IMG/VR virus record: IMGVR_UViG_3300032018_000005
Span: 1 to 64,000 of that record
Direction: 5' to 3' (one strand)
From: a virus
Length of the DNA: 64,000 nt
The translations under genes were made by a program, and so were the position numbers. The notes beneath the pieces were generated by a model. The model ran no database searches, was not told the DNA's origin, and was given only the letters and a program-made list of their open reading frames with translations. Of the stretch, positions 1-64,000 are shown in pieces (position 1 is the stretch's first letter; each line of letters starts with the position of its first letter).

Positions 1-127
1 GACTTGGGAGAAATCCCATTGGCCCTACAGAAAATGACTAGTAAAATCGAGAGGTCTGGCATATTATTGTCAGTTAGTCATGGGAGTGGGCAAGCTGCAC
101 GATCTTTAGTCGCGTGCAGTAGTTGAC
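1..127 (+). repeat. Structured dispersed element, copy 1 (5' part cut by window edge)
   Basis: This stretch is nearly identical to 12880-13003 and 59033-59161. It contains a TGGGA-GAAA-TCCCA hairpin with a GNRA-type tetraloop and, near its end, the inverted repeat CTGCACG/CGTGCAG, and it finishes with AGTTGAC. The window starts inside it. It lies over the 3' end of a minus-strand gene, whose last 15 or so codons are read antisense through the element. One base (A for G, TTAGTC) distinguishes it from the other copies. Its identity is unknown to me. Confidence 0.85.
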
Positions 128-500
128 CAAAATGTCCGATTTCGATGCTAATATAGTAAGCAATATTGAAATAATCAATTTGAATATCAGACTTGTCAAA
201 CCAACCAGCACTTTTAAGAGCAACCATTGATTCTTTTAAAAATTCTAATGCTACACCACTAAATTGTTCATGAAACCAATAATGATTAACTGATACATGG
301 TCATTAGCAGCTAATATAGCATTTTTTGTTTTTGCAATTTCATTAAAATTATTAATGAAGTCTATATTTCCAGATTTAATATTCAAGGAAATTGACGAAC
401 GATCTCTAATACTTAAAGAAGTCTTAACCCCATATTTCTTTGATATTTCTTTGATTAGAGGAGAAATCAATGCTTTCTTTTCTTGATTCATATGTGCCAT
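78..500 (-). CDS. Conserved phage protein, 3' end replaced by the dispersed element
   Basis: 140-aa protein starting at ATG 500 behind GGAGGC, directly after the stop of the upstream small gene. The body (lysine-rich start, then SIRDRSSISLNIKSGNIDFI and a DHVSVNHYWFHEQFSG block, then DYFNIAYYISIEIG) resembles a family I have seen in many large phages and plasmids without a known role; this is recollection only. From about residue 126 the reading frame runs antisense through the dispersed element and stops inside it, so the natural C-terminus was probably lost or exchanged. It is the second gene of a minus-strand unit behind the promoter at 746-773. Confidence 0.75.
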   Translation of the reverse strand: MAHMNQEKKALISPLIKEISKKYGVKTSLSIRDRSSISLNIKSGNIDFINNFNEIAKTKNAILAANDHVSVNHYWFHEQFSGVALEFLKESMVALKSAGWFDKSDIQIDYFNIAYYISIEIGHFGQLLHATKDRAACPLP

Positions 501-501
501 T

Positions 502-645
502 TTAGCCTCCAATTCTTCCAATTTGCACGAATGTGGTTTTGACGATAGGGGATTGATATACGGCAACATTTGCAAGTTTTAAAGTACATACCCAGCCTAA
601 ACCGTCATATTTGGCACATAAGGCATTAAATTTCTTTTTGCTCAT
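502..645 (-). CDS. Small hypothetical protein, 47 aa
   Basis: Starts at ATG 645 with a good ribosome site (AGGGAGAAAG) and ends one base before the start of the downstream gene, so the two are translationally coupled. The product begins MSKKKFNALCAKYDGLGWVC. Two cysteines, no recognised domain, function unknown. It sits behind the minus-strand early-type promoter at 746-773, with about 100 bases of leader. Confidence 0.6.
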   Translation of the reverse strand: MSKKKFNALCAKYDGLGWVCTLKLANVAVYQSPIVKTTFVQIGRIGG

Positions 646-745
646 ATCTTTCTCCCTATAATTTAATTTTTGGTTGTAGACGGCTGCCAGCTTTACTATC
701 TGCTTCCACCGATTTAACACTTTCATCACCTCAACCAACGATTGA

Positions 746-773
746 ATTATGACACGTCTAAATCAGAAGTCAA
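746..773 (-). promoter_or_regulatory. Early-type (host sigma70) promoter, minus strand
   Basis: Read on the minus strand: TTGACT, 16 bases, CATAAT, followed by TCAAT, matching the -35/-10 spacing of the many plus-strand early promoters in this window. It points at the two small minus-strand genes. Confidence 0.75.
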
Positions 774-871
774 GTATATAATTCACATAATTTACTTGAA
801 TCAATCCTTTAGCAGACTTTTTCATTCCGCTATCACAGAACAAGGATAATTTGTTCGCTTTTACGCTCAAA

Positions 872-879
872 GATAAATA
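872..879 (+). promoter_or_regulatory. Possible late promoter (GATAAATA)
   Basis: One base off the T4 late consensus TATAAATA, about 50 bases upstream of the tail-tube-like gene. A late promoter is expected here because gp55 is encoded in the window. Weak on its own. Confidence 0.35.
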
Positions 880-931
880 TGAATAATCACGACAAAATGT
901 CGTGTTATTTGTCGGGATTAGGGAAAATATA

Positions 932-1465
932 ATGGTAACAATGAATTTAAGCGACATAAAAGGAACCGGTTCAGCTTCAATGCAGAATGGTGATTTTCTT
1001 ACTTTTGATGGATTACCTAATAATCAATATTCGATGATTATACCTTCTTTACCGAACGTTCAATTCTTTCTTCAAAAGTTTTCGTTGCCTAGTGTTAGCG
1101 TAAAATCAATTGATTTATATTCAAGAATTGTTGATTATAATGAAATTGGAGAAAAAATAAATTATGAACCATTTACAGTTACGTTTCTAGTAGACAAATA
1201 CTCAAGAAATTGGGCATCAGTTTTTAATTGGATGAAATCTATGACTGCTGATGGTAGTAATATTGGTCATACTGATGATGTTGATCTATTAATCAATAAT
1301 CAACCGTTGTGTAGATTTATGGGTTCTTGGCCGATGATACTATCTGGATTTGAATTTGATACTACTGTTGAAGGATTAGTATACATTAAATCAACATTAA
1401 CAATGAATTATGATTATATGGATTATACTGGTACATTCCAAACAGTTGATTCTCAATATAGTTAA
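932..1465 (+). CDS. gp19/gp54-type tail tube domain protein
   Basis: 177 aa from ATG 932 (AGGG site just upstream; ATG 941 is an alternative). Features that recall the T4 tail-tube fold are an early Phe-rich strand followed by a leucine-proline turn (FFLQKFSLPSVSV), then YEPFTVTFLVDKYSRNW with a helix WMKSM, a GSWP turn and paired C-terminal strands. T4 gp19 is 163 aa. Proteins of this fold form or cap the inner tail tube, so it should be a late structural gene, which fits the late-promoter-like box upstream. Whether it is tube, initiator or another baseplate member cannot be decided from the sequence alone. Confidence 0.65.
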   Translation: MVTMNLSDIKGTGSASMQNGDFLTFDGLPNNQYSMIIPSLPNVQFFLQKFSLPSVSVKSIDLYSRIVDYNEIGEKINYEPFTVTFLVDKYSRNWASVFNWMKSMTADGSNIGHTDDVDLLINNQPLCRFMGSWPMILSGFEFDTTVEGLVYIKSTLTMNYDYMDYTGTFQTVDSQYS

Positions 1466-2090
1466 CTGTTGAAAATATCTGACAAAGGAGGAGGGGTAGG
1501 CTGGCTTAGGTCAATATAAGATTGATTTAACGATGATTATTTAACCAATATTAAATATCACCTTCGGTGAATACTGCTCCTTCAGAGCCGTAAAGATAAA
1601 GTTTCTATATTAGGTTTGATTAATTGATTCATACAAAGACATAAAACAATATTAGTTCGATTATTGTTTAATTGATGAATATTAAATATCACCTTCGGTG
1701 AATACTGCTCCTTCAGAGCCGTATAAATAAAGTTTCTATATTAGGTTTGATTAATTTATTAATTGATTAATACAAAGACATAAAACAATATTAAACCCTC
1801 TCCCTTTAACGCAAGTGATTAATCTAAGCCCGTAGCGTGTCTAATATCAAGACAATATTTTAAGTAAAGGAGTCCTACAGTAGGAACCTATTTACTTATA
1901 GGATGGGAGAACCCCGTACGCATCGTGGATGTTTCTTCATAGTCCACTCGGACGAAAATCGCTGATTATTCGTTGGATACCATTAACGTGGCTGACGTTG
2001 TCTGTAAGGCTTTTATAATTAGATAATCGCCCATGTAATGTTGTTTTTGGATTTGTCGCAGACATCGAACATAATCTACATTACATTTAA
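1466..2090 (+). other. Non-coding stretch with tandem imperfect repeats and strong RNA hairpins
   Basis: No credible gene. It holds two copies (about 1547-1653 and 1678-1793) of a ~110-base segment starting AATATTAAATATCACC, each with a CACC-TTC-GGTG hairpin. The second copy carries a TATAAATA box at 1722-1729 that the first lacks. Further down, AAGTAAA (1862-1868) pairs with TTTACTT (1891-1897) around an inner TCCTA/TAGGA stem, and GTCC-ACTC-GGAC follows. Purine-rich 1483-1497 can pair with CCCTCTCCCTTT near 1797-1808, and GGCTTAG near 1503-1509 with CTAAGCC near 1824-1831, a pseudoknot-like order. This looks like a structured RNA of unknown kind. Confidence 0.5.
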
Positions 2091-2294
2091 TTACTTCTTT
2101 ATTTTTCTCCTCTCCATCACTACTTCAAGAGCTTCTATTATTGAAATATTTAGATTATTCGCTACTTTTTTAGCATGTTCCAACAGTTTTTCCCGTTGTT
2201 CTTTTTCTATTTGGTGTGCTTTATTTTTAGATATTCTTTTATCGGAAACATATTCTGTGTCTGATTTGAATTCTTTAAAAATTTTAGTAGTCAT
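2091..2294 (-). CDS. Small helical hypothetical protein, 67 aa
   Basis: ATG at 2294 with AGGTGT eleven bases upstream. Very lysine/glutamate-rich and predicted almost wholly helical, ending in VVMERRKIKK. It lies convergent to the structured region and divergent from uvsY. Function unknown; the highly charged helical composition would suit a small nucleic-acid- or polymerase-binding factor, but nothing specific supports that. Confidence 0.5.
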   Translation of the reverse strand: MTTKIFKEFKSDTEYVSDKRISKNKAHQIEKEQREKLLEHAKKVANNLNISIIEALEVVMERRKIKK

Positions 2295-2325
2295 TCATAC
2301 ACCTATTATTGTTTGTTTTTGCTCT

Positions 2326-2333
2326 TATAAATA
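2326..2333 (+). promoter_or_regulatory. T4-type late promoter (TATAAATA)
   Basis: Exact match to the T4 late consensus recognised by gp55-programmed RNA polymerase, about 150 bases upstream of uvsY. uvsY, uvsW and gene 55 follow without gaps, so this could add late transcription of that block. Confidence 0.55.
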
Positions 2334-2481
2334 CTAAGTAAGGAGACAAGAGTGCAATACTCCTGAATTGTTTCTTCTTAAACGAACAATTCTAATCCTT
2401 ACTTCTATTTATTATCATCCTATTAATGGTATTACAGAAATAGGATGTTGTCAAATCATACCTAAAGCGGATGAATATATT

Positions 2482-2937
2482 ATGAATACAAAAGTGACAC
2501 CTACAATTGACGAAGTTCTGTCAGAATGGAAAAAAGACGCAATAATTGATGAATCCAAATTATCTAATGAGATAGTTCGTGTTCCTATGCTCCATTCGAA
2601 ATATCTTGAATATTTTATCTTTTTTAAACAAAGATTGTCTGCGGTAGAATCCAAGAAAAATAAGATGGGATGGCAAAAAAGGAAATATTTTCGAGGCGAA
2701 ATGGCTTTGGACGACCTTCAGAAACATGGATGGTCGCAGTGGAATGGACTAAAACCAAGTACAACTGAGCTGAATCAACTATTGGAATTTGATACAGATA
2801 TGAATGATCTAACTAGAATTGTTTCAGAATTGAAGACTTCTGTATCTGGATGTGAATATATTATGAATCAACTAAAAGGAAGAGAATATGCTCTCAAAAC
2901 TCTTTTCGAGTATATGAAGTATATTGGTGGCAATTGA
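2482..2937 (+). CDS. uvsY: UvsY recombination mediator
   Basis: 151 aa from ATG 2482. The N-terminal part (DEVLSEWKKDAIIDESKL, then MLHSKYLEYFIFFKQRL and a basic VESKKNKM stretch) follows the pattern of T4 UvsY (137 aa), which loads UvsX recombinase on single-stranded DNA covered by gp32. The gene directly precedes uvsW, as in T4. The start is chosen because translation from here gives the usual length; the ribosome site is weak and upstream codons in frame look like leader sequence. UvsX itself is encoded at 37.1 kb. Confidence 0.85.
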   Translation: MNTKVTPTIDEVLSEWKKDAIIDESKLSNEIVRVPMLHSKYLEYFIFFKQRLSAVESKKNKMGWQKRKYFRGEMALDDLQKHGWSQWNGLKPSTTELNQLLEFDTDMNDLTRIVSELKTSVSGCEYIMNQLKGREYALKTLFEYMKYIGGN

Positions 2938-2938
2938 A

Positions 2939-4441
2939 ATGGCTGATATAATAGTTTCAAAGAAAAACGAGACATCCTTATATATCGACTGTGAACTAGG
3001 TATTCTTTATGAACTTCAAGAGAAATTTTCATTTTTCGTTGAGGGGTATAAATTTATGCCAAAGTTCAAAGCAAAGATGTGGGATGGGACTGTCAAATTA
3101 CTAGATGTAAGGTTCGGGACATTACCAGTTGGTTTATATAATGAACTTGTAACACATTCCACATCTCTTGGGTATACTGTCGAATGTAAGAGCAATCAAT
3201 ATGGTGCATTAAATGATAAGGATGATGCTACATACGATGATATTGAAAAGTATATAAACGGGCTGAATATTCACTCAAAGAATCAAAAGGTTGAGATAAG
3301 AGAATATCAAATAAAAGCGATATTCAACTGTATAAAAAATCAAAGACAAATATCAGTGACTCCTACTGGTGGAGGAAAATCATTAATAGCATATTGTTTA
3401 TATCGGTGGTACATAGATCATGGTAAATCGCATTTCATGTTGGTCGTCCCAAATCTCGGACTTATCAAACAAATGTATAATGATTTTAAAGATTATTCTT
3501 CTCATAATAACTTTGACGTGGAAAAAGAAACTCAGATTATCGCAGAAGGTGCAGATAAAACGATAACCAAATCTCTTATTATTTGTACATGGCAGAGCGT
3601 CTTTAAACAACAAAGTAAATGGTTTAATCAACTTGATGTCATATTGGCAGATGAGGCCCACCAATATAAAGCCGAAGCAGTGAAGGGTATATTCGAAAAG
3701 GCTGTGGAAGTTAAATATCGCTTTGGTATAACAGGATCATTAGATAAGTCAACTACAAATAAAATGGTACTTCGAGGTCTTATTGGAGAAATATCCCAAG
3801 AAAAAACAACTAGAGACTTAATAGATGAAGGATTCTTGAGTGATATCAACATTAACTGTATACTATTAAAGTACGGGAAAGAATCGAAGAAATTAGTATC
3901 TCCAATGGAATACCACGAAGAATTAAATTTTATTTGTACGCATACTGCGAGAAATAAATTTATCAGGAAATTAGCACTGTCATTAAAGGGCAATACATTT
4001 ATACTCTTTAACTTCATTTCACATGGTGAAGAGTTATATGCAGATATAAAAAAGAATGCTATTAATCAAGAGTGTTATTTGGTGTGTGGAAAGGTTGAGG
4101 CAGATGAACGAGAAGAAATTAGAAATCTTATCCAAAATGCAACAACAGATACTATTGCTCTCGGTTCATACGGGACATGTAGCACTGGTATTAATATTCC
4201 CAAGATTCACAATATCATTTTCGCATCACCGTCTAAATCAGTCATTAGAATTATGCAATCTGTTGGACGGGGTCTTAGAAAAGCAGATGGGAAAAATATA
4301 TTGAAACTTTACGATATTTCTGATGCAATAAACACGTCAAAAACATCACCAAATTTTGCGTTTTCACATTTCACAGAAAGATTGAGAATTTATGTATCTG
4401 AAAAACACCATTATAAAATAATCGAGGTGAAAATTGAATAG
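2939..4441 (+). CDS. uvsW: UvsW recombination helicase
   Basis: 500-aa superfamily 2 helicase. The N-terminal DNA-binding part includes MWDGTVKLLD; then come Walker A TPTGGGKS (about residues 141-149), the DEAH box (about 238-241), GSYGTCSTGINIP, and motif VI MQSVGRGLRK. T4 UvsW unwinds branched DNA, R-loops and stalled forks and helps switch from origin-dependent to recombination-dependent replication. It starts one base after uvsY stops and overlaps the next gene by 8 bases. Confidence 0.93.
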   Translation: MADIIVSKKNETSLYIDCELGILYELQEKFSFFVEGYKFMPKFKAKMWDGTVKLLDVRFGTLPVGLYNELVTHSTSLGYTVECKSNQYGALNDKDDATYDDIEKYINGLNIHSKNQKVEIREYQIKAIFNCIKNQRQISVTPTGGGKSLIAYCLYRWYIDHGKSHFMLVVPNLGLIKQMYNDFKDYSSHNNFDVEKETQIIAEGADKTITKSLIICTWQSVFKQQSKWFNQLDVILADEAHQYKAEAVKGIFEKAVEVKYRFGITGSLDKSTTNKMVLRGLIGEISQEKTTRDLIDEGFLSDININCILLKYGKESKKLVSPMEYHEELNFICTHTARNKFIRKLALSLKGNTFILFNFISHGEELYADIKKNAINQECYLVCGKVEADEREEIRNLIQNATTDTIALGSYGTCSTGINIPKIHNIIFASPSKSVIRIMQSVGRGLRKADGKNILKLYDISDAINTSKTSPNFAFSHFTERLRIYVSEKHHYKIIEVKIE

Positions 4442-4868
4442 TGAATTAAAGATTCTAAAAATGATGGATGGACGCGATGTCATATGTGAAGTAAAAAGAA
4501 CTACTTCTGATAATTGTTTAATTGTGCTAAATCCTATGATTCTTGGAATGGTGAATGTTAAAGGCGCAGAAACCTATACCGCTATACCATATATTCAAGG
4601 TGCTGATGAAGCGGCATCTATCTATATTTATGGTCATGCAATATCCGCCATGGCCTCACCGACATCGTTTTATACCATGTTTTACGGGTCAGCTTTATAT
4701 CAGCAAGAGACTAAAAAAATTATAGCAGAAGCTAATGGCGAATTAAATAATTTTCATAAATGTATATTGCAGGACATTAAAGCTAAAATAATCAAGAAAT
4801 ATGGTGTATTAGGGGATGCATTAAACGCAGAAGATTTACCTGGTGATATTGAAAAGGTGATACATTAA
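4434..4868 (+). CDS. Sm-like-fold conserved phage protein (paralogue of 55190-55462)
   Basis: 144 aa, with a TTG start at 4434 chosen because GAGGTG sits at ideal distance; the next in-frame ATG is nine codons later. The pattern is ILKMMDGRDVICEV, then LNPMILGMV, then AIPYIQGAD, a short barrel-type N-terminal domain followed by a helical tail. The same pattern (VIKLITSEEILGEFV, RPRVIQVM, LMPYLVSDPD) occurs in the 90-aa protein at 55.2 kb. Comparable short proteins are common in T4-like phages of marine bacteria. Role unknown; RNA binding is a guess from the fold. Confidence 0.65.
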   Translation: MNSELKILKMMDGRDVICEVKRTTSDNCLIVLNPMILGMVNVKGAETYTAIPYIQGADEAASIYIYGHAISAMASPTSFYTMFYGSALYQQETKKIIAEANGELNNFHKCILQDIKAKIIKKYGVLGDALNAEDLPGDIEKVIH

Positions 4869-5422
4869 TGGGAAAAAAAGAAAATACTTTTTATGTTAGT
4901 AATAAAGCACTATATCAGGAATATTTGGTTTGGTATGCTAATATAAAAGAGGCTGAAGAAGAAGGAATAGAACGGCCTCAAATACCAAATTTCATAATTG
5001 AAAGCATGTTGCGTATTGCTACCAGATTATCGTATAAACCAAATTTTCTAAATTATACATTCAGGGATGATATGATAGGAGATGCATTGGTTGATTGTGT
5101 CAGGTTTGCAACCAAATTCAACCCAAATAAAAGTGAAAATCCATTCAGTTATATTACTACTATCTGCTTTAATGCCTTTCTTAGAAGAATAGACCGCGAA
5201 AAGGTACAAAAATATATCAAAGCGAAAATAGTAACCGACTTCCCGACTCATGAATTCTTGGATAATCAAGAACATGAAGAAGATGGTGCCTTCGTTAATC
5301 AGTATATAGATTTTTTGCGTGAAACAGGTTATTCAGATGACTGTGTACCAATGAGCATAAAGAGAACCAAGAAAATAAAAGAATTAAATGCTGGGCCATT
5401 AGCGGAATTCTCTGGTGCCTAA
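4868..5422 (+). CDS. 55: Late sigma factor gp55
   Basis: 184 aa, like T4 gp55 (185 aa). It redirects host RNA polymerase to TATAAATA late promoters. The core matches sigma region 2: MIGDALVDCVRFATKFNPNK followed by NPFSYITTICFNAFLRRIDREK, close in pattern to T4 gp55. The T4 protein ends with a hydrophobic clamp-binding motif (SLDFLY); here the tail reads GPLAEFSGA, a weaker version with L and F at similar spacing. It sits between the Sm-like gene and gene 47, overlapping gene 47 by 8 bases. Confidence 0.9.
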   Translation: MGKKENTFYVSNKALYQEYLVWYANIKEAEEEGIERPQIPNFIIESMLRIATRLSYKPNFLNYTFRDDMIGDALVDCVRFATKFNPNKSENPFSYITTICFNAFLRRIDREKVQKYIKAKIVTDFPTHEFLDNQEHEEDGAFVNQYIDFLRETGYSDDCVPMSIKRTKKIKELNAGPLAEFSGA

Positions 5423-6464
5423 GTTTATCATTCTTGGAGATATGCATATTGGAGTAAAGAATGCATCCCCAGTATTATGTGAATATCAATTGCGATTTTT
5501 CGAGACACAACTTTTTCCTTACATGGAAAAGCATTGTATCGATACTATATTGCAATTGGGGGATTTATTCGATACCCGCAAGTTTTCGAACCATGTTATT
5601 TTGCATATGTGGATGACAAGATTTTTTGATGTGATAGAAGCAAAAAAAATAAAATTTATCACGATATTAGGGAATCATGATTTAGCATACAAAAACACAT
5701 TGGAAGTCAATTCTACCTCTCTATTTTTGAAATCATATCCCTCAGTTAAGATAATAGATAAACCAACAAATGAATCTATATGTGGCGTGAGTTTTCTTCT
5801 GTTGCCGTGGATAGTGGAGGCTGATAGGTCGCACATATCATCTTCCATCACTAATACAGAATCATTATTTTGTGCTGGGCATTTCGAGTTTTCTGGATTT
5901 GAGGTTCAAAAGGGAATTGATGCTCATGGTGGAGAAGATTCAAAGAATTACGACCATTTCGATATTGTATTTTCTGGCCATTACCACACGAAACACAAAA
6001 AGAAAAATATTCTTTATACCGGTACTCCATATGAAATGAGCTGGGCTGATTATGGAGATCAAAAAGGATTTCATGTATTCGATACGAAAAAACATAAAGT
6101 AGATTTCGTAAAAAATAATATTGGGTTGTTTTATAGATTAGAATATAACGATAAAAATAATTCACCTGATTTGGAATATGGTCTTGGTGGATCATATGTA
6201 AAGGTAGTTGTTATTAATAAAACTGATCCTCATCTATTCGAAAAATACATCAATCATATTCTTTTGCAGAATCCAACAGACTTGAAGATAACCGATATAG
6301 ATCATGTGTTTGATTCCGTCGATGTGTCTGGTTCGTTAAAATTAGATGATACGAAAACTATAATGGATAATTTTATAGATAAAATAGAAACGGAATTAGA
6401 CAAGAAGAAAATTAAAGATATGATGCATTCCTTATATATGAATTCGCTTGAGAAAATAGAATGA
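5415..6464 (+). CDS. 47: Recombination nuclease subunit gp47 (Mre11/SbcD type)
   Basis: 349 aa from GTG 5415, overlapping gene 55. Metallophosphoesterase motifs in order: GDMHIG (residues 8-13), GDLFD (about 49-53), GNHD (about 86-89) and GHYH (about 188-191). With gp46 it forms the Mre11/Rad50-type exonuclease that resects ends for recombination-dependent replication and degrades host DNA. Gene 46 follows with a four-base ATGA overlap, as expected for subunits of one complex. Confidence 0.95.
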   Translation: MPKFIILGDMHIGVKNASPVLCEYQLRFFETQLFPYMEKHCIDTILQLGDLFDTRKFSNHVILHMWMTRFFDVIEAKKIKFITILGNHDLAYKNTLEVNSTSLFLKSYPSVKIIDKPTNESICGVSFLLLPWIVEADRSHISSSITNTESLFCAGHFEFSGFEVQKGIDAHGGEDSKNYDHFDIVFSGHYHTKHKKKNILYTGTPYEMSWADYGDQKGFHVFDTKKHKVDFVKNNIGLFYRLEYNDKNNSPDLEYGLGGSYVKVVVINKTDPHLFEKYINHILLQNPTDLKITDIDHVFDSVDVSGSLKLDDTKTIMDNFIDKIETELDKKKIKDMMHSLYMNSLEKIE

Positions 6465-8176
6465 AGATAATATTTAAACATTTGGAGTTTAAGAATTTTC
6501 GTTCTGTTGGTAATATACCAATTAAAATTGATATGAATACCCACAGAACGACTTTGATATCTGGAGAAAATGGTCATGGTAAAAGTACAGTATTGTATGC
6601 CCTTTGTTTTGTTCTTTTTGGTCGTGGATATGGGCAAGTAACAAAACCTTCTCTAATCAATTCAATCAACCAAAAAGATTTACTTGTTAACGTAGAATTC
6701 TCAATTGGCAAAAAAGAATATAAAATAAATCGTGGGATGAAACCTAATATTTTTGAAATATTATGCGATGGTAAATTGGTGAATCAAGACCCCTCGATAA
6801 AAGACTATCAGAAATATTTGGAACAACAGATACTCAAATTCAATTATAGAGCGTTCTCACAGGTTATTGTTGTTGGTGGTGGTACTGATTATACTCCATT
6901 TATGAAATTACCGGCAAAAGATCGCAGAGAATTTGTTGAAGACCTTTTGGATATTAGAGTATTCTCTACCATGGGCAATATGATAAAAGAACACTATAAG
7001 GATTCAAAAGATCAACTGAAAGAACTAGCAGTATTAATGAAATCACAAAAGGAAAAGATAGTTCTACAGGAATCCTTTATCAAAAAATTACGGAAAGAAA
7101 AGGAAGATTCAGCAGATAAAATACTGAACAATATAAAAGCATTGGCTGTCTTAAATGCCGATTTGGAAGCAACATTATCATCCACAATGGATTCTCTAGA
7201 GTTCCATAAAAAAACGGTCGATATACTTGACATTAAAACAACAGAAATTTCTTCTATTAGATTAAAAGGAAAGAGTATTCAGTCCGATATTGATAAAAAG
7301 AATTCATATACCGAGAAATATAAAGAAATGATCGTTTGTCCAACATGCCATCAAGACGTTGGAGATAAACACAAACAACTCATAATCGATGGGGTGAATT
7401 CGGATATCGATGCACTCGAAAAGGATATGTTCGATGTCGTTGTAGCAGAGGCAGCCTTGAAGATTCAAATGGAAAAATATTCTGGTGCTCTTGATGCATT
7501 TAACAAAACACAGAAAATTGTTTCATCGTTAAGCCAGGACATTTTCTCCAATAATGTCTCTATAAAGAATATGAATTCTCAAATTGTTGAGATCCAATCA
7601 GACACCATAAGTGTTGATGATGAACAATTGAAATTGAAGACATTCGCAAAAGAATTTCTTTCATTGGATACAAAAAAGAAAGAAATTTTGGTTATACAAC
7701 AATATCAAGAATGTATGCAGCAGATTCTTTCAGATTCAGGTATAAAATCCAAAATAATAAAACAATACATCCCTACTATCAATAAACTGATAAACAAATA
7801 TCTAGCCGACTTGGATTTTTTCTGTTCCTTCTTTTTGGATGAAGAATTCAATGAAAGTATAAAATCGAGACATCGGGATTCTTTCACATATGATAATTTT
7901 AGTGATGGTCAAAAACGTAGAATAGATTTGGCTATCCTTTTAGCATGGATGGATATTGCCAAAGCAAAAAACGCATTACATTGTAATGTAGTATTCTTTG
8001 ATGAAATAGACGCTCCTTTGGACTCTACTGGTTCTGAATTGCTTCATGCTACTTTGAGATCGTGTTCTGCTGACCATATCTTTATTATTAGTCATAAAGG
8101 AGATTTATTGGCTGACAAAGCAGATAACACCATAAAATTTAAACTCCATAACAATTTTACACAAATAGCAGATTGA
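6461..8176 (+). CDS. 46: Recombination nuclease subunit gp46 (Rad50/SbcC type)
   Basis: 571-aa SMC-type ATPase. Walker A GENGHGKST lies near residue 35; coiled-coil arms flank a zinc hook CPTC (about 293-296); the ABC signature FSDGQKRR is near 480 and Walker B VVFFDEIDAPLD near 511. T4 gp46 is 560 aa. It partners gp47. Starts at ATG 6461 inside the end of gene 47. The unit ends here and a duplicated early promoter follows. Confidence 0.95.
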   Translation: MKIIFKHLEFKNFRSVGNIPIKIDMNTHRTTLISGENGHGKSTVLYALCFVLFGRGYGQVTKPSLINSINQKDLLVNVEFSIGKKEYKINRGMKPNIFEILCDGKLVNQDPSIKDYQKYLEQQILKFNYRAFSQVIVVGGGTDYTPFMKLPAKDRREFVEDLLDIRVFSTMGNMIKEHYKDSKDQLKELAVLMKSQKEKIVLQESFIKKLRKEKEDSADKILNNIKALAVLNADLEATLSSTMDSLEFHKKTVDILDIKTTEISSIRLKGKSIQSDIDKKNSYTEKYKEMIVCPTCHQDVGDKHKQLIIDGVNSDIDALEKDMFDVVVAEAALKIQMEKYSGALDAFNKTQKIVSSLSQDIFSNNVSIKNMNSQIVEIQSDTISVDDEQLKLKTFAKEFLSLDTKKKEILVIQQYQECMQQILSDSGIKSKIIKQYIPTINKLINKYLADLDFFCSFFLDEEFNESIKSRHRDSFTYDNFSDGQKRRIDLAILLAWMDIAKAKNALHCNVVFFDEIDAPLDSTGSELLHATLRSCSADHIFIISHKGDLLADKADNTIKFKLHNNFTQIAD

Positions 8177-8346
8177 TATGGGAAATTCGGATGTCATATT
8201 TCATTTGACATTTAAATAAGATTCTATATAATGTGTTGTAGTAAATGTGAAGTTTAATTTTGATATGGAATTTGGATGTCATATTTCATTTGACATTTAA
8301 ATAAGATTCTATATAATGTGTTGTAGTAAATGTGAAGTTTAATTTT
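8175..8346 (+). repeat. Tandem duplication (87 + 85 bp) carrying two early promoters
   Basis: Two nearly identical units, 8175-8261 and 8262-8346. Each has TTGACA, 16 bases, TATAAT (8205-8232 and 8290-8317), within the extended -35 TTGACATTTAA shared by other early promoters in the window. They lie upstream of a small basic protein and rIIA/rIIB, doubling the promoter dose. The two units differ only by a two-base indel and a few substitutions near the start, so the duplication is recent or maintained. Confidence 0.9.
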
Positions 8347-8361
8347 GATATGGAGATTATT

Positions 8362-8511
8362 ATGAATAACACACCTCGCTTTGACCAACGTTTTGTTGTG
8401 GATTTGTCTTCCGGTAAACGCGCTTCTCGCCGCACAGTAACAACAATTAAATCTGGGAGAGCTGCTTTTGGTAATGCAGAAATGCGCACCATCTTCAAAG
8501 GAGCGAAATAA
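8362..8511 (+). CDS. Small basic protein, 49 aa
   Basis: ATG 8362 after GGAG, stop overlapping the rIIA start (TAATG). Arginine- and lysine-rich with no recognised domain. As the first gene behind the double early promoter it should be expressed very early and strongly, typical of small host-takeover proteins; that role is inferred from position only. Confidence 0.65.
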   Translation: MNNTPRFDQRFVVDLSSGKRASRRTVTTIKSGRAAFGNAEMRTIFKGAK

Positions 8512-10562
8512 TGATTCTGGAAAAAACACATAACATATCGACAAACCTGAAAGGGTCTGTTGAATTCGGAGTGACTGATGATTCATCAAAAATCTTCGCA
8601 TTCTTGTCTAATTTTTTATATACTGACAAAGAACGAGCAGTCATGACCGAATTGTGTAGCAATGCGCTTGATGCCCATGTTATGTTAGGGAAGGAAGAAG
8701 TCCCAATTTTGGTGCATTTACCAACTGAATTACAAAAAGAATTTCGTGTTCGTGATTATGGCCCAGGATTGTCAGAAGAACAAGTATATCTATTTCTTAC
8801 AAAATACGGATCCACATCTAAAGGAGACTCTAATGAGATGATTGGTGGTTTTGGTATCGGTTCTAAATCACCTGCTGCCGTAACTGATACATGGACAATC
8901 AATTCACACTTTGATGGTGCTGCAACCTCATATTTGATCCATGTGAATGAACGTGGTATTCCAAGTATCAATAAACTATGGACTTTACCAACAGACGAAA
9001 GTGGTATTGAAGTTATTGTTCCCACAAAAAACACCCATATGTGGCATACAGCAGCGAAAAAAGTATTTGCTTATTATGATGTTATGCCTATTATAAAAGG
9101 AACAACTGACAAACCAAATAAAGTAGATTTCACTAGTTCTTTTTTCGGATTAATTAAATTTTCTAAAAAGGTCGATTCAGGTAGTAGTATTGTCAAAATT
9201 TTGATGAATCGTCGAGCATATAACCTTGATTTGTCGAAGATAGGATCTGACAATTGGTTTCTTTGTGGAGGCCATATTGAATTCGACACAAGTTCATTGA
9301 GTGTCGGCCTCTCAAGAGAAGATTTGCAATATGATTCTAGAACAATCGCCTCAATTAAGACGAGATTTTCTGAAATAGAAAACAAATTGATTTCTGAATG
9401 GGATTGGGATGTAAGCTACTACACAAATTTATATGCATATAAACAAGCAGCAAATGAATTCAAAACGAAGCATAACATTACCACCAAAGCATGTGTGTTT
9501 CTATCCACGAAAAACGCAGATATTTTTGCAAAAAATGTTGATTTTAGTAATCTAGCATTTTTTAACATAGATTTAACAGCGGCAGATTTAAAAATACAAT
9601 TGATTGAGAATGGAGTAGTTAAACAAGTTAAATACCGTACTGGTGGTATAAGTAGAATCAGTATATCCACTAAATCTATTACTAATCCGACGAAAATTTT
9701 AAAAGGGCATTCATCTAATAGAGATGATTTGGTGTTTGTATTGCGAGACAATACAACTTCATCTGCCAGAATTAAAAAGGCACAAGAAGAAAAGAAAATA
9801 CCAAATGCAATTCTCTTGGATAAAGAATGGTTTGATTGTATCCCAGATGCTTTCAATAAGATTAAAGCATCTTCATTGGGAAAAGTAATACGGGTTAAAA
9901 AACCAAAAAAAGAAATTGTTGATTCTGAGTTGTTCAAAAAAACCGGAAATTCGTTTACTCGGATTCTTGAAAAAGACCTTGATAAAACCGCCCCTATAAT
10001 TTATATACTCATGACAAATGCAGGGTCAGTAAAATCTATTCTCAATCCAGATGATGTTTCTTTTATTGATAATTTTAAAGCAAGAGACTTAGGTGATGCT
10101 CAAATTATTTTTGTTAAACCAAATACAACAATCCCTAAATATGCTATCACTCCTGTTGAATGGATGACATCTACTTATGATAAGTTGTTTAAACAAAAAC
10201 AACAATTGATTGATGAAAATAATGCTAGGCATGTCCCAAGCATTTCATCGTTATATTCATATGGATGGATTTTATCTTCTCCAGGAAGGTTTGCTCATAT
10301 TCGAGCAGATTCAACAATTAATCATATATTGTCTTATGTTACAAGCATAAAAAATTGTAAAAACGACACTAAGGCTAATGATGCGCTTGATTTATTAAAT
10401 AAATGTGGCAAAATGTTAAATAGACAAACAATCAACATTCCAGAAAAATTCTTCATTACCCAATTGTGTGCAGCATATCCCATGCTGAAATACATAACAG
10501 GAATTTGCAATAATGATATGTTTAATGATATAATTTCGTATATCGAAAAGTGTGAGAAGTAA
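8511..10562 (+). CDS. rIIA: rIIA-like GHKL ATPase-domain protein
   Basis: 683 aa (T4 rIIA 725). The N-terminal GHKL ATPase fold is clear: ELCSNALDAH near residue 47 (N-box), DYGPGLSEE near 82 (G1), GGFGIGSKSP near 112 (G2). The order and spacing match T4 rIIA, a membrane-associated protein needed for growth in lambda lysogens and linked to lysis and DNA metabolism. It starts right after the small basic gene with AAAGGAG upstream, and rIIB follows 27 bases later. Confidence 0.88.
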   Translation: MILEKTHNISTNLKGSVEFGVTDDSSKIFAFLSNFLYTDKERAVMTELCSNALDAHVMLGKEEVPILVHLPTELQKEFRVRDYGPGLSEEQVYLFLTKYGSTSKGDSNEMIGGFGIGSKSPAAVTDTWTINSHFDGAATSYLIHVNERGIPSINKLWTLPTDESGIEVIVPTKNTHMWHTAAKKVFAYYDVMPIIKGTTDKPNKVDFTSSFFGLIKFSKKVDSGSSIVKILMNRRAYNLDLSKIGSDNWFLCGGHIEFDTSSLSVGLSREDLQYDSRTIASIKTRFSEIENKLISEWDWDVSYYTNLYAYKQAANEFKTKHNITTKACVFLSTKNADIFAKNVDFSNLAFFNIDLTAADLKIQLIENGVVKQVKYRTGGISRISISTKSITNPTKILKGHSSNRDDLVFVLRDNTTSSARIKKAQEEKKIPNAILLDKEWFDCIPDAFNKIKASSLGKVIRVKKPKKEIVDSELFKKTGNSFTRILEKDLDKTAPIIYILMTNAGSVKSILNPDDVSFIDNFKARDLGDAQIIFVKPNTTIPKYAITPVEWMTSTYDKLFKQKQQLIDENNARHVPSISSLYSYGWILSSPGRFAHIRADSTINHILSYVTSIKNCKNDTKANDALDLLNKCGKMLNRQTINIPEKFFITQLCAAYPMLKYITGICNNDMFNDIISYIEKCEK

Positions 10563-10589
10563 ATTTATCGTATAAAAAGGAGAAATGAA

Positions 10590-11594
10590 ATGGAATTGGT
10601 GCATGTAATTACAGACACGTCGGTAATGGTGATGGATGCCACTAATGGTAGAACGGTAACGTTTTTCAGTGATGATCCGAGGTATATTGAAGCTACTTCT
10701 CTTATTAAAGAAGGTAATGTTATTTCCGTATTTAAATTGGATACAAAATCGAAAATAGAATCATTCATTGAAGATAGCGATGATTATGCTATATCCATAT
10801 CCATTGAGGATGGTATTGGTGTTATTATACTACATGAATTTAATGATATGAGAGTAGAATTACAATCGGCAATTACTGATAGAATTATTAAAATGTCTTC
10901 TCAGGGGTTTGATACTTACCCCTTGACGAATTTTATTTCTAATCTTTATCGTAATCCATCTCCAACAGCTATTTCGGAATTGTATATGTTCCTAAATTCT
11001 TGTGAATTGCCAATTACCGATGACGGTTGTTTTATCGCGTATAAAATGGTGAAGTATGATTACTGTGATATTTACTCTGGTACAATTATCAATACAGTAG
11101 GTGAAGTAGTATCTATGCCACGTTCAATGGTTGATGATAATAGAGACAATACTTGCTCCAAAGGATTGCATTTCTGCTCTAAAGATTATCTTCCTTATTA
11201 TGGCCAAACACAAGGTACTCGTTGTATGTTGGTTAAAATCGACCCAGCAGATGTTGTGTCGATCCCATCAGATTACAATAACGCTAAAGGTCGCACATGG
11301 CGATATGAAGTAGTTGGTGAAGTTGCTGATATGTGGCGAGACAAACTGAAAGACGCAGATTACACCAATTCTGCTGTTGTTTCGCCAAACAGATTCGTAA
11401 TCGATGAATGTGATGACAGCAATGAATGTGATGAAAGTGGTGTTCTTGCATTCGAAGAGGGATATGCCGACGGATATAAGGACGGGAAAAATAAAATCCC
11501 ATTTATTCCAGCTTCTAATATGTCTAATTACGATCGTGGATATGATATCGGGTATAAAGATGGTCGAAATAAACGTAAAAAGCAATATAATTAA
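10590..11594 (+). CDS. rIIB: rIIB-like protein
   Basis: 334 aa, partner of rIIA by position and sequence. The conserved central block is LPITDDGCFIAYKMV, then IYSGTIINTVGEVVSMPR, then NTCSKGLHFCS and VKIDPADVVSIPSDYNNAKG, as in T4 rIIB (312 aa). The C-terminus has two copies of a GYxxGYKDGxNK motif separated by about 30 residues, an addition I do not recall from T4. Ribosome site AAGGAGAA before ATG 10590. Confidence 0.88.
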   Translation: MELVHVITDTSVMVMDATNGRTVTFFSDDPRYIEATSLIKEGNVISVFKLDTKSKIESFIEDSDDYAISISIEDGIGVIILHEFNDMRVELQSAITDRIIKMSSQGFDTYPLTNFISNLYRNPSPTAISELYMFLNSCELPITDDGCFIAYKMVKYDYCDIYSGTIINTVGEVVSMPRSMVDDNRDNTCSKGLHFCSKDYLPYYGQTQGTRCMLVKIDPADVVSIPSDYNNAKGRTWRYEVVGEVADMWRDKLKDADYTNSAVVSPNRFVIDECDDSNECDESGVLAFEEGYADGYKDGKNKIPFIPASNMSNYDRGYDIGYKDGRNKRKKQYN

Positions 11595-11603
11595 GGAGAA
11601 GAT

Positions 11604-11798
11604 ATGAAGCTAGTATTTATTTTCCTGTCAGCGATTATGCTGGCAGGGTGTGGTAAGCATGGTAAGCAGTATCAAGCTGATGCTGCCTTCGCTGGAGCAA
11701 GTGAAATTTGTTATCAAGGTGTATCTTATATACAATTTACATCCGGGACTTCCGTGAAGTATCTGCCTGATGGCAAAATCTCAACATGCGTAAAATAG
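11604..11798 (+). CDS. Small lipoprotein, 64 aa
   Basis: Begins with a classic lipoprotein signal peptide: MKLVFIFLSAIMLAGC, lipobox LAGC with cysteine 16, followed by GKHGKQYQ. Two further cysteines may form a disulphide. The start has AAGGAGAAG upstream and lies 9 bases after rIIB. An outer-membrane-directed lipoprotein made early could alter the cell surface, for example to block superinfection; that is inference. Confidence 0.75.
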   Translation: MKLVFIFLSAIMLAGCGKHGKQYQADAAFAGASEICYQGVSYIQFTSGTSVKYLPDGKISTCVK

Positions 11799-11810
11799 TT
11801 AGGGGGTATT

Positions 11811-12116
11811 ATGGCTAAGACAGGTGGCGGTAAAAACGGTGGTAAACAGAAGTTCTGGCGCAAATGTGCTAAGAAAATGTTTGATGGTAGTACAGCAATA
11901 AGAACAGGAAGAAATCTGAAAAATGCAATGAATGGGACAAATCATCCAGGATTCCTTCTTCCTATTCATGTTTGGTTATTCAAGAGTGCAGGAATTTCCA
12001 CACCCGTTCTTGATTCTAGTATCATTCAAAAGTATAATAGTAATATAGCAGAAGATCAATCTGTTGTAGATGCTGAAATAATTACTAGTGAAAGGAATGA
12101 AATTGCAACTATCTAA
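11811..12116 (+). CDS. Hypothetical protein, 101 aa
   Basis: ATG 11811 with AGGGGG upstream. The N-terminus is glycine- and lysine-rich (MAKTGGGKNGGKQKFWRKC), the rest shows no recognised domain. Its 3' end overlaps the start of gene 45 by 20 bases, implying coupled translation. Confidence 0.6.
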   Translation: MAKTGGGKNGGKQKFWRKCAKKMFDGSTAIRTGRNLKNAMNGTNHPGFLLPIHVWLFKSAGISTPVLDSSIIQKYNSNIAEDQSVVDAEIITSERNEIATI

Positions 12117-12771
12117 AATAACTAGAGACATCCTCTCTAACTTTTCAAAAATAAATTCTAATCTTGTTATTCGTAAAGGTAAGAAAGTAGCAACTATTTC
12201 ATCTGGGAAAGATATCATTGCATATTTTGATGGGGATGATGAATTCACTGCACAAATGTCAATATTCAACTTGAATGAATTTTTGGGAGTATTGAGTGCG
12301 TTTGATAATCCAGACTTGGAACTACAAACCAAGTATGTGACTATTACACAAGGTAAACAAAAAGTATCTTACATTTATGCAGATGAGAGTTTGCTTATTC
12401 TGCCACCCGAAAAAGAAATCAAATTTCCAGTTTCGGATATATCTTTTTCGTTGGATGATGATATAATTAATAAGCTTCAAAAGATGTCAGGTATCTTAGC
12501 TGCTGAAGATTTGGCCGTTGTTGGTAATAGTAAAAAGATTGTTTTAAAAGTATTCAATAAAAGCAATCCATCTGCAACTTCTTTTGAACTTGAAACCGAT
12601 GTAGATACCGATGAAGAATTTCAGGTCAATTTCAAAATCGAAAAATTGAAATTATATCCTGGAAATTATACCGTTGATATCTCAAATAAAAAGATTTCAA
12701 GGTTTGCTCACGATAGCGGTAAACTTGTATATTTTATTGCTATTGAAGCAGATTCTGTATTTTCGGTATAG
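12097..12771 (+). CDS. 45: Sliding clamp gp45
   Basis: 224 aa (T4 228). The start LSKITRDILSNFSKINS, the FLGVLS turn, and the end KLYPGNYTVDIS followed by VYFIAIEADS match the T4 clamp at both ends. The trimeric ring tethers DNA polymerase gp43 and, in T4, activates late transcription with gp55 and gp33. Start ATG 12097 is preferred over GTG 12088 because it aligns with T4 gp45; the AAGGA before it is close. The usual neighbours gp44, gp62 and RegA follow, but here interrupted by the dispersed element. Confidence 0.92.
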   Translation: MKLQLSKITRDILSNFSKINSNLVIRKGKKVATISSGKDIIAYFDGDDEFTAQMSIFNLNEFLGVLSAFDNPDLELQTKYVTITQGKQKVSYIYADESLLILPPEKEIKFPVSDISFSLDDDIINKLQKMSGILAAEDLAVVGNSKKIVLKVFNKSNPSATSFELETDVDTDEEFQVNFKIEKLKLYPGNYTVDISNKKISRFAHDSGKLVYFIAIEADSVFSV

Positions 12772-12822
12772 TCTTGTCCTTGAGCAAGGCAATATGTAAT
12801 CTAAATGCAGCAAATAATGTCC

Positions 12823-13003
12823 TTCGTATTGGTCAATTTGACTGCTACGGTGACAATAAAGTCGCACGCAATAGGCGACTTGGGAGAAATCCCATTGGCC
12901 CTACAGAAAATGACTAGTAAAATCGAGAGGTCTGGCATATTATTGTCAGTTGGTCATGGGAGTGGGCAAGCTGCACGATCTTTAGTCTCGTGCAGTAGTT
13001 GAC
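12823..13003 (+). repeat. Structured dispersed element, copy 2 (181 bp, complete)
   Basis: Complete copy between gene 45 and a small gene. It begins TTCGTATTGGTCAATTTGACTG and ends GCAGTAGTTGAC. Hairpins: AGTCGC/GCGACT, TGGGA-GAAA-TCCCA, and CTGCACGA/TCGTGCAG; the last is one pair longer than in copies 1 and 3 because of a G-to-T change that restores pairing. An open frame through it is broken in copy 3 by a two-base length change, so it acts as RNA or DNA rather than protein. Confidence 0.88.
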
Positions 13004-13015
13004 GGAGACACACAA

Positions 13016-13228
13016 ATGACACAGGAGAATCAAATGACACAGGAGAATCAAATGACACAAAAGACACAAAAGCATGGCGCAAATGACACACGATATTTTT
13101 GGGTTGTTTCAGTTAAAGGCGAAGGAAAAAAGGCATATCGTAGCCGCCACGCTACTTCTACAGGTGTTAGATCACAATTTCGTCGGATGGGTAAGACGGT
13201 AATTGGTATTAGCACTCTAAAGATGTAA
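13016..13228 (+). CDS. Small basic protein with repeated start region, 70 aa or shorter
   Basis: The 5' end is a tandem array of an 18-base unit, ATGACACAGGAGAATCAA, so that each unit carries both a start codon and the ribosome site for the next one. Translation may begin at 13016, 13034 or 13052. The body (RYFWVVSVKGEGKKAYRSRH, then VRSQFRRMGKTVIGIS) is basic; function unknown. It directly follows dispersed-element copy 2. Confidence 0.55.
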   Translation: MTQENQMTQENQMTQKTQKHGANDTRYFWVVSVKGEGKKAYRSRHATSTGVRSQFRRMGKTVIGISTLKM

Positions 13229-13307
13229 CTATCAACGAAGTTGAGGTTGTAGGTCAGTGATAGACACCACTATAAAAGGTCTTCCCTCATTTATACGATA
13301 AAATATT

Positions 13308-14234
13308 ATGATCTTAAGTGAAAAATACCGCCCAAAACTAATAGATGATTGTATATTGCCAGAATCGACAAAAGAAATAATCAAAGGTCTGATATCTACT
13401 GGTAATGTTCCGACTATGATGTTTGTTGGTGGTGCCGGATGCGGAAAAACTACATTAGCAAGAGCCATTGCAAATGAATTAAATGCAGATTTGATGTTCG
13501 TTAATGCTTCATTAGAAGGCATTGATGCTATCAGAACAAAAATAACACAATTTGCATCTACCGTATCATTTACGGATGCAAAAAAGATAACTATTCTGGA
13601 TGAGGCTGATGGTCTTCATCAAGGAGCACAACAAGCCCTTCGTGGATTTATTGAAGAGTTTAGTGGCAACCATAGCATAATTTTTACTGCTAATTTTTCT
13701 GCTAAAATTATACCTGCAATTCATAGCAGATGTAAAGTGATTGATTTTAAAATAAGCAATAAAGAGAAGCCAACAATAGCATTGAAGTTCCTTAAACGGC
13801 TTATAATGATTCTTGATAAAGAAGATATCAAATACGAAAAGGAAGCTGTTGCAGCCCTTGTGATGAAGAAATTTCCAGACTTTCGATCAGTGCTGAATGA
13901 AATACAAGGATATGCTGCTGGTGGTAAAATAGATTCTGGGATATTGCTTAATTTATCTGAGGAATCCTTTAATGCTCTGATAACTTCGTTGAAGGCTAAA
14001 AAGTTCAGTGAGGTTCGTAAATGGGTAGCAGAACATTCAGATTTAGAATCTACACATTTATTTCGGATGTTTTATGATACTGCTTTACCATTACTTGAAC
14101 AAAAATCAGTAGCAGAATTGATTTTACATTTATGGGATTTTTCTTACAAAGATTATTTCGTCGCAGACAAAGAAATCAGTCGTATGGCATTTTTGACTAC
14201 TATAATGATATCTAATGGGATTATTTGGAAATGA
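13308..14234 (+). CDS. 44: Clamp loader large subunit gp44
   Basis: 308 aa AAA+ ATPase (T4 319). Walker A GGAGCGKTT (about residues 41-49), Walker B ILDEAD (98-101), and the SRC arginine-finger motif (about 139-141). With gp62 it opens and loads the gp45 ring at primer-template junctions. The start gives MILSEKYRPK, the usual opening of this family. Gene 62 is two genes downstream instead of adjacent. Confidence 0.95.
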   Translation: MILSEKYRPKLIDDCILPESTKEIIKGLISTGNVPTMMFVGGAGCGKTTLARAIANELNADLMFVNASLEGIDAIRTKITQFASTVSFTDAKKITILDEADGLHQGAQQALRGFIEEFSGNHSIIFTANFSAKIIPAIHSRCKVIDFKISNKEKPTIALKFLKRLIMILDKEDIKYEKEAVAALVMKKFPDFRSVLNEIQGYAAGGKIDSGILLNLSEESFNALITSLKAKKFSEVRKWVAEHSDLESTHLFRMFYDTALPLLEQKSVAELILHLWDFSYKDYFVADKEISRMAFLTTIMISNGIIWK

Positions 14235-14443
14235 GTATGTTTAATAAGAAATGGCGTATTGTCACTGACTTTTATTTGGGGTATGAAATACAATGCAAAT
14301 TATGGTATTGGCCATTTTGGGTGATGCCCGCATTGAATACTTCAGCAACATTAGAATCTGCTAAAAAGAAGCTCGAAGGATATAAACATCCTGCTAAAAA
14401 GAAGCTTGAAAGATATAAACAGACTGTAGTATATACCGAATGA
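14231..14443 (+). CDS. Hypothetical protein, 70 aa, aromatic N-terminus
   Basis: ATG 14231 overlaps the gene 44 stop. The first half is aromatic (a cluster of W, Y and F with LWYWPFWVMPAL, possibly membrane-associating). The second half repeats AKKKLEGYK / AKKKLERYK. Overlaps the next gene by 4 bases. No family recognised. Confidence 0.5.
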   Translation: MSMFNKKWRIVTDFYLGYEIQCKLWYWPFWVMPALNTSATLESAKKKLEGYKHPAKKKLERYKQTVVYTE

Positions 14444-14949
14444 AAACATTTTTAATTAGTGACCATCATTGGGGACATTCCAATATTCTCACATTCAAAC
14501 GACACGATGGATCGCCGTTAAGACAATTCGGATCATGTGTTGAAATGGACGAATATATGATAGAATGTTGGAATAAAACAATATCACCAATTGATAAAGT
14601 TTACCATTTGGGAGATGTCTGTTTCCATAACAGAGTATTAGATGCAATTCTACCAAGACTTAATGGTAGTAAAATTTTGATAAAAGGCAATCACGATAAT
14701 TTAGAAGTTTCTCAATATATGAAATACTTTAAAGACATTCGCGCATATGATAGATTAGATACTTTTGTCCTCAGTCATATACCGATTCATCAAGAAAGTA
14801 TAAGTAATAAAACGACTGCAAATATCCATGGACATACCCATTATCGGTGTTTAGACGATACACGATATTTTAATGTTTCAGTTGAGGCTCGTGATTATTT
14901 CCCAGTAGATTTTGAGAGTATTCGGTCATATTATAAAAATGGCAACTAA
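14440..14949 (+). CDS. Small metallophosphoesterase
   Basis: 169 aa. Calcineurin-type motifs: SDHHWGH (residues 7-13), HLGDV, KGNHD and HGHTHYR. Short stand-alone enzymes of this type are common in phages; substrates could be nucleotides or RNA ends. It lies inside the replication block between gp44 and gp62, an unusual position. A second, unrelated phosphoesterase is at 40.9 kb. Confidence 0.8.
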   Translation: MKTFLISDHHWGHSNILTFKRHDGSPLRQFGSCVEMDEYMIECWNKTISPIDKVYHLGDVCFHNRVLDAILPRLNGSKILIKGNHDNLEVSQYMKYFKDIRAYDRLDTFVLSHIPIHQESISNKTTANIHGHTHYRCLDDTRYFNVSVEARDYFPVDFESIRSYYKNGN

Positions 14950-15310
14950 ACCGTTCGATATAGTTAAATCGTTATCAAATAAAACTGATTTAGAATACCC
15001 AATCGCTGATTATGATCCTTGGATAATTAATCGGGCATTTTCTAATACAATTGATACTATTTTCTTCGCAGAAATATGCAATAGATATTACGAATCACCA
15101 AAAGATATCCAAAGAGACTTCTATAAATATGCAGTACCAAAAGGGAAAAGATTTGGTACTTGGTATAAAGCAGATATAAATACCACAGTAGACTTGATAA
15201 TGAATCACTATCAAGTAAACAGAAAAGTGGCTGAAGGATACCTCAAAATTATGAGTAGCCGCGCCGTTGAAGAATTAAAAGAAAAAACCAACACAGGCGG
15301 AAGAAAATGA
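14939..15310 (+). CDS. 62: Clamp loader small subunit gp62 (short form)
   Basis: 123 aa from ATG 14939, inside the end of the phosphoesterase gene. The match to T4 gp62 rests on FYKYAVPKGKRFGTWYKAD (T4: AAVPRGKRYGKW) and a following YQVN segment, plus its place just before regA as in T4. T4 gp62 has 187 residues, so the N-terminal and C-terminal parts are strongly reduced here. It should complete the gp44 ring as a loader. Confidence 0.78.
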   Translation: MATKPFDIVKSLSNKTDLEYPIADYDPWIINRAFSNTIDTIFFAEICNRYYESPKDIQRDFYKYAVPKGKRFGTWYKADINTTVDLIMNHYQVNRKVAEGYLKIMSSRAVEELKEKTNTGGRK

Positions 15311-15729
15311 ACGATGAATTTGCAATTGGTATAAAGATAGAACTTAAAGACCCAGAATCGTTTTTGTTGGTGAAAGAAACTCTCACCCGGATAGGAGTAG
15401 CATCGAATAAAACAAAATCTTTATACCAGAGTGTAAATATTCTACATAAACGAGGAGAATATTATCTGGTGCATTTCAAAGAACTGTTTATATTGGATGG
15501 TAAAGAATCCAATATATCAGAAGATGACTTGAATCGACGCAATTTAATTGCTAAACTATTAGAAGATTGGGGATTGGTTATGATAGTAGAAAAGGAAGAT
15601 ATTGCTACTGTTGCTCCACTTTCCTCAGTCAAAATAATCAGCTATAAAGACAAAGATAGCTGGAATTTGGTGTCGAAATACACCGTGGGTAGTAAATTAA
15701 CTAAAGGAGAAGTAAATGGAAACAAGTAA
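15307..15729 (+). CDS. regA: RegA translational repressor
   Basis: 140 aa (T4 122). Near-collinear with T4 RegA: VKETLTRIGVASNKTKSLYQS, YYLVHFKELFILDG, and the C-terminal WNLVSKYTVG. It binds initiation regions of early mRNAs and blocks ribosome loading. Located after gene 62 as in T4. About a dozen extra C-terminal residues follow the usual end, and the stop overlaps the next gene. Confidence 0.92.
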   Translation: MNDEFAIGIKIELKDPESFLLVKETLTRIGVASNKTKSLYQSVNILHKRGEYYLVHFKELFILDGKESNISEDDLNRRNLIAKLLEDWGLVMIVEKEDIATVAPLSSVKIISYKDKDSWNLVSKYTVGSKLTKGEVNGNK

Positions 15730-15913
15730 GAATGTGGTGTTCAGTCTCGAAGAAGTAAACAATATCTTGACTTATCTAGGTGATGTACCTGCTAAGTTTT
15801 CTCTTGACTTGATTACGTTTATTCGTACCAAGGCACAGGAGCAAGTAGGAGATGAAAGCACCAGCACCGCAGATGCGTCTCCTGTATCAGATGCAGAAGT
15901 AGTACCCTCTTAA
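15716..15913 (+). CDS. Hypothetical protein, 65 aa
   Basis: ATG 15716 with AAAGGAG, overlapping the end of regA. The N-terminal half looks like an amphipathic helix-turn-helix (FSLEEVNNILTYLGDVPAKF), the C-terminal half is a low-complexity Ser/Ala/Asp tail. Many phage proteins of this size open similarly. Function unknown. Confidence 0.55.
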   Translation: METSKNVVFSLEEVNNILTYLGDVPAKFSLDLITFIRTKAQEQVGDESTSTADASPVSDAEVVPS

Positions 15914-15928
15914 TTAAGGAATCAACCC

Positions 15929-16393
15929 ATGGCATTCATAGCAAATTATACCGATAGCGAAAATACGTTCAACGATGTCACAATAAGATTGGGTAGAATT
16001 TGGGGGTCAAAAACCGAAAATTGGAATGCATGGGTTGATGTATTTGAAAATGCTACAAGTGAAGCAAAAATCGCTACATTTGCAGTAAATGTCAAATATG
16101 TAGAAGGAGAAAATCCATATCCAGTTTTATATAAAGCTGCTAGTGAGCTATTACATTTTACGAATGTTGTACACGATGATTCGACCAACAAATTAGATAT
16201 CGATAATACAATGAAATTCGATGTGTCGGCTCATAGTACGGTTGTACCAACTATTCCTGTTATTTCTGATGCACCTGTTATTTCTGATGTCCCATTAACT
16301 GTGACCAAAACACCGGAACTTACAGAGAATATTCTGCGTGAAGCTTCGTCTCCAGTACATAAAAAAAAGAAATCTAAAAAAACAAGTGGATGA
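15929..16393 (+). CDS. Hypothetical protein, 154 aa
   Basis: ATG 15929 after AAGGAATC. A structured N-terminal part (with WGSKTENWNAWVDVFENATS) is followed by a linker with two PVISD repeats and a lysine-rich end (KKKKSKKTSG). The charged tail suggests nucleic acid contact, but no family is recognised. Confidence 0.55.
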   Translation: MAFIANYTDSENTFNDVTIRLGRIWGSKTENWNAWVDVFENATSEAKIATFAVNVKYVEGENPYPVLYKAASELLHFTNVVHDDSTNKLDIDNTMKFDVSAHSTVVPTIPVISDAPVISDVPLTVTKTPELTENILREASSPVHKKKKSKKTSG

Positions 16394-16613
16394 TTTCAAA
16401 ATATTCTCTCTTGATGTGAAAGAGAGATGTGGATATGAATTTAAAATAAGTTCCAATAATTTTGATGGTGGAGTGATTGTTATTTCTAAAAATGATTTTC
16501 ATCGATATTTCACCATCAAGTCTTTTCCAGATGCTAAATCAGCAAGAGAATGGATTGATGATCTGGTATCTTCAACGAGAAATATATACAAAGTTATTCT
16601 GTCTAACAAATAG
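16386..16613 (+). CDS. Hypothetical protein, 75 aa
   Basis: Start is uncertain: GTG 16386 overlaps the previous gene by 8 bases and is used here; the frame is open further upstream. The product DDFKIFSLDVKERCGYEFKI with alternating strands could be a small alpha/beta protein. Function unknown. Confidence 0.4.
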   Translation: MDDFKIFSLDVKERCGYEFKISSNNFDGGVIVISKNDFHRYFTIKSFPDAKSAREWIDDLVSSTRNIYKVILSNK

Positions 16614-16631
16614 TGAAAGTGGTGATTGATT

Positions 16632-17504
16632 ATGATAAGACTAGCGCAGAAACCATTCCTTTCGGTTCAAGGTGAAGGTCCACGTACTGGCAAATTGACC
16701 ATATTTGTTAGATTCTTTGGGTGTAATTTGCGATGTCCTGGGTTTTTTCAATCAGACCCAACAAATCCAGAATCGTATATAATACCAATCAAAGCAGACC
16801 CAAAATCATTTAACACATTGAATGATTTCCATACTGTTGAGTATGGCTGCGATACACTTTATGCTATCGACCCAAATTACAAACACCTAGCTATAACATA
16901 CGAAACCACACGGGCATTGGTAGAGGAGATAGAATCTCTTTTACCGAAAAACAGCAGTGGATATCCTACTTGGACACACCCAGTAACATATAACGAATAT
17001 GATATCTGTTTTACTGGTGGTGAGCCGTTACTTCATCAGCAAGTAATTGAAGATATTCTTTCTGTGTTACATGAGGACACACGTTTCACTTATCCTGATT
17101 ATGTACAATTCGAGACAAATGGGACTAAAGAATTGACTGCTGAATTGGCAAAAGAATTGAGAAGTTGGTTTGTGTTATTTAATGTATCACCAAAGCTTTT
17201 TTCTGTTTCTGGTGAGCCTTCTGATAAAGCGTGGTTTCCAGATATTATTAAAAGATATCATCAATATGGTAAAGTGTCCCTTAAATTCGTTGTGAATAAT
17301 ACAGACATAGCGTTCATTGAGTTATATGAAAAAACAAAATCTATGGGAGGAATCCCCATATATATCATGCCAGTAGGAAGTTCATTTACACAACAAACCG
17401 ATTATGCTACAATAAGCGCAATTGCTACTAAAGCGATTGAGCGAGGTTATCATGTCAGTGGTAGACTTCATTGTATTTTATTTGGAAATGATATTGAGAG
17501 ATAA
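16632..17504 (+). CDS. queE: 7-carboxy-7-deazaguanine synthase (QueE family)
   Basis: 290-aa radical SAM enzyme. The LSVQGEGPRTGKLTIFVRFFGC opening and FTGGEPLLH are diagnostic of QueE, which turns carboxytetrahydropterin (CPH4) into 7-carboxy-7-deazaguanine (CDG). The cluster motif is unusual: C31-x3-C35 is followed by Phe at position 38 where canonical enzymes have the third cysteine; Cys 73 (in VEYGCDT) could replace it. The length exceeds bacterial QueE because of an insertion between the cluster motif and GGEP. FolE and QueD lie far away at 43.5 and 54.2 kb. Confidence 0.85.
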   Translation: MIRLAQKPFLSVQGEGPRTGKLTIFVRFFGCNLRCPGFFQSDPTNPESYIIPIKADPKSFNTLNDFHTVEYGCDTLYAIDPNYKHLAITYETTRALVEEIESLLPKNSSGYPTWTHPVTYNEYDICFTGGEPLLHQQVIEDILSVLHEDTRFTYPDYVQFETNGTKELTAELAKELRSWFVLFNVSPKLFSVSGEPSDKAWFPDIIKRYHQYGKVSLKFVVNNTDIAFIELYEKTKSMGGIPIYIMPVGSSFTQQTDYATISAIATKAIERGYHVSGRLHCILFGNDIER

Positions 17505-17505
17505 T

Positions 17506-17763
17506 ATGAAATTGAATACTGGTACGGAAGTTGATATATGTGGATCAATTCAAGTTGAAAATAATAATTATCTGGTAGTCAAATTACCTAATGCAGTATA
17601 TATCAATGGTTTATTGGCCAGACATGTATTGGTTAGACAATATGAATTCGAGGAATATTGCGATCAAGTAAAAAAAGAATCGAATGAGCTTACTACCATA
17701 CCACACACAGAAGAAGTAGTGGTATGCGAAGAACAGAAAGAATCAAATGAGTCTATGGATTGA
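17506..17763 (+). CDS. Hypothetical protein, 85 aa
   Basis: ATG 17506, two bases after the queE stop, overlapping the primase gene at its 3' end by 17 bases. Beta-rich first half, acidic C-terminal tail with EEQKESNES. No family recognised. Confidence 0.5.
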   Translation: MKLNTGTEVDICGSIQVENNNYLVVKLPNAVYINGLLARHVLVRQYEFEEYCDQVKKESNELTTIPHTEEVVVCEEQKESNESMD

Positions 17764-18754
17764 AGAGACATATCTTAAACTTATTGGTCATAGATTAACA
17801 AGATTTTCGCAGATTGATACACATCGGTGGAAATGTTCTTGTCCAATATGTGGAGATTCTGCGAAAAAGAAAAATAAAACCAGATGTTATTTTGGTGTGA
17901 AAACTGGAAAGTTGATGCTCCATTGTTTCAATTGTAATGCAGGTAAACAATTCTCAACATTTTTGCGAGAATTCGATAATAATTTATATCAACAGTTTAT
18001 ACTTGAAACATTTAAAGACAATCTCAATACTGATAGCAGAAATCTTGAGAATATTATGAAACATATCCCAGAAACAAAAAAATATATACCGGATATTTTT
18101 GCTGATTTACCTTTAGTTAGTAGCATGGATAGTAAAAGTCTTGTTTATATATTCAGCGAACAGAGAAAATTGCCAATCGACACATTCGAATTTCACTTTG
18201 CTGTAAATTTTGTGGACTGGGCAAAAGGACATACCGAAAAATTTAATTCATGGAGAGGCAAAGATCATTCTAGGTTGATAATTCCTTGGAGAGACAGGGA
18301 AGCAAAAATTATAGGATATTCTGCTAGAGCATTGGATAACTCACAAGAGCAAAAGTATTATCGTATTTTCTTAGACGATTCATCCAAAGAGAAATATTTT
18401 GGTATTGATAGATTTGATGCATCCGAACAGGTATATGTACTAGAAGGTGAAATTGACAGTTTGATGATACCAAATGCAATTGCTGTAGGTAATGGTAAAT
18501 TACATTCTTATATGAATAAAGATGCGATTTACATACCGGATTCAGATACCAGAAATCCACATATTATGCGAGGAGTCCGCGAAATGATAGATGTTGGGCT
18601 GAGAGTATGTTTGTTACCGACAGATTTACCAAAAGACCTAAACGAAATGGCTCAAAATGGTTTTACTTGTGACGAAATAATTGATATAATTAATGGCAAC
18701 ACAGTACAAGGACTTGCGGCAAAAATGAAATTTTCAACATGGAAGGGGTGCTGA
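17747..18754 (+). CDS. 61: DNA primase gp61
   Basis: 335 aa (T4 342). An N-terminal CHC2-type zinc-binding region contains CPICGD and, after about 25 residues, HCFNCN; the TOPRIM core shows VYVLEGEIDSL near residue 230 and DSD-type acidic residues further on. It makes pentamer-type primers on the lagging strand with helicase gp41. Start ATG 17747 lies within the preceding gene. Confidence 0.9.
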   Translation: MSLWIEETYLKLIGHRLTRFSQIDTHRWKCSCPICGDSAKKKNKTRCYFGVKTGKLMLHCFNCNAGKQFSTFLREFDNNLYQQFILETFKDNLNTDSRNLENIMKHIPETKKYIPDIFADLPLVSSMDSKSLVYIFSEQRKLPIDTFEFHFAVNFVDWAKGHTEKFNSWRGKDHSRLIIPWRDREAKIIGYSARALDNSQEQKYYRIFLDDSSKEKYFGIDRFDASEQVYVLEGEIDSLMIPNAIAVGNGKLHSYMNKDAIYIPDSDTRNPHIMRGVREMIDVGLRVCLLPTDLPKDLNEMAQNGFTCDEIIDIINGNTVQGLAAKMKFSTWKGC

Positions 18755-18948
18755 TGGACAACGCTTTATATTTTATTAAATATATTATTGGTGCTATATT
18801 TTTACTTATTGGTATATTGGTTGGTGTCCCAGTAATTGTCCTGACGATACCTACCGTAGTGACTTTTGCTATAACTGTTGGTTTGGCGTATTTGATACCC
18901 ATGTCATTTATTATCGTTGGTTTGAGTTTACTGGAAATTAAAGTATGA
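18754..18948 (+). CDS. Small membrane protein, 64 aa
   Basis: ATG 18754 with AAGGGG upstream, overlapping the primase stop by one base. Two long hydrophobic segments (about residues 9-31 and 34-58) with small polar ends predict a two-helix inner-membrane protein. Role unknown. Confidence 0.65.
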   Translation: MDNALYFIKYIIGAIFLLIGILVGVPVIVLTIPTVVTFAITVGLAYLIPMSFIIVGLSLLEIKV

Positions 18949-19253
18949 AACCCGAACTGATAGAAATAGTAAAAGAAATAAAGCGGCGCACCAATCTAAA
19001 TAATGCATATCTCGATACGGTACCATCTGAATTTATTGGATGCGTATATGATAATGATTATGCCAATAATAACGGAGTTATTGCCGATATTATGGCCAAG
19101 GCATTGTTTGGTGATATGTATGATGAAATTGGATGGTTTTGGTATGAATGGAAACCAAATAATGCAACAACACCACATTTAATATTAGTAGACGGTACTG
19201 AATATATTTTTAACACAGAAGAACAATATTACGTTTATTTGAGAGGGCAATAA
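18945..19253 (+). CDS. Hypothetical protein, 102 aa
   Basis: Overlaps the membrane protein gene by 4 bases and the next gene by one. Acidic, with several aromatic residues (IGWFWYEW). Repeated Tyr/Asn-rich stretch YDNDYANNNG. No family recognised. Confidence 0.5.
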   Translation: MKPELIEIVKEIKRRTNLNNAYLDTVPSEFIGCVYDNDYANNNGVIADIMAKALFGDMYDEIGWFWYEWKPNNATTPHLILVDGTEYIFNTEEQYYVYLRGQ

Positions 19254-19510
19254 TGAGTACAGTAAAATTTAAGGTCACAGATGTTAGTCATCCATATGAA
19301 TCATCATATATCACAATTGACACAGATAATTGGGAAACACAAGCTGATTGTTTCTTTCGATTTCTTTTATCGCAAGGGTTTATTCTTAGCGAAAAAGATA
19401 TGAGCGATTTTTTCTTAACACGGGCAAGTGAAATGTCTGATTTGCGGAGCAATTATAGAGATCCTGTACAGAATTATTCGAATTCCTCAGTTAGCGAGTG
19501 TGGGATTTAA
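19253..19510 (+). CDS. Hypothetical protein, 85 aa
   Basis: Starts on the last base of the previous gene's stop and ends directly before thyX, so it belongs to the same translational chain. FRFLLSQGFILSEKDMSDFF is the best-ordered part. Function unknown. Confidence 0.5.
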   Translation: MSTVKFKVTDVSHPYESSYITIDTDNWETQADCFFRFLLSQGFILSEKDMSDFFLTRASEMSDLRSNYRDPVQNYSNSSVSECGI

Positions 19511-20173
19511 ATGAAAATAATTAAACCATCTTTTGAGATATTGGGATATACTCCAAATATAACTAAGATTATTGAAATGGGCATCCGTACCGCATATAAA
19601 TCAGAAGATAAAATAAAAGACGGTAGTGATGTTGAAATAATCGAAAGAATTAAGAATTTTAAACACGAAAGCACATTAGAACATGGTAGCATAACAGTTA
19701 AGTTTGTTACTGATCGTGGAGTGACTCATGAATTGGTTAGACATCGTATAGCATCGTTCACCCAAGAGAGCACTAGGTACTGTAATTATGGGAAAGATAA
19801 ATTCGATAATCAAGTAACTTTTATCGAACCATTCTTCTTTAACGATAGACCATTACTAATGAAAGCATGGGAATGTACATGTGGTTTTGCAGAAGAAATT
19901 TATCTTGATATGATCGAACAAAAGGCAAAACCACAGGAAGCGCGTTCAATCTTACCGAATTCACTGAAGACAGAGATTGTAGTTACTGCTAATCCAAGAG
20001 AATGGCGCCATATATTCGAGTTGCGTACTAATCAAGCAGCACATCCACAGATTAGGCAACTTATGTGTCCTCTTTTGAACGAATTCAGGCAATTGTGGCC
20101 GGTACTTTTTGATGATGTTGGTTCCACAGACCACGAGTGTCCTGCAATTAAAATAATTGGAGATATTGAATAA
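19511..20173 (+). CDS. thyX: Flavin-dependent thymidylate synthase ThyX
   Basis: 220 aa. The ThyX signature RHR-x7-S is present (about residues 77-87, RHRIASFTQES), along with later RSILPNSLKT and NPREWRHIF. It makes dTMP from dUMP with FAD and methylenetetrahydrofolate. T4 instead uses ThyA (td), so this marks a different lineage. Works with dCMP deaminase (29.9 kb) and the reductase downstream. Confidence 0.95.
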   Translation: MKIIKPSFEILGYTPNITKIIEMGIRTAYKSEDKIKDGSDVEIIERIKNFKHESTLEHGSITVKFVTDRGVTHELVRHRIASFTQESTRYCNYGKDKFDNQVTFIEPFFFNDRPLLMKAWECTCGFAEEIYLDMIEQKAKPQEARSILPNSLKTEIVVTANPREWRHIFELRTNQAAHPQIRQLMCPLLNEFRQLWPVLFDDVGSTDHECPAIKIIGDIE

Positions 20174-20394
20174 TGTGCAAATACCATCTTAATCACTTAG
20201 AACGAGGTATTGTATGCTCAGATACAGGAGAGATAGTTAGACCATCTTGTTGGGTGGATTTGGTGCCATATTATTCTTACTTGGTTGGTCTTAAAGGACA
20301 CAAAAAAGATGCTAATTGTCTTTTGAAGAGAGTATTCAAGGGAGAAAAAGTCATTTCAGATATGATAATTGCATCGCATCAATTACATAGGTAA
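20173..20394 (+). CDS. Hypothetical protein, 73 aa
   Basis: ATG overlaps the thyX stop by one base. Three cysteines and several histidines (MCKYHLNHLERGIVC) could bind a metal. No family recognised. Confidence 0.5.
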   Translation: MCKYHLNHLERGIVCSDTGEIVRPSCWVDLVPYYSYLVGLKGHKKDANCLLKRVFKGEKVISDMIIASHQLHR

Positions 20395-20399
20395 ACAAA

Positions 20400-20921
20400 A
20401 TGAATACATGGGATTTACAAAAGACACTAATGGAGATTTCTGGACAGAAAATCTCCGATGCTCCAGCATTAACTAATACTTCTGTTCTTTATGCTGCTCT
20501 AATTCTTGAGGAAGTAGCAGAATTGATGGTTGGTATTAATAATGTTCTTATCGAAGAAAAAGATACAGATTTGCTACCGATATCGCTAACTACGTCATGT
20601 ATAGCAGAACAAGCGTATTTGGCATCAACAAGAATAAGAAAACACCTCACAACCACCAAAGATTTTTGTCTTACTTTGTCTGAAAATACCGCTATAGAAA
20701 TTGCAGACGCCACCACTGATATTGCTGTAGTCAATTGCGGATTTGCTGTTGCCTCTGGTATAGATGGTGATGCATGTTATCAAGATACAGTAGGTTCTAA
20801 TCTATCAAAAGCAAATCCAGTAACCGGTATGATCGACAAAGACTCATCTGGTAAATGGATTAAAGGCAGTGAGTATCGTATGCCTAATTTGGGGCAAATC
20901 TTATTCAAGTTGAATAAATAA
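20400..20921 (+). CDS. MazG-like all-alpha nucleotide pyrophosphohydrolase
   Basis: 173 aa. The helical metal-binding motifs ILEEVAEL and EIADATTDIAVV (E-x-x-E ... E-x-x-D) are typical of MazG-like/phosphoribosyl-ATP-pyrophosphohydrolase-like enzymes, followed by SNLSKANP and SSGKWIKGSEYR, a tail seen in phage members. Likely hydrolyses (d)NTPs or signalling nucleotides. Next to the ribonucleotide reductase genes, consistent with control of the dNTP pool. Confidence 0.78.
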   Translation: MNTWDLQKTLMEISGQKISDAPALTNTSVLYAALILEEVAELMVGINNVLIEEKDTDLLPISLTTSCIAEQAYLASTRIRKHLTTTKDFCLTLSENTAIEIADATTDIAVVNCGFAVASGIDGDACYQDTVGSNLSKANPVTGMIDKDSSGKWIKGSEYRMPNLGQILFKLNK

Positions 20922-20958
20922 AATCTCACAGTCACAATCACAATAAGAAAGATAACAA

Positions 20959-22839
20959 GTGATAACACAAGAAGAATTTTTAGCAGCAACATTAGAGAAG
21001 GCAAAAGAAATAAAAATTGATCTTTGTCGTGATTCTTTATTTGATACAATAAGTATGGATCGAATTACAGATTCATATTTTATGGCGGGAGAGTCTTCTC
21101 CTCAACATAGATATGCATTTGTTTCTACTGCATTCGGTTCAAATAAAGAACATTCTCAACGATTATATGAATACTCATCAAAACATTGGTTTGGGTATTC
21201 TACTCCTATTTTATCCTTTGGGCGAAATAAACGAGGCCTACCAATTTCTTGTTTTTTACCTTTTGTACCTGATACCAGTTCGGGTCTGGTAGATACTCTA
21301 TCAGAAGCTAATTGGATGTCTATGCTTGGTGGTGGAGTCGGTCTTTATTTCGGTATCCGTGGTCAAGACGATAAATCTGCTGGTGTTATTCCACATATGA
21401 AAACTTATGATGTGTCTTCATTAGCATATAAACAAGGAACCACGCGTAGAGGATCATATGCTGTTTACATGGATATTAGCCACCCAGAAGTTGTAGAATT
21501 TTTGGATATGCGTAAAGTATCAGGCGACCCTAACCGCAAATGTCTGAATTTGCATAATGGTATCAATATACCAGACAAGTTTATGCAAATAATCGAAAGA
21601 TGTATGGCAGACGATAAGGCAGACGATTCTTGGGAATTGATAGACCCAATTACTAATATTGTTAGAGATACTGTGTCTGCTAAAGAGTTGTGGACTAAGG
21701 TGATTGAGTTGCGTTCCGGTGCAGGTCGAGGAGAACCATATATTTTCTTTTCTGATAATGTCAATAATGCTGCACCAGAATCATATAAAAAGAACAATAT
21801 TAAAATTCATCATTCAAATTTATGTAGCGAAATTACTCTTGGTACAGATGCCAATAATTCTGCTGTATGTTGTTTGAGTTCTATTAATTTAGAATATTGG
21901 GATTCTTATAAAGACAATTATCAATTCTTCAAAGACATTGCTGAAATGATGGATAATGTGATGCAGTATTTTATCGATTATGCACCCAAAACAATTCAAC
22001 GTGCAATTAATTCAGCTATAAGAGAACGGAGTATTGGATTAGGGGTAATGGGGTTCCATTCGTATCTTCAATCTAAAAACTTACCTTTTGAATGTGCTAT
22101 ATCAAAGTCTGCCAATATCAATATATTTAAAACATATCGGTCATTTTTAGATAAAGCGAATAAAGAACTAGGTACAGAAAGAGGATCCCCTCCATTATTA
22201 GAAGGGACAGGTCTCAGATTTGCTCATGTAATGGCGTTAGCACCAACGGCATCAAATAGTCTAATCTGCGGTAATACATCACCTAGCATCGAACCTATAA
22301 GAGCAAATGCATTTAGACAAGACACATTAAGTGGTTCATATACACAAAAGAATAAATGGCTAGATAATACATTTAGGAATGAAGCATATAAAAAGTGGCC
22401 CACTATTTTACGCGGTGACATTGATGTTCATGCAATGGATAGGGCTACGTGGGTAGGAGACCAATGGCAAGAAGTTGTAAATTCAGCAGGATCAATAAAA
22501 TCGTTAAAATGGATGAGTGAGGATTTAAAGAATGTATTCAAGACTGCTGCTGAAATTGATAATCTTTGGGTAATAGAACATGCAGCAGATAGACAAACGT
22601 ATGTAGACCAGGCACAATCATTGAATATTTTTATCGAACCTACTATTTCTATTCCAAGATTACATGCGATTCATTTTGCTGCTTGGAAAAAAGGACTAAA
22701 AACCCTTTACTATTGCCGCAGTGAAAAATTGCATAATACATCTGTATCTAAAAAAGTCGAAAAACAACGATTAGATGATGATATTAAATTGATGAAAGAT
22801 ATTGCTGCTGGCGAAACTTGTTTAGCATGTGAGGGATAA
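20959..22839 (+). CDS. nrdA: Class I ribonucleotide reductase large subunit NrdA
   Basis: 626 aa, about 130 shorter than T4 NrdA because the N-terminal ATP cone is missing. The catalytic NLCSEI is near residue 287, and the C-terminal redox pair is CLAC (about 622-625) just before the end. Without the cone, dATP feedback at that site should be absent. Starts at GTG 20959. nrdB follows after one base. Confidence 0.95.
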   Translation: MITQEEFLAATLEKAKEIKIDLCRDSLFDTISMDRITDSYFMAGESSPQHRYAFVSTAFGSNKEHSQRLYEYSSKHWFGYSTPILSFGRNKRGLPISCFLPFVPDTSSGLVDTLSEANWMSMLGGGVGLYFGIRGQDDKSAGVIPHMKTYDVSSLAYKQGTTRRGSYAVYMDISHPEVVEFLDMRKVSGDPNRKCLNLHNGINIPDKFMQIIERCMADDKADDSWELIDPITNIVRDTVSAKELWTKVIELRSGAGRGEPYIFFSDNVNNAAPESYKKNNIKIHHSNLCSEITLGTDANNSAVCCLSSINLEYWDSYKDNYQFFKDIAEMMDNVMQYFIDYAPKTIQRAINSAIRERSIGLGVMGFHSYLQSKNLPFECAISKSANINIFKTYRSFLDKANKELGTERGSPPLLEGTGLRFAHVMALAPTASNSLICGNTSPSIEPIRANAFRQDTLSGSYTQKNKWLDNTFRNEAYKKWPTILRGDIDVHAMDRATWVGDQWQEVVNSAGSIKSLKWMSEDLKNVFKTAAEIDNLWVIEHAADRQTYVDQAQSLNIFIEPTISIPRLHAIHFAAWKKGLKTLYYCRSEKLHNTSVSKKVEKQRLDDDIKLMKDIAAGETCLACEG

Positions 22840-22840
22840 T

Positions 22841-23824
22841 ATGGGCACAAAATTAAAATTGACTGATAGCCGTACCACATATAAACCAATGCAATATCCA
22901 TGGGCATTAGAGATATGGAAAAAACACGAATCAATGCACTGGATAGCAGACGAAGTACCAATGCAAACAGATATTTCAGATTGGAATAATAAATTGTCTA
23001 AAGGACAAAAGGATTTTCTTTTGCAGATATTCCGGTTATTTACTCAAGGCGATATAAATGTTGCAGGGGCATATGTTAAAAACTATTTGCCTGTTTTGAG
23101 CGGCCACCCTGAGGTTAGAATGATGTTGCTTGGGTTTTCTGCTAGAGAAGCAACTCATGTGCATGCATATTCTCATCTTATAGAAACCTTAGGTCTTCCA
23201 GATAAACTTTTTAACGAGTTTATGGAATATGAGGCGATGGCAAATAAACAGAAATACTTTGAGGTTATAGGTGATTTGGATGAAAATCATATCATTCAAC
23301 AAATGACTGCCGTTAGTGCGTTCACTGAAGGTATGGTATTGTTCAGTTCGTTTGCAATGCTGCTAAATTTCGGTCGTCAAGGACTAATGCCAGGTATGGT
23401 AAAGATCGTAACTTGGAGTATTTTAGATGAAGACCTACATTGTGAGGGTATGACTAAATTATTTAAGACATTCGTGAAAGAAAATCCAGAGGTGTGGAAT
23501 GACGATCTTAAATCTCAGTTGTATTGTATAGCAGAGAATATGGTCGAATTGGAAGATAAGTTTATCGATTTGGCATATGAACAAGGTGGTATGATTGGAT
23601 TAGATAAAGCAGATATGCACCAATATATTCGTTATATTTCTGATAGACGATTAATTGGATTGGGATTAAAGGGAATTTTCAAAGTAAAGAAAAACCCCTT
23701 GCCGTGGGTCGATGAAATGACCGTGTTACAAAGTCATTCCAATTTCTTCGAACAACAAGAAAGCTCATATGCAAAGGGTGCATTGAGCGGTAGTTGGGCA
23801 GATGTGTGGGGAAGTACACTATGA
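22841..23824 (+). CDS. nrdB: Ribonucleotide reductase small subunit NrdB
   Basis: 327 aa from ATG 22841. The di-iron and radical residues are intact: SAREATHVHAYSHLIE carries E-x2-H-x3-Y, the E115/H118/Y122 pattern of E. coli NrdB, and SAFTEG and DEDLHCEG carry the second ligand set. It therefore should make the tyrosyl radical for NrdA. Last gene of the plus-strand run; two minus-strand genes face it. Confidence 0.95.
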   Translation: MGTKLKLTDSRTTYKPMQYPWALEIWKKHESMHWIADEVPMQTDISDWNNKLSKGQKDFLLQIFRLFTQGDINVAGAYVKNYLPVLSGHPEVRMMLLGFSAREATHVHAYSHLIETLGLPDKLFNEFMEYEAMANKQKYFEVIGDLDENHIIQQMTAVSAFTEGMVLFSSFAMLLNFGRQGLMPGMVKIVTWSILDEDLHCEGMTKLFKTFVKENPEVWNDDLKSQLYCIAENMVELEDKFIDLAYEQGGMIGLDKADMHQYIRYISDRRLIGLGLKGIFKVKKNPLPWVDEMTVLQSHSNFFEQQESSYAKGALSGSWADVWGSTL

Positions 23825-23855
23825 TACAGAAGTATATGGGCGCATAATCACCTTT

Positions 23856-24164
23856 TCAATTTACTATTTTGAGGTATGACGAAATTCTACCATCTGCAAG
23901 AACAATAAATTTATCAGAAATTTTCTCGTTTAGGTATGTTATTAGTTCTGGAGTTGGTATTATCCATTCACCATTCTCTCTTACCTTTTGATATGAGTTG
24001 TGGATTTCTTTTTCTAATTTGAACCCACCAGAAAAGAAACCCAAAAGAATTAATTTTTTTGCATTTCCTGTTGATAATGTTTTTATTCTTTGTAATGGAT
24101 TCTTAGCGACACCAATCTTAATAGATGTCCCATCAGATATTGCGTAGACATATGATTCTGTCAT
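23856..24164 (-). CDS. T5orf172/Mug113-type GIY-YIG domain protein
   Basis: 102 aa. YVYAISDGTSIKIGVAKNPLQR, then LSTGN, IHNSYQ and GEWI match the short GIY-YIG-related domain (T5orf172/Mug113) found in phage and selfish-DNA proteins. Minus-strand start overlaps the upstream gene stop (ATGA). Probably a nuclease-like protein of mobile origin; target unknown. Confidence 0.75.
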   Translation of the reverse strand: MTESYVYAISDGTSIKIGVAKNPLQRIKTLSTGNAKKLILLGFFSGGFKLEKEIHNSYQKVRENGEWIIPTPELITYLNEKISDKFIVLADGRISSYLKIVN

Positions 24165-24619
24165 AGTCTCATTGTTGTCAATTGACTATGGAGATTTGGT
24201 GTTTTATTGAACCAAGATCGTTGAATGCGGCTTCTAATATTTCCATTATAGCAGTGTTGGTCGAATAATGCACCAGTGCTAAATAAAATATATTCTTCGG
24301 AATACACAAGTGCTGCTTTAGTAGTAACGAATAATAAAATTTCACGCTTAAATTTGTCTTTACCAAGTTTGGTTATTTCTTCTTTTAATGCTGGGGATGA
24401 ACTCCAATAGTCTACCCAATCGCTTGGTTTTCTTATCTTTTTCTTTTTACCATTAATTGTTTTTGTCGCTGCTTTAGTGAGGAGTTTTCTACCATAATAA
24501 AATTTACCAGAATCTATATGTGTTATCCGATAAATAAACCCAATATAACCATCTAAAATATCTTCTTGTTTCAATAAGTTACCATTATACATCCACATTA
24601 ATATGCTTTCATTTGACAT
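24161..24619 (-). CDS. GIY-YIG-type homing nuclease-like protein
   Basis: 152 aa. GFIYRITHIDSGKFYYGRK matches the GIY-YIG opening; WVDYWSSSPALKEEI and KREIL follow, as in free-standing phage homing nucleases. No ribosome site precedes ATG 24619; the TATAAATA box on this strand ends only 11 bases before it, so a late transcript would be almost leaderless. Starts at internal ATGs (residues 8 or 10) are possible. Opposite orientation to all neighbours supports later acquisition. Confidence 0.72.
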   Translation of the reverse strand: MSNESILMWMYNGNLLKQEDILDGYIGFIYRITHIDSGKFYYGRKLLTKAATKTINGKKKKIRKPSDWVDYWSSSPALKEEITKLGKDKFKREILLFVTTKAALVYSEEYILFSTGALFDQHCYNGNIRSRIQRSWFNKTPNLHSQLTTMRL

Positions 24620-24640
24620 TTAATTATAACTATTTATAAT
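24613..24640. promoter_or_regulatory. Overlapping divergent promoters: early (+) and late (-)
   Basis: Plus strand: TTGACA (24613-24618), 16 bases, TATAAT (24635-24640), inside the TTGACATTTAAT early consensus. Minus strand: exact late box TATAAATA (complement of 24631-24638). The two boxes share bases 24635-24638, and the early -35 overlaps the start codon of the minus gene. Confidence 0.7.
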
Positions 24641-24679
24641 TGAAACATCAGAGCTACACAATAAACATTGGAGATAATC

Positions 24680-24907
24680 ATGAGACTTATTACTACTGAT
24701 AATAATACCACTAAATCTTACAAAACAATCGCAAATGCAATGGACGCAGTTATTAAGATGGAAAAGTTGATTGGTGAGGAGTTTACTGTTGTTATGTCTA
24801 TCTGCAAAGATAACAGAGTGTCACCAGTCTTCTTGTTAAAAGAGACCCAACTGTCATCTTGTATGATGTGTTTGGCTACTAATGGATTCATGACTGTCCG
24901 GACATAA
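24680..24907 (+). CDS. Hypothetical protein, 75 aa
   Basis: ATG 24680 behind GGAG and the early promoter at 24613-24640. The protein reads MRLITTDNNTTKSYKTIANA and carries two cysteines near its end (SSCMMCLA). Likely a small early protein; no family recognised. Confidence 0.6.
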   Translation: MRLITTDNNTTKSYKTIANAMDAVIKMEKLIGEEFTVVMSICKDNRVSPVFLLKETQLSSCMMCLATNGFMTVRT

Positions 24908-25006
24908 TCAATATTATGATACACTTTAACGTATTCTACGATAGCAGTATTAGATTGTGGATTTGTGTTATATTTAAAGATACGTGGATATTTGGGGTTG
25001 GGGGAT

Positions 25007-25270
25007 ATGGTACATCAAAAGAAGAATCAATTGAAGATTGTAAATACCAAAATAATATTACTACTTGATATCATTGCAGTCATTGGTTCTATGCTTGGTG
25101 CATCAATTTTAGCATCAAATATAGGATATAATAAAACAGCATATTTTTTTTATTTGGTTGGTGGTTGCTCTACCTTGTTATTGTTGCACTCGGAAGACAA
25201 TAGAAAATCGATTATTTTTATAACGTGGTTTTTTGTTTGTATTAATGTAGTAGGTATTATGCGGTATTAA
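25007..25270 (+). CDS. Small inner-membrane protein, three predicted helices
   Basis: 87 aa from ATG 25007 (GGGGG upstream). Hydrophobic stretches lie around residues 13-36, 38-54 and 64-84. The last helix (WFFVCINVVGIMRY) resembles the end of YgjV/PnuC-like inner-membrane proteins, which is suggestive only. Function unknown. Confidence 0.6.
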   Translation: MVHQKKNQLKIVNTKIILLLDIIAVIGSMLGASILASNIGYNKTAYFFYLVGGCSTLLLLHSEDNRKSIIFITWFFVCINVVGIMRY

Positions 25271-25285
25271 TGTGGGAGACACTAT

Positions 25286-26257
25286 ATGAAAACTTTTAAA
25301 GGCTTTAATCAAAATCTCTCTTGTAGGGATTTTCAATTCAATATAGGCGAGACATACACTCATACAGGAAAAGTAGAAGCTTGCGCTTCGGGGTTTCATG
25401 CTTGTGTAAATCCTCTTGATGTATTTACATATTATTCACCTGATACTTCGCGCTTCTGTTTGACTGAATCTAGTGGTGATATTGAAACACACAAAGATGA
25501 TTCGAAAATCGCATCATCGATATTAACTGTTGTTAAAGAATTATCATTGGATGAATTATGTAATGCAGGGGCCGATTATATCCTGAATAATGTAACTAAT
25601 ACTAATACTGAAACTAATACCGGTTACCGATCTGCTGCTATTAATACAGGGGATAAATCTGCTGCTACTAATACAGGTCGCCAATCTGTTGCTACTAATA
25701 CCGGGGATTATTCTGCTGTTACTAATACCGGTTACCAATCGGCTGCTACTAATACTGGGGCTTATTCTGCTGCTACTAATACTGGAGATCAATCTACTGC
25801 TACTAATACAGGTTATCAATCTGTTGCTACTAATACAGGAGATCATTCGGCTGCTACTAATACCGGTGGCCGATCTGTTGCTACTAATACAGGTTACCGA
25901 TCTGCTGTTACTAATACTGGTTACCGATCTGTTGCTACTAATACCGGGGATTATTCTGCTGTTACTAATACTGGTTACCGATCTGTTGCTACTAATACCG
26001 GGGATTATTCTGCTGCTACTAATACCGGTTACGAATCGACTTCTAGTGTCGAAGGAGTAAATTCGGTTGCAATGTCGACTGGTAAGAATGGCAAAGCTAA
26101 AGCTTCTCTAGGGTCAGCAATAGTGCTTTGTTATTATAATGATGATATGGTCTTGTTGGATTTGAAAACAGGGGTTGTAGGGAGGAATGGGATTCTCCCA
26201 GATATTTGGTATACTTTGGACAAAAACGGTAATTTTACAGAGGCTGAAAATGTTTAA
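25286..26257 (+). CDS. Nonapeptide-repeat (NTGxxSAAT) protein, copy 1
   Basis: 323 aa. The N-terminal ~110 residues (KGFNQNLSCRDFQFNIGETY, ASGFHACVNPLD, RFCLTE) resemble a small domain I know as DUF7666. Then follow about 16 units of nine residues of form NTG-xx-S-A-A-T, encoded by a 27-base tandem repeat, and a C-terminal part GKNGKAKASLGSAIVLCYY. The two residues after NTG vary most (YR, DK, RQ, DY, AY, DH). Such regular units suit a beta-solenoid with a variable face. A near-identical N-terminal and C-terminal frame with 26 units is at 52361-53578. Confidence 0.8.
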   Translation: MKTFKGFNQNLSCRDFQFNIGETYTHTGKVEACASGFHACVNPLDVFTYYSPDTSRFCLTESSGDIETHKDDSKIASSILTVVKELSLDELCNAGADYILNNVTNTNTETNTGYRSAAINTGDKSAATNTGRQSVATNTGDYSAVTNTGYQSAATNTGAYSAATNTGDQSTATNTGYQSVATNTGDHSAATNTGGRSVATNTGYRSAVTNTGYRSVATNTGDYSAVTNTGYRSVATNTGDYSAATNTGYESTSSVEGVNSVAMSTGKNGKAKASLGSAIVLCYYNDDMVLLDLKTGVVGRNGILPDIWYTLDKNGNFTEAENV

Positions 26258-26639
26258 ATATCATAAAGATGGTGATTTACCAATAGGCAGCGAGATTTTT
26301 GTATATGGGTCAAATTTGGCTGGTATTCATGGTGCAGGGGCAGCTAAAGTAGCAATGAATTTATTCGGCGCAAAATGGGGAAATGGCAAACCTGGAATTG
26401 TCGGATTGAGTTATGCAATACCTACTAAAGATGAAAGAATAGAATCATTAAGTTTGGATAGGATTTCTCCATTCGTTTATGATTTTGTGTCATTCACGAA
26501 GAGCCACCCTTGTATAGAGTTTTTCTTGACAAGAGTGGGATGCGGTTTGGCAGGATTTGCAAATAATGATATCGCCCCATTATTTAAGGGTGTTGGAGAG
26601 AATTGTAATATACCAGAAGAATGGAAAAGGTGGTTATAA
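26250..26639 (+). CDS. Conserved GSNLAGIHGAGAA-family protein
   Basis: 129 aa, ATG 26250 inside the end of the repeat protein gene. EIFVYGSNLAGIHGAGAAKVA, AIPTKD and TRVGCGLAGF recur in a family common in phages and bacteria. The glycine-rich loops and RVGCGLAG recall macro-domain-like nucleotide-binding folds; that is inference. Function unknown to me. Confidence 0.6.
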   Translation: MFKYHKDGDLPIGSEIFVYGSNLAGIHGAGAAKVAMNLFGAKWGNGKPGIVGLSYAIPTKDERIESLSLDRISPFVYDFVSFTKSHPCIEFFLTRVGCGLAGFANNDIAPLFKGVGENCNIPEEWKRWL

Positions 26640-26696
26640 ATTTGATTTGATTAGAAATAACAAATATAATATATTGTAATTAATAAGGAGAGAAAA

Positions 26697-26963
26697 TTGA
26701 CAAAAGAAATTATTGTACCAACATCACCAGCAGATCAAAAGAAGATTCTTGATGCAGTAAAAGAGGCTGATAATTCATTGGTTCGTATTGATGCAGAAAA
26801 AGACCAAATCAAAGCTATTATCGAAGACATAGCGGAATCGTTTGAGGGGTTAAATAAAAAATATATCCGGAAATTAATTACAACATATCACAAACAGAAC
26901 ATTGATAAGTTGTCTGTAGAAAACGATGACTTTCAAGAATTATATCAAGCAATCGTAAAGTAA
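26697..26963 (+). CDS. dsbA: Double-stranded DNA-binding protein DsbA
   Basis: 88 aa (T4 DsbA 89). The end (QIKAIIEDIAESFEGLNKKYI, then TTYHKQNIDKL and ELYQAIV) follows the T4 protein (KMFNRLLALYHKDNRD, ELYDTVF). T4 DsbA binds double-stranded DNA and modulates late promoters. TTG start with an ideal AAGGA upstream. Confidence 0.8.
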   Translation: MTKEIIVPTSPADQKKILDAVKEADNSLVRIDAEKDQIKAIIEDIAESFEGLNKKYIRKLITTYHKQNIDKLSVENDDFQELYQAIVK

Positions 26964-26967
26964 TATT

Positions 26968-28056
26968 ATGGATAAAGCATCTACTGAAAAAGGCAGAGAG
27001 AGGTTAAACACAAAGGAGAAGTTTCCCGAGTTTAATCTTATCGACTACAATATATCTTTGCTCAGGAATCTCAATTTCTATTCTATAGAGATCGAAGACA
27101 ACAAACGGAAAAAAGAATGGGCAATTGCATATTGGAAATCAGAAAATAAAAACGTTACTGGCTTTGCTAGAATATCAGATGGGTATTTTTCTACTGTAGG
27201 TGCGGTCTCTCATATGATTAAATATCGTGAGCTACCGTTAGAGATTAAAGAAGTATCTTTCTTAGACAAGAAATATACCGAATTTAAACGGATAGTAGAA
27301 GCATTAAAAACCGAAGAAATAGATTCTGTTGTGCATGAAAAGTCTAAAGAGGAAAAGATTAACGATGAATTCAATACCCATATTGCCGAATTTGAGGCTG
27401 GATTGGATATGTTTTTTTCTGGTAAACAATTCGATTCTAAATCTTATCTTATTAAGAATAATGTTAAACCAGGAATGACCAAGGCAATTGCTGAGTTTTT
27501 TAAACCAGAATTAAAATTAATTAAGTCAATACCAACCAGTAAAGACGAACAATTAATAGAAGGTTATTCGTTTCTCAGCCGCAGGCAATTAGATAAATAT
27601 GCAACATATATTCAGAACCTAATTAGTTCATGCGAAGTTGCATCCGCTATTAATAAAGCATCACGCAAACCAAGAGCAACTAAGGTAAAATCTCCTATTG
27701 AATTGGTGAAGAACGCTAAATACATGGTTAGTGAAGAACATACTAAATTGAAATCAGAACATCCATCAAAAATAGTGAATGCGACAGAAGTTTGGTTATA
27801 TAACGCAAAAACTCGCAGATTATTCAAATATGTTGCATTGCCAGGATTAACATTGTCGGTTAAGGGAACGACTATCATTAACATGGATGCTGAAAAATCA
27901 GGAGGTAAAATTATCAGAAAACCTGATTCACAATTGGATGGTATTCAAAGTATGACCAGTAGACCAATCACTAAGATATACAATGAAATAAAAGGTACCG
28001 AAAGTTCAGCAGTCGGTAGATTAAACGAAGATACTATTATCGTGAAGTGTTTCTAA
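26968..28056 (+). CDS. Conserved T4-like phage protein, 362 aa, unknown function
   Basis: ATG 26968, four bases after dsbA. N-terminal half charged and helical; C-terminal third has a beta-rich block: VWLYNAKTRRLFKYVA, LSVKGTTI, SGGKIIRKPDSQLDG. I recall similar blocks in T4-like phages but no function. Lying between dsbA and rnh, it probably belongs to replication or transcription control. Confidence 0.6.
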   Translation: MDKASTEKGRERLNTKEKFPEFNLIDYNISLLRNLNFYSIEIEDNKRKKEWAIAYWKSENKNVTGFARISDGYFSTVGAVSHMIKYRELPLEIKEVSFLDKKYTEFKRIVEALKTEEIDSVVHEKSKEEKINDEFNTHIAEFEAGLDMFFSGKQFDSKSYLIKNNVKPGMTKAIAEFFKPELKLIKSIPTSKDEQLIEGYSFLSRRQLDKYATYIQNLISSCEVASAINKASRKPRATKVKSPIELVKNAKYMVSEEHTKLKSEHPSKIVNATEVWLYNAKTRRLFKYVALPGLTLSVKGTTIINMDAEKSGGKIIRKPDSQLDGIQSMTSRPITKIYNEIKGTESSAVGRLNEDTIIVKCF

Positions 28057-28071
28057 AAAGGAGAAGTTAAT

Positions 28072-28338
28072 ATGGCATTTAATGCAGAAACAAGAGCAAA
28101 AGCACAAGCGACCATTGAGGCAAATAAAGCAGCTAAAAAGGCAGCATTATTAAATCAACAGGCCACACAAAACCCCACATGTGGAGATATCCCTGCCAAG
28201 CTGTCTGATGAGAATGTATGGATGCAGGGGCTAATTGCTGGAATGCGTAGTCGGGAATGTAAACATGCTTCAGATGTTAAAGATTCAGTGGATATTGCAG
28301 ATGAAGTTCTCGCCCAATACAAGGCAAAATTCAAGTGA
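28072..28338 (+). CDS. Hypothetical protein, 88 aa
   Basis: ATG 28072 with AAAGGAGAAG. The N-terminus is alanine/lysine-rich and helical (KAQATIEANKAAKKAALLNQ); the rest is a compact helical part with two cysteines. Overlaps rnh by 4 bases. In T4 the gene near this position is 33, but nothing in the sequence supports gp33. Confidence 0.5.
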   Translation: MAFNAETRAKAQATIEANKAAKKAALLNQQATQNPTCGDIPAKLSDENVWMQGLIAGMRSRECKHASDVKDSVDIADEVLAQYKAKFK

Positions 28339-29225
28339 AAATCTTAGTAGATTTCTCCCAGCTAATAATTTCATCAGTAGCAGTCCATGCAGATGAACTT
28401 AAAGGTGGGGACGCTAAAGATTTCATCAGACATATAACATTGAATCAGCTTTTAGCACTGAAAAAGAGGTTTTCAGGCCAATTGATTCTTTGTTGTGATT
28501 CTAGGTGGTATTGGAGAAAAGACGAATTTCCTGCATATAAAGGGCATCGCAAACATAGAAAAGATACCGGTTTCCTAGATTGGAAAATGGTATATGAGTG
28601 CATCAATGATATCAAAGCGGAAATGAAAGAAAGTTTCCCATATACTCTTCTCGAAGTAGAAGGTGCTGAGGCCGATGATATTATTGCTACTTTGATAAAA
28701 TATTTTGATACGAATGATTTGGTTATTAATGGATTGATCGAAGAATCAGAGAAGATAATTATTGCATCTACTGATGGTGACTTTGCTCAATTATTGAAAT
28801 ACAAAAACGTTCAACAATGGAATAATGTCAAGAAGTCAATGGTAAACTGCATCAATCCAAATCATTATCTGATAGAACATATCTGCTCGGGTGATGATGG
28901 GGATAATGTACCGAATATAATGACTGGTGATTGGTGGGCCATCGATCGAGCTAATAATGTGAAGACAAGAGCAAATGCATTCAAGAAATCAAGAATGCTT
29001 AGTTTTTTGTCCCTAGGTTATGGTGCATGTGCAAATGAAGAAGAACAGCGAAATTATAAGCGGAATGAGAAATTAATAGATTTATCTTTGATACCACAAA
29101 AAATCTCAGATAAAATATTAAAAGAATATATCGATTATAAAATTTGTGGAAATAAACAAACAGTATTTAATTATCTAAATGCTCATAGGATGAAACTTCT
29201 TATGGCATCATCGCAAGACTTTTAA
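28335..29225 (+). CDS. rnh: RNase H / 5' exonuclease (FEN-1 family)
   Basis: 296 aa (T4 305). FEN-type acidic motifs: ILVDFSQL at the start, CCDSRWYWRKDEFPAYKGHR, GAEADDIIATL and STDGDFAQLL. It removes RNA primers and flaps from Okazaki fragments. GTG start at 28335. The protein ends in MASSQDF. Confidence 0.92.
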   Translation: MKILVDFSQLIISSVAVHADELKGGDAKDFIRHITLNQLLALKKRFSGQLILCCDSRWYWRKDEFPAYKGHRKHRKDTGFLDWKMVYECINDIKAEMKESFPYTLLEVEGAEADDIIATLIKYFDTNDLVINGLIEESEKIIIASTDGDFAQLLKYKNVQQWNNVKKSMVNCINPNHYLIEHICSGDDGDNVPNIMTGDWWAIDRANNVKTRANAFKKSRMLSFLSLGYGACANEEEQRNYKRNEKLIDLSLIPQKISDKILKEYIDYKICGNKQTVFNYLNAHRMKLLMASSQDF

Positions 29226-29234
29226 GGAGATAAA

Positions 29235-29678
29235 ATGGCAACGTTAAGAAAGATTCATGCGTTTGAACAATTGGCAGAAATCGAGGCCGAGCAGAATGTA
29301 TTCAAGAAGCAAGAATTGTTAAAAGAGTATGGGGCAAAGTCCCCATTAAACTATCTGCTGTCTTTGAATTTCCGAGATGATATTAAGTTGGACGTTCCGG
29401 AAGGGATGCCTCCTATGGATGTAAAAGATATGGATTCACATACTCATCCAGATTTTCAAGGATTGTTGGGTGCTGGTATTAGTAGACTTCAACACTGTAC
29501 ATTTCAAAGTGATTTGAAGAAATTTAAAAAAGAACAATTATTTTATGAGGTGTTGATTAATTGCCCATTGAAAGATGCTGAAATTTTGTGTTCTGCTAAA
29601 GACAAATCTTTGGTAGAATTGTTCCCTTCGATCACCGCAGAATTGGTCAAAAGTTGTTTCCCTGTGTATGTTAGCTAA
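29235..29678 (+). CDS. DUF6433-type conserved phage protein
   Basis: 147 aa with AAGGAG upstream. The C-terminal LKDAEILCSAKDKSLVELFP followed by ITAELVKSCFP recalls DUF6433, found in T4-like phages; the name is from memory. HTHPDFQ in the middle is also conserved in my recollection. In T4 the helicase loader gp59 lies near here; no resemblance is visible. Function unknown. Confidence 0.6.
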   Translation: MATLRKIHAFEQLAEIEAEQNVFKKQELLKEYGAKSPLNYLLSLNFRDDIKLDVPEGMPPMDVKDMDSHTHPDFQGLLGAGISRLQHCTFQSDLKKFKKEQLFYEVLINCPLKDAEILCSAKDKSLVELFPSITAELVKSCFPVYVS

Positions 29679-29679
29679 C

Positions 29680-29877
29680 ATGTCACCTGAAGACTTTTTG
29701 GTGTGGTTAGATGGATTTCTTTTTCTTAGTAATATATCTGATAATGAGAAATGTATTATTAGAGATAAAATGAAATGTATTACATATCTCTATCCGCCAC
29801 AATCAATATATATAACAGAAAAACCATCAGAAAAAACATATCCTCATTGGGTATTGGGAGCATTCATTGAAAAGTAA
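29680..29877 (+). CDS. Small conserved phage protein, 65 aa
   Basis: ATG 29680 (29668 is an alternative start overlapping the previous stop). MSPEDFLVWLDGFLFLS followed by NEKCIIRDKM is a short helical motif I recall in many T4-like phages. It overlaps the deaminase gene by 11 bases. Function unknown; position near rnh/dsbA in T4 would be gene 33, unproven here. Confidence 0.55.
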   Translation: MSPEDFLVWLDGFLFLSNISDNEKCIIRDKMKCITYLYPPQSIYITEKPSEKTYPHWVLGAFIEK

Positions 29878-30382
29878 ATGGATAAAAATGTATCTGGATA
29901 TTGCTCAACGTATATCAGAAGAATCTCATGCCATCCGTCTGAAGGTGGGAGCTGTCTTCGTATCAGAAGATGGAGTGATGTCTACTGGTATAAATGGATT
30001 ACCTCCAGATGGATCAAATGAATGCGAACATAAGATATATGATAAATTCGCTAAATCGACATTAGACCACTATGATTTTATTCGGTTATTGCCATATGAA
30101 GACGAACATGGTAGGTATAGATTAGTAACAAAAGACGAAACCTCTCATGCTGAGGAGAATCTTTTTTCGAAATTAATGCGCCAAGGAGTATCTACATATG
30201 GTGGTTCTATTTTCTTGACCCACTCGCCATGTATAAATTGTGCAAAAATAATTATTGGTGCAGGCATCAAAAGCGTTTATTTCTCGAATAATTATGGTAC
30301 ACAAGCCGGGCCTGCTTGGTTGTCTGCTAATGGTGTTTTTGTTAGACATTTTAATATGGAGGTTAACAGTGCCGACTTATGA
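29867..30382 (+). CDS. cd: dCMP deaminase
   Basis: 171 aa. Zinc motifs HAEEN and PCINCAK, plus KVGAVFVSEDG and TGINGLPP. Makes dUMP for ThyX. TTG start at 29867 with GGGAG upstream includes the usual WIKMYLDIAQ opening. T4 cd is 193 aa. Confidence 0.93.
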   Translation: MKSKWIKMYLDIAQRISEESHAIRLKVGAVFVSEDGVMSTGINGLPPDGSNECEHKIYDKFAKSTLDHYDFIRLLPYEDEHGRYRLVTKDETSHAEENLFSKLMRQGVSTYGGSIFLTHSPCINCAKIIIGAGIKSVYFSNNYGTQAGPAWLSANGVFVRHFNMEVNSADL

Positions 30383-30656
30383 TTATTTTTGTAGTTCATG
30401 CGAAAAGGTATGGGAGGCATTCCATACTATAGCAAATAGGAAAACACCCGAGGATATTCCATGCCCACATTGTATGTGTGATACAGTTAAACAGACTATA
30501 GTACACACCAATTTATCAGTTAGCCATGTAAGCGAGACATCAAGGGCATTCAAAAAATTAAACAACAGTAAATTTTCTGAGAAGATGAATCAAATACATC
30601 AAAGCACGCCAGGATCACAAATGGACAAAACATCAAGTATAGTACACGTCAAATAA
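30369..30656 (+). CDS. FmdB-like zinc-ribbon protein
   Basis: 95 aa from GTG 30369 with GGAGG at good distance. PTYDYFCSSCEKVWE and CPHC form a CxxC...CxxC ribbon as in FmdB-type small regulators, followed by a charged helical tail. The gene overlaps the deaminase gene by 14 bases. Possibly a nucleic-acid-binding regulator. Confidence 0.7.
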   Translation: MPTYDYFCSSCEKVWEAFHTIANRKTPEDIPCPHCMCDTVKQTIVHTNLSVSHVSETSRAFKKLNNSKFSEKMNQIHQSTPGSQMDKTSSIVHVK

Positions 30657-31324
30657 TGTTTACCCATAATCCATTACCAAGATTAAACATTGATCGTTTG
30701 GATTATGATACTGGTAGGAGATATCTAACCCCTGAAGGATATCAGTACGAAAGCGTTACTACATGGCTTGGTAGAATATCGGATGATACATGGTTAAAAG
30801 AATGGTATGCAAGAGTAGGAGAAAAAGAGGCAACAAAGATATCAACTAGAGCCGCTGAAAGAGGCACTAGGCTACACGAAAATGTAGAACGGTACTTAAA
30901 CAATACCGAAGTTGATATTTCAACATTGAATATGCTAGATAAGAGCTTATTCTTACCGTTTAAATCCCATTTAGATGGTCATGTAGATAATATACGATGT
31001 ATAGAATATCCATTATATTCTGATATATTGAAGCTTGGTGGTTCCATAGACTTATGTGCTGACTACGATGGTGTTATTTCCACAATAGATTTTAAGACAT
31101 CCAAAGATCGGAAAAATAAAGCAGATATAACAAATTACTTTCTTCAGACTACAATTTATACCGTTATGTTAGCCGAGAGATACAAAATCACAACTAATAA
31201 ATTAGTAATAATCATAGCATTGGACTGGGAAAATAAAGTTCAAGTATTTGAGGAAGACCCCAAAAAATGGATTCGACCACTTATGGAATTAATCAAAAAA
31301 CATCCACCGAAAGTAATAACATGA
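30656..31324 (+). CDS. PD-(D/E)XK nuclease (RecB/Cas4-like)
   Basis: 222 aa. GGSIDLCADYDGVISTIDFKTSK provides the D...DxK core, preceded by RGTRLHENVERYL and followed by a YFLQTTIYTVM helix with the QxxxY pattern. Such enzymes act as exonucleases in phage recombination or host DNA breakdown. Overlaps the ribbon gene by one base and the ClpP gene by four. Confidence 0.82.
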   Translation: MFTHNPLPRLNIDRLDYDTGRRYLTPEGYQYESVTTWLGRISDDTWLKEWYARVGEKEATKISTRAAERGTRLHENVERYLNNTEVDISTLNMLDKSLFLPFKSHLDGHVDNIRCIEYPLYSDILKLGGSIDLCADYDGVISTIDFKTSKDRKNKADITNYFLQTTIYTVMLAERYKITTNKLVIIIALDWENKVQVFEEDPKKWIRPLMELIKKHPPKVIT

Positions 31325-31881
31325 CTAGACTAGAAAAAGAAAAAGAAAAAGGGTTTGATGATTCTCCCACTTTAAGTATAGAACTATTATTTGGCGAAGT
31401 GAACGACGAAAATGCTGAAGATATTTGTAGGTGGATATTGGCTTGTAATTTTGGGCAGAATAAACCACAGATGATGAATCTTATTATCAATAGCGAAGGT
31501 GGCTCTTTGACATCTGCATTTTCCATTATAGATTGCATGAATAGTTCGATTATACCTATTAGGACTATTGGGCTTGGTCAAATATGCAGTGCAGGACTTA
31601 TGATATTTTTAGCAGGTACAAAAGGAGAACGGATTCTTACTCCTAATACATGTATTCTAAGTCATCAATATCATTATGGGTCATCTGGTAAACATCATGA
31701 ACTTGTAGCAATACAAAAAGAATTTGGTTTCACTTTCGAAAGACAATTGAATCATTATGTAAAACGTACTGGATTGAAGGCTGCCGATGTCAAGAAATAT
31801 TTGCTCCCACCAGAAGATGTTTTCTTGAACGCAGAAGAAGCACTTAAATATGGTATTTGTGATAAAGTTGCATTAATTTGA
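31321..31881 (+). CDS. ClpP-like serine protease
   Basis: 186 aa. LIINSEGGSLTSA, GQICSAGLMIFLAG (catalytic Ser about residue 91) and CILSHQYHY (catalytic His about 115) follow the ClpP order. Phage ClpP-like proteins either mature capsid proteins or work with host Clp ATPases; here, far from head genes, the second is likelier. It may interact with the tmRNA tag pathway, which is speculation. Confidence 0.85.
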   Translation: MTRLEKEKEKGFDDSPTLSIELLFGEVNDENAEDICRWILACNFGQNKPQMMNLIINSEGGSLTSAFSIIDCMNSSIIPIRTIGLGQICSAGLMIFLAGTKGERILTPNTCILSHQYHYGSSGKHHELVAIQKEFGFTFERQLNHYVKRTGLKAADVKKYLLPPEDVFLNAEEALKYGICDKVALI

Positions 31882-31905
31882 CTTTTAATTTGCTCCCTGT
31901 ATAAT
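31878..31905 (+). promoter_or_regulatory. Early promoter
   Basis: TTGACT, 16 bases, TATAAT, overlapping the end of the ClpP-like gene; drives the 58-aa gene at 31934. Confidence 0.75.
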
Positions 31906-31933
31906 AACGATATCGATTAATCAGGAGCAAAAC

Positions 31934-32110
31934 ATGACAACAAGAGAACTTATTGAAAACGATGTCGCAAATGGAGTATACGATAACCAATATGCTCAAT
32001 TTATTATTGAAAACTGTGGTGGTGATCGTATCATCTGCAATGGTTCAACTTTAACTGAAGCACAAGAATCAGGCTATTTACTTGATGCTTTTGTCGATTC
32101 CCTGATGTAA
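31934..32110 (+). CDS. Small acidic protein, 58 aa
   Basis: ATG 31934 with AGGAG, TAA at 32108-32110. MTTRELIENDVANGVYDNQ then FIIENCGGDR and an acidic end. A small single gene behind its own early promoter; no family recognised. Confidence 0.65.
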   Translation: MTTRELIENDVANGVYDNQYAQFIIENCGGDRIICNGSTLTEAQESGYLLDAFVDSLM

Positions 32111-32129
32111 TTTCAACAACGATTAATAG

Positions 32130-32160
32130 TTGACTTTGAAGCGGTTGATTATGGTATAAT
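32130..32160 (+). promoter_or_regulatory. Possible early promoter before ligase
   Basis: TTGACT, 19 bases, TATAAT. The spacing is longer than the 16 of the others, so it may be weaker or need an activator. Confidence 0.5.
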
Positions 32161-32171
32161 TGGAGATTGTA

Positions 32172-33440
32172 ATGAGTAAAACTATATTGTCTATATTGGG
32201 GGAATTGGGCGCCACATCCTCTATCACGGAAAAAGTCGCAATCTTGGGAAACGAAAAGAATAATGCTACATTGAAACAGGTGTTCCAAGCAGCATATAAT
32301 CCGATGATTTCTTATTACATTAAGAAAATCCCCAATAATATTCCTAAAGGACTACCATCGACGGTTCTGTTATCACAAGCGATAACATCTTTGTCTGTAT
32401 TATCATCAAGAGAACTTACTGGTAATGCCGGTATACAATATCTCACCAACATTTTAAATCAGTTACATCAAGATGATGCTACCGTTATAGAACGTATTAT
32501 TGAACGTGACCTCCGATGTGGGACATCAGATACCTTGGCATCGCGGGTTTGGCCAGGTCTTGTACCAACATTCGATGTTATGCTTGCTCATAAAGACATT
32601 TCAGGTATCAAATATCCTGCATTTGCCCAAATAAAATCGGATGGCGCTCGTTGTCATATGAGTTTACAGGCTGGTAAAGCTGTTGCATTCTCTCGAAGCG
32701 GTAAGGAAATTGTTTTGCGTGGTGTATTCGATTATGCTTTGCGAAAAATGGTAAATGAAGGCGAGACCTTGGATGGCGAGTTGATCGCAGTTAAAGATGG
32801 TAAAGTTCTTGATAGGAAAACTGGCAATGGTATTATAAACAAGGCGATCAAAGGTACTATTTCAGAAGATGAAGCAAAAATGCTGGTGTTTGCATCATGG
32901 GATATTGTCGATTTTACTTCCACTATTCCATATAACAAACGGATAGAACGGCTGACTAAAATGGCAGATTCGAAAAATAGCAATATTTGGGTTTTACAAA
33001 CATCTATAGTTAATAATGAATTAGAAGCAACATCATTTTTCGAACAGTGTTTGGCTGCCTGTGAAGAAGGTGCTATGATTAAGAACACAAATTCTTTTTG
33101 GGTACCAAAACGCAGTAAAGATATAGGTAAAATGAAAGCAGAAGAAGTAGCCGATTTGAAGATTGTCGGATTGAAAGAAGGTACAGGTAAATTTGTTGGG
33201 ATGCTTGGTGCATTCGAATGCGAAACCTCAGATGGTAAACTTCAAGTGAATGTTGCTGGGATGTCCGATGCATTGCGTAAAGAATTCTGGGATGTTAAAA
33301 TGATTGGTAGAGTGATTGAGGTAATTTACAACCAACTTATAACAGATAAAAAGACCGGTATGAGTAGTTTGTTTCTTCCTAGATTTCATGGGCTACGCGA
33401 AGATAAATTTGTAGCTAATACTATCGGTGAGTTGAAATGA
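32172..33440 (+). CDS. 30: ATP-dependent DNA ligase gp30
   Basis: 422 aa (T4 487). Motif I KSDGAR with the adenylated lysine near residue 155; GETLDGELIAV (motif III area), EGAMIKN (motif IV), DLKIVGLKEGTGKFVG in the OB domain. Seals Okazaki nicks after RNase H. Start ATG 32172 behind GGAG. Confidence 0.92.
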   Translation: MSKTILSILGELGATSSITEKVAILGNEKNNATLKQVFQAAYNPMISYYIKKIPNNIPKGLPSTVLLSQAITSLSVLSSRELTGNAGIQYLTNILNQLHQDDATVIERIIERDLRCGTSDTLASRVWPGLVPTFDVMLAHKDISGIKYPAFAQIKSDGARCHMSLQAGKAVAFSRSGKEIVLRGVFDYALRKMVNEGETLDGELIAVKDGKVLDRKTGNGIINKAIKGTISEDEAKMLVFASWDIVDFTSTIPYNKRIERLTKMADSKNSNIWVLQTSIVNNELEATSFFEQCLAACEEGAMIKNTNSFWVPKRSKDIGKMKAEEVADLKIVGLKEGTGKFVGMLGAFECETSDGKLQVNVAGMSDALRKEFWDVKMIGRVIEVIYNQLITDKKTGMSSLFLPRFHGLREDKFVANTIGELK

Positions 33441-33844
33441 CATTTGGTCTAACTTACGATGATTTTTTGTACTGTGAATCCATAGGGATAATTATGCCAA
33501 ACACACAACCCCATAAAGAAGGTTCTTGTAATAATGAAACTGCTAAAATTGGCATGAAATTCGATACCGGTAAAATTGAATGGGATTTGATGCCAATAGA
33601 GGCGATGGAGGAAGTAATTCAGGTAATGATGTATGGGTCTAAGAAATACGCCAAGAATAATTGGAAGTTTGTAGAAGACCATAAAGTACGATATTACAAT
33701 GCAGCTATGCGACATTTATTTGCATGGCAAAATGGGCAAACATCAGACCCAGAAACTGGATTTAATCATCTTGCACATGCTATGTGTTGCATATTATTTT
33801 TGTTGGCTAGGAAAAATGAAGATCAACTTAAAGACCCACTATAA
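33437..33844 (+). CDS. dATP/dGTP diphosphohydrolase N-terminal-domain-like protein (DUF5664 type)
   Basis: 135 aa. KFDTGKIEWDLMPIEAMEEV, then YGSKKYAKNNWKFV, then a RHLFAWQNGQTSDPETGFNH block with LAHAMCC: the pattern of the helical domain annotated in phages as dATP/dGTP diphosphohydrolase N-terminal. Start is 33437 (GGTGAG upstream) or 33494 (AGGGAT upstream). With the MazG-like enzyme at 20.4 kb it is the second possible nucleotide pyrophosphatase. Confidence 0.7.
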   Translation: MTFGLTYDDFLYCESIGIIMPNTQPHKEGSCNNETAKIGMKFDTGKIEWDLMPIEAMEEVIQVMMYGSKKYAKNNWKFVEDHKVRYYNAAMRHLFAWQNGQTSDPETGFNHLAHAMCCILFLLARKNEDQLKDPL

Positions 33845-33910
33845 TCGAGATTAAAATGGATATAATTTCAAATGATGCATCTTTAAGATTTACAGAACAA
33901 GGATAAGGAT

Positions 33911-34090
33911 ATGGTGAGTAAAAACGACATAACCGGAGATGATATTAAATCAAAACATAATACAGATGAATATTCTTCTGGTTGGGATTTGATCTGGGGT
34001 GATAGACAAGGAAAAACGACATCTTCACGCGAACCAGACATCGAATTAGAAATTTCTAATCCTAATAAAGAGGATTTGAATACACAATAG
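33911..34090 (+). CDS. Small acidic protein, 59 aa
   Basis: ATG 33911 after AAGGATAAGG, TAG at 34088-34090. MVSKNDITGDDIKSKHNT, then SSGWDLIWGDRQGK, acidic end. Lies just before the polymerase gene; function unknown. Confidence 0.6.
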   Translation: MVSKNDITGDDIKSKHNTDEYSSGWDLIWGDRQGKTTSSREPDIELEISNPNKEDLNTQ

Positions 34091-34126
34091 ATACGATTTA
34101 CAATATATGACAAATACGAGGTAATC

Positions 34127-36646
34127 ATGAGCAATTTTTACATATATAGTAAAGTCTTAGGCAACTCTATCTTATACCGAGGATATGAGGGTGAGAAACA
34201 GATATGCGAAAAACGCGAATTCTCCCCTACTCTTTTCGTTCCAAGCAAAACCCCATCATCTGAATGGAATTCTCTTTATGATAATATCCCATTGGATCCT
34301 GTTGTTTTTGGTGATATAAAAGAAGCAAAAGAATTCATAAAAACATATGAAGATGTGCAAGGCATCGAAGTACATGGATTTCAGAAATTCGAATATGCAT
34401 ATATCAATCAGGAATTCCCAAAAGAAGTCGAATATGACATATCAAAGGTCAATATTTTAACATTGGATATTGAGGTCGTTTCTGATGGGGAAGAAGGAGA
34501 CGATGAATCATTTCCTGATATTCAATCTGCATCGACTCCAATAGTATTGATTTCTTATCATTCATCCAAAACAAATAAAACTGTTGTTCTTGGATTGAAG
34601 CCATACGAGAATCAAAAAGAAGATGATTTCCAGTATATAGAATTCACTTCTGAAAAGGAACTTCTAAAACATTTTATTTGTTTTATTCAATCGTCTAAAC
34701 CAGACATTGTTACAGGGTGGAACATAGACCAATTTGACATACCATATATCATCAATCGGATTATTCGGTTGTTCGATGAAAACATGGCAAAGAAGCTCTC
34801 TCCATTCAATTATATTAGAGAAAAGCCTCTTCTTATTAGAGGAAAAACGGTTCAGACATATGAAGTATATGGGCTGATAACTCTTGATTTACTTGAGTGT
34901 TATAGAAAATTTGGGTCTTATAACAAAAAAGAATCATATGCTCTTGGTTTTATTGCTCAGGAAGAACTTGGGAAAACAAAATCTGAACTTCCGGGGCTGT
35001 CATTCCGCGATAATTACAACAATTTTTTTCAGAAATTTGTCCAATATTCTGCAATTGATACTATTCTTGTAAAGAAACTAGACGAAAAACTGAAACTAAT
35101 CGAATTGATGTTCACTATTGCATTTATGTATAAGTGTAATCTAAATGATGTTTACAAAACAGTAGTACCATGGGAAGTATTCATATTTAACCATTTGCAT
35201 TCTAAGAAGATACCAATACCACCAAGACGCAATGGTATGGTCGGTGAAGTAGAAGGAGCATGGGTTAAAACTCCTATTGTAGGTATGCATGGTTGGACTA
35301 TGTCCTTCGACTTCAATGCTTTGTATCCAAACATAATTTTCCAATGGAATATCTCCCCTGAGACATTTGTACCAGCCGAATTTGATGTCAAAGTTGCCGA
35401 TTTTTTGAATATTACTACAGATGGTATGTTGGCTGGCGGACATGCAAGAAAAAACGATTTTTCCATTGCAGCAAACGGTTCTTTATATCGGAAAGATAAA
35501 TTTGGTTTCTTGGCTGAACTAGTTAATATCTGTATGAGTAGCAGAAAAATAGCAAAAAAAGAAATGATTAATTTGGAAAAAGAATTTGCAATGTCTGGTA
35601 ATAAAGCATTGCTTCCTAAAATATCTTCACTTGATGCTAAACAGAAAGCATTAAAGGTGGCAGCTAATTCTGTCTATGGTGCAATCGGAAACGAAGGTTT
35701 CATGTTCTACGAATATCGTATAGCTGAAGCAATTACATTGACAGGACAATTGTCAGATTTGCACCTTGCTAAGACGTTCAATATAAAGATTAATAAGATC
35801 ATGAAAACAGTGAATACCGATTATGTGCTATATGGTGACACTGATAGTCTTCTTATTGATTGCCAGCCAATTGTAGACAAATTCATGCCTGGAAAAACAA
35901 GAGACGAGATTGTTAAATTCCTCGATAAGTTCGGTGAAGATGTGGCTCAACCAATAATAAATGACTCTGTTGATACAATTTTTAATCAAATGAATTGTAA
36001 GACTAAAGTGATGAATAGTAAAAGGGAAGCAATTGCATCAAAGGCTATTTTCATCGCAAAAAAGAAATATGCAATGTACGTTCATAATTCAGAAGGAATT
36101 GCGTATAACCCACCCAAAATAAAGGCTATGGGATTAGAGATAGTAAGATCATCAACCCCTCAATGGTGTAGAAAGAAATTGAAAGATAGTCTACAGATGA
36201 TATTTGAGACATCAGAAGAAGAATTTAGGGAGAATTTTAAGAAGATAGAATTAGAGTTTAAAGAGCAACCGCCCGATGTTATAGCATTTCCAAGAGGCAT
36301 AAGCGATATAGACAAATATGTTGAAAACGGTAAACTCAAAAAGGGTGCTCCTATTAATGTTAGAGCAGCGTTTTTATATAATGAACATACTAAGAAACTT
36401 ATTGGGTGCCCTCAAATACAGAATGGTGATAGAATAAAATTTCTTTACATGAAATTACCAAATCCCATTAGAGAAAATATATTTGGTTTCCCAGTTGGAC
36501 AAACAATACCTAAGGAATTAAAGTTAGAGAAATACGTTGATTATGATACTCAATTTTTCAAAACATTTGAATCTCCATTGAAGGCATTAACAGATGCCGC
36601 TGGGTGGAAATTACGTGAAGTTAGCACATTAGAAGGATTTTTCTAA
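34127..36646 (+). CDS. 43: Replicative DNA polymerase gp43 (family B)
   Basis: 839 aa (T4 898). Proofreading exonuclease motifs: TLDIEVV (about 112), NIDQFDIPYI, YSAIDTILV; polymerase motifs: DFNALYPNII (about 395), KVAANSVYGAIGN (about 511) and YGDTDS (about 568). It ends STLEGFF, a hydrophobic tail in the place where T4-type polymerases bind the gp45 clamp. The DpdA protein at 44.2 kb has almost the same ending. Confidence 0.97.
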   Translation: MSNFYIYSKVLGNSILYRGYEGEKQICEKREFSPTLFVPSKTPSSEWNSLYDNIPLDPVVFGDIKEAKEFIKTYEDVQGIEVHGFQKFEYAYINQEFPKEVEYDISKVNILTLDIEVVSDGEEGDDESFPDIQSASTPIVLISYHSSKTNKTVVLGLKPYENQKEDDFQYIEFTSEKELLKHFICFIQSSKPDIVTGWNIDQFDIPYIINRIIRLFDENMAKKLSPFNYIREKPLLIRGKTVQTYEVYGLITLDLLECYRKFGSYNKKESYALGFIAQEELGKTKSELPGLSFRDNYNNFFQKFVQYSAIDTILVKKLDEKLKLIELMFTIAFMYKCNLNDVYKTVVPWEVFIFNHLHSKKIPIPPRRNGMVGEVEGAWVKTPIVGMHGWTMSFDFNALYPNIIFQWNISPETFVPAEFDVKVADFLNITTDGMLAGGHARKNDFSIAANGSLYRKDKFGFLAELVNICMSSRKIAKKEMINLEKEFAMSGNKALLPKISSLDAKQKALKVAANSVYGAIGNEGFMFYEYRIAEAITLTGQLSDLHLAKTFNIKINKIMKTVNTDYVLYGDTDSLLIDCQPIVDKFMPGKTRDEIVKFLDKFGEDVAQPIINDSVDTIFNQMNCKTKVMNSKREAIASKAIFIAKKKYAMYVHNSEGIAYNPPKIKAMGLEIVRSSTPQWCRKKLKDSLQMIFETSEEEFRENFKKIELEFKEQPPDVIAFPRGISDIDKYVENGKLKKGAPINVRAAFLYNEHTKKLIGCPQIQNGDRIKFLYMKLPNPIRENIFGFPVGQTIPKELKLEKYVDYDTQFFKTFESPLKALTDAAGWKLREVSTLEGFF

Positions 36647-36739
36647 TGACCAAAACAATGATACACTAGAAGAAAACTAATAAATAAAATATGGCACGGA
36701 TACCATGTACAAATCAACCGGAATAAAATAGGAGTAAAT

Positions 36740-37114
36740 ATGTCAAAAACAATCAAAGCATGGGAGCCACAAAGCGTATGTGGTGTGACCATTGAACTGG
36801 CGTTAATCGATGATGAATTTTATAATGTTGGCCTAGTAGTATTCCTTGATGGTGGTAAAGAAAATAACAAAGGCACATATGATAAAACATTTTGTGTTAT
36901 CACTGGTATATGCGAAGAAGATAAAGATTATGCTATCGCAATGTCTATTCAGGCTGTTCACATTCTATTTCCAGGTATGCTTAATAATATAGCATTCGTT
37001 ATATCTACAGAAGGAAAAATCGAAGAGGAAATCGATTTAGATAATTGGATAAACGACCATAAAGTAGAAGATAAACCAAAAGCAATAGTCGAACCAAAAC
37101 CAACAATACACTAA
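36740..37114 (+). CDS. Hypothetical protein, 124 aa
   Basis: ATG 36740 with TAGGAG, between polymerase and UvsX. Beta-rich; the C-terminus is a proline/lysine tail. The 93 bases before it hold no obvious promoter. No family recognised. Confidence 0.55.
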   Translation: MSKTIKAWEPQSVCGVTIELALIDDEFYNVGLVVFLDGGKENNKGTYDKTFCVITGICEEDKDYAIAMSIQAVHILFPGMLNNIAFVISTEGKIEEEIDLDNWINDHKVEDKPKAIVEPKPTIH

Positions 37115-37122
37115 GGATTATA

Positions 37123-38160
37123 ATGAGCTTATTAGACAAATTAAAAGCTGCTGGTTCTATTAAAGCAGAAACCATTGCGGAATCTAGTTTCTTTGTACCA
37201 AAAGCAATAGTACAAACACTAATACCGATTATCAATGTAGCATTCACAGGTACACTCGATGGTGGGCTTGTATCTGGACTTACTTGTATTGCTGGCCCAT
37301 CTAAACACTTCAAATCTAATCTAGGTCTCGTGGCTATTAAAGCATACATGAACAAATTCCCAGAGGCAATTTGCCTGTTCTATGATTCTGAATTCGGTAT
37401 TACTCCCGAATATCTTGCTGCTCATGGTATAGACACAACCAGAGTGGTGCACCTTCCGATAGAACATATCGAACAACTTAAATTTGATATTGTCAAAAAA
37501 CTTGATGAGATAAAAAAATCCGATAAAGTTATTATTTTTATTGATTCTATTGGCAACTTAGCGAGTAAAAAAGAAGTAGAAGATGCTGCCGATGGTAAAA
37601 GTGTTGGGGATATGACACGAGCAAAAACACTGAAAAGTCTTTTTAGAATTATCACTCCTCATCTCACTCTAAAGGATATTCCTTGTATTGCAGTTAACCA
37701 CACATATGAAACTCAGGAAATGTATAGCAAACAAGTAGTTAGTGGTGGTACTGGTATAATGTATTCGAGTAATAACGTTTGGATTATTGGCCGTTCTCAA
37801 GAGAAAGAGGATAAGGATATTGTTGGATATAATTTCACTATAAATGTAGAGAAGTCGAGATTTGTTAAAGAGAAAAGTAAATTGGTATTTCAGGTTAGGT
37901 TCGATGGTGGAATTGACAAATATTCGGGTCTTCTTGATCTCGCTTTGGAATCTGGACACGTCAAAAAACCAAGCAATGGGTGGTATGCTAAGGTTGACAC
38001 AGATACTGGTGAAATCTCGGTAGATAAATTTCGAGAAGCTGATACTCATAATAGAGAATTTTGGTCATCTATTTTGAAAGACCAAAAATTCTATGATTTT
38101 GTTAAAGACAAATATAAATTAGCTGTACATCAAATTCAACCAGATAATGAAAATGATTAG
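37123..38160 (+). CDS. uvsX: RecA-like recombinase UvsX
   Basis: 345 aa (T4 391). Walker A GPSKHFKS, LFYDSEFGI, VIIFIDSIGNL (Walker B), and KQVVSGGTGIMYSS in the DNA-binding loop, as in T4 UvsX. Performs strand exchange for recombination-dependent replication with UvsY and UvsW. Eight bases after the previous gene. Confidence 0.94.
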   Translation: MSLLDKLKAAGSIKAETIAESSFFVPKAIVQTLIPIINVAFTGTLDGGLVSGLTCIAGPSKHFKSNLGLVAIKAYMNKFPEAICLFYDSEFGITPEYLAAHGIDTTRVVHLPIEHIEQLKFDIVKKLDEIKKSDKVIIFIDSIGNLASKKEVEDAADGKSVGDMTRAKTLKSLFRIITPHLTLKDIPCIAVNHTYETQEMYSKQVVSGGTGIMYSSNNVWIIGRSQEKEDKDIVGYNFTINVEKSRFVKEKSKLVFQVRFDGGIDKYSGLLDLALESGHVKKPSNGWYAKVDTDTGEISVDKFREADTHNREFWSSILKDQKFYDFVKDKYKLAVHQIQPDNEND

Positions 38161-38218
38161 AATTTAGCAATCACAAAAGAAACATAACTACAACCATAAA
38201 CACAAATATAGGAAAACC

Positions 38219-38521
38219 ATGATTAAGTTAAATGAATGGGTAGAAATACTACCAAACGAAATTAAAGGATTTCAAACTATTAAAATAATCAAAGGGGAGT
38301 TTATTGATATCGAGTTTGTATATGGTAGTGTTGCATTTGAGGAATCTAATACAGACGAAGCGCACATGAAATTTGAATTTGATGTCCTTAAAGGAGACCC
38401 ATCAAATAATATGGCAGGTTTCGAAAAATTGACTGGTGATATATTACTCTCTATTATAGATGACCAACTTGCAAACAATGAAGTTGTTTATTCTGGAGGA
38501 GTTGATGGGTCTAAACAATAA
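38219..38521 (+). CDS. Hypothetical protein, 100 aa
   Basis: ATG 38219 with AGGAAAAC. Alternating strands (FIDIEFVYGSVAFEE, KFEFDVLKGD) and an acidic balance; overlaps the next small gene by 17 bases. No family recognised. Confidence 0.55.
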   Translation: MIKLNEWVEILPNEIKGFQTIKIIKGEFIDIEFVYGSVAFEESNTDEAHMKFEFDVLKGDPSNNMAGFEKLTGDILLSIIDDQLANNEVVYSGGVDGSKQ

Positions 38522-38606
38522 AGATACTATCGTTATACAGTCTGGTTTGGATGTGAGTTTTCATGGGACAGTATTAAATGTTGATATCTCAGGGAGTGCT
38601 GATTGA
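38505..38606 (+). CDS. Very small protein, 33 aa
   Basis: ATG 38505 with GGAGGAG at good distance, stop overlapping the helicase start. MGLNNKDTIVIQSGLDVSF. Its strong ribosome site and tight fit between two genes argue that it is translated, perhaps to couple helicase translation. Confidence 0.5.
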   Translation: MGLNNKDTIVIQSGLDVSFHGTVLNVDISGSAD

Positions 38607-39976
38607 AAGTAGAACGCATTATTATGGAGAATTTACTTCACTCGGAAGTTTACTTTCGTGCTGTAGTTCCACATCTACACGAAGAATATTTTGATAGTAG
38701 AGTAGAAAAGGTATTATTGAAATTCATCAAAGCGTTTGGTGATAAACATAATAAATCACCAAATCAAAAAATTCTCAATTTGATGTGTAAAGAATATACT
38801 GGATTTTCTCAAGATGAATATGAGGAAGCAAAGGAATATGTCGATGGATTGACTGGTAAGGAAGAAAACAACGATTGGTTGATTGAACGAACAGAGAAAT
38901 TTTGCAAAGATAAAGCAGTTTACAATTCGATAATGCAAGCGATTAATATCATCGAGGGGAAAGACGATAAACTCAATAAAGAAGCAATACCATCTATTCT
39001 TCAAGAAGCATTATCTGTCTCATTTGATAAATCTGTTGGCCATAGTTTCTTCGACGATGCTGAATCGAGGCATGATTTTTATCATTTGAAAGAAGATAGA
39101 ATACCCTTTAGGCTAACTTATTTCAATAAAATAACAAAAGGTGGTATACCCAGAAAAACACTTAATTGTGTTTTGGCTGGGGTCAATGTCGGCAAATCTC
39201 TTTTTCTTTGTGATTACGCTGCCAGTTCCCTATATCAAGGATTTAACGTTCTTTATATAACCTTGGAAATGGCAGAAGAGAAGATTGCAGAACGAATAGA
39301 TTGTAATTTACTTGATTGTGAAATAGATCAACTATTCAAATTGAATAAGGGCGATTTTATTGATGGTATAAAGAGCATTGAAGCAAAAACTCATGGTAAA
39401 TTGGTAATCAAAGAATATCCCACAGCAGGCGCCCATGTTGGTCATTTCAGAGCATTATTGGAAGAGTTGAAAATAAAACAAAATTTTACCCCTGATGTTA
39501 TATGTGTAGATTATGTTAATATTTGTGCCTCACAAAAATTGAAAATGAGTGGTGGGGTTAATTCATATCAATACGTCAAATCGATCGCTGAAGAATTGCG
39601 TGGTCTGATGGTAGAATACAACTGTGTCGGCTTCACTGCTACACAAGTAACACGCGGTGGATTCGGGGATTCGGATTTCGATATGACCGCAACATCAGAA
39701 AGTTTTGGTTTGCCTGCAACATTAGATTTTCTATTTGGTCTTATCAGAACAGAAGAGTTGGATGGTATGGGCCAACTCATGATAAAACAATTAAAGTCTA
39801 GGTATAATGATCCGAATTATTTTAAAAAATTCCTAATCGGTATAGAGATTAAAAAATTTAAATTATATAATGTTGAAGAAGCGCAACAGGGACAGTTATA
39901 TGATGCAGGTACTACAGATAAAGACACTAGTTCTATTGATATCGGTAGAAATTTCGATGGGTTAGATTTTAGTTGA
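38603..39976 (+). CDS. 41: Replicative DNA helicase gp41 (DnaB-like)
   Basis: 457 aa (T4 475). The RecA-type core has GVNVGKSLF (Walker A), YITLEMAEEKIAERID, CVDYVNICAS (Walker B area) and TATQVTRGG. It unwinds the fork and partners primase gp61. TTG start at 38603 with GGGAG upstream. The end NFDGLDFS has a hydrophobic motif that might contact the clamp or another partner; uncertain. Confidence 0.92.
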   Translation: MKVERIIMENLLHSEVYFRAVVPHLHEEYFDSRVEKVLLKFIKAFGDKHNKSPNQKILNLMCKEYTGFSQDEYEEAKEYVDGLTGKEENNDWLIERTEKFCKDKAVYNSIMQAINIIEGKDDKLNKEAIPSILQEALSVSFDKSVGHSFFDDAESRHDFYHLKEDRIPFRLTYFNKITKGGIPRKTLNCVLAGVNVGKSLFLCDYAASSLYQGFNVLYITLEMAEEKIAERIDCNLLDCEIDQLFKLNKGDFIDGIKSIEAKTHGKLVIKEYPTAGAHVGHFRALLEELKIKQNFTPDVICVDYVNICASQKLKMSGGVNSYQYVKSIAEELRGLMVEYNCVGFTATQVTRGGFGDSDFDMTATSESFGLPATLDFLFGLIRTEELDGMGQLMIKQLKSRYNDPNYFKKFLIGIEIKKFKLYNVEEAQQGQLYDAGTTDKDTSSIDIGRNFDGLDFS

Positions 39977-40000
39977 CATTTAATTTTTCTTCAGTATAAT
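39973..40000 (+). promoter_or_regulatory. Early promoter
   Basis: TTGACA, 16 bases, TATAAT with the TTGACATTTAAT extension; overlaps the helicase stop codon region and drives the small gene at 40035. Confidence 0.85.
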
Positions 40001-40034
40001 TCAACTTATCTGATTAAAACAAGGAGAACATGAT

Positions 40035-40175
40035 ATGATTGACCAATACGATTACGACGATTACTGCGACAAGGATCCAATTGAACATATTAGTGATGAC
40101 GATTTTGGTGATTTTTATGTTGAGCAAGAAGATTTGCGCTCACGGGCGGCTAACGTTCAAATTGAGCTTGAATGA
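40035..40175 (+). CDS. Small acidic protein with probably foreign C-terminus, 46 aa
   Basis: ATG 40035 with AAGGAG. MIDQYDYDDYCDKDPIEHISDD and GDFYVEQED, then a stretch RSRAANVQIELE. The sequence coding GDFYV.QED recurs at 40879-40906, followed there by a stop, so the original small protein probably ended after QED and an insertion replaced its tail. Confidence 0.55.
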   Translation: MIDQYDYDDYCDKDPIEHISDDDFGDFYVEQEDLRSRAANVQIELE

Positions 40176-40207
40176 TAGGTTGTGCGGCACGGACTACGGA
40201 GGGAATG

Positions 40208-40552
40208 ATGACAGAATTAGACTATTGGGAAGAATGTTTATCGGACGGTGCTTACGAATGTGAGCTTGTGATTTCAAGCGAACAGCTAACCGCGCTTGCA
40301 GAAAGCGTAAAGATAGGGCATGAACATTACGGGATGGCGTTTTACTCTCCACCTTCCAGTGACCGTTTTAAAGATATTGAACGCGAATGGAAAACGAAAT
40401 TAGCGGCACTCCAAGGTGAACTTGATACTTATCAAAGAAACGCTGAGATTGCCATTAAGAAAGCATTAGGGCAGCGTAGCAATGATTCTGTTTCGATTGG
40501 CGCTTACGGAGAAGTGTTTTTGAATGGAGGTAGGACTGAGCAAATTCAGTGA
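40208..40552 (+). CDS. Cassette gene: hypothetical protein, 114 aa
   Basis: ATG 40208 (40205 also possible) behind GGAGGGA. Noticeably GC-richer than its neighbours. Acidic helical protein: TELDYWEECLSDGAYECE, then KAALQGEL-type helices and an ending VFLNGGRTEQIQ. The style is that of small accessory genes of temperate phages. It is the first gene of the insertion 40130-40906. Confidence 0.6.
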   Translation: MTELDYWEECLSDGAYECELVISSEQLTALAESVKIGHEHYGMAFYSPPSSDRFKDIEREWKTKLAALQGELDTYQRNAEIAIKKALGQRSNDSVSIGAYGEVFLNGGRTEQIQ

Positions 40553-40647
40553 CTCACAACGTGGAGTTGAGCGGGCGCATAAATGATTGTTGAGAAAACA
40601 TATCACGCTTCAGGCGCGTCCTGCTTGAGCGAAAGGTTATAACACAC
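40553..40647 (+). other. Intergenic spacer of the GC-rich cassette
   Basis: Between two cassette genes. The stop is followed by CTCACAACGT and GGAGTTGAGCGGGCGC; GGCGCGTCC with CTTGAGC lies further on. The same stop-proximal CTCAYAACGT motif occurs after the gene ending at 60965. No promoter seen. Confidence 0.4.
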
Positions 40648-40910
40648 ATGAGTTACACACTGACAGAAACAGGCAAGACGCTGACCGAAACGCGAGAAGG
40701 CGTAACGATGCCAGCTGATTATAGCTTTGCGAACGTGAACGAGTTTGTGCATGGGTGGGGGACACGCATTACGAAGATTTGCAGTATCTGTGCCTCGGCA
40801 TGGTGACCCACATTGAGAAGATGCAACGTGGGGAATTTATATGCCAGAAATGTGGGCTGAGAAAAGACAGCGTGCATGATGGTGATTTTTATGTTTATCA
40901 AGAAGATTGA
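40648..40910 (+). pseudogene. Frameshifted zinc-ribbon-type cassette gene
   Basis: ATG 40648 opens MSYTLTETGKTLTETREGVT and runs to TGA 40804-40806. From the G-run at about 40754-40762, the frame one base back reads DTHYEDLQYLCLGMVTHIEK, then GEFICQKCGLRKDS and ends QED at 40910, a coherent C-terminal part with a CxxC. One missing G in the run would explain the break. It may be decayed, a sequencing error, or (less likely) a -1 slippage site. Confidence 0.6.
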
Positions 40911-40920
40911 GGCAAGACTG

Positions 40921-41787
40921 ATGAAGATTAGAGCATATTCTGATATGCATTTGGATCATTATGCATATGCGTTCACCCAAACAAGAAAGATAAACCTAGG
41001 AGAAATGATTCGGCCAAATTTTTGGTATCCAGAAATCCTTCCTGATGAAAAGGATACTATTCTTATCCTTGCAGGAGACCTTTGGATTGGTACTAAGTTC
41101 ATAGAATTCGCTGGCTTCTCGTGGATTCAAGAAATGAGCAATAGATTTAAACAAGTATTAATAGTCCTTGGAAACCACGACTATTGGCCTCAAGGCGATC
41201 TATCTATTTTAAACGGAGCTGACAAATGCAATGGTCTCCTCCAAGATATGTGTATTTTTAATGTCCAAGTATTAGATTGTGATACTGTGGAAATTGATGA
41301 TGTGTTATTTATTGGTGCGACCCTTTGGACTGATATGTATAAATCTGATCCACTGTCTATGCATAATATGCCTCAATTTATGAATTATGATGGTAAAATT
41401 GCGTATTCTACTGGAGCAAATGGCGCATGGGAAAGATTCACAAGTATTAAATGGGTATCAATTCATTGTAGACACCGTGACTATATTCGATTAGTGTCAG
41501 AACAGAATCCGAATAAGAAGATAGTGGTTGTGACACATCATATTCCATTGAGATTTTTGGGAGACCCACTATATGCAAATGACAATACTACTTCGTATTA
41601 TGTTAGTGATTTATCTGAATTGATTTTGGATAATCCACAGATTAAATTATGGGTGTGTGGACATTCTCATGTCGATAATGACGAAATGTTTGGTGAGTGT
41701 CGCATGTATATGAATCCGGTTGGATATCAAGGAGAATATAGAGAACAAAATAATTTAGTAAAACATGAAATATTGGAATTGACATGA
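40921..41787 (+). CDS. Metallophosphoesterase, 288 aa
   Basis: ATG 40921 with GAGGCAAG. Motifs SDMHLDH (residues 6-12), LAGDLW, VLGNHDYW, VVVTHHIP and CGHSHVD are the complete calcineurin-like set. Substrate unknown. First phage-like gene downstream of the GC-rich insertion; overlaps the next gene by four bases. Confidence 0.85.
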   Translation: MKIRAYSDMHLDHYAYAFTQTRKINLGEMIRPNFWYPEILPDEKDTILILAGDLWIGTKFIEFAGFSWIQEMSNRFKQVLIVLGNHDYWPQGDLSILNGADKCNGLLQDMCIFNVQVLDCDTVEIDDVLFIGATLWTDMYKSDPLSMHNMPQFMNYDGKIAYSTGANGAWERFTSIKWVSIHCRHRDYIRLVSEQNPNKKIVVVTHHIPLRFLGDPLYANDNTTSYYVSDLSELILDNPQIKLWVCGHSHVDNDEMFGECRMYMNPVGYQGEYREQNNLVKHEILELT

Positions 41788-42284
41788 AGTCTGTTATCTA
41801 CCTAGATATGGATGGCGTCCTGGCAGACTTCGAAGGTTGGGCCAATAATGAATTTAGTGATTGGAAGGCTGAAATTAATAAACCTGGATGGGGGGCATTC
41901 GATAATTGCCAAAATTTATTTCTTGAATTGCCCCTCATGTGTGGTGCGTTGGAATTATATGATGCATGTGTTAATATTACGCAAGATATTAACCAAGTAC
42001 AAATTTTAACAGCGTTACCAAAAAGTGGAATCATTCCACTTGCGGCGCAACATAAAATCGAATGGGCTAGAAAGAATATACACCCAAACATCAGAGTAAA
42101 TTTCGGGCCACATGCTCAACATAAACAATATCACCAGAGACATGAAGACGATTTGTTGATTGATGATATGGAAATTAATATTTCTCAGTGGCTCGGTGTA
42201 GGTGGATATGGTATTTTGCATACAGATTGGTATAGTACACAGAAACAATTATATAAGTATGAAAATAAAACTAGGAGATTATAA
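41784..42284 (+). CDS. HAD-family 5'(3')-deoxyribonucleotidase-like phosphatase
   Basis: 166 aa. YLDMDGVLADFEGW is HAD motif I with two aspartates; ILTALPKSG motif II; HEDDLLIDDMEINI motif IV. Family members dephosphorylate deoxynucleoside monophosphates. Sits in a run of overlapping genes (ATGA). Confidence 0.78.
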   Translation: MKSVIYLDMDGVLADFEGWANNEFSDWKAEINKPGWGAFDNCQNLFLELPLMCGALELYDACVNITQDINQVQILTALPKSGIIPLAAQHKIEWARKNIHPNIRVNFGPHAQHKQYHQRHEDDLLIDDMEINISQWLGVGGYGILHTDWYSTQKQLYKYENKTRRL

Positions 42285-42955
42285 TGAATATTGAGAAAAT
42301 GCTTTTATTGCATACCGAATTTGCCCGTATATGTGCGATGGCTAAAGAGAAAAATGTGCCAATATCACGGTTATGCCGCTGGCGCAAAGAGGCATTAGAT
42401 GTTTGGCAAGAAAAAGTTACTGATATCGGCAACTTTTTCCATATTGATGAGACGGTGTATGCATTCGCGGTTAATGTTTTGAATGATAACCCATTATTCC
42501 CTGGGGACGAATTATTTTCTCCTTTGGTATCTGATGTATCTAGGCGGCTTATTGTCGCTGAAAAACAAACTGCTCCTAGTCATGTGACAATGACAGATGG
42601 TGGAATGTTTAGATTAGAAAATCTCACTTGGGAGAGACTGCTACCAAAAGTCCCAGCAGGATTCTATCTATGGGAAGGGGTATTACCTAAAAACGTTAAT
42701 TCTCTCAATGATCTTGAGTTGTTATACCACGGCGATAAAATATTTGCATATACGCAGTTGCCGAAGAAAAGTCACCTTAAAATACTCAATTCTGTTAATG
42801 GTACACAAGTGTACTGTGATGAATTTGAGATTTGTTATAATGTTGGTCTGTGTCTTTGGGAGGTATATATGTATTACAATAATACATATAAATTCATTGG
42901 TTCATATCCTTCTTTACATGAGGCAATACTACAAGGGAGAAGAATCTGTGAGTAA
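42284..42955 (+). CDS. Hypothetical protein, 223 aa
   Basis: ATG 42284 with AGGAG. Helical N-terminal half with ISRLCRWRKEALDVWQEKV, beta-rich C-terminal half ending SLHEAILQGRRICE. No family recognised. Overlaps the exonuclease gene by 8 bases. Confidence 0.6.
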   Translation: MNIEKMLLLHTEFARICAMAKEKNVPISRLCRWRKEALDVWQEKVTDIGNFFHIDETVYAFAVNVLNDNPLFPGDELFSPLVSDVSRRLIVAEKQTAPSHVTMTDGGMFRLENLTWERLLPKVPAGFYLWEGVLPKNVNSLNDLELLYHGDKIFAYTQLPKKSHLKILNSVNGTQVYCDEFEICYNVGLCLWEVYMYYNNTYKFIGSYPSLHEAILQGRRICE

Positions 42956-43490
42956 TGATTTGGCGATATTCAATAGGCAACATATAATGATTGATATAGA
43001 GACCATTTCGACTGCACCCAATGCGGCTATTCTATCAATCGGTGCTGTTAAGTTCACATTTGAAAATGGTCTAGGCGATGAATTCCTTGTCAACATTGAC
43101 CCGAAATCATCAGTATCGAGAGGATTACATGTCGATAAGGATACGGTTGAATGGTGGAAAACTCAACCAAAAGAAGCAAGAGACGCATGGAAGATAGACC
43201 CACAACCATTAGAGGTTGCCATTAATAGATTGATTGATTTCGTTGGTAAAGATAAAAAGCAATTGCTTTGGTGCCAGGGATTATCATTTGACTTCCCAAT
43301 TATCAAATCGTCATGCAAATCGTGTGATATTGCATGGCCAACACCATATTGGCAAGAAATGGATTCCCGTACTATTTTCACTTTGCTTGGCATCCGCAAT
43401 GATAAAATCAGAAAGACACAAGACGGCAATCATACTGCATTGGCAGACGCAAAATCACAGACGTTGAGTTTAATAAAAGCATTTACGTAG
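42948..43490 (+). CDS. DEDD-family 3'-5' exonuclease (DexA-like)
   Basis: 180 aa from GTG 42948 with GGGAGA. MIDIETISTAPNAAILSIGA is ExoI (D, E), WCQGLSFDFPIIK is ExoII, and HTALADAKSQ is ExoIII. T4 DexA (227 aa) is the nearest known relative by pattern. Degrades single-stranded DNA or RNA ends. Confidence 0.82.
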   Translation: MSNDLAIFNRQHIMIDIETISTAPNAAILSIGAVKFTFENGLGDEFLVNIDPKSSVSRGLHVDKDTVEWWKTQPKEARDAWKIDPQPLEVAINRLIDFVGKDKKQLLWCQGLSFDFPIIKSSCKSCDIAWPTPYWQEMDSRTIFTLLGIRNDKIRKTQDGNHTALADAKSQTLSLIKAFT

Positions 43491-43495
43491 GGTAT

Positions 43496-43524
43496 TTGAC
43501 TGGTGGTATTCCTACCAGTATAAT
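43496..43524 (+). promoter_or_regulatory. Promoter of the folE-dpdA operon, with palindrome in the spacer
   Basis: TTGACT, 17 bases, TATAAT. Unlike the other early promoters it lacks the ATTTAAT extension; the spacer instead holds ACTGGTGG...CCTACCAGT, an almost perfect inverted repeat that could be an operator. Confidence 0.65.
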
Positions 43525-43548
43525 TATCATATTACATAAAGGAACCAC

Positions 43549-44214
43549 ATGAAAACAGATAAAGAATTGGGCAAAAAAATACATAATTATTTGATATCTT
43601 TAGGAATAGAAACACCTATGGATAAAAAATCGACATATCCTGTTGATGATGATTATAAAATAGGACAAATAACACATCATATTAGTAAGATTATGGGCGT
43701 TTTAGAATTGGACTTGTCTGATGATTCTTTGAGTGATACTCCAAATAGAGTGGCGAAAATGTACGTGAATGAGATATATCGTGGACTCAATTATAACAAT
43801 TTCCCTAAAATAACTACCATCGAAAATAAAATGGATGCTGGTATGGTCGTAGAAAAGAACATAAAATCAATGAGTTCCTGTGAACATCATCTAATCACAA
43901 TAGATGGTTCTGCATGTGTTGCATATATTCCAAACAAAAAAGTTATTGGTCTTAGTAAATTAAATCGTATAGTGGACTTTTTCTCTCGTAGACCACAAGT
44001 TCAAGAAAGATTAACTAATCAGATTTGGTACACTCTTTCATATCTTCTCGGCACAGAAGATATAGCTGTATATTTGGATGCTGTCCATTACTGCGTTCGT
44101 TCTCGTGGGATAGAAGATGCTAATAGTTCAACCATAACAAATAAATTGGGTGGGTCATTTAAAACAGATCCTGCATGCCGAGCAGAATTTATGTCTATTG
44201 CGAGGTCAATGTAA
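43549..44214 (+). CDS. folE: GTP cyclohydrolase I (FolE)
   Basis: 221 aa. SDTPNRVAKMY, SSCEHHLITIDG with zinc ligands C111/H114 region, KVIGLSKLNRIVDFFSRRPQVQERLT, and HYCVRSRGIED with the third zinc ligand. It converts GTP to dihydroneopterin triphosphate, the first step to 7-deazaguanines. AAGGA upstream of ATG 43549; dpdA starts on its last base. Confidence 0.96.
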   Translation: MKTDKELGKKIHNYLISLGIETPMDKKSTYPVDDDYKIGQITHHISKIMGVLELDLSDDSLSDTPNRVAKMYVNEIYRGLNYNNFPKITTIENKMDAGMVVEKNIKSMSSCEHHLITIDGSACVAYIPNKKVIGLSKLNRIVDFFSRRPQVQERLTNQIWYTLSYLLGTEDIAVYLDAVHYCVRSRGIEDANSSTITNKLGGSFKTDPACRAEFMSIARSM

Positions 44215-45380
44215 TGAAGCCTCCAATTTATTTCCCGGCAATTTCTTGTACAACTACCGGATATCTTACCGATGCTGATGATATTCTTATTGGTGGTGTA
44301 AATAGACCATGTTCACCAAGGTTTTTTAACTCCAATGAAGAATCATATTATAAACACCCATATCTTTTGATATCTGCTGCGCATCATTTCAAGAAATGTC
44401 CTAATATCAGGGAAGAACTTCGTATTAGCAAAGACACAAAAGTGTTTATAGATTCTGGTGGACATCAATTGGCGACCGGTGTTGTGTCTCATAAAAATTA
44501 CAATAGCAAAATTGCATTGGAGTGGTCAGAGAAAAACGGTGATATTTTTCCTATTTTAGACCACCCAGTTACTCCTGGATGTAATGTACAAGAACGATTG
44601 GAAATATCTGGGAAATCCGCCACATATTATTCTGATAATAGAAGCGTAAAAGGAACACAAATTTTAAATGTGGTATCATCGTCAAATATTGGGGGGAGTG
44701 AAGTTTGGTATGATGGTATGAAGCATTTCCCTCTTGATGGTTGGGCGCATGGTGGACATCGAGGAAATATAACTCCTATTATACAAACGTTTCTTCATCT
44801 TGGAAATAATGGTGAATTTAATCGTGGATATACCGTACCATATCATATTTTTGGTGTATCTTCACAGATTGCATTTATCTATTTTGCGGTGATGCAATTA
44901 GAAGCAAATAGATTGGGTTGGGATGTTCAGATAATGAGCGATAGTTCATCATTCCAGATTACCTTAGGACACGGTGGCTTTATGTTGTTTGCTTCTTATA
45001 CAGGTATTCAAGCTATCAGGATGTCAAACAAATTCGACTATACTAAATTGACATCGGGTGCCAAATTACCTTGCGATTGTAAGGTATGCGAAGGTGTAAC
45101 AGATATAGCAGCATTCGTGAATGATCCCAAACAATTTTATTTGCTTGGTGCTATTCATAATTTAGCAGTTGTCTTGCGTTATAAAAAGGCAATTGATAAT
45201 ATGATTACATGTGGGGTATATGAAATCGCAGAAGAATCGTTCCCTGCGGCGATAGTATCTAACATCAAAGCAATAAAGGAAGCAATGAAAGACCCTATTA
45301 AAGGGATAGCCCTTATTGGATATACATTTAAGCATAAAGATATTGTCGATAATGCAAATTCGTTAGAAGGATTTTTTTGA
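44214..45380 (+). CDS. dpdA: DNA 7-deazaguanine transglycosylase (DpdA, TGT superfamily)
   Basis: 388 aa. TGT-type motifs: FIDSGGHQLAT (DSGGHQ at residues 80-85, with the general-base Asp), DHPVTPGCNVQERL, DGWAHGG, and the zinc site CDCKVC (about 286-291) with His about 314. DpdA enzymes swap guanine in DNA for a 7-deazaguanine base and protect phage DNA from restriction nucleases. The C-terminus NSLEGFF copies the clamp-binding-like end of the polymerase (STLEGFF). Coupled to folE (TAATG) and directly followed by the QueD-like gene. Confidence 0.88.
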   Translation: MKPPIYFPAISCTTTGYLTDADDILIGGVNRPCSPRFFNSNEESYYKHPYLLISAAHHFKKCPNIREELRISKDTKVFIDSGGHQLATGVVSHKNYNSKIALEWSEKNGDIFPILDHPVTPGCNVQERLEISGKSATYYSDNRSVKGTQILNVVSSSNIGGSEVWYDGMKHFPLDGWAHGGHRGNITPIIQTFLHLGNNGEFNRGYTVPYHIFGVSSQIAFIYFAVMQLEANRLGWDVQIMSDSSSFQITLGHGGFMLFASYTGIQAIRMSNKFDYTKLTSGAKLPCDCKVCEGVTDIAAFVNDPKQFYLLGAIHNLAVVLRYKKAIDNMITCGVYEIAEESFPAAIVSNIKAIKEAMKDPIKGIALIGYTFKHKDIVDNANSLEGFF

Positions 45381-45734
45381 ATGAAGAAACAAATATTCGT
45401 TAGATTTGAGTTTGAAGGGTTTCACAAATATCCAAATGCCCCAGAAGAAGTATCCTTTCTTAGGAATTTGCATCGGCATATTTTCAAGTGTAAAGTGACT
45501 GTAGATGTTTTTCACGATGATAGAGAACTTGAGTTTTTTATGGTTAAGCATTATCTTGAGAGCAAATTTAAAAGTGGGGAGGATGTTAACAACAAATCCT
45601 GTGAAATGATATGCTCTGATATCTATGATGCGATGAAGAAATATGGAGACCCATATTATGGCCACGCAAGAGAAATAGAAATAGAAGTATCTGAGGACGA
45701 CGAAAATGGCGCAATTATGAGATCAACAATATGA
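45381..45734 (+). CDS. QueD-like T-fold protein lacking the catalytic cysteine (DpdL candidate)
   Basis: 117 aa. His 15 (FEGFHKYP), His 31 and His 33 (LHRHIF) sit where QueD/6-pyruvoyl-tetrahydropterin synthases bind zinc, but the C-x3-H cysteine is missing, whereas the true QueD at 54.2 kb has it. So the fold and metal site are likely kept but the reaction changed. I recall that phage enzyme DpdL, proposed to decarboxylate CDG, was a QueD-like protein; assignment here is tentative. Starts one base after dpdA stops and overlaps the glycosyltransferase gene by four. Confidence 0.6.
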   Translation: MKKQIFVRFEFEGFHKYPNAPEEVSFLRNLHRHIFKCKVTVDVFHDDRELEFFMVKHYLESKFKSGEDVNNKSCEMICSDIYDAMKKYGDPYYGHAREIEIEVSEDDENGAIMRSTI

Positions 45735-46807
45735 AGAATATAATCATTTTTTCTCTTGAGCCAATAGACACAAGATATACAGGAGAATGGCATAAACATA
45801 TCCCAGGTTTATTGGATTACTCTTGTGCTGACAGATATAATATTGTACAGATAGATGGAGATACTAATAGCGGTGCCACGACTGAAGGTGCATTTTTAGA
45901 TTTTATCTCGACCAATCAATGGAAGAACGAGCAGGCGAATAAATTCTTTGAAATGGTCAAACAAGGTAAAGTTGGACGTGATGATATTCTTCTATTTCCT
46001 GATGGGTGGAATCCAATAATCACTGAAATAAAATATGTTAGCGATTTAATGGATATGCAATGGAAAATCCATGCTTTGTTTCATGCTGGCAGTTGGGACG
46101 AGAATGATTTTTTAGGTAGAATAATTGGGGCAAAAGATTGGGTTAGAGACTTTGAAAAATCTTTATATTGGGCCATAGATTATTGTTATTTTGCAACATA
46201 CTACCATGCTAATTTGTTTTTCAATGCGCTATTTAATCGTGATATAGATTCCTTTGATGAAAAGATAATCGTTACTGGTTGGCCAATGGAATATGTGCAT
46301 GAAATGCTAGAACCATATACCAATATTGTTAAGGAGAATTTGATTGTCTTTCCTCATAGAATAGCACCAGAAAAACAAGTAGCTATTTTTAGAGATTTAG
46401 CAGATTCTTTACCAGAATATGAATTTGTAGTATGCCAAGACACGAAATTAACTAAGGCAGAATATCATACATTGTTAGCTAAGGCTAAAATCGTATTCAG
46501 CGCCTCACTGCAAGAAACCCTTGGTATCGGTTGTTATGAAGGGGCTGTTCTTGGAGCATTTCCGCTTGTGCCTGATAGGCTGTCATACCAAGAAATGTAT
46601 TCTGATGAGGTTAAATATCCTAGTGAATGGACAGAGTCATGGGAATTGTATTTGGTATATAAAGAGGATTTGATAAACAGAATCAGATTTGAAATGGCTT
46701 CCTTTTATAATTCGACAGACATAATTAACCAGCAGGTACATAGATTAGAAAATGTTTTTTTTAATTCAGACGTATTAATTACAAATATAATAACATCAGA
46801 TGAATGA
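45731..46807 (+). CDS. GT-B-type glycosyltransferase
   Basis: 358 aa. The C-terminal Rossmann half carries VFPHRIAPEKQ, EFVVCQ, KIVFSASLQETLGIGCYEG and GAFPLVPD, the donor-binding pattern of GT-B (GT4-like) enzymes; the N-terminal half is the presumed acceptor domain. Overlapping the QueD-like gene and followed by the radical SAM gene with 8 bases overlap, it looks like part of the base-modification operon and could glycosylate the modified base; acceptor not shown. Confidence 0.75.
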   Translation: MKNIIIFSLEPIDTRYTGEWHKHIPGLLDYSCADRYNIVQIDGDTNSGATTEGAFLDFISTNQWKNEQANKFFEMVKQGKVGRDDILLFPDGWNPIITEIKYVSDLMDMQWKIHALFHAGSWDENDFLGRIIGAKDWVRDFEKSLYWAIDYCYFATYYHANLFFNALFNRDIDSFDEKIIVTGWPMEYVHEMLEPYTNIVKENLIVFPHRIAPEKQVAIFRDLADSLPEYEFVVCQDTKLTKAEYHTLLAKAKIVFSASLQETLGIGCYEGAVLGAFPLVPDRLSYQEMYSDEVKYPSEWTESWELYLVYKEDLINRIRFEMASFYNSTDIINQQVHRLENVFFNSDVLITNIITSDE

Positions 46808-47777
46808 CCATTATTTTAAAGATCCAAATGTCATGGAATTTATGCGAGACATGGAAAGTGTCCCATATATTTCCAAGATAGAATTGACAGAAGATTGCCA
46901 GTTATCTTGCCCAGGTTGTCCTACCGGTAAAATAACACCAAATGGCAAATCTGATATATCGTTATCGTTACTCCAGAAGATAGTAGATAATAATTGGTTA
47001 CGGAATACTCCTTATGTCGAATTGATGATGTCTGGTGAGCCTACTCTACATAAGAATTTTGCGGCCGCCATTGACATTATTAAATCCTCAGGAGTTATGG
47101 TTGGTTTGTCAACCAATCTTGTCGATAGGAAGAAAATACCAACATTAGCTAAACTCGATTCCATAACGGTATCCATGGATGTGTTTAATAAAGAAGGGTA
47201 TGAGCTTTCACGACCACCAATGAAATTCGATAGGCTAATAGATAATATTAGAGAACTTGTTAATAGTTGTCCTTCTAGCACCATGATTTATTTGCAACTT
47301 TTACGCACAGAATTCACGGAAAAGTATTTTCTTGCATCTATCTCTGATGCCAAGAAATTTGTAGAGGAATTGAACTTAGCCTCTATCAATGCTGGCAGGA
47401 AACCTAATGTTGTATTGCGGTATGTATCAGATTGTTTCAGTGAAGTGATGGGTAGAAGCGTAATATCAATGTCAAGTAAGATGTGTACTACACCTTTCAC
47501 CTCAGTTGTTATTAAATCTTCTGGTACAGTTCTCCAATGCGGGTTTTGTTTTACTGGAAAAGAAGAAGGCCTTATACTAGGCGATATCAATACTTCTACA
47601 TTAGAAGAGATATGGTCAGGAGACGAAGTTAGTGCAGTAAGATTAGCACACAGGTCGCAGAAGAATTTACCACCAAGATGTGTTGCCTGTGCAGATAAGA
47701 ATAGAAGCATCCATGTCTTCCAAACTAATATTACAGTGGATATTATGCGCCACCGCAATGGTATTTTAATTACATAA
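46800..47777 (+). CDS. Radical SAM enzyme with SPASM-type C-terminus
   Basis: 325 aa. Cluster motif C33-x3-C37-x2-C40 (CQLSCPGC), MSGEPTLH as the GGEP-like SAM motif, and a C-terminal cysteine set (CTTPF, LQCGFC, RCVACADK) as in SPASM/twitch auxiliary cluster domains, with LGDINTSTLEEIW typical of that region. Substrates of such enzymes range from peptides to nucleosides and sugars. Last gene of the folE-dpdA operon by overlap. Confidence 0.82.
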   Translation: MNDHYFKDPNVMEFMRDMESVPYISKIELTEDCQLSCPGCPTGKITPNGKSDISLSLLQKIVDNNWLRNTPYVELMMSGEPTLHKNFAAAIDIIKSSGVMVGLSTNLVDRKKIPTLAKLDSITVSMDVFNKEGYELSRPPMKFDRLIDNIRELVNSCPSSTMIYLQLLRTEFTEKYFLASISDAKKFVEELNLASINAGRKPNVVLRYVSDCFSEVMGRSVISMSSKMCTTPFTSVVIKSSGTVLQCGFCFTGKEEGLILGDINTSTLEEIWSGDEVSAVRLAHRSQKNLPPRCVACADKNRSIHVFQTNITVDIMRHRNGILIT

Positions 47778-47791
47778 TGAAAGGAAATAAA

Positions 47792-48004
47792 ATGGAACAC
47801 AAAGTTAATGAAAGTCGTGGATTGCATGAGTTTGTTCGAGTAGGTCGTCCGGACGTGTTGTTTGATTGTCGTACAAAATATTCAATTGATAAAAAAGAAT
47901 TCGAGAAATCAATGAATGATCGTAAACGTATTGCTTTTGATGATACTCATACCGAAGTTATTGGTGGGTTTGCAATTACTGAACAATTATCTCCGGAAGT
48001 ATAA
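47792..48004 (+). CDS. Small hypothetical protein, 70 aa
   Basis: ATG 47792 chosen because AAAGGAAAT precedes it; 47777 is also in frame. Charged, reads RGLHEFVRVGRPDVLFDCRT. No family recognised. A strong early promoter overlaps its stop. Confidence 0.6.
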   Translation: MEHKVNESRGLHEFVRVGRPDVLFDCRTKYSIDKKEFEKSMNDRKRIAFDDTHTEVIGGFAITEQLSPEV

Positions 48005-48005
48005 T

Positions 48006-48033
48006 TTGACATTTAATTCTTCTTCTGTATAAT
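48006..48033 (+). promoter_or_regulatory. Early promoter
   Basis: TTGACA, 16 bases, TATAAT with the TTGACATTTAAT extension; drives the KTSC gene. Confidence 0.85.
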
Positions 48034-48069
48034 TCAAATCATCGAAACATAATTAAACAGGAGAAGAAA

Positions 48070-48291
48070 ATGCGTATCAAAATGCTTCCAGTAAATTCAG
48101 TAGCAATCAAGTCTATCGGATATCTTGCTGATAGTGGTCGATTGGGTGTTCGTTTTTATAATGGTAAACGATACACGTTCATCAACGTACCAGAGAAAAC
48201 GGCTAATGAGTTTTTCAATGCGGCTTCTGTTGGTGCTTATTTCGTAAAGAATATCAAAAATAAGTTTACTTTACTCAGAAAAGACTTATAA
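48070..48291 (+). CDS. KTSC-domain protein
   Basis: 73 aa. VNSVAIKSIGYLADSGRLGV, FYNGKRYTFINVP, FFNAASVGAYFVKNIK follow the KTSC domain pattern, a short domain shared with some lysyl-tRNA synthetase-linked and phage proteins. AGGAGAAG before ATG 48070. Molecular role unknown. Confidence 0.75.
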   Translation: MRIKMLPVNSVAIKSIGYLADSGRLGVRFYNGKRYTFINVPEKTANEFFNAASVGAYFVKNIKNKFTLLRKDL

Positions 48292-48332
48292 TTGACTTCT
48301 TAAGAAAACGATTGCAACATATTTAGGAGATT

Positions 48333-48509
48333 ATGATGAATGCTAATAGTGTTTATAATGATATTGTAACAGAATTGTCATCAATGAATGTCCTGGAGTT
48401 GTTCAATGTCGCCGAATCTGAATTTTTGTTGCAAAATTTCGACCACATGAGCGATTTGGAAATCATTCATACTTGTGCTTTGATTGAATCAAACAACTTT
48501 TGCAGTTGA
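48333..48509 (+). CDS. Small hypothetical protein, 58 aa
   Basis: ATG 48333 (or 48336) with AGGAG, TGA at 48507-48509. Helical, acidic: MMNANSVYNDIVTELSSM, then VLELFNVAESEFLL. Upstream TTGACT at 48292 has no convincing -10. Function unknown. Confidence 0.55.
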   Translation: MMNANSVYNDIVTELSSMNVLELFNVAESEFLLQNFDHMSDLEIIHTCALIESNNFCS

Positions 48510-48516
48510 GAATATT

Positions 48517-48879
48517 ATGCGCAAAGAAATGATAGAGATAATCCGTGAGACAGACGACGGATATGAGATAGTAACAAATAGACAAGTTATTAGGATGGGT
48601 ATCGACCAAAATCGGCGTTGTTGTGAGGATTTTGGGTATTTAATGTCCAATGACAATATTAGCGAATTTGAGGGACATTATCTCATTGATATAAAGGTAG
48701 TAGATGAATTTTTAAATGTAAAAGACATCAAGCATTATGTTAATGCAAATACTATGTTCGTTAATTTCGAGACATCTAATGGTACTCTGCAATTCGTATC
48801 ATATAATGAGCATAATGGATATTATGCTCATGCGGCATATATCTGCTGCTTGGCGTTCAATGAACATACTTTTTTGTGA
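48517..48879 (+). CDS. DUF7448-type conserved protein, 120 aa
   Basis: ATG 48517 (a TTG further upstream is in frame). IVTNRQVIRMGIDQNRRCCED followed by FGYLMSNDN and FEGHYLIDIKV corresponds, in my recollection, to a short phage/bacterial domain named DUF7448. The CC pair is typical. Ends 7 bases before the RNA ligase gene. Confidence 0.6.
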   Translation: MRKEMIEIIRETDDGYEIVTNRQVIRMGIDQNRRCCEDFGYLMSNDNISEFEGHYLIDIKVVDEFLNVKDIKHYVNANTMFVNFETSNGTLQFVSYNEHNGYYAHAAYICCLAFNEHTFL

Positions 48880-48886
48880 GTGAAAC

Positions 48887-50014
48887 ATGTTTGAAATACA
48901 AAAGATATATAAGTTTTATCATTGTACCGATTCAACAATCCATACCCCGTTTATTGATGCATTGCAGCAGTTGGGTATTGATGTGAAAGATTACCCTGAA
49001 CATAAGATGTGGCTTTTGGATTATAACCAAATCACATGCATAAAGAATCATCCAGTAGTAAATGAATGCCGTGGTCTTCTTATGGGGTATGATGGTACTA
49101 TTATTCGTAAGGGATTCGATAGGTTCTATAATTTGGGCGAAAATGGAGTATCAGAATTTGATTTTGAAAACTCTGTAGCATTTGAAAAGGCAGATGGTTC
49201 CCTTATGTTTGTATACTGGTGCCCACCAACTAATCGTTGGGAAATTGGCACTCGTGGGACAGCATTCGCGGAAGGACCAAACGAATTCCACGGAACATTC
49301 CGTAAGTTTATGCTTTCTGCTATGGGTCGTTCAGAAGATCAATTCCAACTTGATTGTTTTGGTATGGATAGAGGTGTAACTCGCTTATATGAAGCCACGG
49401 GGCCTGATAATAGGATAGTGACTCCATATAAAGAAAATGGGCTAGTCGCGTTGTCTTATGTTAATAATAAGACAGGTGAAGAAGTTGTTGCTCCAGCTGC
49501 CACATTTGAAAAGAAAGCATGTGGGTGGAATGTGCGTGAAGTTCGACAATATAAATTCAACACAAAAGAAGATTGTATGATTGCGTTAGCTGAATTGACT
49601 GGTCTTGAAGAAGGATATGTTGTCAGGAATACGAAAACCGGTGAACGGGTAAAAATCAAGAATGCAGTGTATCTGGCTGCACATCGGTTGCGTGGTAATG
49701 GATTGACTAAAAATTCTATATTCGAATTAGTTGCAATGGGTGAAGTAGATGAATATTTAGCTACATTCCCGGAGGATACTGAAAAGTTTAATGATGCTCT
49801 TATTCAATTTGCTGCCATGAAAAATGAACTTTTTATTCTGTATGAGGAATATAAAGGAATAGATAATCAAAAAGAATTTGCATTGAAAGTTAAAGATTCT
49901 CGGCTGTCTTGTGTAATGTTCAAAGCTAAAAAGAACGGTACCGCAGTTATGGCCGAATTTAATTTGTTCCCTGTAAATAAACGAGCAGAATGGATAAAAG
50001 AAATGCTAGTATGA
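48887..50014 (+). CDS. rnlA: RNA ligase 1 (Rnl1, T4 RnlA family)
   Basis: 375 aa (T4 374). Nucleotidyl-transferase motif I EKADGS with Lys about residue 101; VNECRGLLMG upstream; EGYVVRN (motif IV) and VKIKN (motif V). With polynucleotide kinase it repairs tRNAs cut in the anticodon loop by host nucleases such as PrrC. The kinase is at 50301. Confidence 0.92.
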   Translation: MFEIQKIYKFYHCTDSTIHTPFIDALQQLGIDVKDYPEHKMWLLDYNQITCIKNHPVVNECRGLLMGYDGTIIRKGFDRFYNLGENGVSEFDFENSVAFEKADGSLMFVYWCPPTNRWEIGTRGTAFAEGPNEFHGTFRKFMLSAMGRSEDQFQLDCFGMDRGVTRLYEATGPDNRIVTPYKENGLVALSYVNNKTGEEVVAPAATFEKKACGWNVREVRQYKFNTKEDCMIALAELTGLEEGYVVRNTKTGERVKIKNAVYLAAHRLRGNGLTKNSIFELVAMGEVDEYLATFPEDTEKFNDALIQFAAMKNELFILYEEYKGIDNQKEFALKVKDSRLSCVMFKAKKNGTAVMAEFNLFPVNKRAEWIKEMLV

Positions 50015-50241
50015 GATTTCAAAAATCAATTAATAGACAAAGGAAGAGAATGCAGTGTAAAGAGCCGACCCATTTTCATATCGACCAATCAGGTAAGTTG
50101 GTCGGATGTTATAAAGCATGTATCAGTTTACTAACCAGTTGGCAATTTTGGATTGGTGTTACTATAAGTTTCCCATTGGAACATTTTCTTTGGGAGCATG
50201 TATGGCCATTTTACATTCTAACAAATGCATTTGGTTTATAA
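50011..50241 (+). CDS. Small protein with a C-terminal hydrophobic segment, 76 aa
   Basis: ATG 50011 overlaps the rnlA stop (ATGA). Basic N-terminus (MRFQKSINRQRKRMQ) and a hydrophobic, tryptophan-rich end (SWQFWIGVTISFPLEHFLW) that could insert in membrane. Unknown. Confidence 0.55.
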   Translation: MRFQKSINRQRKRMQCKEPTHFHIDQSGKLVGCYKACISLLTSWQFWIGVTISFPLEHFLWEHVWPFYILTNAFGL

Positions 50242-50242
50242 T

Positions 50243-50270
50243 TTGACATTTAATTGTTGATCTGTATAAT
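50243..50270 (+). promoter_or_regulatory. Early promoter
   Basis: TTGACA, 16 bases, TATAAT with the common extension; drives the polynucleotide kinase gene. Confidence 0.85.
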
Positions 50271-50300
50271 TCAATTTTGATAAATTCGACGGATTGAGAA

Positions 50301-51188
50301 ATGAAAGCAATTATAACTGTAGGTATTTCAGCATCTGGTAAATCAATGTTTGCCAATGAATTTCTATCAAAAGACCTTCTTGGTAGAGGAGAAGTAAACC
50401 GTGATAATATCCGCAAATATCTTATGGAGAAAGATGGTAACACTTTCTCGTGGGATAAGTGGAACTGGAAACGCGAAAAAGAAGTCACTATCATAGTGGA
50501 TGCTGCAATTGAATCACATGCCATGTTGAAGAATGATATTATTATTTCTGATACAAATTTGAATGGTGGTCGTCGGGATGCGCTTGAATTGAAACTAAAA
50601 CAACTTGGATACCATGTAGAAATAATGCCCTTTCCAGTTTCTCTCGAAGAAGCATGGAAGCGAGATTCTAAACGAGCAAATGGTGTCGGTCATTCAGTGA
50701 TAGCAAAGCAATATCAGGAATGGTTGAAGTATATAGAGAGAAAAACTTATATCCCTAATACAACTAAACCAAATTGTATTGTCGTAGATATTGATGGTAC
50801 TCTTGCACATATGAATGGTGGTCGTGGCGCATTTGAGTGGTCAAAAGTAGGACAAGATACTGTCGATGAATCAGTTAAACAAATAATCGAAGCAATGTAT
50901 ACCACGTTTAAGTGTAAAATTGTACTTCTTTCAGGACGTGATGCTTGTTGTATGTCAGAAACATGCTCCTGGCTGTCGGATAATGGTGTATATTTCCATG
51001 AACTTCATATGCGGCAAGAAGGAGACATGAGAAAAGATACAATCGTAAAAGAAGAAATATTTTGGGAAAAAGTTGCCCCTTTCTTTAATGTTATATTTGC
51101 AATTGATGATCGTCCATCTGTTGCTAGGCTTTGGAGAGAACTTGGACTGAAAGTGTTCCAAGTAGGAGATCCACATATCGAATTTTGA
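50301..51188 (+). CDS. pseT: Polynucleotide 5'-kinase/3'-phosphatase (PseT)
   Basis: 295 aa (T4 301). N-terminal kinase: P-loop GISASGKS (residues 8-15), ISDTNLN; C-terminal HAD phosphatase: VVDIDGTLAH (about 164), LLSGRD, AIDDRPSVARLW. Prepares ends for Rnl1. Its own early promoter precedes it. Confidence 0.95.
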   Translation: MKAIITVGISASGKSMFANEFLSKDLLGRGEVNRDNIRKYLMEKDGNTFSWDKWNWKREKEVTIIVDAAIESHAMLKNDIIISDTNLNGGRRDALELKLKQLGYHVEIMPFPVSLEEAWKRDSKRANGVGHSVIAKQYQEWLKYIERKTYIPNTTKPNCIVVDIDGTLAHMNGGRGAFEWSKVGQDTVDESVKQIIEAMYTTFKCKIVLLSGRDACCMSETCSWLSDNGVYFHELHMRQEGDMRKDTIVKEEIFWEKVAPFFNVIFAIDDRPSVARLWRELGLKVFQVGDPHIEF

Positions 51189-51201
51189 TGGAGTCAACAT
51201 A

Positions 51202-52302
51202 ATGGCTAAACATATGAAATATATACCAATGTCGAAATTACGAAAAGACCGAACCGGAATGAACCGCATGACAACCAAATTCGACACATCTGCTGGGGAT
51301 TATATTATGAACAACAACAATGACATTTTAATGGGTGCGAATGATTATAGGGATATGTTCTTAGCAACATTCATCAAAACTCGTTTGGAAATACAGAAAT
51401 CAACCATTACAGAAAAAGTTATAGTTAGAGGAAATTCTAAGAAGGCACTCGAATTCATCAAAAATAATTATTTGGGGTATAGAACTTTCAGTTCAGGTAC
51501 CGATAATATGTTAATCGATATGAGTGATGCACTCATTGAAATTGATTCTTCTCATAATACAATAAATTTTCGTTTTCATTCCACATTTGAGATAAATGCT
51601 AAACTGAAGGAAAAGGTTTTATCGTCATTCGAAGAAATTAGAGTATCTATTCGTTGGATTTATGATGGGGATGGTAATTATATTAATATACCATTGGATT
51701 CTGCGCTATCTCCAATTGATGAAATGTACCCATTTTTGAATGGAGATACATTAGATTCTTATTATCAGCGTTATCTTGATTCATCTGCATCCATTATTAT
51801 ATTGATTGGGCCACCAGGTACAGGAAAAACAAGCTTTATTCGTGGATTCTTGGCCAGTACACAATCCTCTGCTATTGTTACATATGATGCTAAAATCCTA
51901 AACGGAGATTCTCTATTCAGCGATTTTATTGATTCGGACATATCCACTTTAGTTATAGAAGATGCTGACTTATTCCTCGGTTCAAGAACATCTGGTAATG
52001 ATATGATGTCGCGTTTCTTGAATATTGGGGATGGTTTAGTTACAGTGAAAGGAAAGAAAATCATTTTTTCAACAAATCTACCAACAATTAACGATATAGA
52101 CCCTGCCCTATTGCGCCCAGGTAGATGTTTTGATGTTGTTAAATTCGATGAATTGAAATATGAGCATGCATATGCTCTTGTCGATAAATTAGGAATTGAT
52201 GTTACTTTGGATGAAAATAAATCATATACAATTGGTGAAATTTTCTCTGGTACTAGAAATTCTGATGTAAAGAAACATAAAAATGGATTCGGTTTCTGTT
52301 GA
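51202..52302 (+). CDS. AAA+ ATPase (BCS1-like core)
   Basis: 366 aa. Walker A GPPGTGKTS (about residue 203), Walker B TLVIEDADLFL, sensor IIFSTNL, and DIDPALLRPGRCFDVV as in AAA proteins with a BCS1/proteasome-type core. The N-terminal ~190 residues are unassigned. Proteins of this type are common in phages with unknown targets. Confidence 0.82.
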   Translation: MAKHMKYIPMSKLRKDRTGMNRMTTKFDTSAGDYIMNNNNDILMGANDYRDMFLATFIKTRLEIQKSTITEKVIVRGNSKKALEFIKNNYLGYRTFSSGTDNMLIDMSDALIEIDSSHNTINFRFHSTFEINAKLKEKVLSSFEEIRVSIRWIYDGDGNYINIPLDSALSPIDEMYPFLNGDTLDSYYQRYLDSSASIIILIGPPGTGKTSFIRGFLASTQSSAIVTYDAKILNGDSLFSDFIDSDISTLVIEDADLFLGSRTSGNDMMSRFLNIGDGLVTVKGKKIIFSTNLPTINDIDPALLRPGRCFDVVKFDELKYEHAYALVDKLGIDVTLDENKSYTIGEIFSGTRNSDVKKHKNGFGFC

Positions 52303-52326
52303 CATTTAATTATTGCTCTGTATAAT
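52299..52326 (+). promoter_or_regulatory. Early promoter
   Basis: TTGACA, 16 bases, TATAAT with the common extension, overlapping the ATPase stop; drives the second nonapeptide-repeat gene. Confidence 0.85.
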
Positions 52327-52360
52327 TCAAATCATTGAACAACAACTGAGGAGCAACTAA

Positions 52361-53578
52361 ATGAAAACTTTTAAAGGCTTTAATCGAAATCTCTCTTGTA
52401 GGGATTTTCAATTCAATATCGGCGAGACATTCACTCATACAGGAAATGTAGAAGCTTGCGCTTCTGGGTTTCATGCTTGCGAAAATCCTCTCGATATATT
52501 TACATATTATCCCCCTGCTAATTCGCGCTTCTGTTTGACTGAATCTAGTGGCGATATTGAAACGCACAAAGATGATTCGAAAATCGCATCATCGATATTG
52601 GATATTGTTAAAGAATTATCATTGGCCGAATTGTGTAATTATGGTGCAGAGTATATCCTGAATAATGTAATTGATACAGAAACTAATACCGGTTACCGAT
52701 CTGCTGCTACTAATACAGGTCTCCGATCTGCTGCTACTAATACCGGGGATTATTCTGTTGCTACTAATACAGGGAATAATTCTGCTGCTACTAATACAGG
52801 TTATCAATCTGTTGCTACTAATACCGGTAGCCGATCTGCTGCTACTAATACAGGTTATCAATCTGTTGCTACTAATACAGGGTATTATTCTGCTGCTACT
52901 AATACCGGGAATTATTCTGCTGCTACTAATACCGGAGATCATTCTGCTGCTACTAATACCGGTGGCCGATCTGCTGCTACTAATACCGGGAATAATTCGG
53001 CTGCTACTAATACAGGGTATTATTCTGCTGCTACTAATACCGGGGATAATTCTGCTGCTACTAATACCGGGGATAATTCTGCTGCTACTAATACAGGTAG
53101 CCGATCTGCTGCTACTAATACAGGGTATTTTTCTGCTGCTACTAATACCGGTATCCGATCTGCTGCTACTAATACAGGGGAGTATTCTGCTGCTACTAAT
53201 ACAGGGTATTTTTCTGCTGCTACTAATACAGGGGAGTATTCTGCTGCTACTAATACAGGTCTCCGATCTGCTGCTACTAATACCGGGGCTTATTCTGCTG
53301 CTGCTAATACCGGGAATAAATCGGCTGCTACTAATACCGGGGCTTATTCTGTTGCTGCTAATACCGGGGATTATTCTGCTGCATCAGTAAAAGGTAAACA
53401 TTCTGTAGCTATTGCTACTGGTAAGAATGGCAAAGCTAAAGCTGCTTTAGGTAGCGCAATAGTGCTTTGTTTCTATCAGGGAGATAATGTTATAGTTAAA
53501 TCGGCAACGGCTGGTGTTGATATATGTGCTGATGTTTGGTATACACTCAATGATGCAGGCGATATAATCGAAGCGTAA
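52361..53578 (+). CDS. Nonapeptide-repeat (NTGxxSAAT) protein, copy 2
   Basis: 405 aa. Same organisation as 25286-26257: DUF7666-like N-terminus (nearly identical over the first 100 residues), about 26 NTG-xx-SAAT units instead of 16, and the same GKNGKAKAALGSAIVLCFY end. Unit dipeptides include YR, LR, DY, NN, YQ, SR, YY, DH, GR, YF, IR, EY. AGGAG before ATG 52361 and an own early promoter. Confidence 0.82.
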   Translation: MKTFKGFNRNLSCRDFQFNIGETFTHTGNVEACASGFHACENPLDIFTYYPPANSRFCLTESSGDIETHKDDSKIASSILDIVKELSLAELCNYGAEYILNNVIDTETNTGYRSAATNTGLRSAATNTGDYSVATNTGNNSAATNTGYQSVATNTGSRSAATNTGYQSVATNTGYYSAATNTGNYSAATNTGDHSAATNTGGRSAATNTGNNSAATNTGYYSAATNTGDNSAATNTGDNSAATNTGSRSAATNTGYFSAATNTGIRSAATNTGEYSAATNTGYFSAATNTGEYSAATNTGLRSAATNTGAYSAAANTGNKSAATNTGAYSVAANTGDYSAASVKGKHSVAIATGKNGKAKAALGSAIVLCFYQGDNVIVKSATAGVDICADVWYTLNDAGDIIEA

Positions 53579-53605
53579 TACATATTCTTTTACTGTGGGA
53601 ATAAC

Positions 53606-54175
53606 ATGACTAAAATCCATAGCATTATATATCTACCAAAAATAGGATTTGTTGCTAAATCATTGATAATGAAAATATGTCTAATACCATTGATAATTTC
53701 GTTGTTTTTTGTTGGTATTAAATCTATAAATATCCAATCAGTGCCAGATACAGAAAGCAAAGAAGATAAAATTATTGATTATATTTTTTCTGTTAATAAA
53801 AATATCGATCTTGGTACTGCCAAATCATTGACCGATTCTATAATTAACGAGAGCATTAATAAGGAAATACCAGTGGAACTTATTCTTGGAGTTATCACGG
53901 TAGAAAGCAGATTTAAACAATATGCAATGAGTGGTTCGGGTGCCATGGGATTTATGCAAGTTATTCCAAAATGGCACATGGATAAGTTAGCCAAACAGAA
54001 CAATAAAAATATATATGACCCTGTTACAAATATTTCTATAGGGTCTCAGATTTTATTTGATTGCATAAAGAACAATAAATCCTTAAATAAAGCACTTGGA
54101 TGTTTTAATGGTAGCAAAAATGACCAACATGATAAGTACGCTAAATTAGTTCTAAATTCGGTACCGACAATTTGA
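53606..54175 (+). CDS. Membrane-anchored lytic transglycosylase (SLT type)
   Basis: 189 aa. One N-terminal membrane segment (about residues 16-40), then a goose-type/SLT core: GVITVESRFKQYAMSG (catalytic Glu about 100) and GAMGFMQVIPKW. Likely cleaves peptidoglycan, for entry, lysis or wall remodelling. No baseplate genes nearby. Confidence 0.85.
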   Translation: MTKIHSIIYLPKIGFVAKSLIMKICLIPLIISLFFVGIKSINIQSVPDTESKEDKIIDYIFSVNKNIDLGTAKSLTDSIINESINKEIPVELILGVITVESRFKQYAMSGSGAMGFMQVIPKWHMDKLAKQNNKNIYDPVTNISIGSQILFDCIKNNKSLNKALGCFNGSKNDQHDKYAKLVLNSVPTI

Positions 54176-54202
54176 CATTAAATATGTGGTTTTTGTTATG
54201 AT
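54172..54202 (+). promoter_or_regulatory. Possible early promoter before queD
   Basis: TTGACA with the ATTAAAT extension; best -10 is TATGAT after 19 bases, so weaker than the others. Overlaps the transglycosylase stop. Confidence 0.5.
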
Positions 54203-54214
54203 AAGGAATTATAA

Positions 54215-54781
54215 ATGGTATATGAAATAAGTAAAGAATTTTCATTTTGTTATGGGCATCGGGTATATTCGCAAAAACTAAATGAAGAATATTGTGCTAA
54301 GGGAGATACTTTATGTAAATGTAGACATCTCCACGGTCATGAGGGACTAGTGAGAGTTCATATTGAATCTAATAACGTAGATTCTCGTGGGATGATAGTA
54401 GACTTCAAAGAGTTGGGTTGGTTAAAAGATTTCATTGATACAGTAATCGACCATAAATTTATTATAGATAAAAATGACCCAATGTTTACTTCATTGGTCG
54501 AGAATATCCATAACGCCCCAACTTGTCTTGAAGTCGTATGGGTTGATGATACTAAAACCATGAAGGTTGGGGAAAAAGTTGTTTTGGATAACATTCAAAA
54601 TAATACCCCTGAATATGAAGTATTAGAAGGATATTTTATAGTAGACTTCGTACCAACCAGCGAAAATCTTGTTAAATGGATGTATAAAATAGTAGAACAT
54701 AAAATGGAGAAAATAGGAGCAAAAGTGTCATTTGTAGAATGGCACGAAACTCCTAAGACATGTGCTAGGTATGCCGAATGA
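54215..54781 (+). CDS. queD: 6-carboxy-5,6,7,8-tetrahydropterin synthase (QueD)
   Basis: 188 aa. Zinc ligands His 15 (YGHRVY), His 40 and His 42 (LHGHEG) and catalytic Cys 36 in the C-x3-HGH pattern; VDFKELGWLKDFID and DHKFI are conserved. Converts dihydroneopterin triphosphate to CPH4 for QueE. Longer than bacterial QueD by an insertion between VDFKEL and the end, as in phage members. Confidence 0.92.
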   Translation: MVYEISKEFSFCYGHRVYSQKLNEEYCAKGDTLCKCRHLHGHEGLVRVHIESNNVDSRGMIVDFKELGWLKDFIDTVIDHKFIIDKNDPMFTSLVENIHNAPTCLEVVWVDDTKTMKVGEKVVLDNIQNNTPEYEVLEGYFIVDFVPTSENLVKWMYKIVEHKMEKIGAKVSFVEWHETPKTCARYAE

Positions 54782-54966
54782 AACCATCGGATTTTATATT
54801 GTCTGTCATGTTTGGAATATTCCATATTATAATCTATAGTTTTATTTGGAATAAAGTAGTCGGTGTACCAGGAACATTTACCGATTGGTTTTGTTTTGTA
54901 ATTATCTGGTTTACCACAAACGAGATACATTATTTTGTTGTTAATGATTTTTTAAAATGGGAGTAG
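54778..54966 (+). CDS. Small membrane protein, 62 aa
   Basis: Overlaps queD by four bases. Two hydrophobic aromatic segments (about residues 6-25 and 34-50). Unknown function; could be a QueD-linked transporter fragment but nothing shows it. Confidence 0.55.
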   Translation: MKPSDFILSVMFGIFHIIIYSFIWNKVVGVPGTFTDWFCFVIIWFTTNEIHYFVVNDFLKWE

Positions 54967-54968
54967 AT

Positions 54969-55193
54969 ATGGTAGCCAGAGCAAGAAAGACATCAGAAAC
55001 ATTTCAAGAATATCGTAATAGTTTAGTTTCTGAAGAAAGAAATACAAAAGAATCACTTCGTTCTAAGGTTATCTGGGAGACCAGCAGAACAGTTAAAAAT
55101 AAACCATATAGTGTAAAAACGCATCAATTCCCGATTGGTTATACTATCGTTACTGGTTCACAGAAACGAGCATCTAAGAGGACAACAGTATGA
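54969..55193 (+). CDS. Small basic protein, 74 aa
   Basis: ATG 54969 with GGGAG. Arg/Lys-rich ends (MVARARKTSETFQEYRNS ... QKRASKRTTV). Overlaps the Sm-like gene by four bases. Unknown. Confidence 0.55.
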   Translation: MVARARKTSETFQEYRNSLVSEERNTKESLRSKVIWETSRTVKNKPYSVKTHQFPIGYTIVTGSQKRASKRTTV

Positions 55194-55462
55194 GTGAAAT
55201 TAAAGTAATCAAGCTTATCACATCAGAAGAAATTCTAGGCGAATTTGTATCATCAAATATTGATACTATTACTGTTAATCGCCCGAGAGTTATCCAAGTC
55301 ATGAATACTCAAGGTGCCGCAGGTCTGATGCCTTATTTGGTGAGCGATCCGGATATTAAAAATGTCTCTTTTCCTCGTGCTCACATCATTACATCATTTG
55401 ATGCATCTAAAGAATTAACTGATGCATATTTGAGAGCAACTACTGGATTGCTTCTTGGATAA
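55190..55462 (+). CDS. Sm-like-fold conserved phage protein (paralogue of 4434-4868)
   Basis: 90 aa. VIKLITSEEILGEFVSS, then RPRVIQVM, GLMPYLVSDPD and the ending FDASKELTDAYLRATTGLLL: strand-turn pattern like the 144-aa protein next to gene 55. Role unknown; two copies in one phage suggest different partners. Confidence 0.65.
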   Translation: MSEIKVIKLITSEEILGEFVSSNIDTITVNRPRVIQVMNTQGAAGLMPYLVSDPDIKNVSFPRAHIITSFDASKELTDAYLRATTGLLLG

Positions 55463-55513
55463 AATATATTTCCATAACCACAACATTTCTGGATTTTTGT
55501 CAATAAATAGAAC

Positions 55514-55654
55514 ATGAACAACAGAAAGATTAAAATGCAACTCTCGTTTAGAACACAATTAAATAGTATTGAATGGTATATGGATGAGACTCCGACCATA
55601 TCCTCTATTGTGTGTTTGTTCTGTAAAGAGTATAATGAGGTATGTATTGGTTAA
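55514..55654 (+). CDS. Possible small CxxC protein, 46 aa
   Basis: ATG 55514, TAA 55652-55654. MNNRKIKMQLSFRTQLNSIE and CLFCKEYNEVC with a CxxC. No good ribosome site, so doubtful. A terminator follows at once. Confidence 0.4.
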   Translation: MNNRKIKMQLSFRTQLNSIEWYMDETPTISSIVCLFCKEYNEVCIG

Positions 55655-55656
55655 GT

Positions 55657-55713
55657 AGGGCTTAAACGTAATAGATTTCTAAGCCCTAGTCGAAAGATTT
55701 AGGGTTTTTTGTT
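55657..55713 (+). terminator. Terminator with two alternative stems
   Basis: AGGGCTTA (from 55657) pairs with TAAGCCCT (to 55688), and the CCCTA at its 3' edge can instead pair with TAGGG at 55700-55704 followed by TTTTTT. The second form is a standard intrinsic terminator; the first excludes it, so it might act as an antiterminator, or simply a doubled stem. Confidence 0.7.
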
Positions 55714-55719
55714 TTACAC

Positions 55720-55747
55720 TTGACATTAAATGTAATTGCTGTAGAAT
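55720..55747 (+). promoter_or_regulatory. Early promoter of the tRNA cluster
   Basis: TTGACA, 16 bases, TAGAAT with the ATTAAAT extension; directly after the terminator and 230 bases before the first tRNA. Confidence 0.8.
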
Positions 55748-55973
55748 AGATTGTGTAGTGAAGAGGGAAGCAACGGCAGCATATCAAACCTCTATAATAT
55801 CGAATACTGTCGGAGCTGCGGAATGGATGACCTAATGCGGTCTGATAGATGCAGATAATTATTAAGTTGCTTTGATCTCCAACGGAATAACCCACCGGAG
55901 TCAAGTAAAGGCAACTTAATAATACATCTTCGAAGAGGATGTTAATCAAGATTAACATAAAGTGTATTTAGAA
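55748..55973 (+). ncRNA. Structured leader of the tRNA transcript
   Basis: No gene. Its core is a 13-bp perfect stem, ATTATTAAGTTGC (55858-55870) with GCAACTTAATAAT (55911-55923), enclosing a second stem TGATCTCC/GGAGTCA. CTCTATAATATCG and CGGAGCTGCGG lie 5' of it. It may be a processing signal or an independent small RNA; no known class recognised. Confidence 0.55.
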
Positions 55974-56045
55974 GAACATTTGGCCGAATGGTAAGGCAAT
56001 CGTCTGCAAAACGATTATTCATGGGTTCGATTCCCATAGTGTTCT
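55974..56045 (+). tRNA. tRNA-Cys (GCA)
   Basis: Acceptor GAACATT/AGTGTTC with one G-T pair, anticodon stem ATCGT/ACGAT with loop CTGCAAA (anticodon GCA), T arm ATGGG-TTCGATT-CCCAT. Discriminator T; only CC of the CCA end is encoded. Confidence 0.92.
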
Positions 56046-56067
56046 CCTAAGTGTATTTAAAAGATAT

Positions 56068-56154
56068 GGATGTCGACCGGCATTGGCGACTGGAGAGGGC
56101 TGTAACCCCTTTGCTCTTAGGAGCAGCTTGGTTCGAATCCAAGGACATCCACCA
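56068..56154 (+). tRNA. tRNA-Tyr (GTA)
   Basis: Acceptor GGATGTC/GACATCC perfect, loop CTGTAAC gives anticodon GTA, long variable arm GCTC-TTAG-GAGC as in class II tRNAs, T stem CTTGG/CCAAG, CCA encoded. Confidence 0.93.
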
Positions 56155-56197
56155 AATTACGTAGTATGGTAAAGTGACGTTATATACATATATCAAC

Positions 56198-56273
56198 GCC
56201 TGTGTAACTCAGTGGTAGAGTGCCAACCTTGTAAGTTGGAAGTCGAGTGTTCACTCCATCTCCACCGGCACCA
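56198..56273 (+). tRNA. tRNA-Thr (TGT), T arm irregular
   Basis: D arm ACTC/GAGT and anticodon arm CCAAC-CTTGTAA-GTTGG are good (anticodon TGT). Acceptor GCCTGTG/CACCGGC has one mismatch. The T stem pairs only at GAG/CTC and its loop lacks the usual TTCRA, so function is uncertain. CCA encoded. Confidence 0.75.
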
Positions 56274-56280
56274 AATTCAC

Positions 56281-56354
56281 ATCGCATTAGAATATGGGTA
56301 ATTCAATGGAACTTCACTCCATAGAAACGAGTCCGAGTCTCGTATGCGATACCA
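56281..56354 (+). tRNA. tRNA-Glu (TTC)
   Basis: Acceptor ATCGCAT/ATGCGAT perfect, D arm GAAT/ATTC, anticodon arm ATGGA-ACTTCAC-TCCAT (TTC), T arm ACGAG-TCCGAGT-CTCGT. CCA encoded. Confidence 0.92.
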
Positions 56355-56375
56355 ATTTAAAGTAGTATTCAATGT

Positions 56376-56448
56376 CAGTTTGTGGTGCAATCTGGTAGCA
56401 TGGCGGATCTGGAATCCGGCGATCTTGGTTCAAATCCAAGCAGACTGA
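56376..56448 (+). tRNA. tRNA-Pro (TGG), C at position 33
   Basis: Acceptor CAGTTTG/CAGACTG with C1-G72 and A73 as in proline tRNAs, D loop with CTGGTAGC, anticodon loop TCTGGAA (anticodon TGG), T arm CTTGG-TTCAAAT-CCAAG. Position 33 is C instead of the near-universal T. No CCA encoded; flanks CAAT/ATTG extend the acceptor stem. Confidence 0.8.
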
Positions 56449-56472
56449 CATTGAGTATTACTAAGTTTCTGA

Positions 56473-56545
56473 TGCGGCTTTCAATGGTGGACTCCGGGCT
56501 CATAACCCGTGATGGGAGTGGGATCGTTACCCACGGCCGCTACCA
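56473..56545 (+). tRNA. tRNA-Met-like (CAT), initiator-like features, short D arm
   Basis: Anticodon arm CGGG-CTCATAA-CCCG (CAT) has the three G-C pairs of initiator tRNAs. Acceptor TGCGGCT/GGCCGCT starts with a T-T mismatch, again as in initiators (mispaired 1-72). T stem GTGGG/CCCAC. The region 8-26 is only about 14 bases, so the D arm is reduced. CCA encoded. Confidence 0.65.
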
Positions 56546-56572
56546 AATTTACGCCAGTTATATAATGGCTAT

Positions 56573-56648
56573 GCCTCTGGTGGGCGAGGGACGCCCAGCG
56601 CACTTCTAATGCGCCATACTACTGGTTCGAATCCAGTCGGGGGCACCA
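56573..56648 (+). tRNA. tRNA-Arg (TCT)
   Basis: Acceptor GCCTCTG/CGGGGGC with G-T pairs, D stem GGGC/GCCC, anticodon arm GCGCA-CTTCTAA-TGCGC (TCT), T arm ACTGG-TTCGAAT-CCAGT, CCA encoded. Confidence 0.9.
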
Positions 56649-56651
56649 AAC

Positions 56652-56659
56652 TATAAATA
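56652..56659 (+). promoter_or_regulatory. T4-type late promoter (TATAAATA)
   Basis: Exact consensus box 17 bases upstream of the small gene at 56676, inside the tRNA cluster. The gene and following tRNAs would be transcribed late as well as early. Confidence 0.65.
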
Positions 56660-56675
56660 ATCTTTTAGAGATAAC

Positions 56676-56843
56676 ATGACAACACTCAAAGAATTAACAA
56701 GAAATATAAGTAATGTAAGAACACAACATCATTATGTTCAAGATAAGAAAACATTGAAATGGTATAATCCATCTGAACAATTCAATTTTTTGCTACAAAA
56801 GCCAGAAGTGGCTGCGGTAATGAATCGTATCAAAAACAGATAA
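56676..56843 (+). CDS. Small basic protein within the tRNA cluster, 55 aa
   Basis: ATG 56676 to TAA 56841-56843; AGAG upstream and a late promoter box close by. MTTLKELTRNISNVRTQHHY, DKKTLKWYNPSEQF, basic end VMNRIKNR. Not recognised. The only protein gene among the tRNAs. Confidence 0.6.
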   Translation: MTTLKELTRNISNVRTQHHYVQDKKTLKWYNPSEQFNFLLQKPEVAAVMNRIKNR

Positions 56844-57045
56844 TGTACCTCCAGAGGTACACCATGAACAGCCATCTAATCAATGGATAGTAGGAGAGAC
56901 TCCACTCCTATGATTGTAAGTGATGTGATAATCACAAAAATCGGGTCTATGTGCTATCCAGTTAGCATGAATGTAAGCAAACACAGATGACGTTAGGGAG
57001 CATTTCTTAGCGGATGATATCTGATATGCATCTGGAAGATTTTAG
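56844..57045 (+). ncRNA. Structured spacer, possibly a decayed tRNA
   Basis: A GTACCTC-CA-GAGGTAC hairpin follows the small gene. TGGATAG (56884-56890) pairs with CTATCCA (56954-56960), enclosing GGAG/CTCC and GTGAT/ATCAC stems, a cloverleaf-like order, but no T loop or clear anticodon. May be a tRNA remnant or a small RNA. Confidence 0.4.
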
Positions 57046-57120
57046 GCGGCTGTGGTATATTGGGTGTGCGCTAGCCTTCCAAGCTAGTTTAAGGGAGTTC
57101 GATCCTCCCCGGCCGCACCA
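57046..57120 (+). tRNA. tRNA-Gly (TCC)
   Basis: Acceptor GCGGCTG/CGGCCGC, anticodon arm CTAGC-CTTCCAA-GCTAG (TCC), T arm GGGAG-TTCGATC-CTCCC, CCA encoded. Confidence 0.93.
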
Positions 57121-57167
57121 GTTTTTATGTGGAAAGCCCCGTGAGGCATAACACATAAATTAACAAC

Positions 57168-57264
57168 GGAAGAATGGCAGAGTCTGGCTTATTGCACTAG
57201 TCTTGAAAACTAGCAGACCAATTAACCGTTGGTTTCGTGGGTTCGAATCCCACTTCTTCTTCCA
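57168..57264 (+). tRNA. tRNA-Ser (TGA)
   Basis: Anticodon arm CTAGT-CTTGAAA-ACTAG (TGA), long variable arm with GACCAA/TTGGTT, T arm GTGGG-TTCGAAT-CCCAC, acceptor GGAAGAA/TTCTTCT, CCA encoded. The 5' spacer 57125-57159 forms TTATGTG/CACATAA. Confidence 0.9.
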
Positions 57265-57273
57265 AATTACAAT

Positions 57274-57347
57274 ACCAGCTAAGTGTTATGGCAGCACAGG
57301 GCACTCCAAACGCCTTGGTGGGGGTTCGATTCCCTCAGTTGGTACCA
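57274..57347 (+). tRNA. tRNA-Trp (CCA)
   Basis: Acceptor ACCAGCT/AGTTGGT, loop CTCCAAA (anticodon CCA) closed by an A-C mismatch, T arm GGGGG-TTCGATT-CCCTC, CCA end encoded. Confidence 0.88.
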
Positions 57348-57353
57348 AAATAT

Positions 57354-57400
57354 GCCCCGATGATGGAATGGTATACATGCCAGTTTTAGAAACTGGATTT
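57354..57400 (+). pseudogene. 5' half of a tRNA-Leu (TAG)
   Basis: GCCCCGA acceptor strand, a D region with GGAATGGTA, and a complete anticodon arm CCAGT-TTTAGAA-ACTGG (TAG), then ATTT and immediately the next tRNA-Leu. Variable arm, T arm and 3' acceptor strand are missing. Looks like a deletion between two tandem leucine tRNA genes. Confidence 0.8.
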
Positions 57401-57484
57401 CCGGCGGTGGGGGAATTGGTAGACCCAGCGGACTTAAAATCCGCCGCTTATTGCGTATGGGTTCGAGCCCCATTCGCCGGACCA
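57401..57484 (+). tRNA. tRNA-Leu (TAA)
   Basis: Acceptor CCGGCGG/TCGCCGG, anticodon arm GCGGA-CTTAAAA-TCCGC (TAA), class II variable arm CGC-TTATT-GCG, T arm ATGGG-TTCGAGC-CCCAT, CCA encoded. Confidence 0.93.
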
Positions 57485-57510
57485 GATAATGTAAGTGTAC
57501 TTCGGTGTTC

Positions 57511-57585
57511 AGTTGTGTAGCTCAGATGAAGAGCAATCGGTCGAAGACTGATAGACGAGATTTTCGAAAATCTCCACGACGACCA
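57511..57585 (+). tRNA. tRNA-Phe (GAA), C at position 33
   Basis: D stem GCTC/GAGC, anticodon arm ATCGG-TCGAAGA-CTGAT (anticodon GAA, with C33), T arm GAGAT...ATCTC around TTCGAA with one extra base, acceptor AGTTGTG/CACGACG with a 1-72 mismatch, CCA encoded. Confidence 0.78.
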
Positions 57586-57593
57586 AACAATAC

Positions 57594-57670
57594 GGGTCGT
57601 TAGCTCAGTTGGTTAGAGCAGGAAACTCATAATTTCTTGGTCAGGGGTTCGAGTCCCTTACGACCCACCA
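57594..57670 (+). tRNA. tRNA-Met (CAT), elongator type (or Ile after lysidine modification)
   Basis: Acceptor GGGTCGT/ACGACCC perfect, standard D arm GCTC/GAGC, anticodon arm GGAAA-CTCATAA-TTTCT (CAT), T arm AGGGG-TTCGAGT-CCCTT, CCA encoded. Confidence 0.92.
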
Positions 57671-57790
57671 AAATTCACAGGCACACTAATAATCTTTTCA
57701 GATCAAATGGTGCAAAAGATATCCTGAATTGACAGGTGAGAAATATAGACGTATATTTGTACTGTGTTCTAATTAACATGAGGAGGAAAT

Positions 57791-58066
57791 ATGAGATATT
57801 GGATGTATCAAATCGACAATAAAAATAAAGGCGATTCCGGTGGTATGTCTCTTGCAATCACCGTTGCAGCAGATGGCACCCAAACTGTTGAAGATGATGC
57901 TACACCAAAAGTTGGGGTATATATGAGAGTTGGGTCACTATATGCTAGATCATTTCAATCACAAGATTGGTGGCAAACCAACATAATCACAGAGATTATC
58001 GAAGACACTACCAATTATGTAAAGTTCAAAACTGCTAGCGGATCAATATATGAATGGAAATGCTGA
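57791..58066 (+). CDS. Hypothetical protein, 91 aa
   Basis: ATG 57791 with AGGAGG. MRYWMYQIDNKNKGDSGG, LAITVAADGT, VGVYMRVGSLYARSF, a small beta protein. No family name known to me. A GATAAATA box lies at its 3' end. Confidence 0.65.
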   Translation: MRYWMYQIDNKNKGDSGGMSLAITVAADGTQTVEDDATPKVGVYMRVGSLYARSFQSQDWWQTNIITEIIEDTTNYVKFKTASGSIYEWKC

Positions 58067-58104
58067 TAAATATTCTTGTTCTCATAACAACCAAAGGATA
58101 ACTA

Positions 58105-58854
58105 ATGGCAACTCGTAAGGTCATAGAAAAGAATTCAACTGAGCAACAAAATAGGATGACTAAGCCAACAGAAAGTCTAAAATTAAAATTAGATAATCTA
58201 AAAACATTTGACCCATTGACAGAGAACCAAAGAAAGTTTTTTGAAGCATATAAGTTAGGTGATTATTTTATTGCATTACATGGTGTGGCTGGTACTGGTA
58301 AAAGCTTCTGTGCATTATACAAAGCACTTGAAGAGGTAATGGACAGAGGAAATCCTTTCAATAAAGTAATAGTAGTAAGATCAGCAGTCCAGTCAAGAGA
58401 TATGGGACACATGCCAGGTGACGTTGACGAAAAAATGAGCTTATATGAACTTCCGTATGTTCAAATATGCGACACATTATTTGGACGCAAGGATGCTTGG
58501 CAAAGACTGAAAGAACAACATATGGTAGAATTTGTTTCAACCTCTTTCATTCGCGGATTATCATTCGACAATGCTATTATCGTAGTGGATGAGTATCAGA
58601 ACTTGACATACGCAGAATTATCCACGGTCATGACGAGAGTAGGATATATGTCTAAAATTATGTTCTGTGGTGATTACAGACAAACAGATTTAGATAAAAA
58701 GAAAAACGATTTATCAGGTATCAGACAATTTATGCATGTGGCTGATAGAATGCAATCATTCACAAGGATAGAATTTGGAGTGGAAGACATTGTTCGCAGT
58801 AGCCTCGTAAAAGATTTTATCTTAGCGGAAATCGAATATAACGATTCAATTTAA
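58105..58854 (+). CDS. phoH: PhoH-like ATPase
   Basis: 249 aa. Walker A GVAGTGKS (about residues 59-66), VVRSAVQSRDMGHMPGDVDEK, IIVVDEYQNL (Walker B) and FCGDYRQTD are the PhoH set, a helicase-like NTPase frequent in phages of marine and aquatic bacteria. The last 30 coding bases are part of a 65-bp duplication. Confidence 0.93.
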   Translation: MATRKVIEKNSTEQQNRMTKPTESLKLKLDNLKTFDPLTENQRKFFEAYKLGDYFIALHGVAGTGKSFCALYKALEEVMDRGNPFNKVIVVRSAVQSRDMGHMPGDVDEKMSLYELPYVQICDTLFGRKDAWQRLKEQHMVEFVSTSFIRGLSFDNAIIVVDEYQNLTYAELSTVMTRVGYMSKIMFCGDYRQTDLDKKKNDLSGIRQFMHVADRMQSFTRIEFGVEDIVRSSLVKDFILAEIEYNDSI

Positions 58855-58889
58855 GGAGAAGTGAGAATGAGCAAAGCAAAAGATTATCC
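58825..58889 (+). repeat. 65-bp direct repeat, left copy (right copy 59166-59230)
   Basis: Identical to 59166-59230. It covers the end of phoH, the intergenic AAGGAGAAG ribosome site and the first eight codons of the small gene MSKAKDYP. The 276 bases between the copies contain dispersed-element copy 3. Confidence 0.95.
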
Positions 58890-58938
58890 TTGTTCGGCTA
58901 TGTATTTAGCTATTGTTTCAGTTGATGCCTCTCAGTAG
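58867..58938 (+). pseudogene. Interrupted start of the small gene at 59208
   Basis: Same ATG and first seven to eight codons (MSKAKDYP) as the intact gene at 59208, then unrelated codons to a stop at 58936-58938. The reading frame is the product of the insertion. Confidence 0.75.
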
Positions 58939-58978
58939 AACAAACAAAGTAACCAAAAGAATTACATAAATAATATCA

Positions 58979-59161
58979 TTCGTATTGGTCAATTTGACTG
59001 CTACGGAGAAGAAATAAAGTCGCATGCAATAGGCGACTTGGGAGAAATCCCATTGGCCCTACAGAAAATGACTAATAAAATCGAGAGGTCTGGCATATTA
59101 TTGTCAGTTGGTCATGGGAGTGGGCAAGCTGCACGATCTTTAGTCGCGTGCAGTAGTTGAC
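58979..59161 (+). repeat. Structured dispersed element, copy 3 (183 bp, complete)
   Basis: Starts TTCGTATTGGTCAATTTGACTG and ends GCAGTAGTTGAC. Same hairpins as copy 2; differs by AGAAGA for TGACA near position 26 of the element (two bases longer) and a few substitutions. It is embedded in the 276-bp insertion between the 65-bp repeats. Confidence 0.9.
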
Positions 59162-59207
59162 CGTTGCGGAAATCGAATATAACGATTCAATTTAAGGAGA
59201 AGTGAGA

Positions 59208-59336
59208 ATGAGCAAAGCAAAAGATTATCCATCATCGCAACCATTTAATGTAAATCCTCGTCGTAATTTGACGAAGCATAATAGTTGGTGGGCGTCTCCA
59301 CCATACAATAATAATAAAAAACAAACAAAGGCATAA
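59208..59336 (+). CDS. Small basic protein, 42 aa
   Basis: ATG 59208 with AAGGAGAAG. MSKAKDYPSSQPFNVNPRRN, then NSWWASPPYNNNKKQTKA. It was probably the gene directly after phoH before the insertion. Function unknown. Confidence 0.6.
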   Translation: MSKAKDYPSSQPFNVNPRRNLTKHNSWWASPPYNNNKKQTKA

Positions 59337-59337
59337 T

Positions 59338-59424
59338 ATGCTTGTTATAATTGGCATACAAATAGCATTGTGTATTTGTTGTTTTATTGCTGGTATTTTT
59401 CTACTTTACAACGAAAAAGCATAG
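59338..59424 (+). CDS. Single-span membrane peptide, 28 aa
   Basis: ATG 59338, one base after the previous stop; MLVIIGIQIALCICCFIAGI then FLLYNEKA*. One hydrophobic helix. Could be a small regulator or lysis-type peptide; unproven. Confidence 0.45.
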   Translation: MLVIIGIQIALCICCFIAGIFLLYNEKA

Positions 59425-59433
59425 AGGAATAAT

Positions 59434-59565
59434 ATGAAAACCAAAGACCTTATGTCGATGTTAATTATCGCATGTATCAATCGTGATAAGGTGGCAGAGA
59501 AAGAGATTTGGTTGGAAATATTGAAGAAATCGTTAAAACGTAAAAAGACTTATGCGGTAAAATAA
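59434..59565 (+). CDS. Small basic helical protein, 43 aa
   Basis: ATG 59434 with AGAGGAAT. MKTKDLMSMLIIACINRDKV, then a basic end KKSLKRKKTYAVK. It ends just before the tmRNA acceptor piece. Confidence 0.5.
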   Translation: MKTKDLMSMLIIACINRDKVAEKEIWLEILKKSLKRKKTYAVK

Positions 59566-59970
59566 AGAATTGTCGTAATCCCACGAATGTAAGGCTTGTA
59601 AGACGCGGGTTCGATTCCCGCCGGCTCCACCAAAAGCATTTTAGTTTTCTGTATAAAATAATTATAATGCTTTTGATGGGGCCGACCAGGCTTCGATTGC
59701 GAGAGATAGAATAGTGGCGGCAGGTGAGTTGACTGACCTAATCAGCAAAAAAACGTAAATGCAAACGATACTGCATGGGCTCTTCAAGCGTAAGCTAAAG
59801 ACCTGAGGTTCTTCTAGTCGTCCTTATCACCCAATCGACTAGATTTACAATATCGGAGTCCGAGGTTAAGCCGATTAATAAATTCCTCGGGCCAATTTAT
59901 GCCAAGTTGACGTGTGAAGATTATACTGGTTCTAGTCAAATACTTGGTGCCAAATTAAATGCGTGGGTTT
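59566..59970 (+). ncRNA. ssrA: Circularly permuted tmRNA (tag ANDTAWALQA)
   Basis: The 3' tRNA-like part comes first: T arm GCGGG-TTCGATT-CCCGC (59605-59621), acceptor CGGCTCC (59622-59628), A, CCA (59630-59632). After 45 bases with AAAAGCATT/AATGCTTTT pairing, the 5' part begins: GGGGCCG (59678-59684), which pairs fully with the acceptor strand, including G3-U70, the alanine identity pair; GGCTTCGA resembles the E. coli tmRNA D region. The tag frame from 59761 reads ANDTAWALQA, stop at 59791-59793, close to E. coli ANDENYALAA. CGTAATC (59574-59580)/GATTGCG (59695-59701), or CCCACG (59580-59585)/CGTGGG (59962-59967), could join the two pieces. Ends are approximate. Confidence 0.85.
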
Positions 59971-60026
59971 TAGTACCAACAGGAGTTCAACTCCAGCTAT
60001 CACTACCGTTATATAAGGGAGTAATT

Positions 60027-60620
60027 ATGGAGAAGATTCTAATATGTGATAGAGGTGGTATGCCTCATCATTGGGCATCATGGGAAGATGCTGTAGTTCT
60101 CAAATATAAAAATCTCCTATCGTATGAACAAGGAGAGCCATCAGTGTTCCGTGGTGGCACTTCTCGCATAACTGGCAATCGTACAGCGATTGATATTGGG
60201 AAAATTGTATTCTTGAAAGAGACATTAAAATACGATTGTAGAATACCACCATTGACTAACCAAAATCTATTTGCTAGAGATAGAAACATATGTGCATATT
60301 GTGGCAGACATTTCAGAGAAGATAAATTGAGTAGAGACCATATTATTCCTGTTTCATGTAACGGAGAAAATACGTGGATGAATTGCGTTACCGCATGTAG
60401 ACCATGTAATCACATCAAAGCAAATTTACCAATCGGGAAAGCCAAAGATGAAAATGGAGATAAGATGGTATTATTATATGTCCCATATGTACCATCACAT
60501 GCTGAACGGCTTATTCTGCAAAGTAGACATCTGCTAGCAGATCAAATGGAATACCTTAGAGCATTTTTGCCTGACCATAGTAGAATATTAACTGGTGATA
60601 TTATACTAGGACTGCAATAA
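60027..60620 (+). CDS. HNH endonuclease
   Basis: 197 aa from ATG 60027 (AAGGGAG). ICAYCGRHF and CRPCNHIKANLPIGKA give the CxxC pairs of a zinc-stabilised HNH domain, with SRDHIIPVSCNGENTWMNCV as the D-H core. Likely a homing-type or packaging-linked nuclease; being alone next to the tmRNA and near the dispersed element, homing is the better guess. Confidence 0.85.
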   Translation: MEKILICDRGGMPHHWASWEDAVVLKYKNLLSYEQGEPSVFRGGTSRITGNRTAIDIGKIVFLKETLKYDCRIPPLTNQNLFARDRNICAYCGRHFREDKLSRDHIIPVSCNGENTWMNCVTACRPCNHIKANLPIGKAKDENGDKMVLLYVPYVPSHAERLILQSRHLLADQMEYLRAFLPDHSRILTGDIILGLQ

Positions 60621-60623
60621 TTC

Positions 60624-60656
60624 AACCCTGTAAGTCTTAGGATTTACAGGGTTTTT
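60624..60656 (+). terminator. Intrinsic terminator
   Basis: AACCCTGTAA/TTACAGGGTT 10-bp stem followed by TTTC TTTT. Ends HNH transcription; duplicated at 62116-62148. Confidence 0.85.
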
Positions 60657-60675
60657 CTTTTCCTGGAAAATATAG

Positions 60676-60703
60676 TTGACATTAAATCCTAAATCATTAT
60701 AAT
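60676..60703 (+). promoter_or_regulatory. Early promoter
   Basis: TTGACA, 16 bases, TATAAT with ATTAAAT extension. Downstream of the terminator; drives the imported cassette genes. Confidence 0.85.
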
Positions 60704-60740
60704 AGCTGATATCGAGGCACTAATGACTTAGGAGAATAAA

Positions 60741-60965
60741 ATGATTGTTGCAGATTTTATCGAATGGCTTAACGCCCAAGATCAAGGCGCGACAGTTGAA
60801 GTGCTTGTTGGGGAACGGTCGAGAGGTTATGATGGAGACACATACCATAAGGTTGACTTTGATCCAGAAAAGCATATTGACTATATAGACATGCGCGGAA
60901 ATCCGTTTGGTGTAGGAAAGCCATACGAGAACGACAGGACGCTTTTTCTTGGCTATTCGGATTGA
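60741..60965 (+). CDS. Cassette gene: small phage protein, 74 aa
   Basis: ATG 60741 with AGGAG of the phage leader. MIVADFIEWLNAQDQGATVE, then YHKVDFDPEKHIDYIDMRGN, TLFLGYSD. I recall similar short proteins from temperate phages of gammaproteobacteria. GC-richer than neighbours. The stop is followed by CTCATAACGT. Confidence 0.7.
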   Translation: MIVADFIEWLNAQDQGATVEVLVGERSRGYDGDTYHKVDFDPEKHIDYIDMRGNPFGVGKPYENDRTLFLGYSD

Positions 60966-60996
60966 CTCATAACGTAGAAGTGAAACGGAGAACGAA

Positions 60997-61299
60997 ATGA
61001 ACATAACTGAACCAAACAATACCGCTTCGACTGTAGGATTAGGCGTTGAACCTGATGCATGGGCTACAAAAATAATGTGTATAGGGCCTGAGTATGGCAA
61101 GACTTTTTATGGTAAATTACCAATGCAAAGTCTAAACCCATTGTTTTACTCGCATGAAAGGCTCTACTCTGAAAAGGCTGTGATTGGCTTAATGAAGGCT
61201 GCTTACTCTGATGGATACGCGGAAAGAGAGCAGGAATTGAGAGCGCAGCATAACGTGCCGCTCGAACGCAGGGTTAGTGGTTTAACAACAAGGAGATGA
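60997..61299 (+). CDS. Cassette gene: hypothetical protein, 100 aa
   Basis: ATG 60997 with CGGAGAAC. VEPDAWATKIMCIGPEYG, HERLYSEKAVIGLMKAAYSDGY, AEREQELRAQ: typical of small prophage accessory proteins. Unknown function. Confidence 0.65.
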   Translation: MNITEPNNTASTVGLGVEPDAWATKIMCIGPEYGKTFYGKLPMQSLNPLFYSHERLYSEKAVIGLMKAAYSDGYAEREQELRAQHNVPLERRVSGLTTRR

Positions 61300-61302
61300 A
61301 CT

Positions 61303-61506
61303 ATGGGATATAAAACGCCAGAAGAGGCAATTGAGGCCGAGCAGCCGGGGCCAGAATGCTATATTGATTTTGATGGGAATAACTGCGATGACTGCGTTGG
61401 ATGGGATGGGCGGTCGAGACGTTGCGAATGCGGAAATCGCAGAGTTTCATGGACGTCATCAAAAAATGATGACGGAACTTTTGAAGCAATCGCGGAGGCA
61501 TGGTGA
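61303..61506 (+). CDS. Cassette gene: cysteine-rich protein, 67 aa
   Basis: ATG 61303 with AAGGAG. CYIDFDGNNCDDCVGWDGRSRR, then CECGNRRVSW: four to five cysteines suited to a zinc ribbon. Stop followed by CACCTAACGT. Confidence 0.6.
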   Translation: MGYKTPEEAIEAEQPGPECYIDFDGNNCDDCVGWDGRSRRCECGNRRVSWTSSKNDDGTFEAIAEAW

Positions 61507-61565
61507 CACCTAACGTGTAATTGCCTCAAATGCAGGGTTGTGCGTCAATTTTACGGAGATATGGC

Positions 61566-61871
61566 ATGGATAAAAGAATACTAACTTGCGTTTATTGTGG
61601 GCACGAATACCCGCAAGATACCCAGGCTCACGGCAGCGAAGTGCTGACAGATCACATTAAGATTTGTGAACAGCACCCGATGCGAAAAGCAGAGAGCGAT
61701 ATTGTATTGCTGCGGTCGGCGCTGGCTGGGCTGGTCGGCGCTGATACTGAGCAGGAATTGCAAGAGATGGCAGCTGCGGTGCGGGTAATACCCGACCCGG
61801 ACGGCAACGCGACAGTTGCTCTCAATGCGATTCACGCGCTACTTTCGACCATGACGCACAACGTGATATAG
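61566..61871 (+). CDS. Cassette gene: zinc-finger protein, 101 aa
   Basis: ATG 61566 (ribosome site CGGAG). TCVYCGHEYPQDT with H and C downstream (LTDHIKICEQH) makes a CxxC...HxxxC-type finger, then a helical tail LLRSALAGLVGADTEQEL. Common in temperate phages; function unknown. Confidence 0.65.
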   Translation: MDKRILTCVYCGHEYPQDTQAHGSEVLTDHIKICEQHPMRKAESDIVLLRSALAGLVGADTEQELQEMAAAVRVIPDPDGNATVALNAIHALLSTMTHNVI

Positions 61872-61944
61872 GCAGCCTAACTAAAAATAACGATGACGCG
61901 TGTTGAGGCAAATGGAATCGGAGCGCAGAGAAATGAATACATAA

Positions 61945-62034
61945 CAGGCACTGCGCCATGCAGACGAAAGCGCAGAAGGACTTTACATACTGCTGGATGC
62001 ATTGAACACGGCGTATCCTGTGCCCCTAACGTAA
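61945..62034 (+). pseudogene. 3' fragment of a cassette gene
   Basis: A 29-codon open stretch without a start (an in-frame stop lies just before it): ALRHADESAEGLYILLDALN, then TAYPVPLT and TAA. Reads as the C-terminal end of a helical protein. An overlapping ORF in another frame (61893-62057, 54 aa) is less protein-like. Confidence 0.5.
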
Positions 62035-62086
62035 ACGTTCAAATTGAGCAAGGTTAACCACAGAGAAGGGTAACTACCCTCTAATG

Positions 62087-62216
62087 TAACTGGTGATATT
62101 ATATTGCAATAATTCAACCCTGTAAGTCTTAGGATTTACAGGGTTTTTCTTTTCCTGGAAAATATAGTTGACATTAAATCCTAAATCATTATAATAGCGG
62201 ACATCGAGGCACTAAT
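62087..62216 (+). repeat. 130-bp direct repeat, right copy, with terminator and early promoter
   Basis: Second copy of 60589-60724: stem AACCCTGTAA/TTACAGGGTT (62116-62125, 62136-62145), T-run, then TTGACA (62168), 16 bases, TATAAT (62190-62195). Drives the ATPase gene. Confidence 0.93.
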
Positions 62217-62233
62217 TATTTAGGAGAAATCAA

Positions 62234-63106
62234 ATGATCGTATTAAACAAAAAGACAAACGACTTCGAATATCATATAAATGGTAAAATGATTCGTAGAT
62301 CAAAGAATCGTTCTAAGTTGGAACAAACTGTCATTGGTCTCGGATACAAATTAGATCAAGTAACAGCAACACACAATATCGGAGAAGTCATTGTTAAGAA
62401 GTCCGAATTTACAGTTTCTGAACGGTTTGAGTTCATTACACAATTCACAAAATTAGCTGCTAAAGGAGTTATCCCAGGATTAGTAATCACTGGTGATGGT
62501 GGCTTGGGAAAAACTCATACTGTATTGGAGACAATGCATTCTTTGAAATTGAAAGAGGACACTATTGGTACTGTTGATGGTGATTTCGTATTCATCAAGG
62601 GATATTCTACTCCACGCAATTTGTATACTAGTCTTTACCATAACAACGGCAAAATTATCATATTCGATGATTGTGATTCTAGTTTTAAAGACCCAATTGG
62701 TGCTAATATTTTCAAAGCTGCATTGGATTCATATGCGAAGCGTATAATTAGTTGGGGCGCCGAATCTAAAGATGATTCTGTACCAAGTAGGTTTGAATTC
62801 ACAGGCAAAGTTATCTTTATTAGCAATCTTACATTGGACAAGTTCCCACAAGCGATTCTGAGCAGGTCAATGCTGGTCGATTTGACATTGAATCAAGAAG
62901 AAAAACTTGATAGGATTGAAGATGTATTCATGAACGAAACACATTATGAGAAAGAAGACAAGATGGAAGTTCTTGCTTTCATTAAGAAAAATGTAGCAAA
63001 AGCCAAGGATTTAAACATCCGTAGCGCATTCAACATTATCAAGATAAAGATGGCAATTGGTGAAGGTTGGGAAAAGCCAGCACTTTACAACTTTATGGTT
63101 AATTGA
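62234..63106 (+). CDS. P-loop ATPase of phage type
   Basis: 290 aa. Walker A GDGGLGKTHT (near residue 90), KIIIFDDCDSSF (Walker B) and KVIFISNLTLDKFPQAILSRS (sensor/arginine region) as in AAA+ proteins. N-terminal ~70 residues with INGKMIRRSKNRSKLEQ are unassigned. I recall related ATPases in T4-like phages; role unknown. Confidence 0.78.
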   Translation: MIVLNKKTNDFEYHINGKMIRRSKNRSKLEQTVIGLGYKLDQVTATHNIGEVIVKKSEFTVSERFEFITQFTKLAAKGVIPGLVITGDGGLGKTHTVLETMHSLKLKEDTIGTVDGDFVFIKGYSTPRNLYTSLYHNNGKIIIFDDCDSSFKDPIGANIFKAALDSYAKRIISWGAESKDDSVPSRFEFTGKVIFISNLTLDKFPQAILSRSMLVDLTLNQEEKLDRIEDVFMNETHYEKEDKMEVLAFIKKNVAKAKDLNIRSAFNIIKIKMAIGEGWEKPALYNFMVN

Positions 63107-63182
63107 TTTGACATTTAATCCTAAATCATTATAATAGCGGCATCAGATCGAAACACAAACAACTTAGGAGAATAAAATGCAA
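63095..63182 (+). repeat. 88-bp direct repeat, left copy (right copy 63409-63496)
   Basis: Carries the last codons of the ATPase gene (ATGGTTAATTGA), an early promoter, leader with AGGAG and ATGCAA of the next gene. The right copy repeats all of it, including a stray ATGGTTAATTGA, around the 71-aa cassette gene. Confidence 0.93.
63108..63135 (+). promoter_or_regulatory. Early promoter
   Basis: TTGACA, 16 bases, TATAAT with ATTTAAT extension, overlapping the end of the ATPase gene. Confidence 0.85.
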
Positions 63183-63392
63183 GAATTACCTACAAACGAA
63201 GAATTAGAATCCTTGCAGATGTTTGCCAATAAATATGGCAGAACATGGAAGCGCAAGCTTGTCACAGCGTGGGAAACGGGTAGAGACACAAATGAGGATG
63301 GGTCGTACTTGTTGCGCCGTGTAAGAAACAGGTTTGGTGGGCATTGGTTGTTTTCAAAACACAATACAGTTCGCCCGCTGTCTCCTGCTTAA
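63177..63392 (+). CDS. Cassette gene: small basic protein, 71 aa
   Basis: ATG 63177 with AGGAG. ESLQMFANKYGRTWKRKLVT, then LRRVRNRFGGHWLFSK: a DNA-binding-like basic protein typical of temperate phages. GC-richer than its flanks. Its first two codons are shared with the downstream gene because of the duplication. Confidence 0.65.
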   Translation: MQELPTNEELESLQMFANKYGRTWKRKLVTAWETGRDTNEDGSYLLRRVRNRFGGHWLFSKHNTVRPLSPA

Positions 63393-63421
63393 CCCACAGG
63401 GGTTCGTCATGGTTAATTGAT

Positions 63422-63449
63422 TTGACATTTAATTTTAAATCATTATAAT
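63422..63449 (+). promoter_or_regulatory. Early promoter
   Basis: TTGACA, 16 bases, TATAAT with ATTTAAT extension; duplicate of the promoter at 63108-63135; drives the last gene. Confidence 0.85.
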
Positions 63450-63490
63450 AGCTACATCAGATCGAAACACAAACAACTTAGGAGAATAAA

Positions 63491-64000
63491 ATGCAAATGA
63501 CACAATCAGAAATAATTCGTAAATTTCACGCATTCACTCCATCAACCCCATTCGGGCAGATGTTGTCTCAAGAGTTTGGTGTTGATGTTCCTCATTCAGC
63601 TCCTAAATATATGCAAGAATATTTGTATAAACATTGTGTAGTGGAACGCAACAAAGGTACGGTCGATGTAGTTAAAGTAGCAGCAGAAAAGGTAGAGGAA
63701 TTTCTTAAAAAATTTCCATGGGTATCTGCTAAGTATGATGAAACTGAAGCTGTTGTCTCCGCTTCAAAAAACGATTCACCGAGCAAAGTAAGTTATGTAA
63801 TGAAAGAAGCTGCACAAATCGGACGTGGACGTGGCCGTGGTCTCCGAGTACCAAAAGATATAGCAGACGGCACTATCGAATTTTATGAAGTTAAATCAGT
63901 TTTTCAGTTGTATATCGGCGGCAAGCCAATAACAATCAGCAAATCTATTGAATCATTGAAAGATATAGCAAAACGCAAACACGGTATCACAGTGTTTGGT
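63491..64000 (+). CDS. Hypothetical protein, at least 170 aa (runs off the window)
   Basis: ATG 63491 with AGGAG, open to the window end. MQMTQSEIIRKFHAFTPSTP, CVVERNKGTVDVVKVAAEKV, IGRGRGRGLRVPKD, FQLYIGGKPITISKSIESLK. The GRGRGRG loop is reminiscent of RNA binding. No family recognised. Confidence 0.6.
   Translation, partial: MQMTQSEIIRKFHAFTPSTPFGQMLSQEFGVDVPHSAPKYMQEYLYKHCVVERNKGTVDVVKVAAEKVEEFLKKFPWVSAKYDETEAVVSASKNDSPSKVSYVMKEAAQIGRGRGRGLRVPKDIADGTIEFYEVKSVFQLYIGGKPITISKSIESLKDIAKRKHGITVFG

Follow-up and report, generated by a model that had tools for sequence, protein, structure and literature searches.

A QueC-free phage operon that probably encodes late steps in the formation of sugar-bearing 7-deazaguanine in DNA

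Introduction

Work by Cui et al. from 2023 is said to have found dCDG, 7-deaza-dG, mdPreQ1 and fdPreQ1 in phages. Sugars on DNA are known from modified pyrimidines in phages. Phage DpdA pathways give dPreQ0, dPreQ1, dG+ and dADG (Hutinet et al. 2019, PMC6884629). In T-even phages, an alpha- and a beta-glucosyltransferase glucosylate 5-hydroxymethylcytosine; the alpha-enzyme of T4 binds the sliding clamp gp45, which provides a precedent for a clamp-tied modifier (PMC13216743).

The locus described here lies in the first 64,000 nucleotides (the window) of IMG/VR virus record IMGVR_UViG_3300032018_000005. It shares with known phage DpdA pathways FolE, QueD, QueE, a DpdA-type transglycosylase and a presumed post-replicative base exchange. 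Unlike those pathways, its gene cassette has no QueC, contains in addition a conserved GT4-type glycosyltransferase (GT), genes for sugar tailoring and a paralogue of QueD that lacks the cysteine, and encodes a DpdA outside the easy reach of Pfam. As proposed below, it would resemble T-even glucosylation as a protective, post-replicative glycosylation of DNA with a modifier tied to the sliding clamp, whereas the base would be a 7-deazaguanine rather than 5-hydroxymethylcytosine, the glycosyltransferase is of the GT4 type and it is the transglycosylase that carries the clamp-like tail. We conclude that the operon probably encodes the late steps by which a 7-deazaguanine with a sugar is formed in phage DNA. 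The literature accessible to our search held no report of a sugar-bearing 7-deazaguanine base in DNA, and no measured DNA chemistry for any cassette-bearing phage.

Results and Discussion

Operon organization

The operon consists of five genes on the + strand, in the order folE, dpdA, QueD-like, GT and radical SAM/SPASM, and every neighboring pair abuts or overlaps. The features of this region are:

43496..43524, + strand, promoter-like site TTGACT-17-TATAAT preceding folE (11 of 12 matches)
43549..44214, + strand, FolE, GTP cyclohydrolase I, 221 residues (NCBIfam NF006824, 306.5 bits against a cut-off of 202)
44214..45380, + strand, DpdA, DNA guanine transglycosylase, 388 residues, ATG at 44214 (AF2 model and invariant Asp residues)
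45381..45734, + strand, QueD-like protein, putatively of the PTPS superfamily, phrog_17812, 117 residues (PF01242, 24.0 bits against a cut-off of 22.4)
45731..46807, + strand, GT-B, GT4-type retaining glycosyltransferase, 358 residues (predicted fold and active-site residues)
46800..47777, + strand, radical SAM/SPASM enzyme, 325 residues (PF04055, 45.2 bits, and PF13186, 43.3 bits, both above the Pfam cut-offs)
47777..48004, + strand, open reading frame of 75 residues, with its start codon overlapping the stop codon of the radical SAM gene (no family found)
48006..48033, + strand, consensus promoter (12 of 12 matches) that belongs to the following transcription unit and marks the end of the operon

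FolE and DpdA overlap by one base (TAATG), DpdA and the QueD-like gene are separated by a 0-base gap, and the overlaps that follow are 4 bases (ATGA) between the QueD-like gene and GT and 8 bases between GT and the radical SAM gene. No further promoter match of at least 11/12 occurs between those at 43496 and 48006. Such matches are taken as a real signal here because the window contains 16 of them on the + (coding) strand versus 1 on the − strand. The arrangement expected from the original prediction, five abutting or overlapping genes behind one promoter, thus holds in its coordinates, its junctions and the promoter at 43496.

Precursor supply without QueC

Two further enzymes of 7-deazaguanine synthesis had been placed elsewhere in the window, and profile matches agree:

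16626..17504, + strand, QueE, 7-carboxy-7-deazaguanine synthase (phrog_2076, 148 bits; start codon uncertain)
54215..54781, + strand, QueD, 6-carboxytetrahydropterin synthase (phrog_2389, 121 bits; Cys of CxxxHGH present)

Residues C111, H113, H114, H180 and C182 of FolE are invariant in an alignment of 52 sequences. FolE, QueD and QueE form a set for the synthesis of 7-carboxy-7-deazaguanine (CDG) that is complete within the 64-kb window. The search for QueC called for by the original prediction found none in the record, a genome fragment of 64,238 bp. QueC was likewise not found in the complete genomes of ACP17, PA5oct, Phosso and BUCT-ZZ01 or in 80+80 cassette loci of IMG/VR, and the X1 genome gave a match below the cut-off only. 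The absence of QueC is the rule for the cassette and not an effect of truncation. Since QueC and Gat-QueC are absent from the window record, the scanned cassette loci and these four complete genomes, we do not class the cassette as a preQ0-, ADG- or G+-type pathway.

A cysteine-less paralogue of QueD

The description of the third gene product as QueD-like stands in so far as the window sequence scores above the PF01242 cut-off, but the protein is not QueD: the position of the catalytic cysteine (CxxxHGH) is occupied by a leucine (Leu27) in 85 of 85 sequences. H31xH33, E75 and E105 are invariant. PF01242 is matched by one of 35 relatives, and profile comparison of the family gave no match to a four-sequence QueD set and an E value of 4.5e-5 against a 40-sequence set of phage QueD, so that the PTPS assignment draws on the window sequence, the motifs and the larger comparison. 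Judged by its sequence, the protein is probably PTPS-like and represents a cysteine-less paralogue family. It also accompanies DpdAs in phages without the cassette GT and is thus not specific to glycosylation. Cui et al. reportedly gave the name DpdL in 2023 to a predicted CDG decarboxylase, and the QueD-like protein may belong to this family. The GT-A-like phrog_1574, found near some QueD-like genes, was set aside; it travels with replication genes and its assignment as a glycosyltransferase is very weak.

DpdA and its C-terminal tail

DpdA was barely detected by Pfam. Profile searches of the PDB with GT, DpdA, the QueD-like protein and the radical SAM enzyme returned nothing, and fold comparison was used instead. 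The AF2 model of DpdA, of moderate confidence (pLDDT 63, TM about 0.45), has as its top PDB match the DNA preQ0 insertase DpdA (7ui4; E 7.9e-6), and its first five matches are DpdA and tRNA-guanine transglycosylases (TGTs). The Asp of DSGGxQ, the Asp of LDxP and the Asp at the position of the TGT nucleophile are invariant among 69 sequences. A DpdA/TGT fold with intact catalytic aspartates is what DpdA-dependent modification calls for, and the gene identities first proposed for FolE and DpdA are borne out by the NF006824 score and by this fold.

The C-terminus of DpdA ends in the same five residues, LEGFF, as the DNA polymerase of the window:

45360..45377, + strand, SLEGFF, clamp-binding-like tail of DpdA
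34127..36646, + strand, family B DNA polymerase, ending in STLEGFF (phrog_262, 878 bits)
12088..12771, + strand, sliding clamp, T4 gp45-like processivity factor (phrog_223, 221 bits), the proposed docking partner of DpdA

Within the window, the polymerase and DpdA are the only proteins with such a tail. A broad tail motif, widened after the sequences had been viewed, occurs in the last 75 residues of 76 of 110 DpdAs, versus 1 of 572 internal windows and 30 of 880 other proteins; a stricter motif is found in 20 of 110 DpdAs versus 1 of 774 internal windows. The identity of the two tails suggests that DNA modification by DpdA is coupled to the replisome.

The glycosyltransferase

The model of GT (pLDDT 91.8) matches glycogen synthase and BshA in the PDB with E values of about 1e-9. 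R210, K215 and E270 are conserved, and the EX7E motif corresponds to E262–E270; fold, motif and the Arg/Lys diphosphate pair are those of a GT-B/GT4 enzyme. The predicted structure thus confidently indicates a GT-B/GT4 fold with an intact active site. No Pfam family of T4 glucosyltransferases matched GT. BshA of bacillithiol and MshA of mycothiol synthesis are both among the closest folds. The enzymes of these pathways, unlike the cassette, use a small-molecule acceptor and have no link to DNA. The pairing of BshA with BshB has a parallel in Xanthomonas phage PhiXhv-12, where a PIG-L (GlcNAc deacetylase family) gene adjoins the GT homologue; the window has no deacetylase.

Distribution and gene linkage

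An IMG/VR scan with the single GT sequence found nothing; a query with an alignment gave matches. IMG/VR scans yielded at least 585 and at least 592 confirmed relatives. The same core is present in hundreds of uncultured phages, and its prevailing gene order in the 80+80 loci is DpdA, QueD-like, GT, FolE, QueE. It is also carried by unrelated isolates, namely Acidovorax phage ACP17, the PA5oct group of Pseudomonas phages, Synechococcus phage BUCT-ZZ01, Sinorhizobium phage Phosso and X1, with Xanthomonas among the hosts as well, and is not a local accident. With the window DpdA as query, tblastn did not recover ACP17, X1 or BUCT-ZZ01, whose DpdA is of another subfamily.

The GT loci flanked by 5 kb or more on both sides, drawn from the nearest relatives of GT, number 37; all 37 contain DpdA, 36 the QueD-like gene and none QueC. 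GT accompanies 7-deazaguanine set-ups of three divergent kinds: one with DpdA type a, one with DpdA type b and, in PhiXhv-12, one with Gat-QueC, which adjoins the GT homologue with a DpdA homologue elsewhere in the genome. The PhiXhv-12 gene annotated as L-glutamine-D-fructose-6-phosphate aminotransferase was considered as a GlmS for GlcNAc supply and rejected, as it is this Gat-QueC. Sugar-nucleotide genes also lie immediately next to GT: DegT aminotransferase-like genes in 24 loci (directly after GT in 15), epimerase/dehydratase genes in 27, UDP-sugar dehydrogenase genes in 18 and cytidylyltransferase-like genes in 33.

The radical SAM/SPASM enzyme

The last enzyme of the operon has the radical SAM motif CX3CX2C (C33xxxC37xxC40) and the SPASM cysteines that define such enzymes. 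Its gene occurs in the cassette of two contigs only, the window and one viral contig (L001), in which a homologue of 74–75% identity holds the same position. Relatives were absent from phage records and, with the patterns used, from GTDB contigs. In all four bacterial loci examined, the relatives lie among rfbC, rfaD/rfaE, DegT and glycosyltransferase genes. As a rare accessory, the radical SAM gene stands outside the conserved core.

Proposed pathway and alternatives

In the pathway that we propose, FolE, QueD and QueE would produce CDG, which in the absence of QueC would not be converted to preQ0. The cysteine-less QueD paralogue would process CDG, most likely by removing or altering its carboxylate, either ahead of the transfer to DpdA or in the course of it. 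DpdA, held on the sliding clamp by its C-terminal tail, would then replace guanine with the 7-deazaguanine in newly replicated DNA. Next, the GT4 enzyme would place a sugar on the modified base, and this sugar (less likely the base itself) would be altered by the radical SAM/SPASM enzyme. The product may shield phage DNA from restriction enzymes. If the QueD paralogue only decarboxylates CDG, the resulting plain 7-deazaguanine would have no obvious hydroxyl to which a sugar could be O-linked, and a C7-glycoside or another unusual linkage would be needed.

GT4 enzymes often make surface glycans, relatives of the radical SAM enzyme are located in surface-glycan loci, and phages exist with the QueD-like protein and DpdA but without the cassette GT. 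The DNA might accordingly contain plain 7-deazaguanine (dCDG or 7-deaza-dG), with GT and the radical SAM enzyme acting elsewhere, for example on a host surface glycan or a phage protein. We consider this unlikely, given that in divergent phages all 37 of these loci link GT to DpdA, and that GT is tied to more than one DpdA type and to the Gat-QueC pathway. It is less probable still that the sugar is joined first to the free base or nucleotide and that DpdA inserts a glycosylated 7-deazaguanine: TGT-type enzymes do accept variously substituted bases, as established for preQ1 and queuine, and the GT gene directly follows those of DpdA and the QueD-like protein, but T-even phages glycosylate their DNA after it has been replicated (PMC13216743).

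The well-known phage DNA glycosyltransferases use modified pyrimidines, and ThyA-family proteins are present in PA5oct, Phosso and PhiXhv-12. That GT acts on a hydroxymethyl- or hydroxy-pyrimidine of the same DNA, independently of 7-deazaguanine, is nevertheless very improbable, as PF00303 (ThyA family) is absent from the complete GT-bearing genomes of ACP17, X1 and BUCT-ZZ01 and from the window fragment; without a ThyA-type enzyme, these three phages would have no maker of a hydroxymethyl-pyrimidine acceptor. Vertebrate tRNA carries mannosyl-Q and galactosyl-Q, which, like the product proposed here, have a sugar on a 7-deazaguanine inside a nucleic acid, whereas the enzymes are eukaryotic and the sugar is borne by the cyclopentenediol of Q, a moiety that the present pathway does not produce. 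A tRNA target (a queuosine-like glycosylated base) has an equally slight chance: DpdA and TGTs share a fold and score similarly here, and the window has genes for about ten tRNAs, tRNA-Tyr(GUA) among them, but the best structural match is a DNA insertase and a clamp tail like that of the polymerase is what one would expect of an enzyme acting on DNA.

The original suggestion of an elaborated, perhaps glycosylated, 7-deazaguanine in phage DNA is favored by the linkage of GT to DpdA, the three set-ups, the flanking sugar-nucleotide genes and the ThyA-free genomes; the chemistry itself is inferred. A wider reading is put forward more tentatively. Hundreds of uncultured phages, this one included, may use a QueC-free route to a family of glycosylated 7-deazaguanine bases in DNA. 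A repurposed QueD paralogue would turn CDG into a base that can be glycosylated, DpdA would insert this base at the fork while tethered to the clamp, and the GT4 enzyme would attach a sugar, perhaps as a C7 glycoside. Interchangeable enzymes of sugar tailoring, in this case radical SAM/SPASM, would then diversify the product in the manner of antibiotic gene clusters.

Implications

The core appears to be common among environmental phages, cultured ones included. The clamp-like tail of DpdA bears on how transglycosylases reach phage DNA. If the proposed pathway is true, genomes with a sugar on 7-deazaguanine in their DNA would form a chemical class of their own, new to biology, and would have a new kind of protection from restriction and from other defenses.

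Organization of the operon

The 64,238-bp IMG/VR record, nearly all of which lies inside the window, is classed as linear and is probably a fragment. It derives from a T4-like phage encoding a family B polymerase and a gp45-like clamp. The features relevant to 7-deazaguanine synthesis are as follows.

16626–17504, QueE, away from the operon
43496, promoter-like site (11/12 matches), 5′ flank of the operon
43549–47777, + strand, five genes in the order FolE, DpdA, small QueD-like protein, glycosyltransferase (GT), radical SAM/SPASM enzyme
48006, promoter-like site (12/12 matches), 3′ flank of the operon
54215–54781, QueD with its own cysteine, away from the operon

The FolE stop and DpdA start overlap by 1 base, DpdA abuts the QueD-like gene, and there are overlaps of 4 bases between the QueD-like and GT genes and 8 bases between the GT and radical SAM genes. 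No further promoter-like site of comparable quality lies between 43496 and 48006. Such sites are meaningful because, at 11/12 matches or better, the window contains 16 on the coding strand versus 1 on the opposite strand. The junctions and flanking sites thus bear out the original prediction of five overlapping or abutting genes behind one promoter, and QueE and QueD are indeed encoded elsewhere in the window. QueC, previously unseen, is absent from the whole of this probably fragmentary record. Immediately 3′ of the operon, RNA ligase and polynucleotide kinase/phosphatase genes (48887–51188) form a probable RNA repair pair.

Identity of the encoded enzymes

Pfam barely detects DpdA (PF01702, E 0.055), and only 1 of 30 relatives matched this family (E 5e-5). 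Its AlphaFold2 model, of moderate confidence (pLDDT 63), has just five PDB matches with E <0.001: the first is the DNA preQ0 insertase DpdA (7ui4), and the remaining four are tRNA-guanine transglycosylases. The aspartates of the DSGGxQ, LDxP and DSSS/DCAS positions do not vary across 69 non-redundant sequences. For the GT, the model is of high confidence (pLDDT 91.8) and the best PDB matches are GT-B/GT4 enzymes (glycogen synthase, BshA and MshA); Arg210 and Lys215 are invariant and an EX7E motif is present (Glu262, Glu270). The last enzyme has a CX3CX2C motif and a SPASM domain, with radical SAM and SPASM both above Pfam cut-offs. All three original assignments are therefore upheld.

The QueD-like protein is a more complex case. 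It shows some likeness to the PTPS superfamily and to phage QueD: the window sequence scores just above the PTPS cut-off of Pfam, the family profile aligns colinearly with that of phage QueD (E 4.5e-5), and HxH and two recognition-type glutamates are retained. The catalytic cysteine of QueD, in contrast, is replaced by leucine in 85 of 85 sequences. Since the window encodes a separate, cysteine-bearing QueD, this protein must have a role other than that of QueD.

A conserved cassette among phages

GT, QueD-like protein, FolE and QueE occur together in phages ACP17 (Acidovorax), the PA5oct group (Pseudomonas), X1 (Xanthomonas), BUCT-ZZ01 (Synechococcus) and Phosso (Sinorhizobium), the last encoding DpdA elsewhere in its genome, apart from the GT. 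Alignment-based scans of IMG/VR confirmed at least 585 GT and at least 592 QueD-like relatives; in the 80 top-ranking loci from either set, the usual order is DpdA, QueD-like, GT, FolE, QueE, and none contains QueC. Among the nearest relatives of the window GT whose loci extend 5 kb or more to either side, DpdA is found in 37/37 loci, a ratio that may be lower among more remote relatives, and the QueD-like gene in 36/37. Distant GT homologues in X1, BUCT-ZZ01 and PhiXhv-12 retain a 7-deazaguanine pathway; X1 and BUCT-ZZ01 have a DpdA of another subfamily, and PhiXhv-12 has Gat-QueC plus a DpdA homologue elsewhere in its genome. The cassette products are mostly annotated as "hypothetical protein".

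In many of 81 loci (L026 2089–2616 and 80 others; in ACP17, L004 7239–7724), a ~175-residue protein that belongs to no known family and was not seen in the window lies between DpdA and the QueD-like gene; it is probably a further cassette component. A phosphoribosyltransferase encoded within the cassette or close to it at 76 loci (L126 14296–14823 and 75 others; also L001 2742–3233) perhaps salvages the guanine released by DpdA.

Proposed role of the QueD-like protein

The QueD-like protein co-occurs with three DpdA-type families, one of which (~285 residues; Aeromonas, Vibrio and Rhizobium phages) is found in loci without a window-type GT. It therefore probably acts in the base pathway, not on the sugar. 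As QueC is absent, the end product on offer is 7-carboxy-7-deazaguanine (CDG). The retained metal-type histidines and guanine-edge-type glutamate would suit a CDG-processing enzyme. Cui and co-workers reportedly predicted a CDG decarboxylase, DpdL, in 2023, and the QueD-like protein may belong to that family.

The ~285-residue family has no Pfam assignment and is DpdA-like from motifs identified by eye; the QueD-like gene is its neighbour in phages of Vibrio, Aeromonas and Rhizobium and in environmental phages (L175 7695–8552, L177 7432–8304, L174 9071–10339, L105 10299–11165). QueD-like domains are also fused C-terminally to unrelated N-terminal domains in Vibrio phage Bakedbeans (L173 6221–7372) and Chryseobacterium phage MA9V-3 (L176 6461–7342). 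Faecalibacterium phage Roos (L178 6303–8899) carries a row of ParB-like, QueD-like, DpdA-like and YhhQ-like transporter genes, all but the QueD-like assigned by eye from translations.

A putative clamp-binding tail

DpdA and the DNA polymerase, ending in NSLEGFF and STLEGFF, are the sole ORFs of the window matching a strict C-terminal pattern. Among relatives, a broad motif within the last 75 residues, widened after the sequences were inspected, is present in 76/110 DpdAs and 67/76 polymerases, compared to 1/572 internal windows of the same proteins and 30/880 other proteins; the stricter pattern, set earlier, is present in 20/110 DpdAs versus 1/774 internal windows. The cassette often lies directly 3′ of a ~243-residue gene that carries a sliding-clamp annotation in Phosso; this gene has no Pfam match and its PHROG family has no assigned function. 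T4 α-glucosyltransferase binds gp45, although the same study found that this binding is not the main cause of the dominance of α-glucosylation (PMC13216743). Taken together, the polymerase-like tail, the motif counts, the nearby putative clamp gene and the T4 precedent make docking of DpdA to the clamp a plausible prediction.

Other features of the window

A permuted (two-piece) tmRNA of betaproteobacterial type (59536–59868; RF01850, 110.9 bits; RF04321, 117.7 bits; tag ANDTAWALQA), unusual on a phage, suggests a betaproteobacterial host. About 10 tRNA genes (Cys, Tyr, Glu, Pro, Arg, Gly, Ser, Trp, Leu and Met) lie at 55974–57670, and Rfam identified an extra one, missed by ARAGORN, at 56198–56264. 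Two paralogues (25286–26257 and 52361–53578) share an N-terminal domain followed by long NTGxxSAAT repeat runs, probably a β-solenoid.

Evidence for a proposed sugar on the 7-deazaguanine

Sugar-nucleotide genes beside the GT in many loci include a DegT-type aminotransferase (24 loci, in 15 of them immediately following the GT), epimerase/dehydratase (27), UDP-sugar dehydrogenase (18) and cytidylyltransferase-like genes (33); varied radical SAM enzymes likewise occur there. Outside the window, the radical SAM/SPASM enzyme itself is found only in the closely matching contig L001. In each of the four plasmid loci examined, its bacterial relatives (23–27% identity) have rfbC, rfaD/rfaE, DegT and glycosyltransferase genes around them, and alteration of the sugar is thus its likeliest predicted role. 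The PhiXhv-12 GT, adjoining Gat-QueC, has a PIG-L deacetylase on one side and a MocA oxidoreductase on the other. The operon of that phage also contains Aat-like and GNAT genes, a set that hints at a base carrying an aminoacylated amino sugar, and its product annotated as glucosamine-6-phosphate synthase (L007 6618–8141) is in fact Gat-QueC.

ACP17, X1 and BUCT-ZZ01 encode no ThyA-family protein, and so lack any known means of making a hydroxymethyl-pyrimidine acceptor. This absence, the GT–DpdA linkage, the sugar-nucleotide neighbours and the glycan context of the radical SAM relatives favour the further elaborated, perhaps glycosylated, 7-deazaguanine of the original prediction. If the QueD-like protein decarboxylates CDG, the sugar would need C7 or an unusual link; reconciling decarboxylation with the sugar attachment point is the weakest joint of the glycosylated-base model.

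DpdA-based 7-deazaguanine DNA is already known (PMC6884629). Searches of the open literature, in which most subscription papers are missing, found no report combining 7-deazaguanine with a glycosyltransferase or glycosylated phage DNA. What we rate as new is a predicted QueC-free, GT-bearing DpdA pathway, which appears to be widespread among phages and overlooked in annotation.
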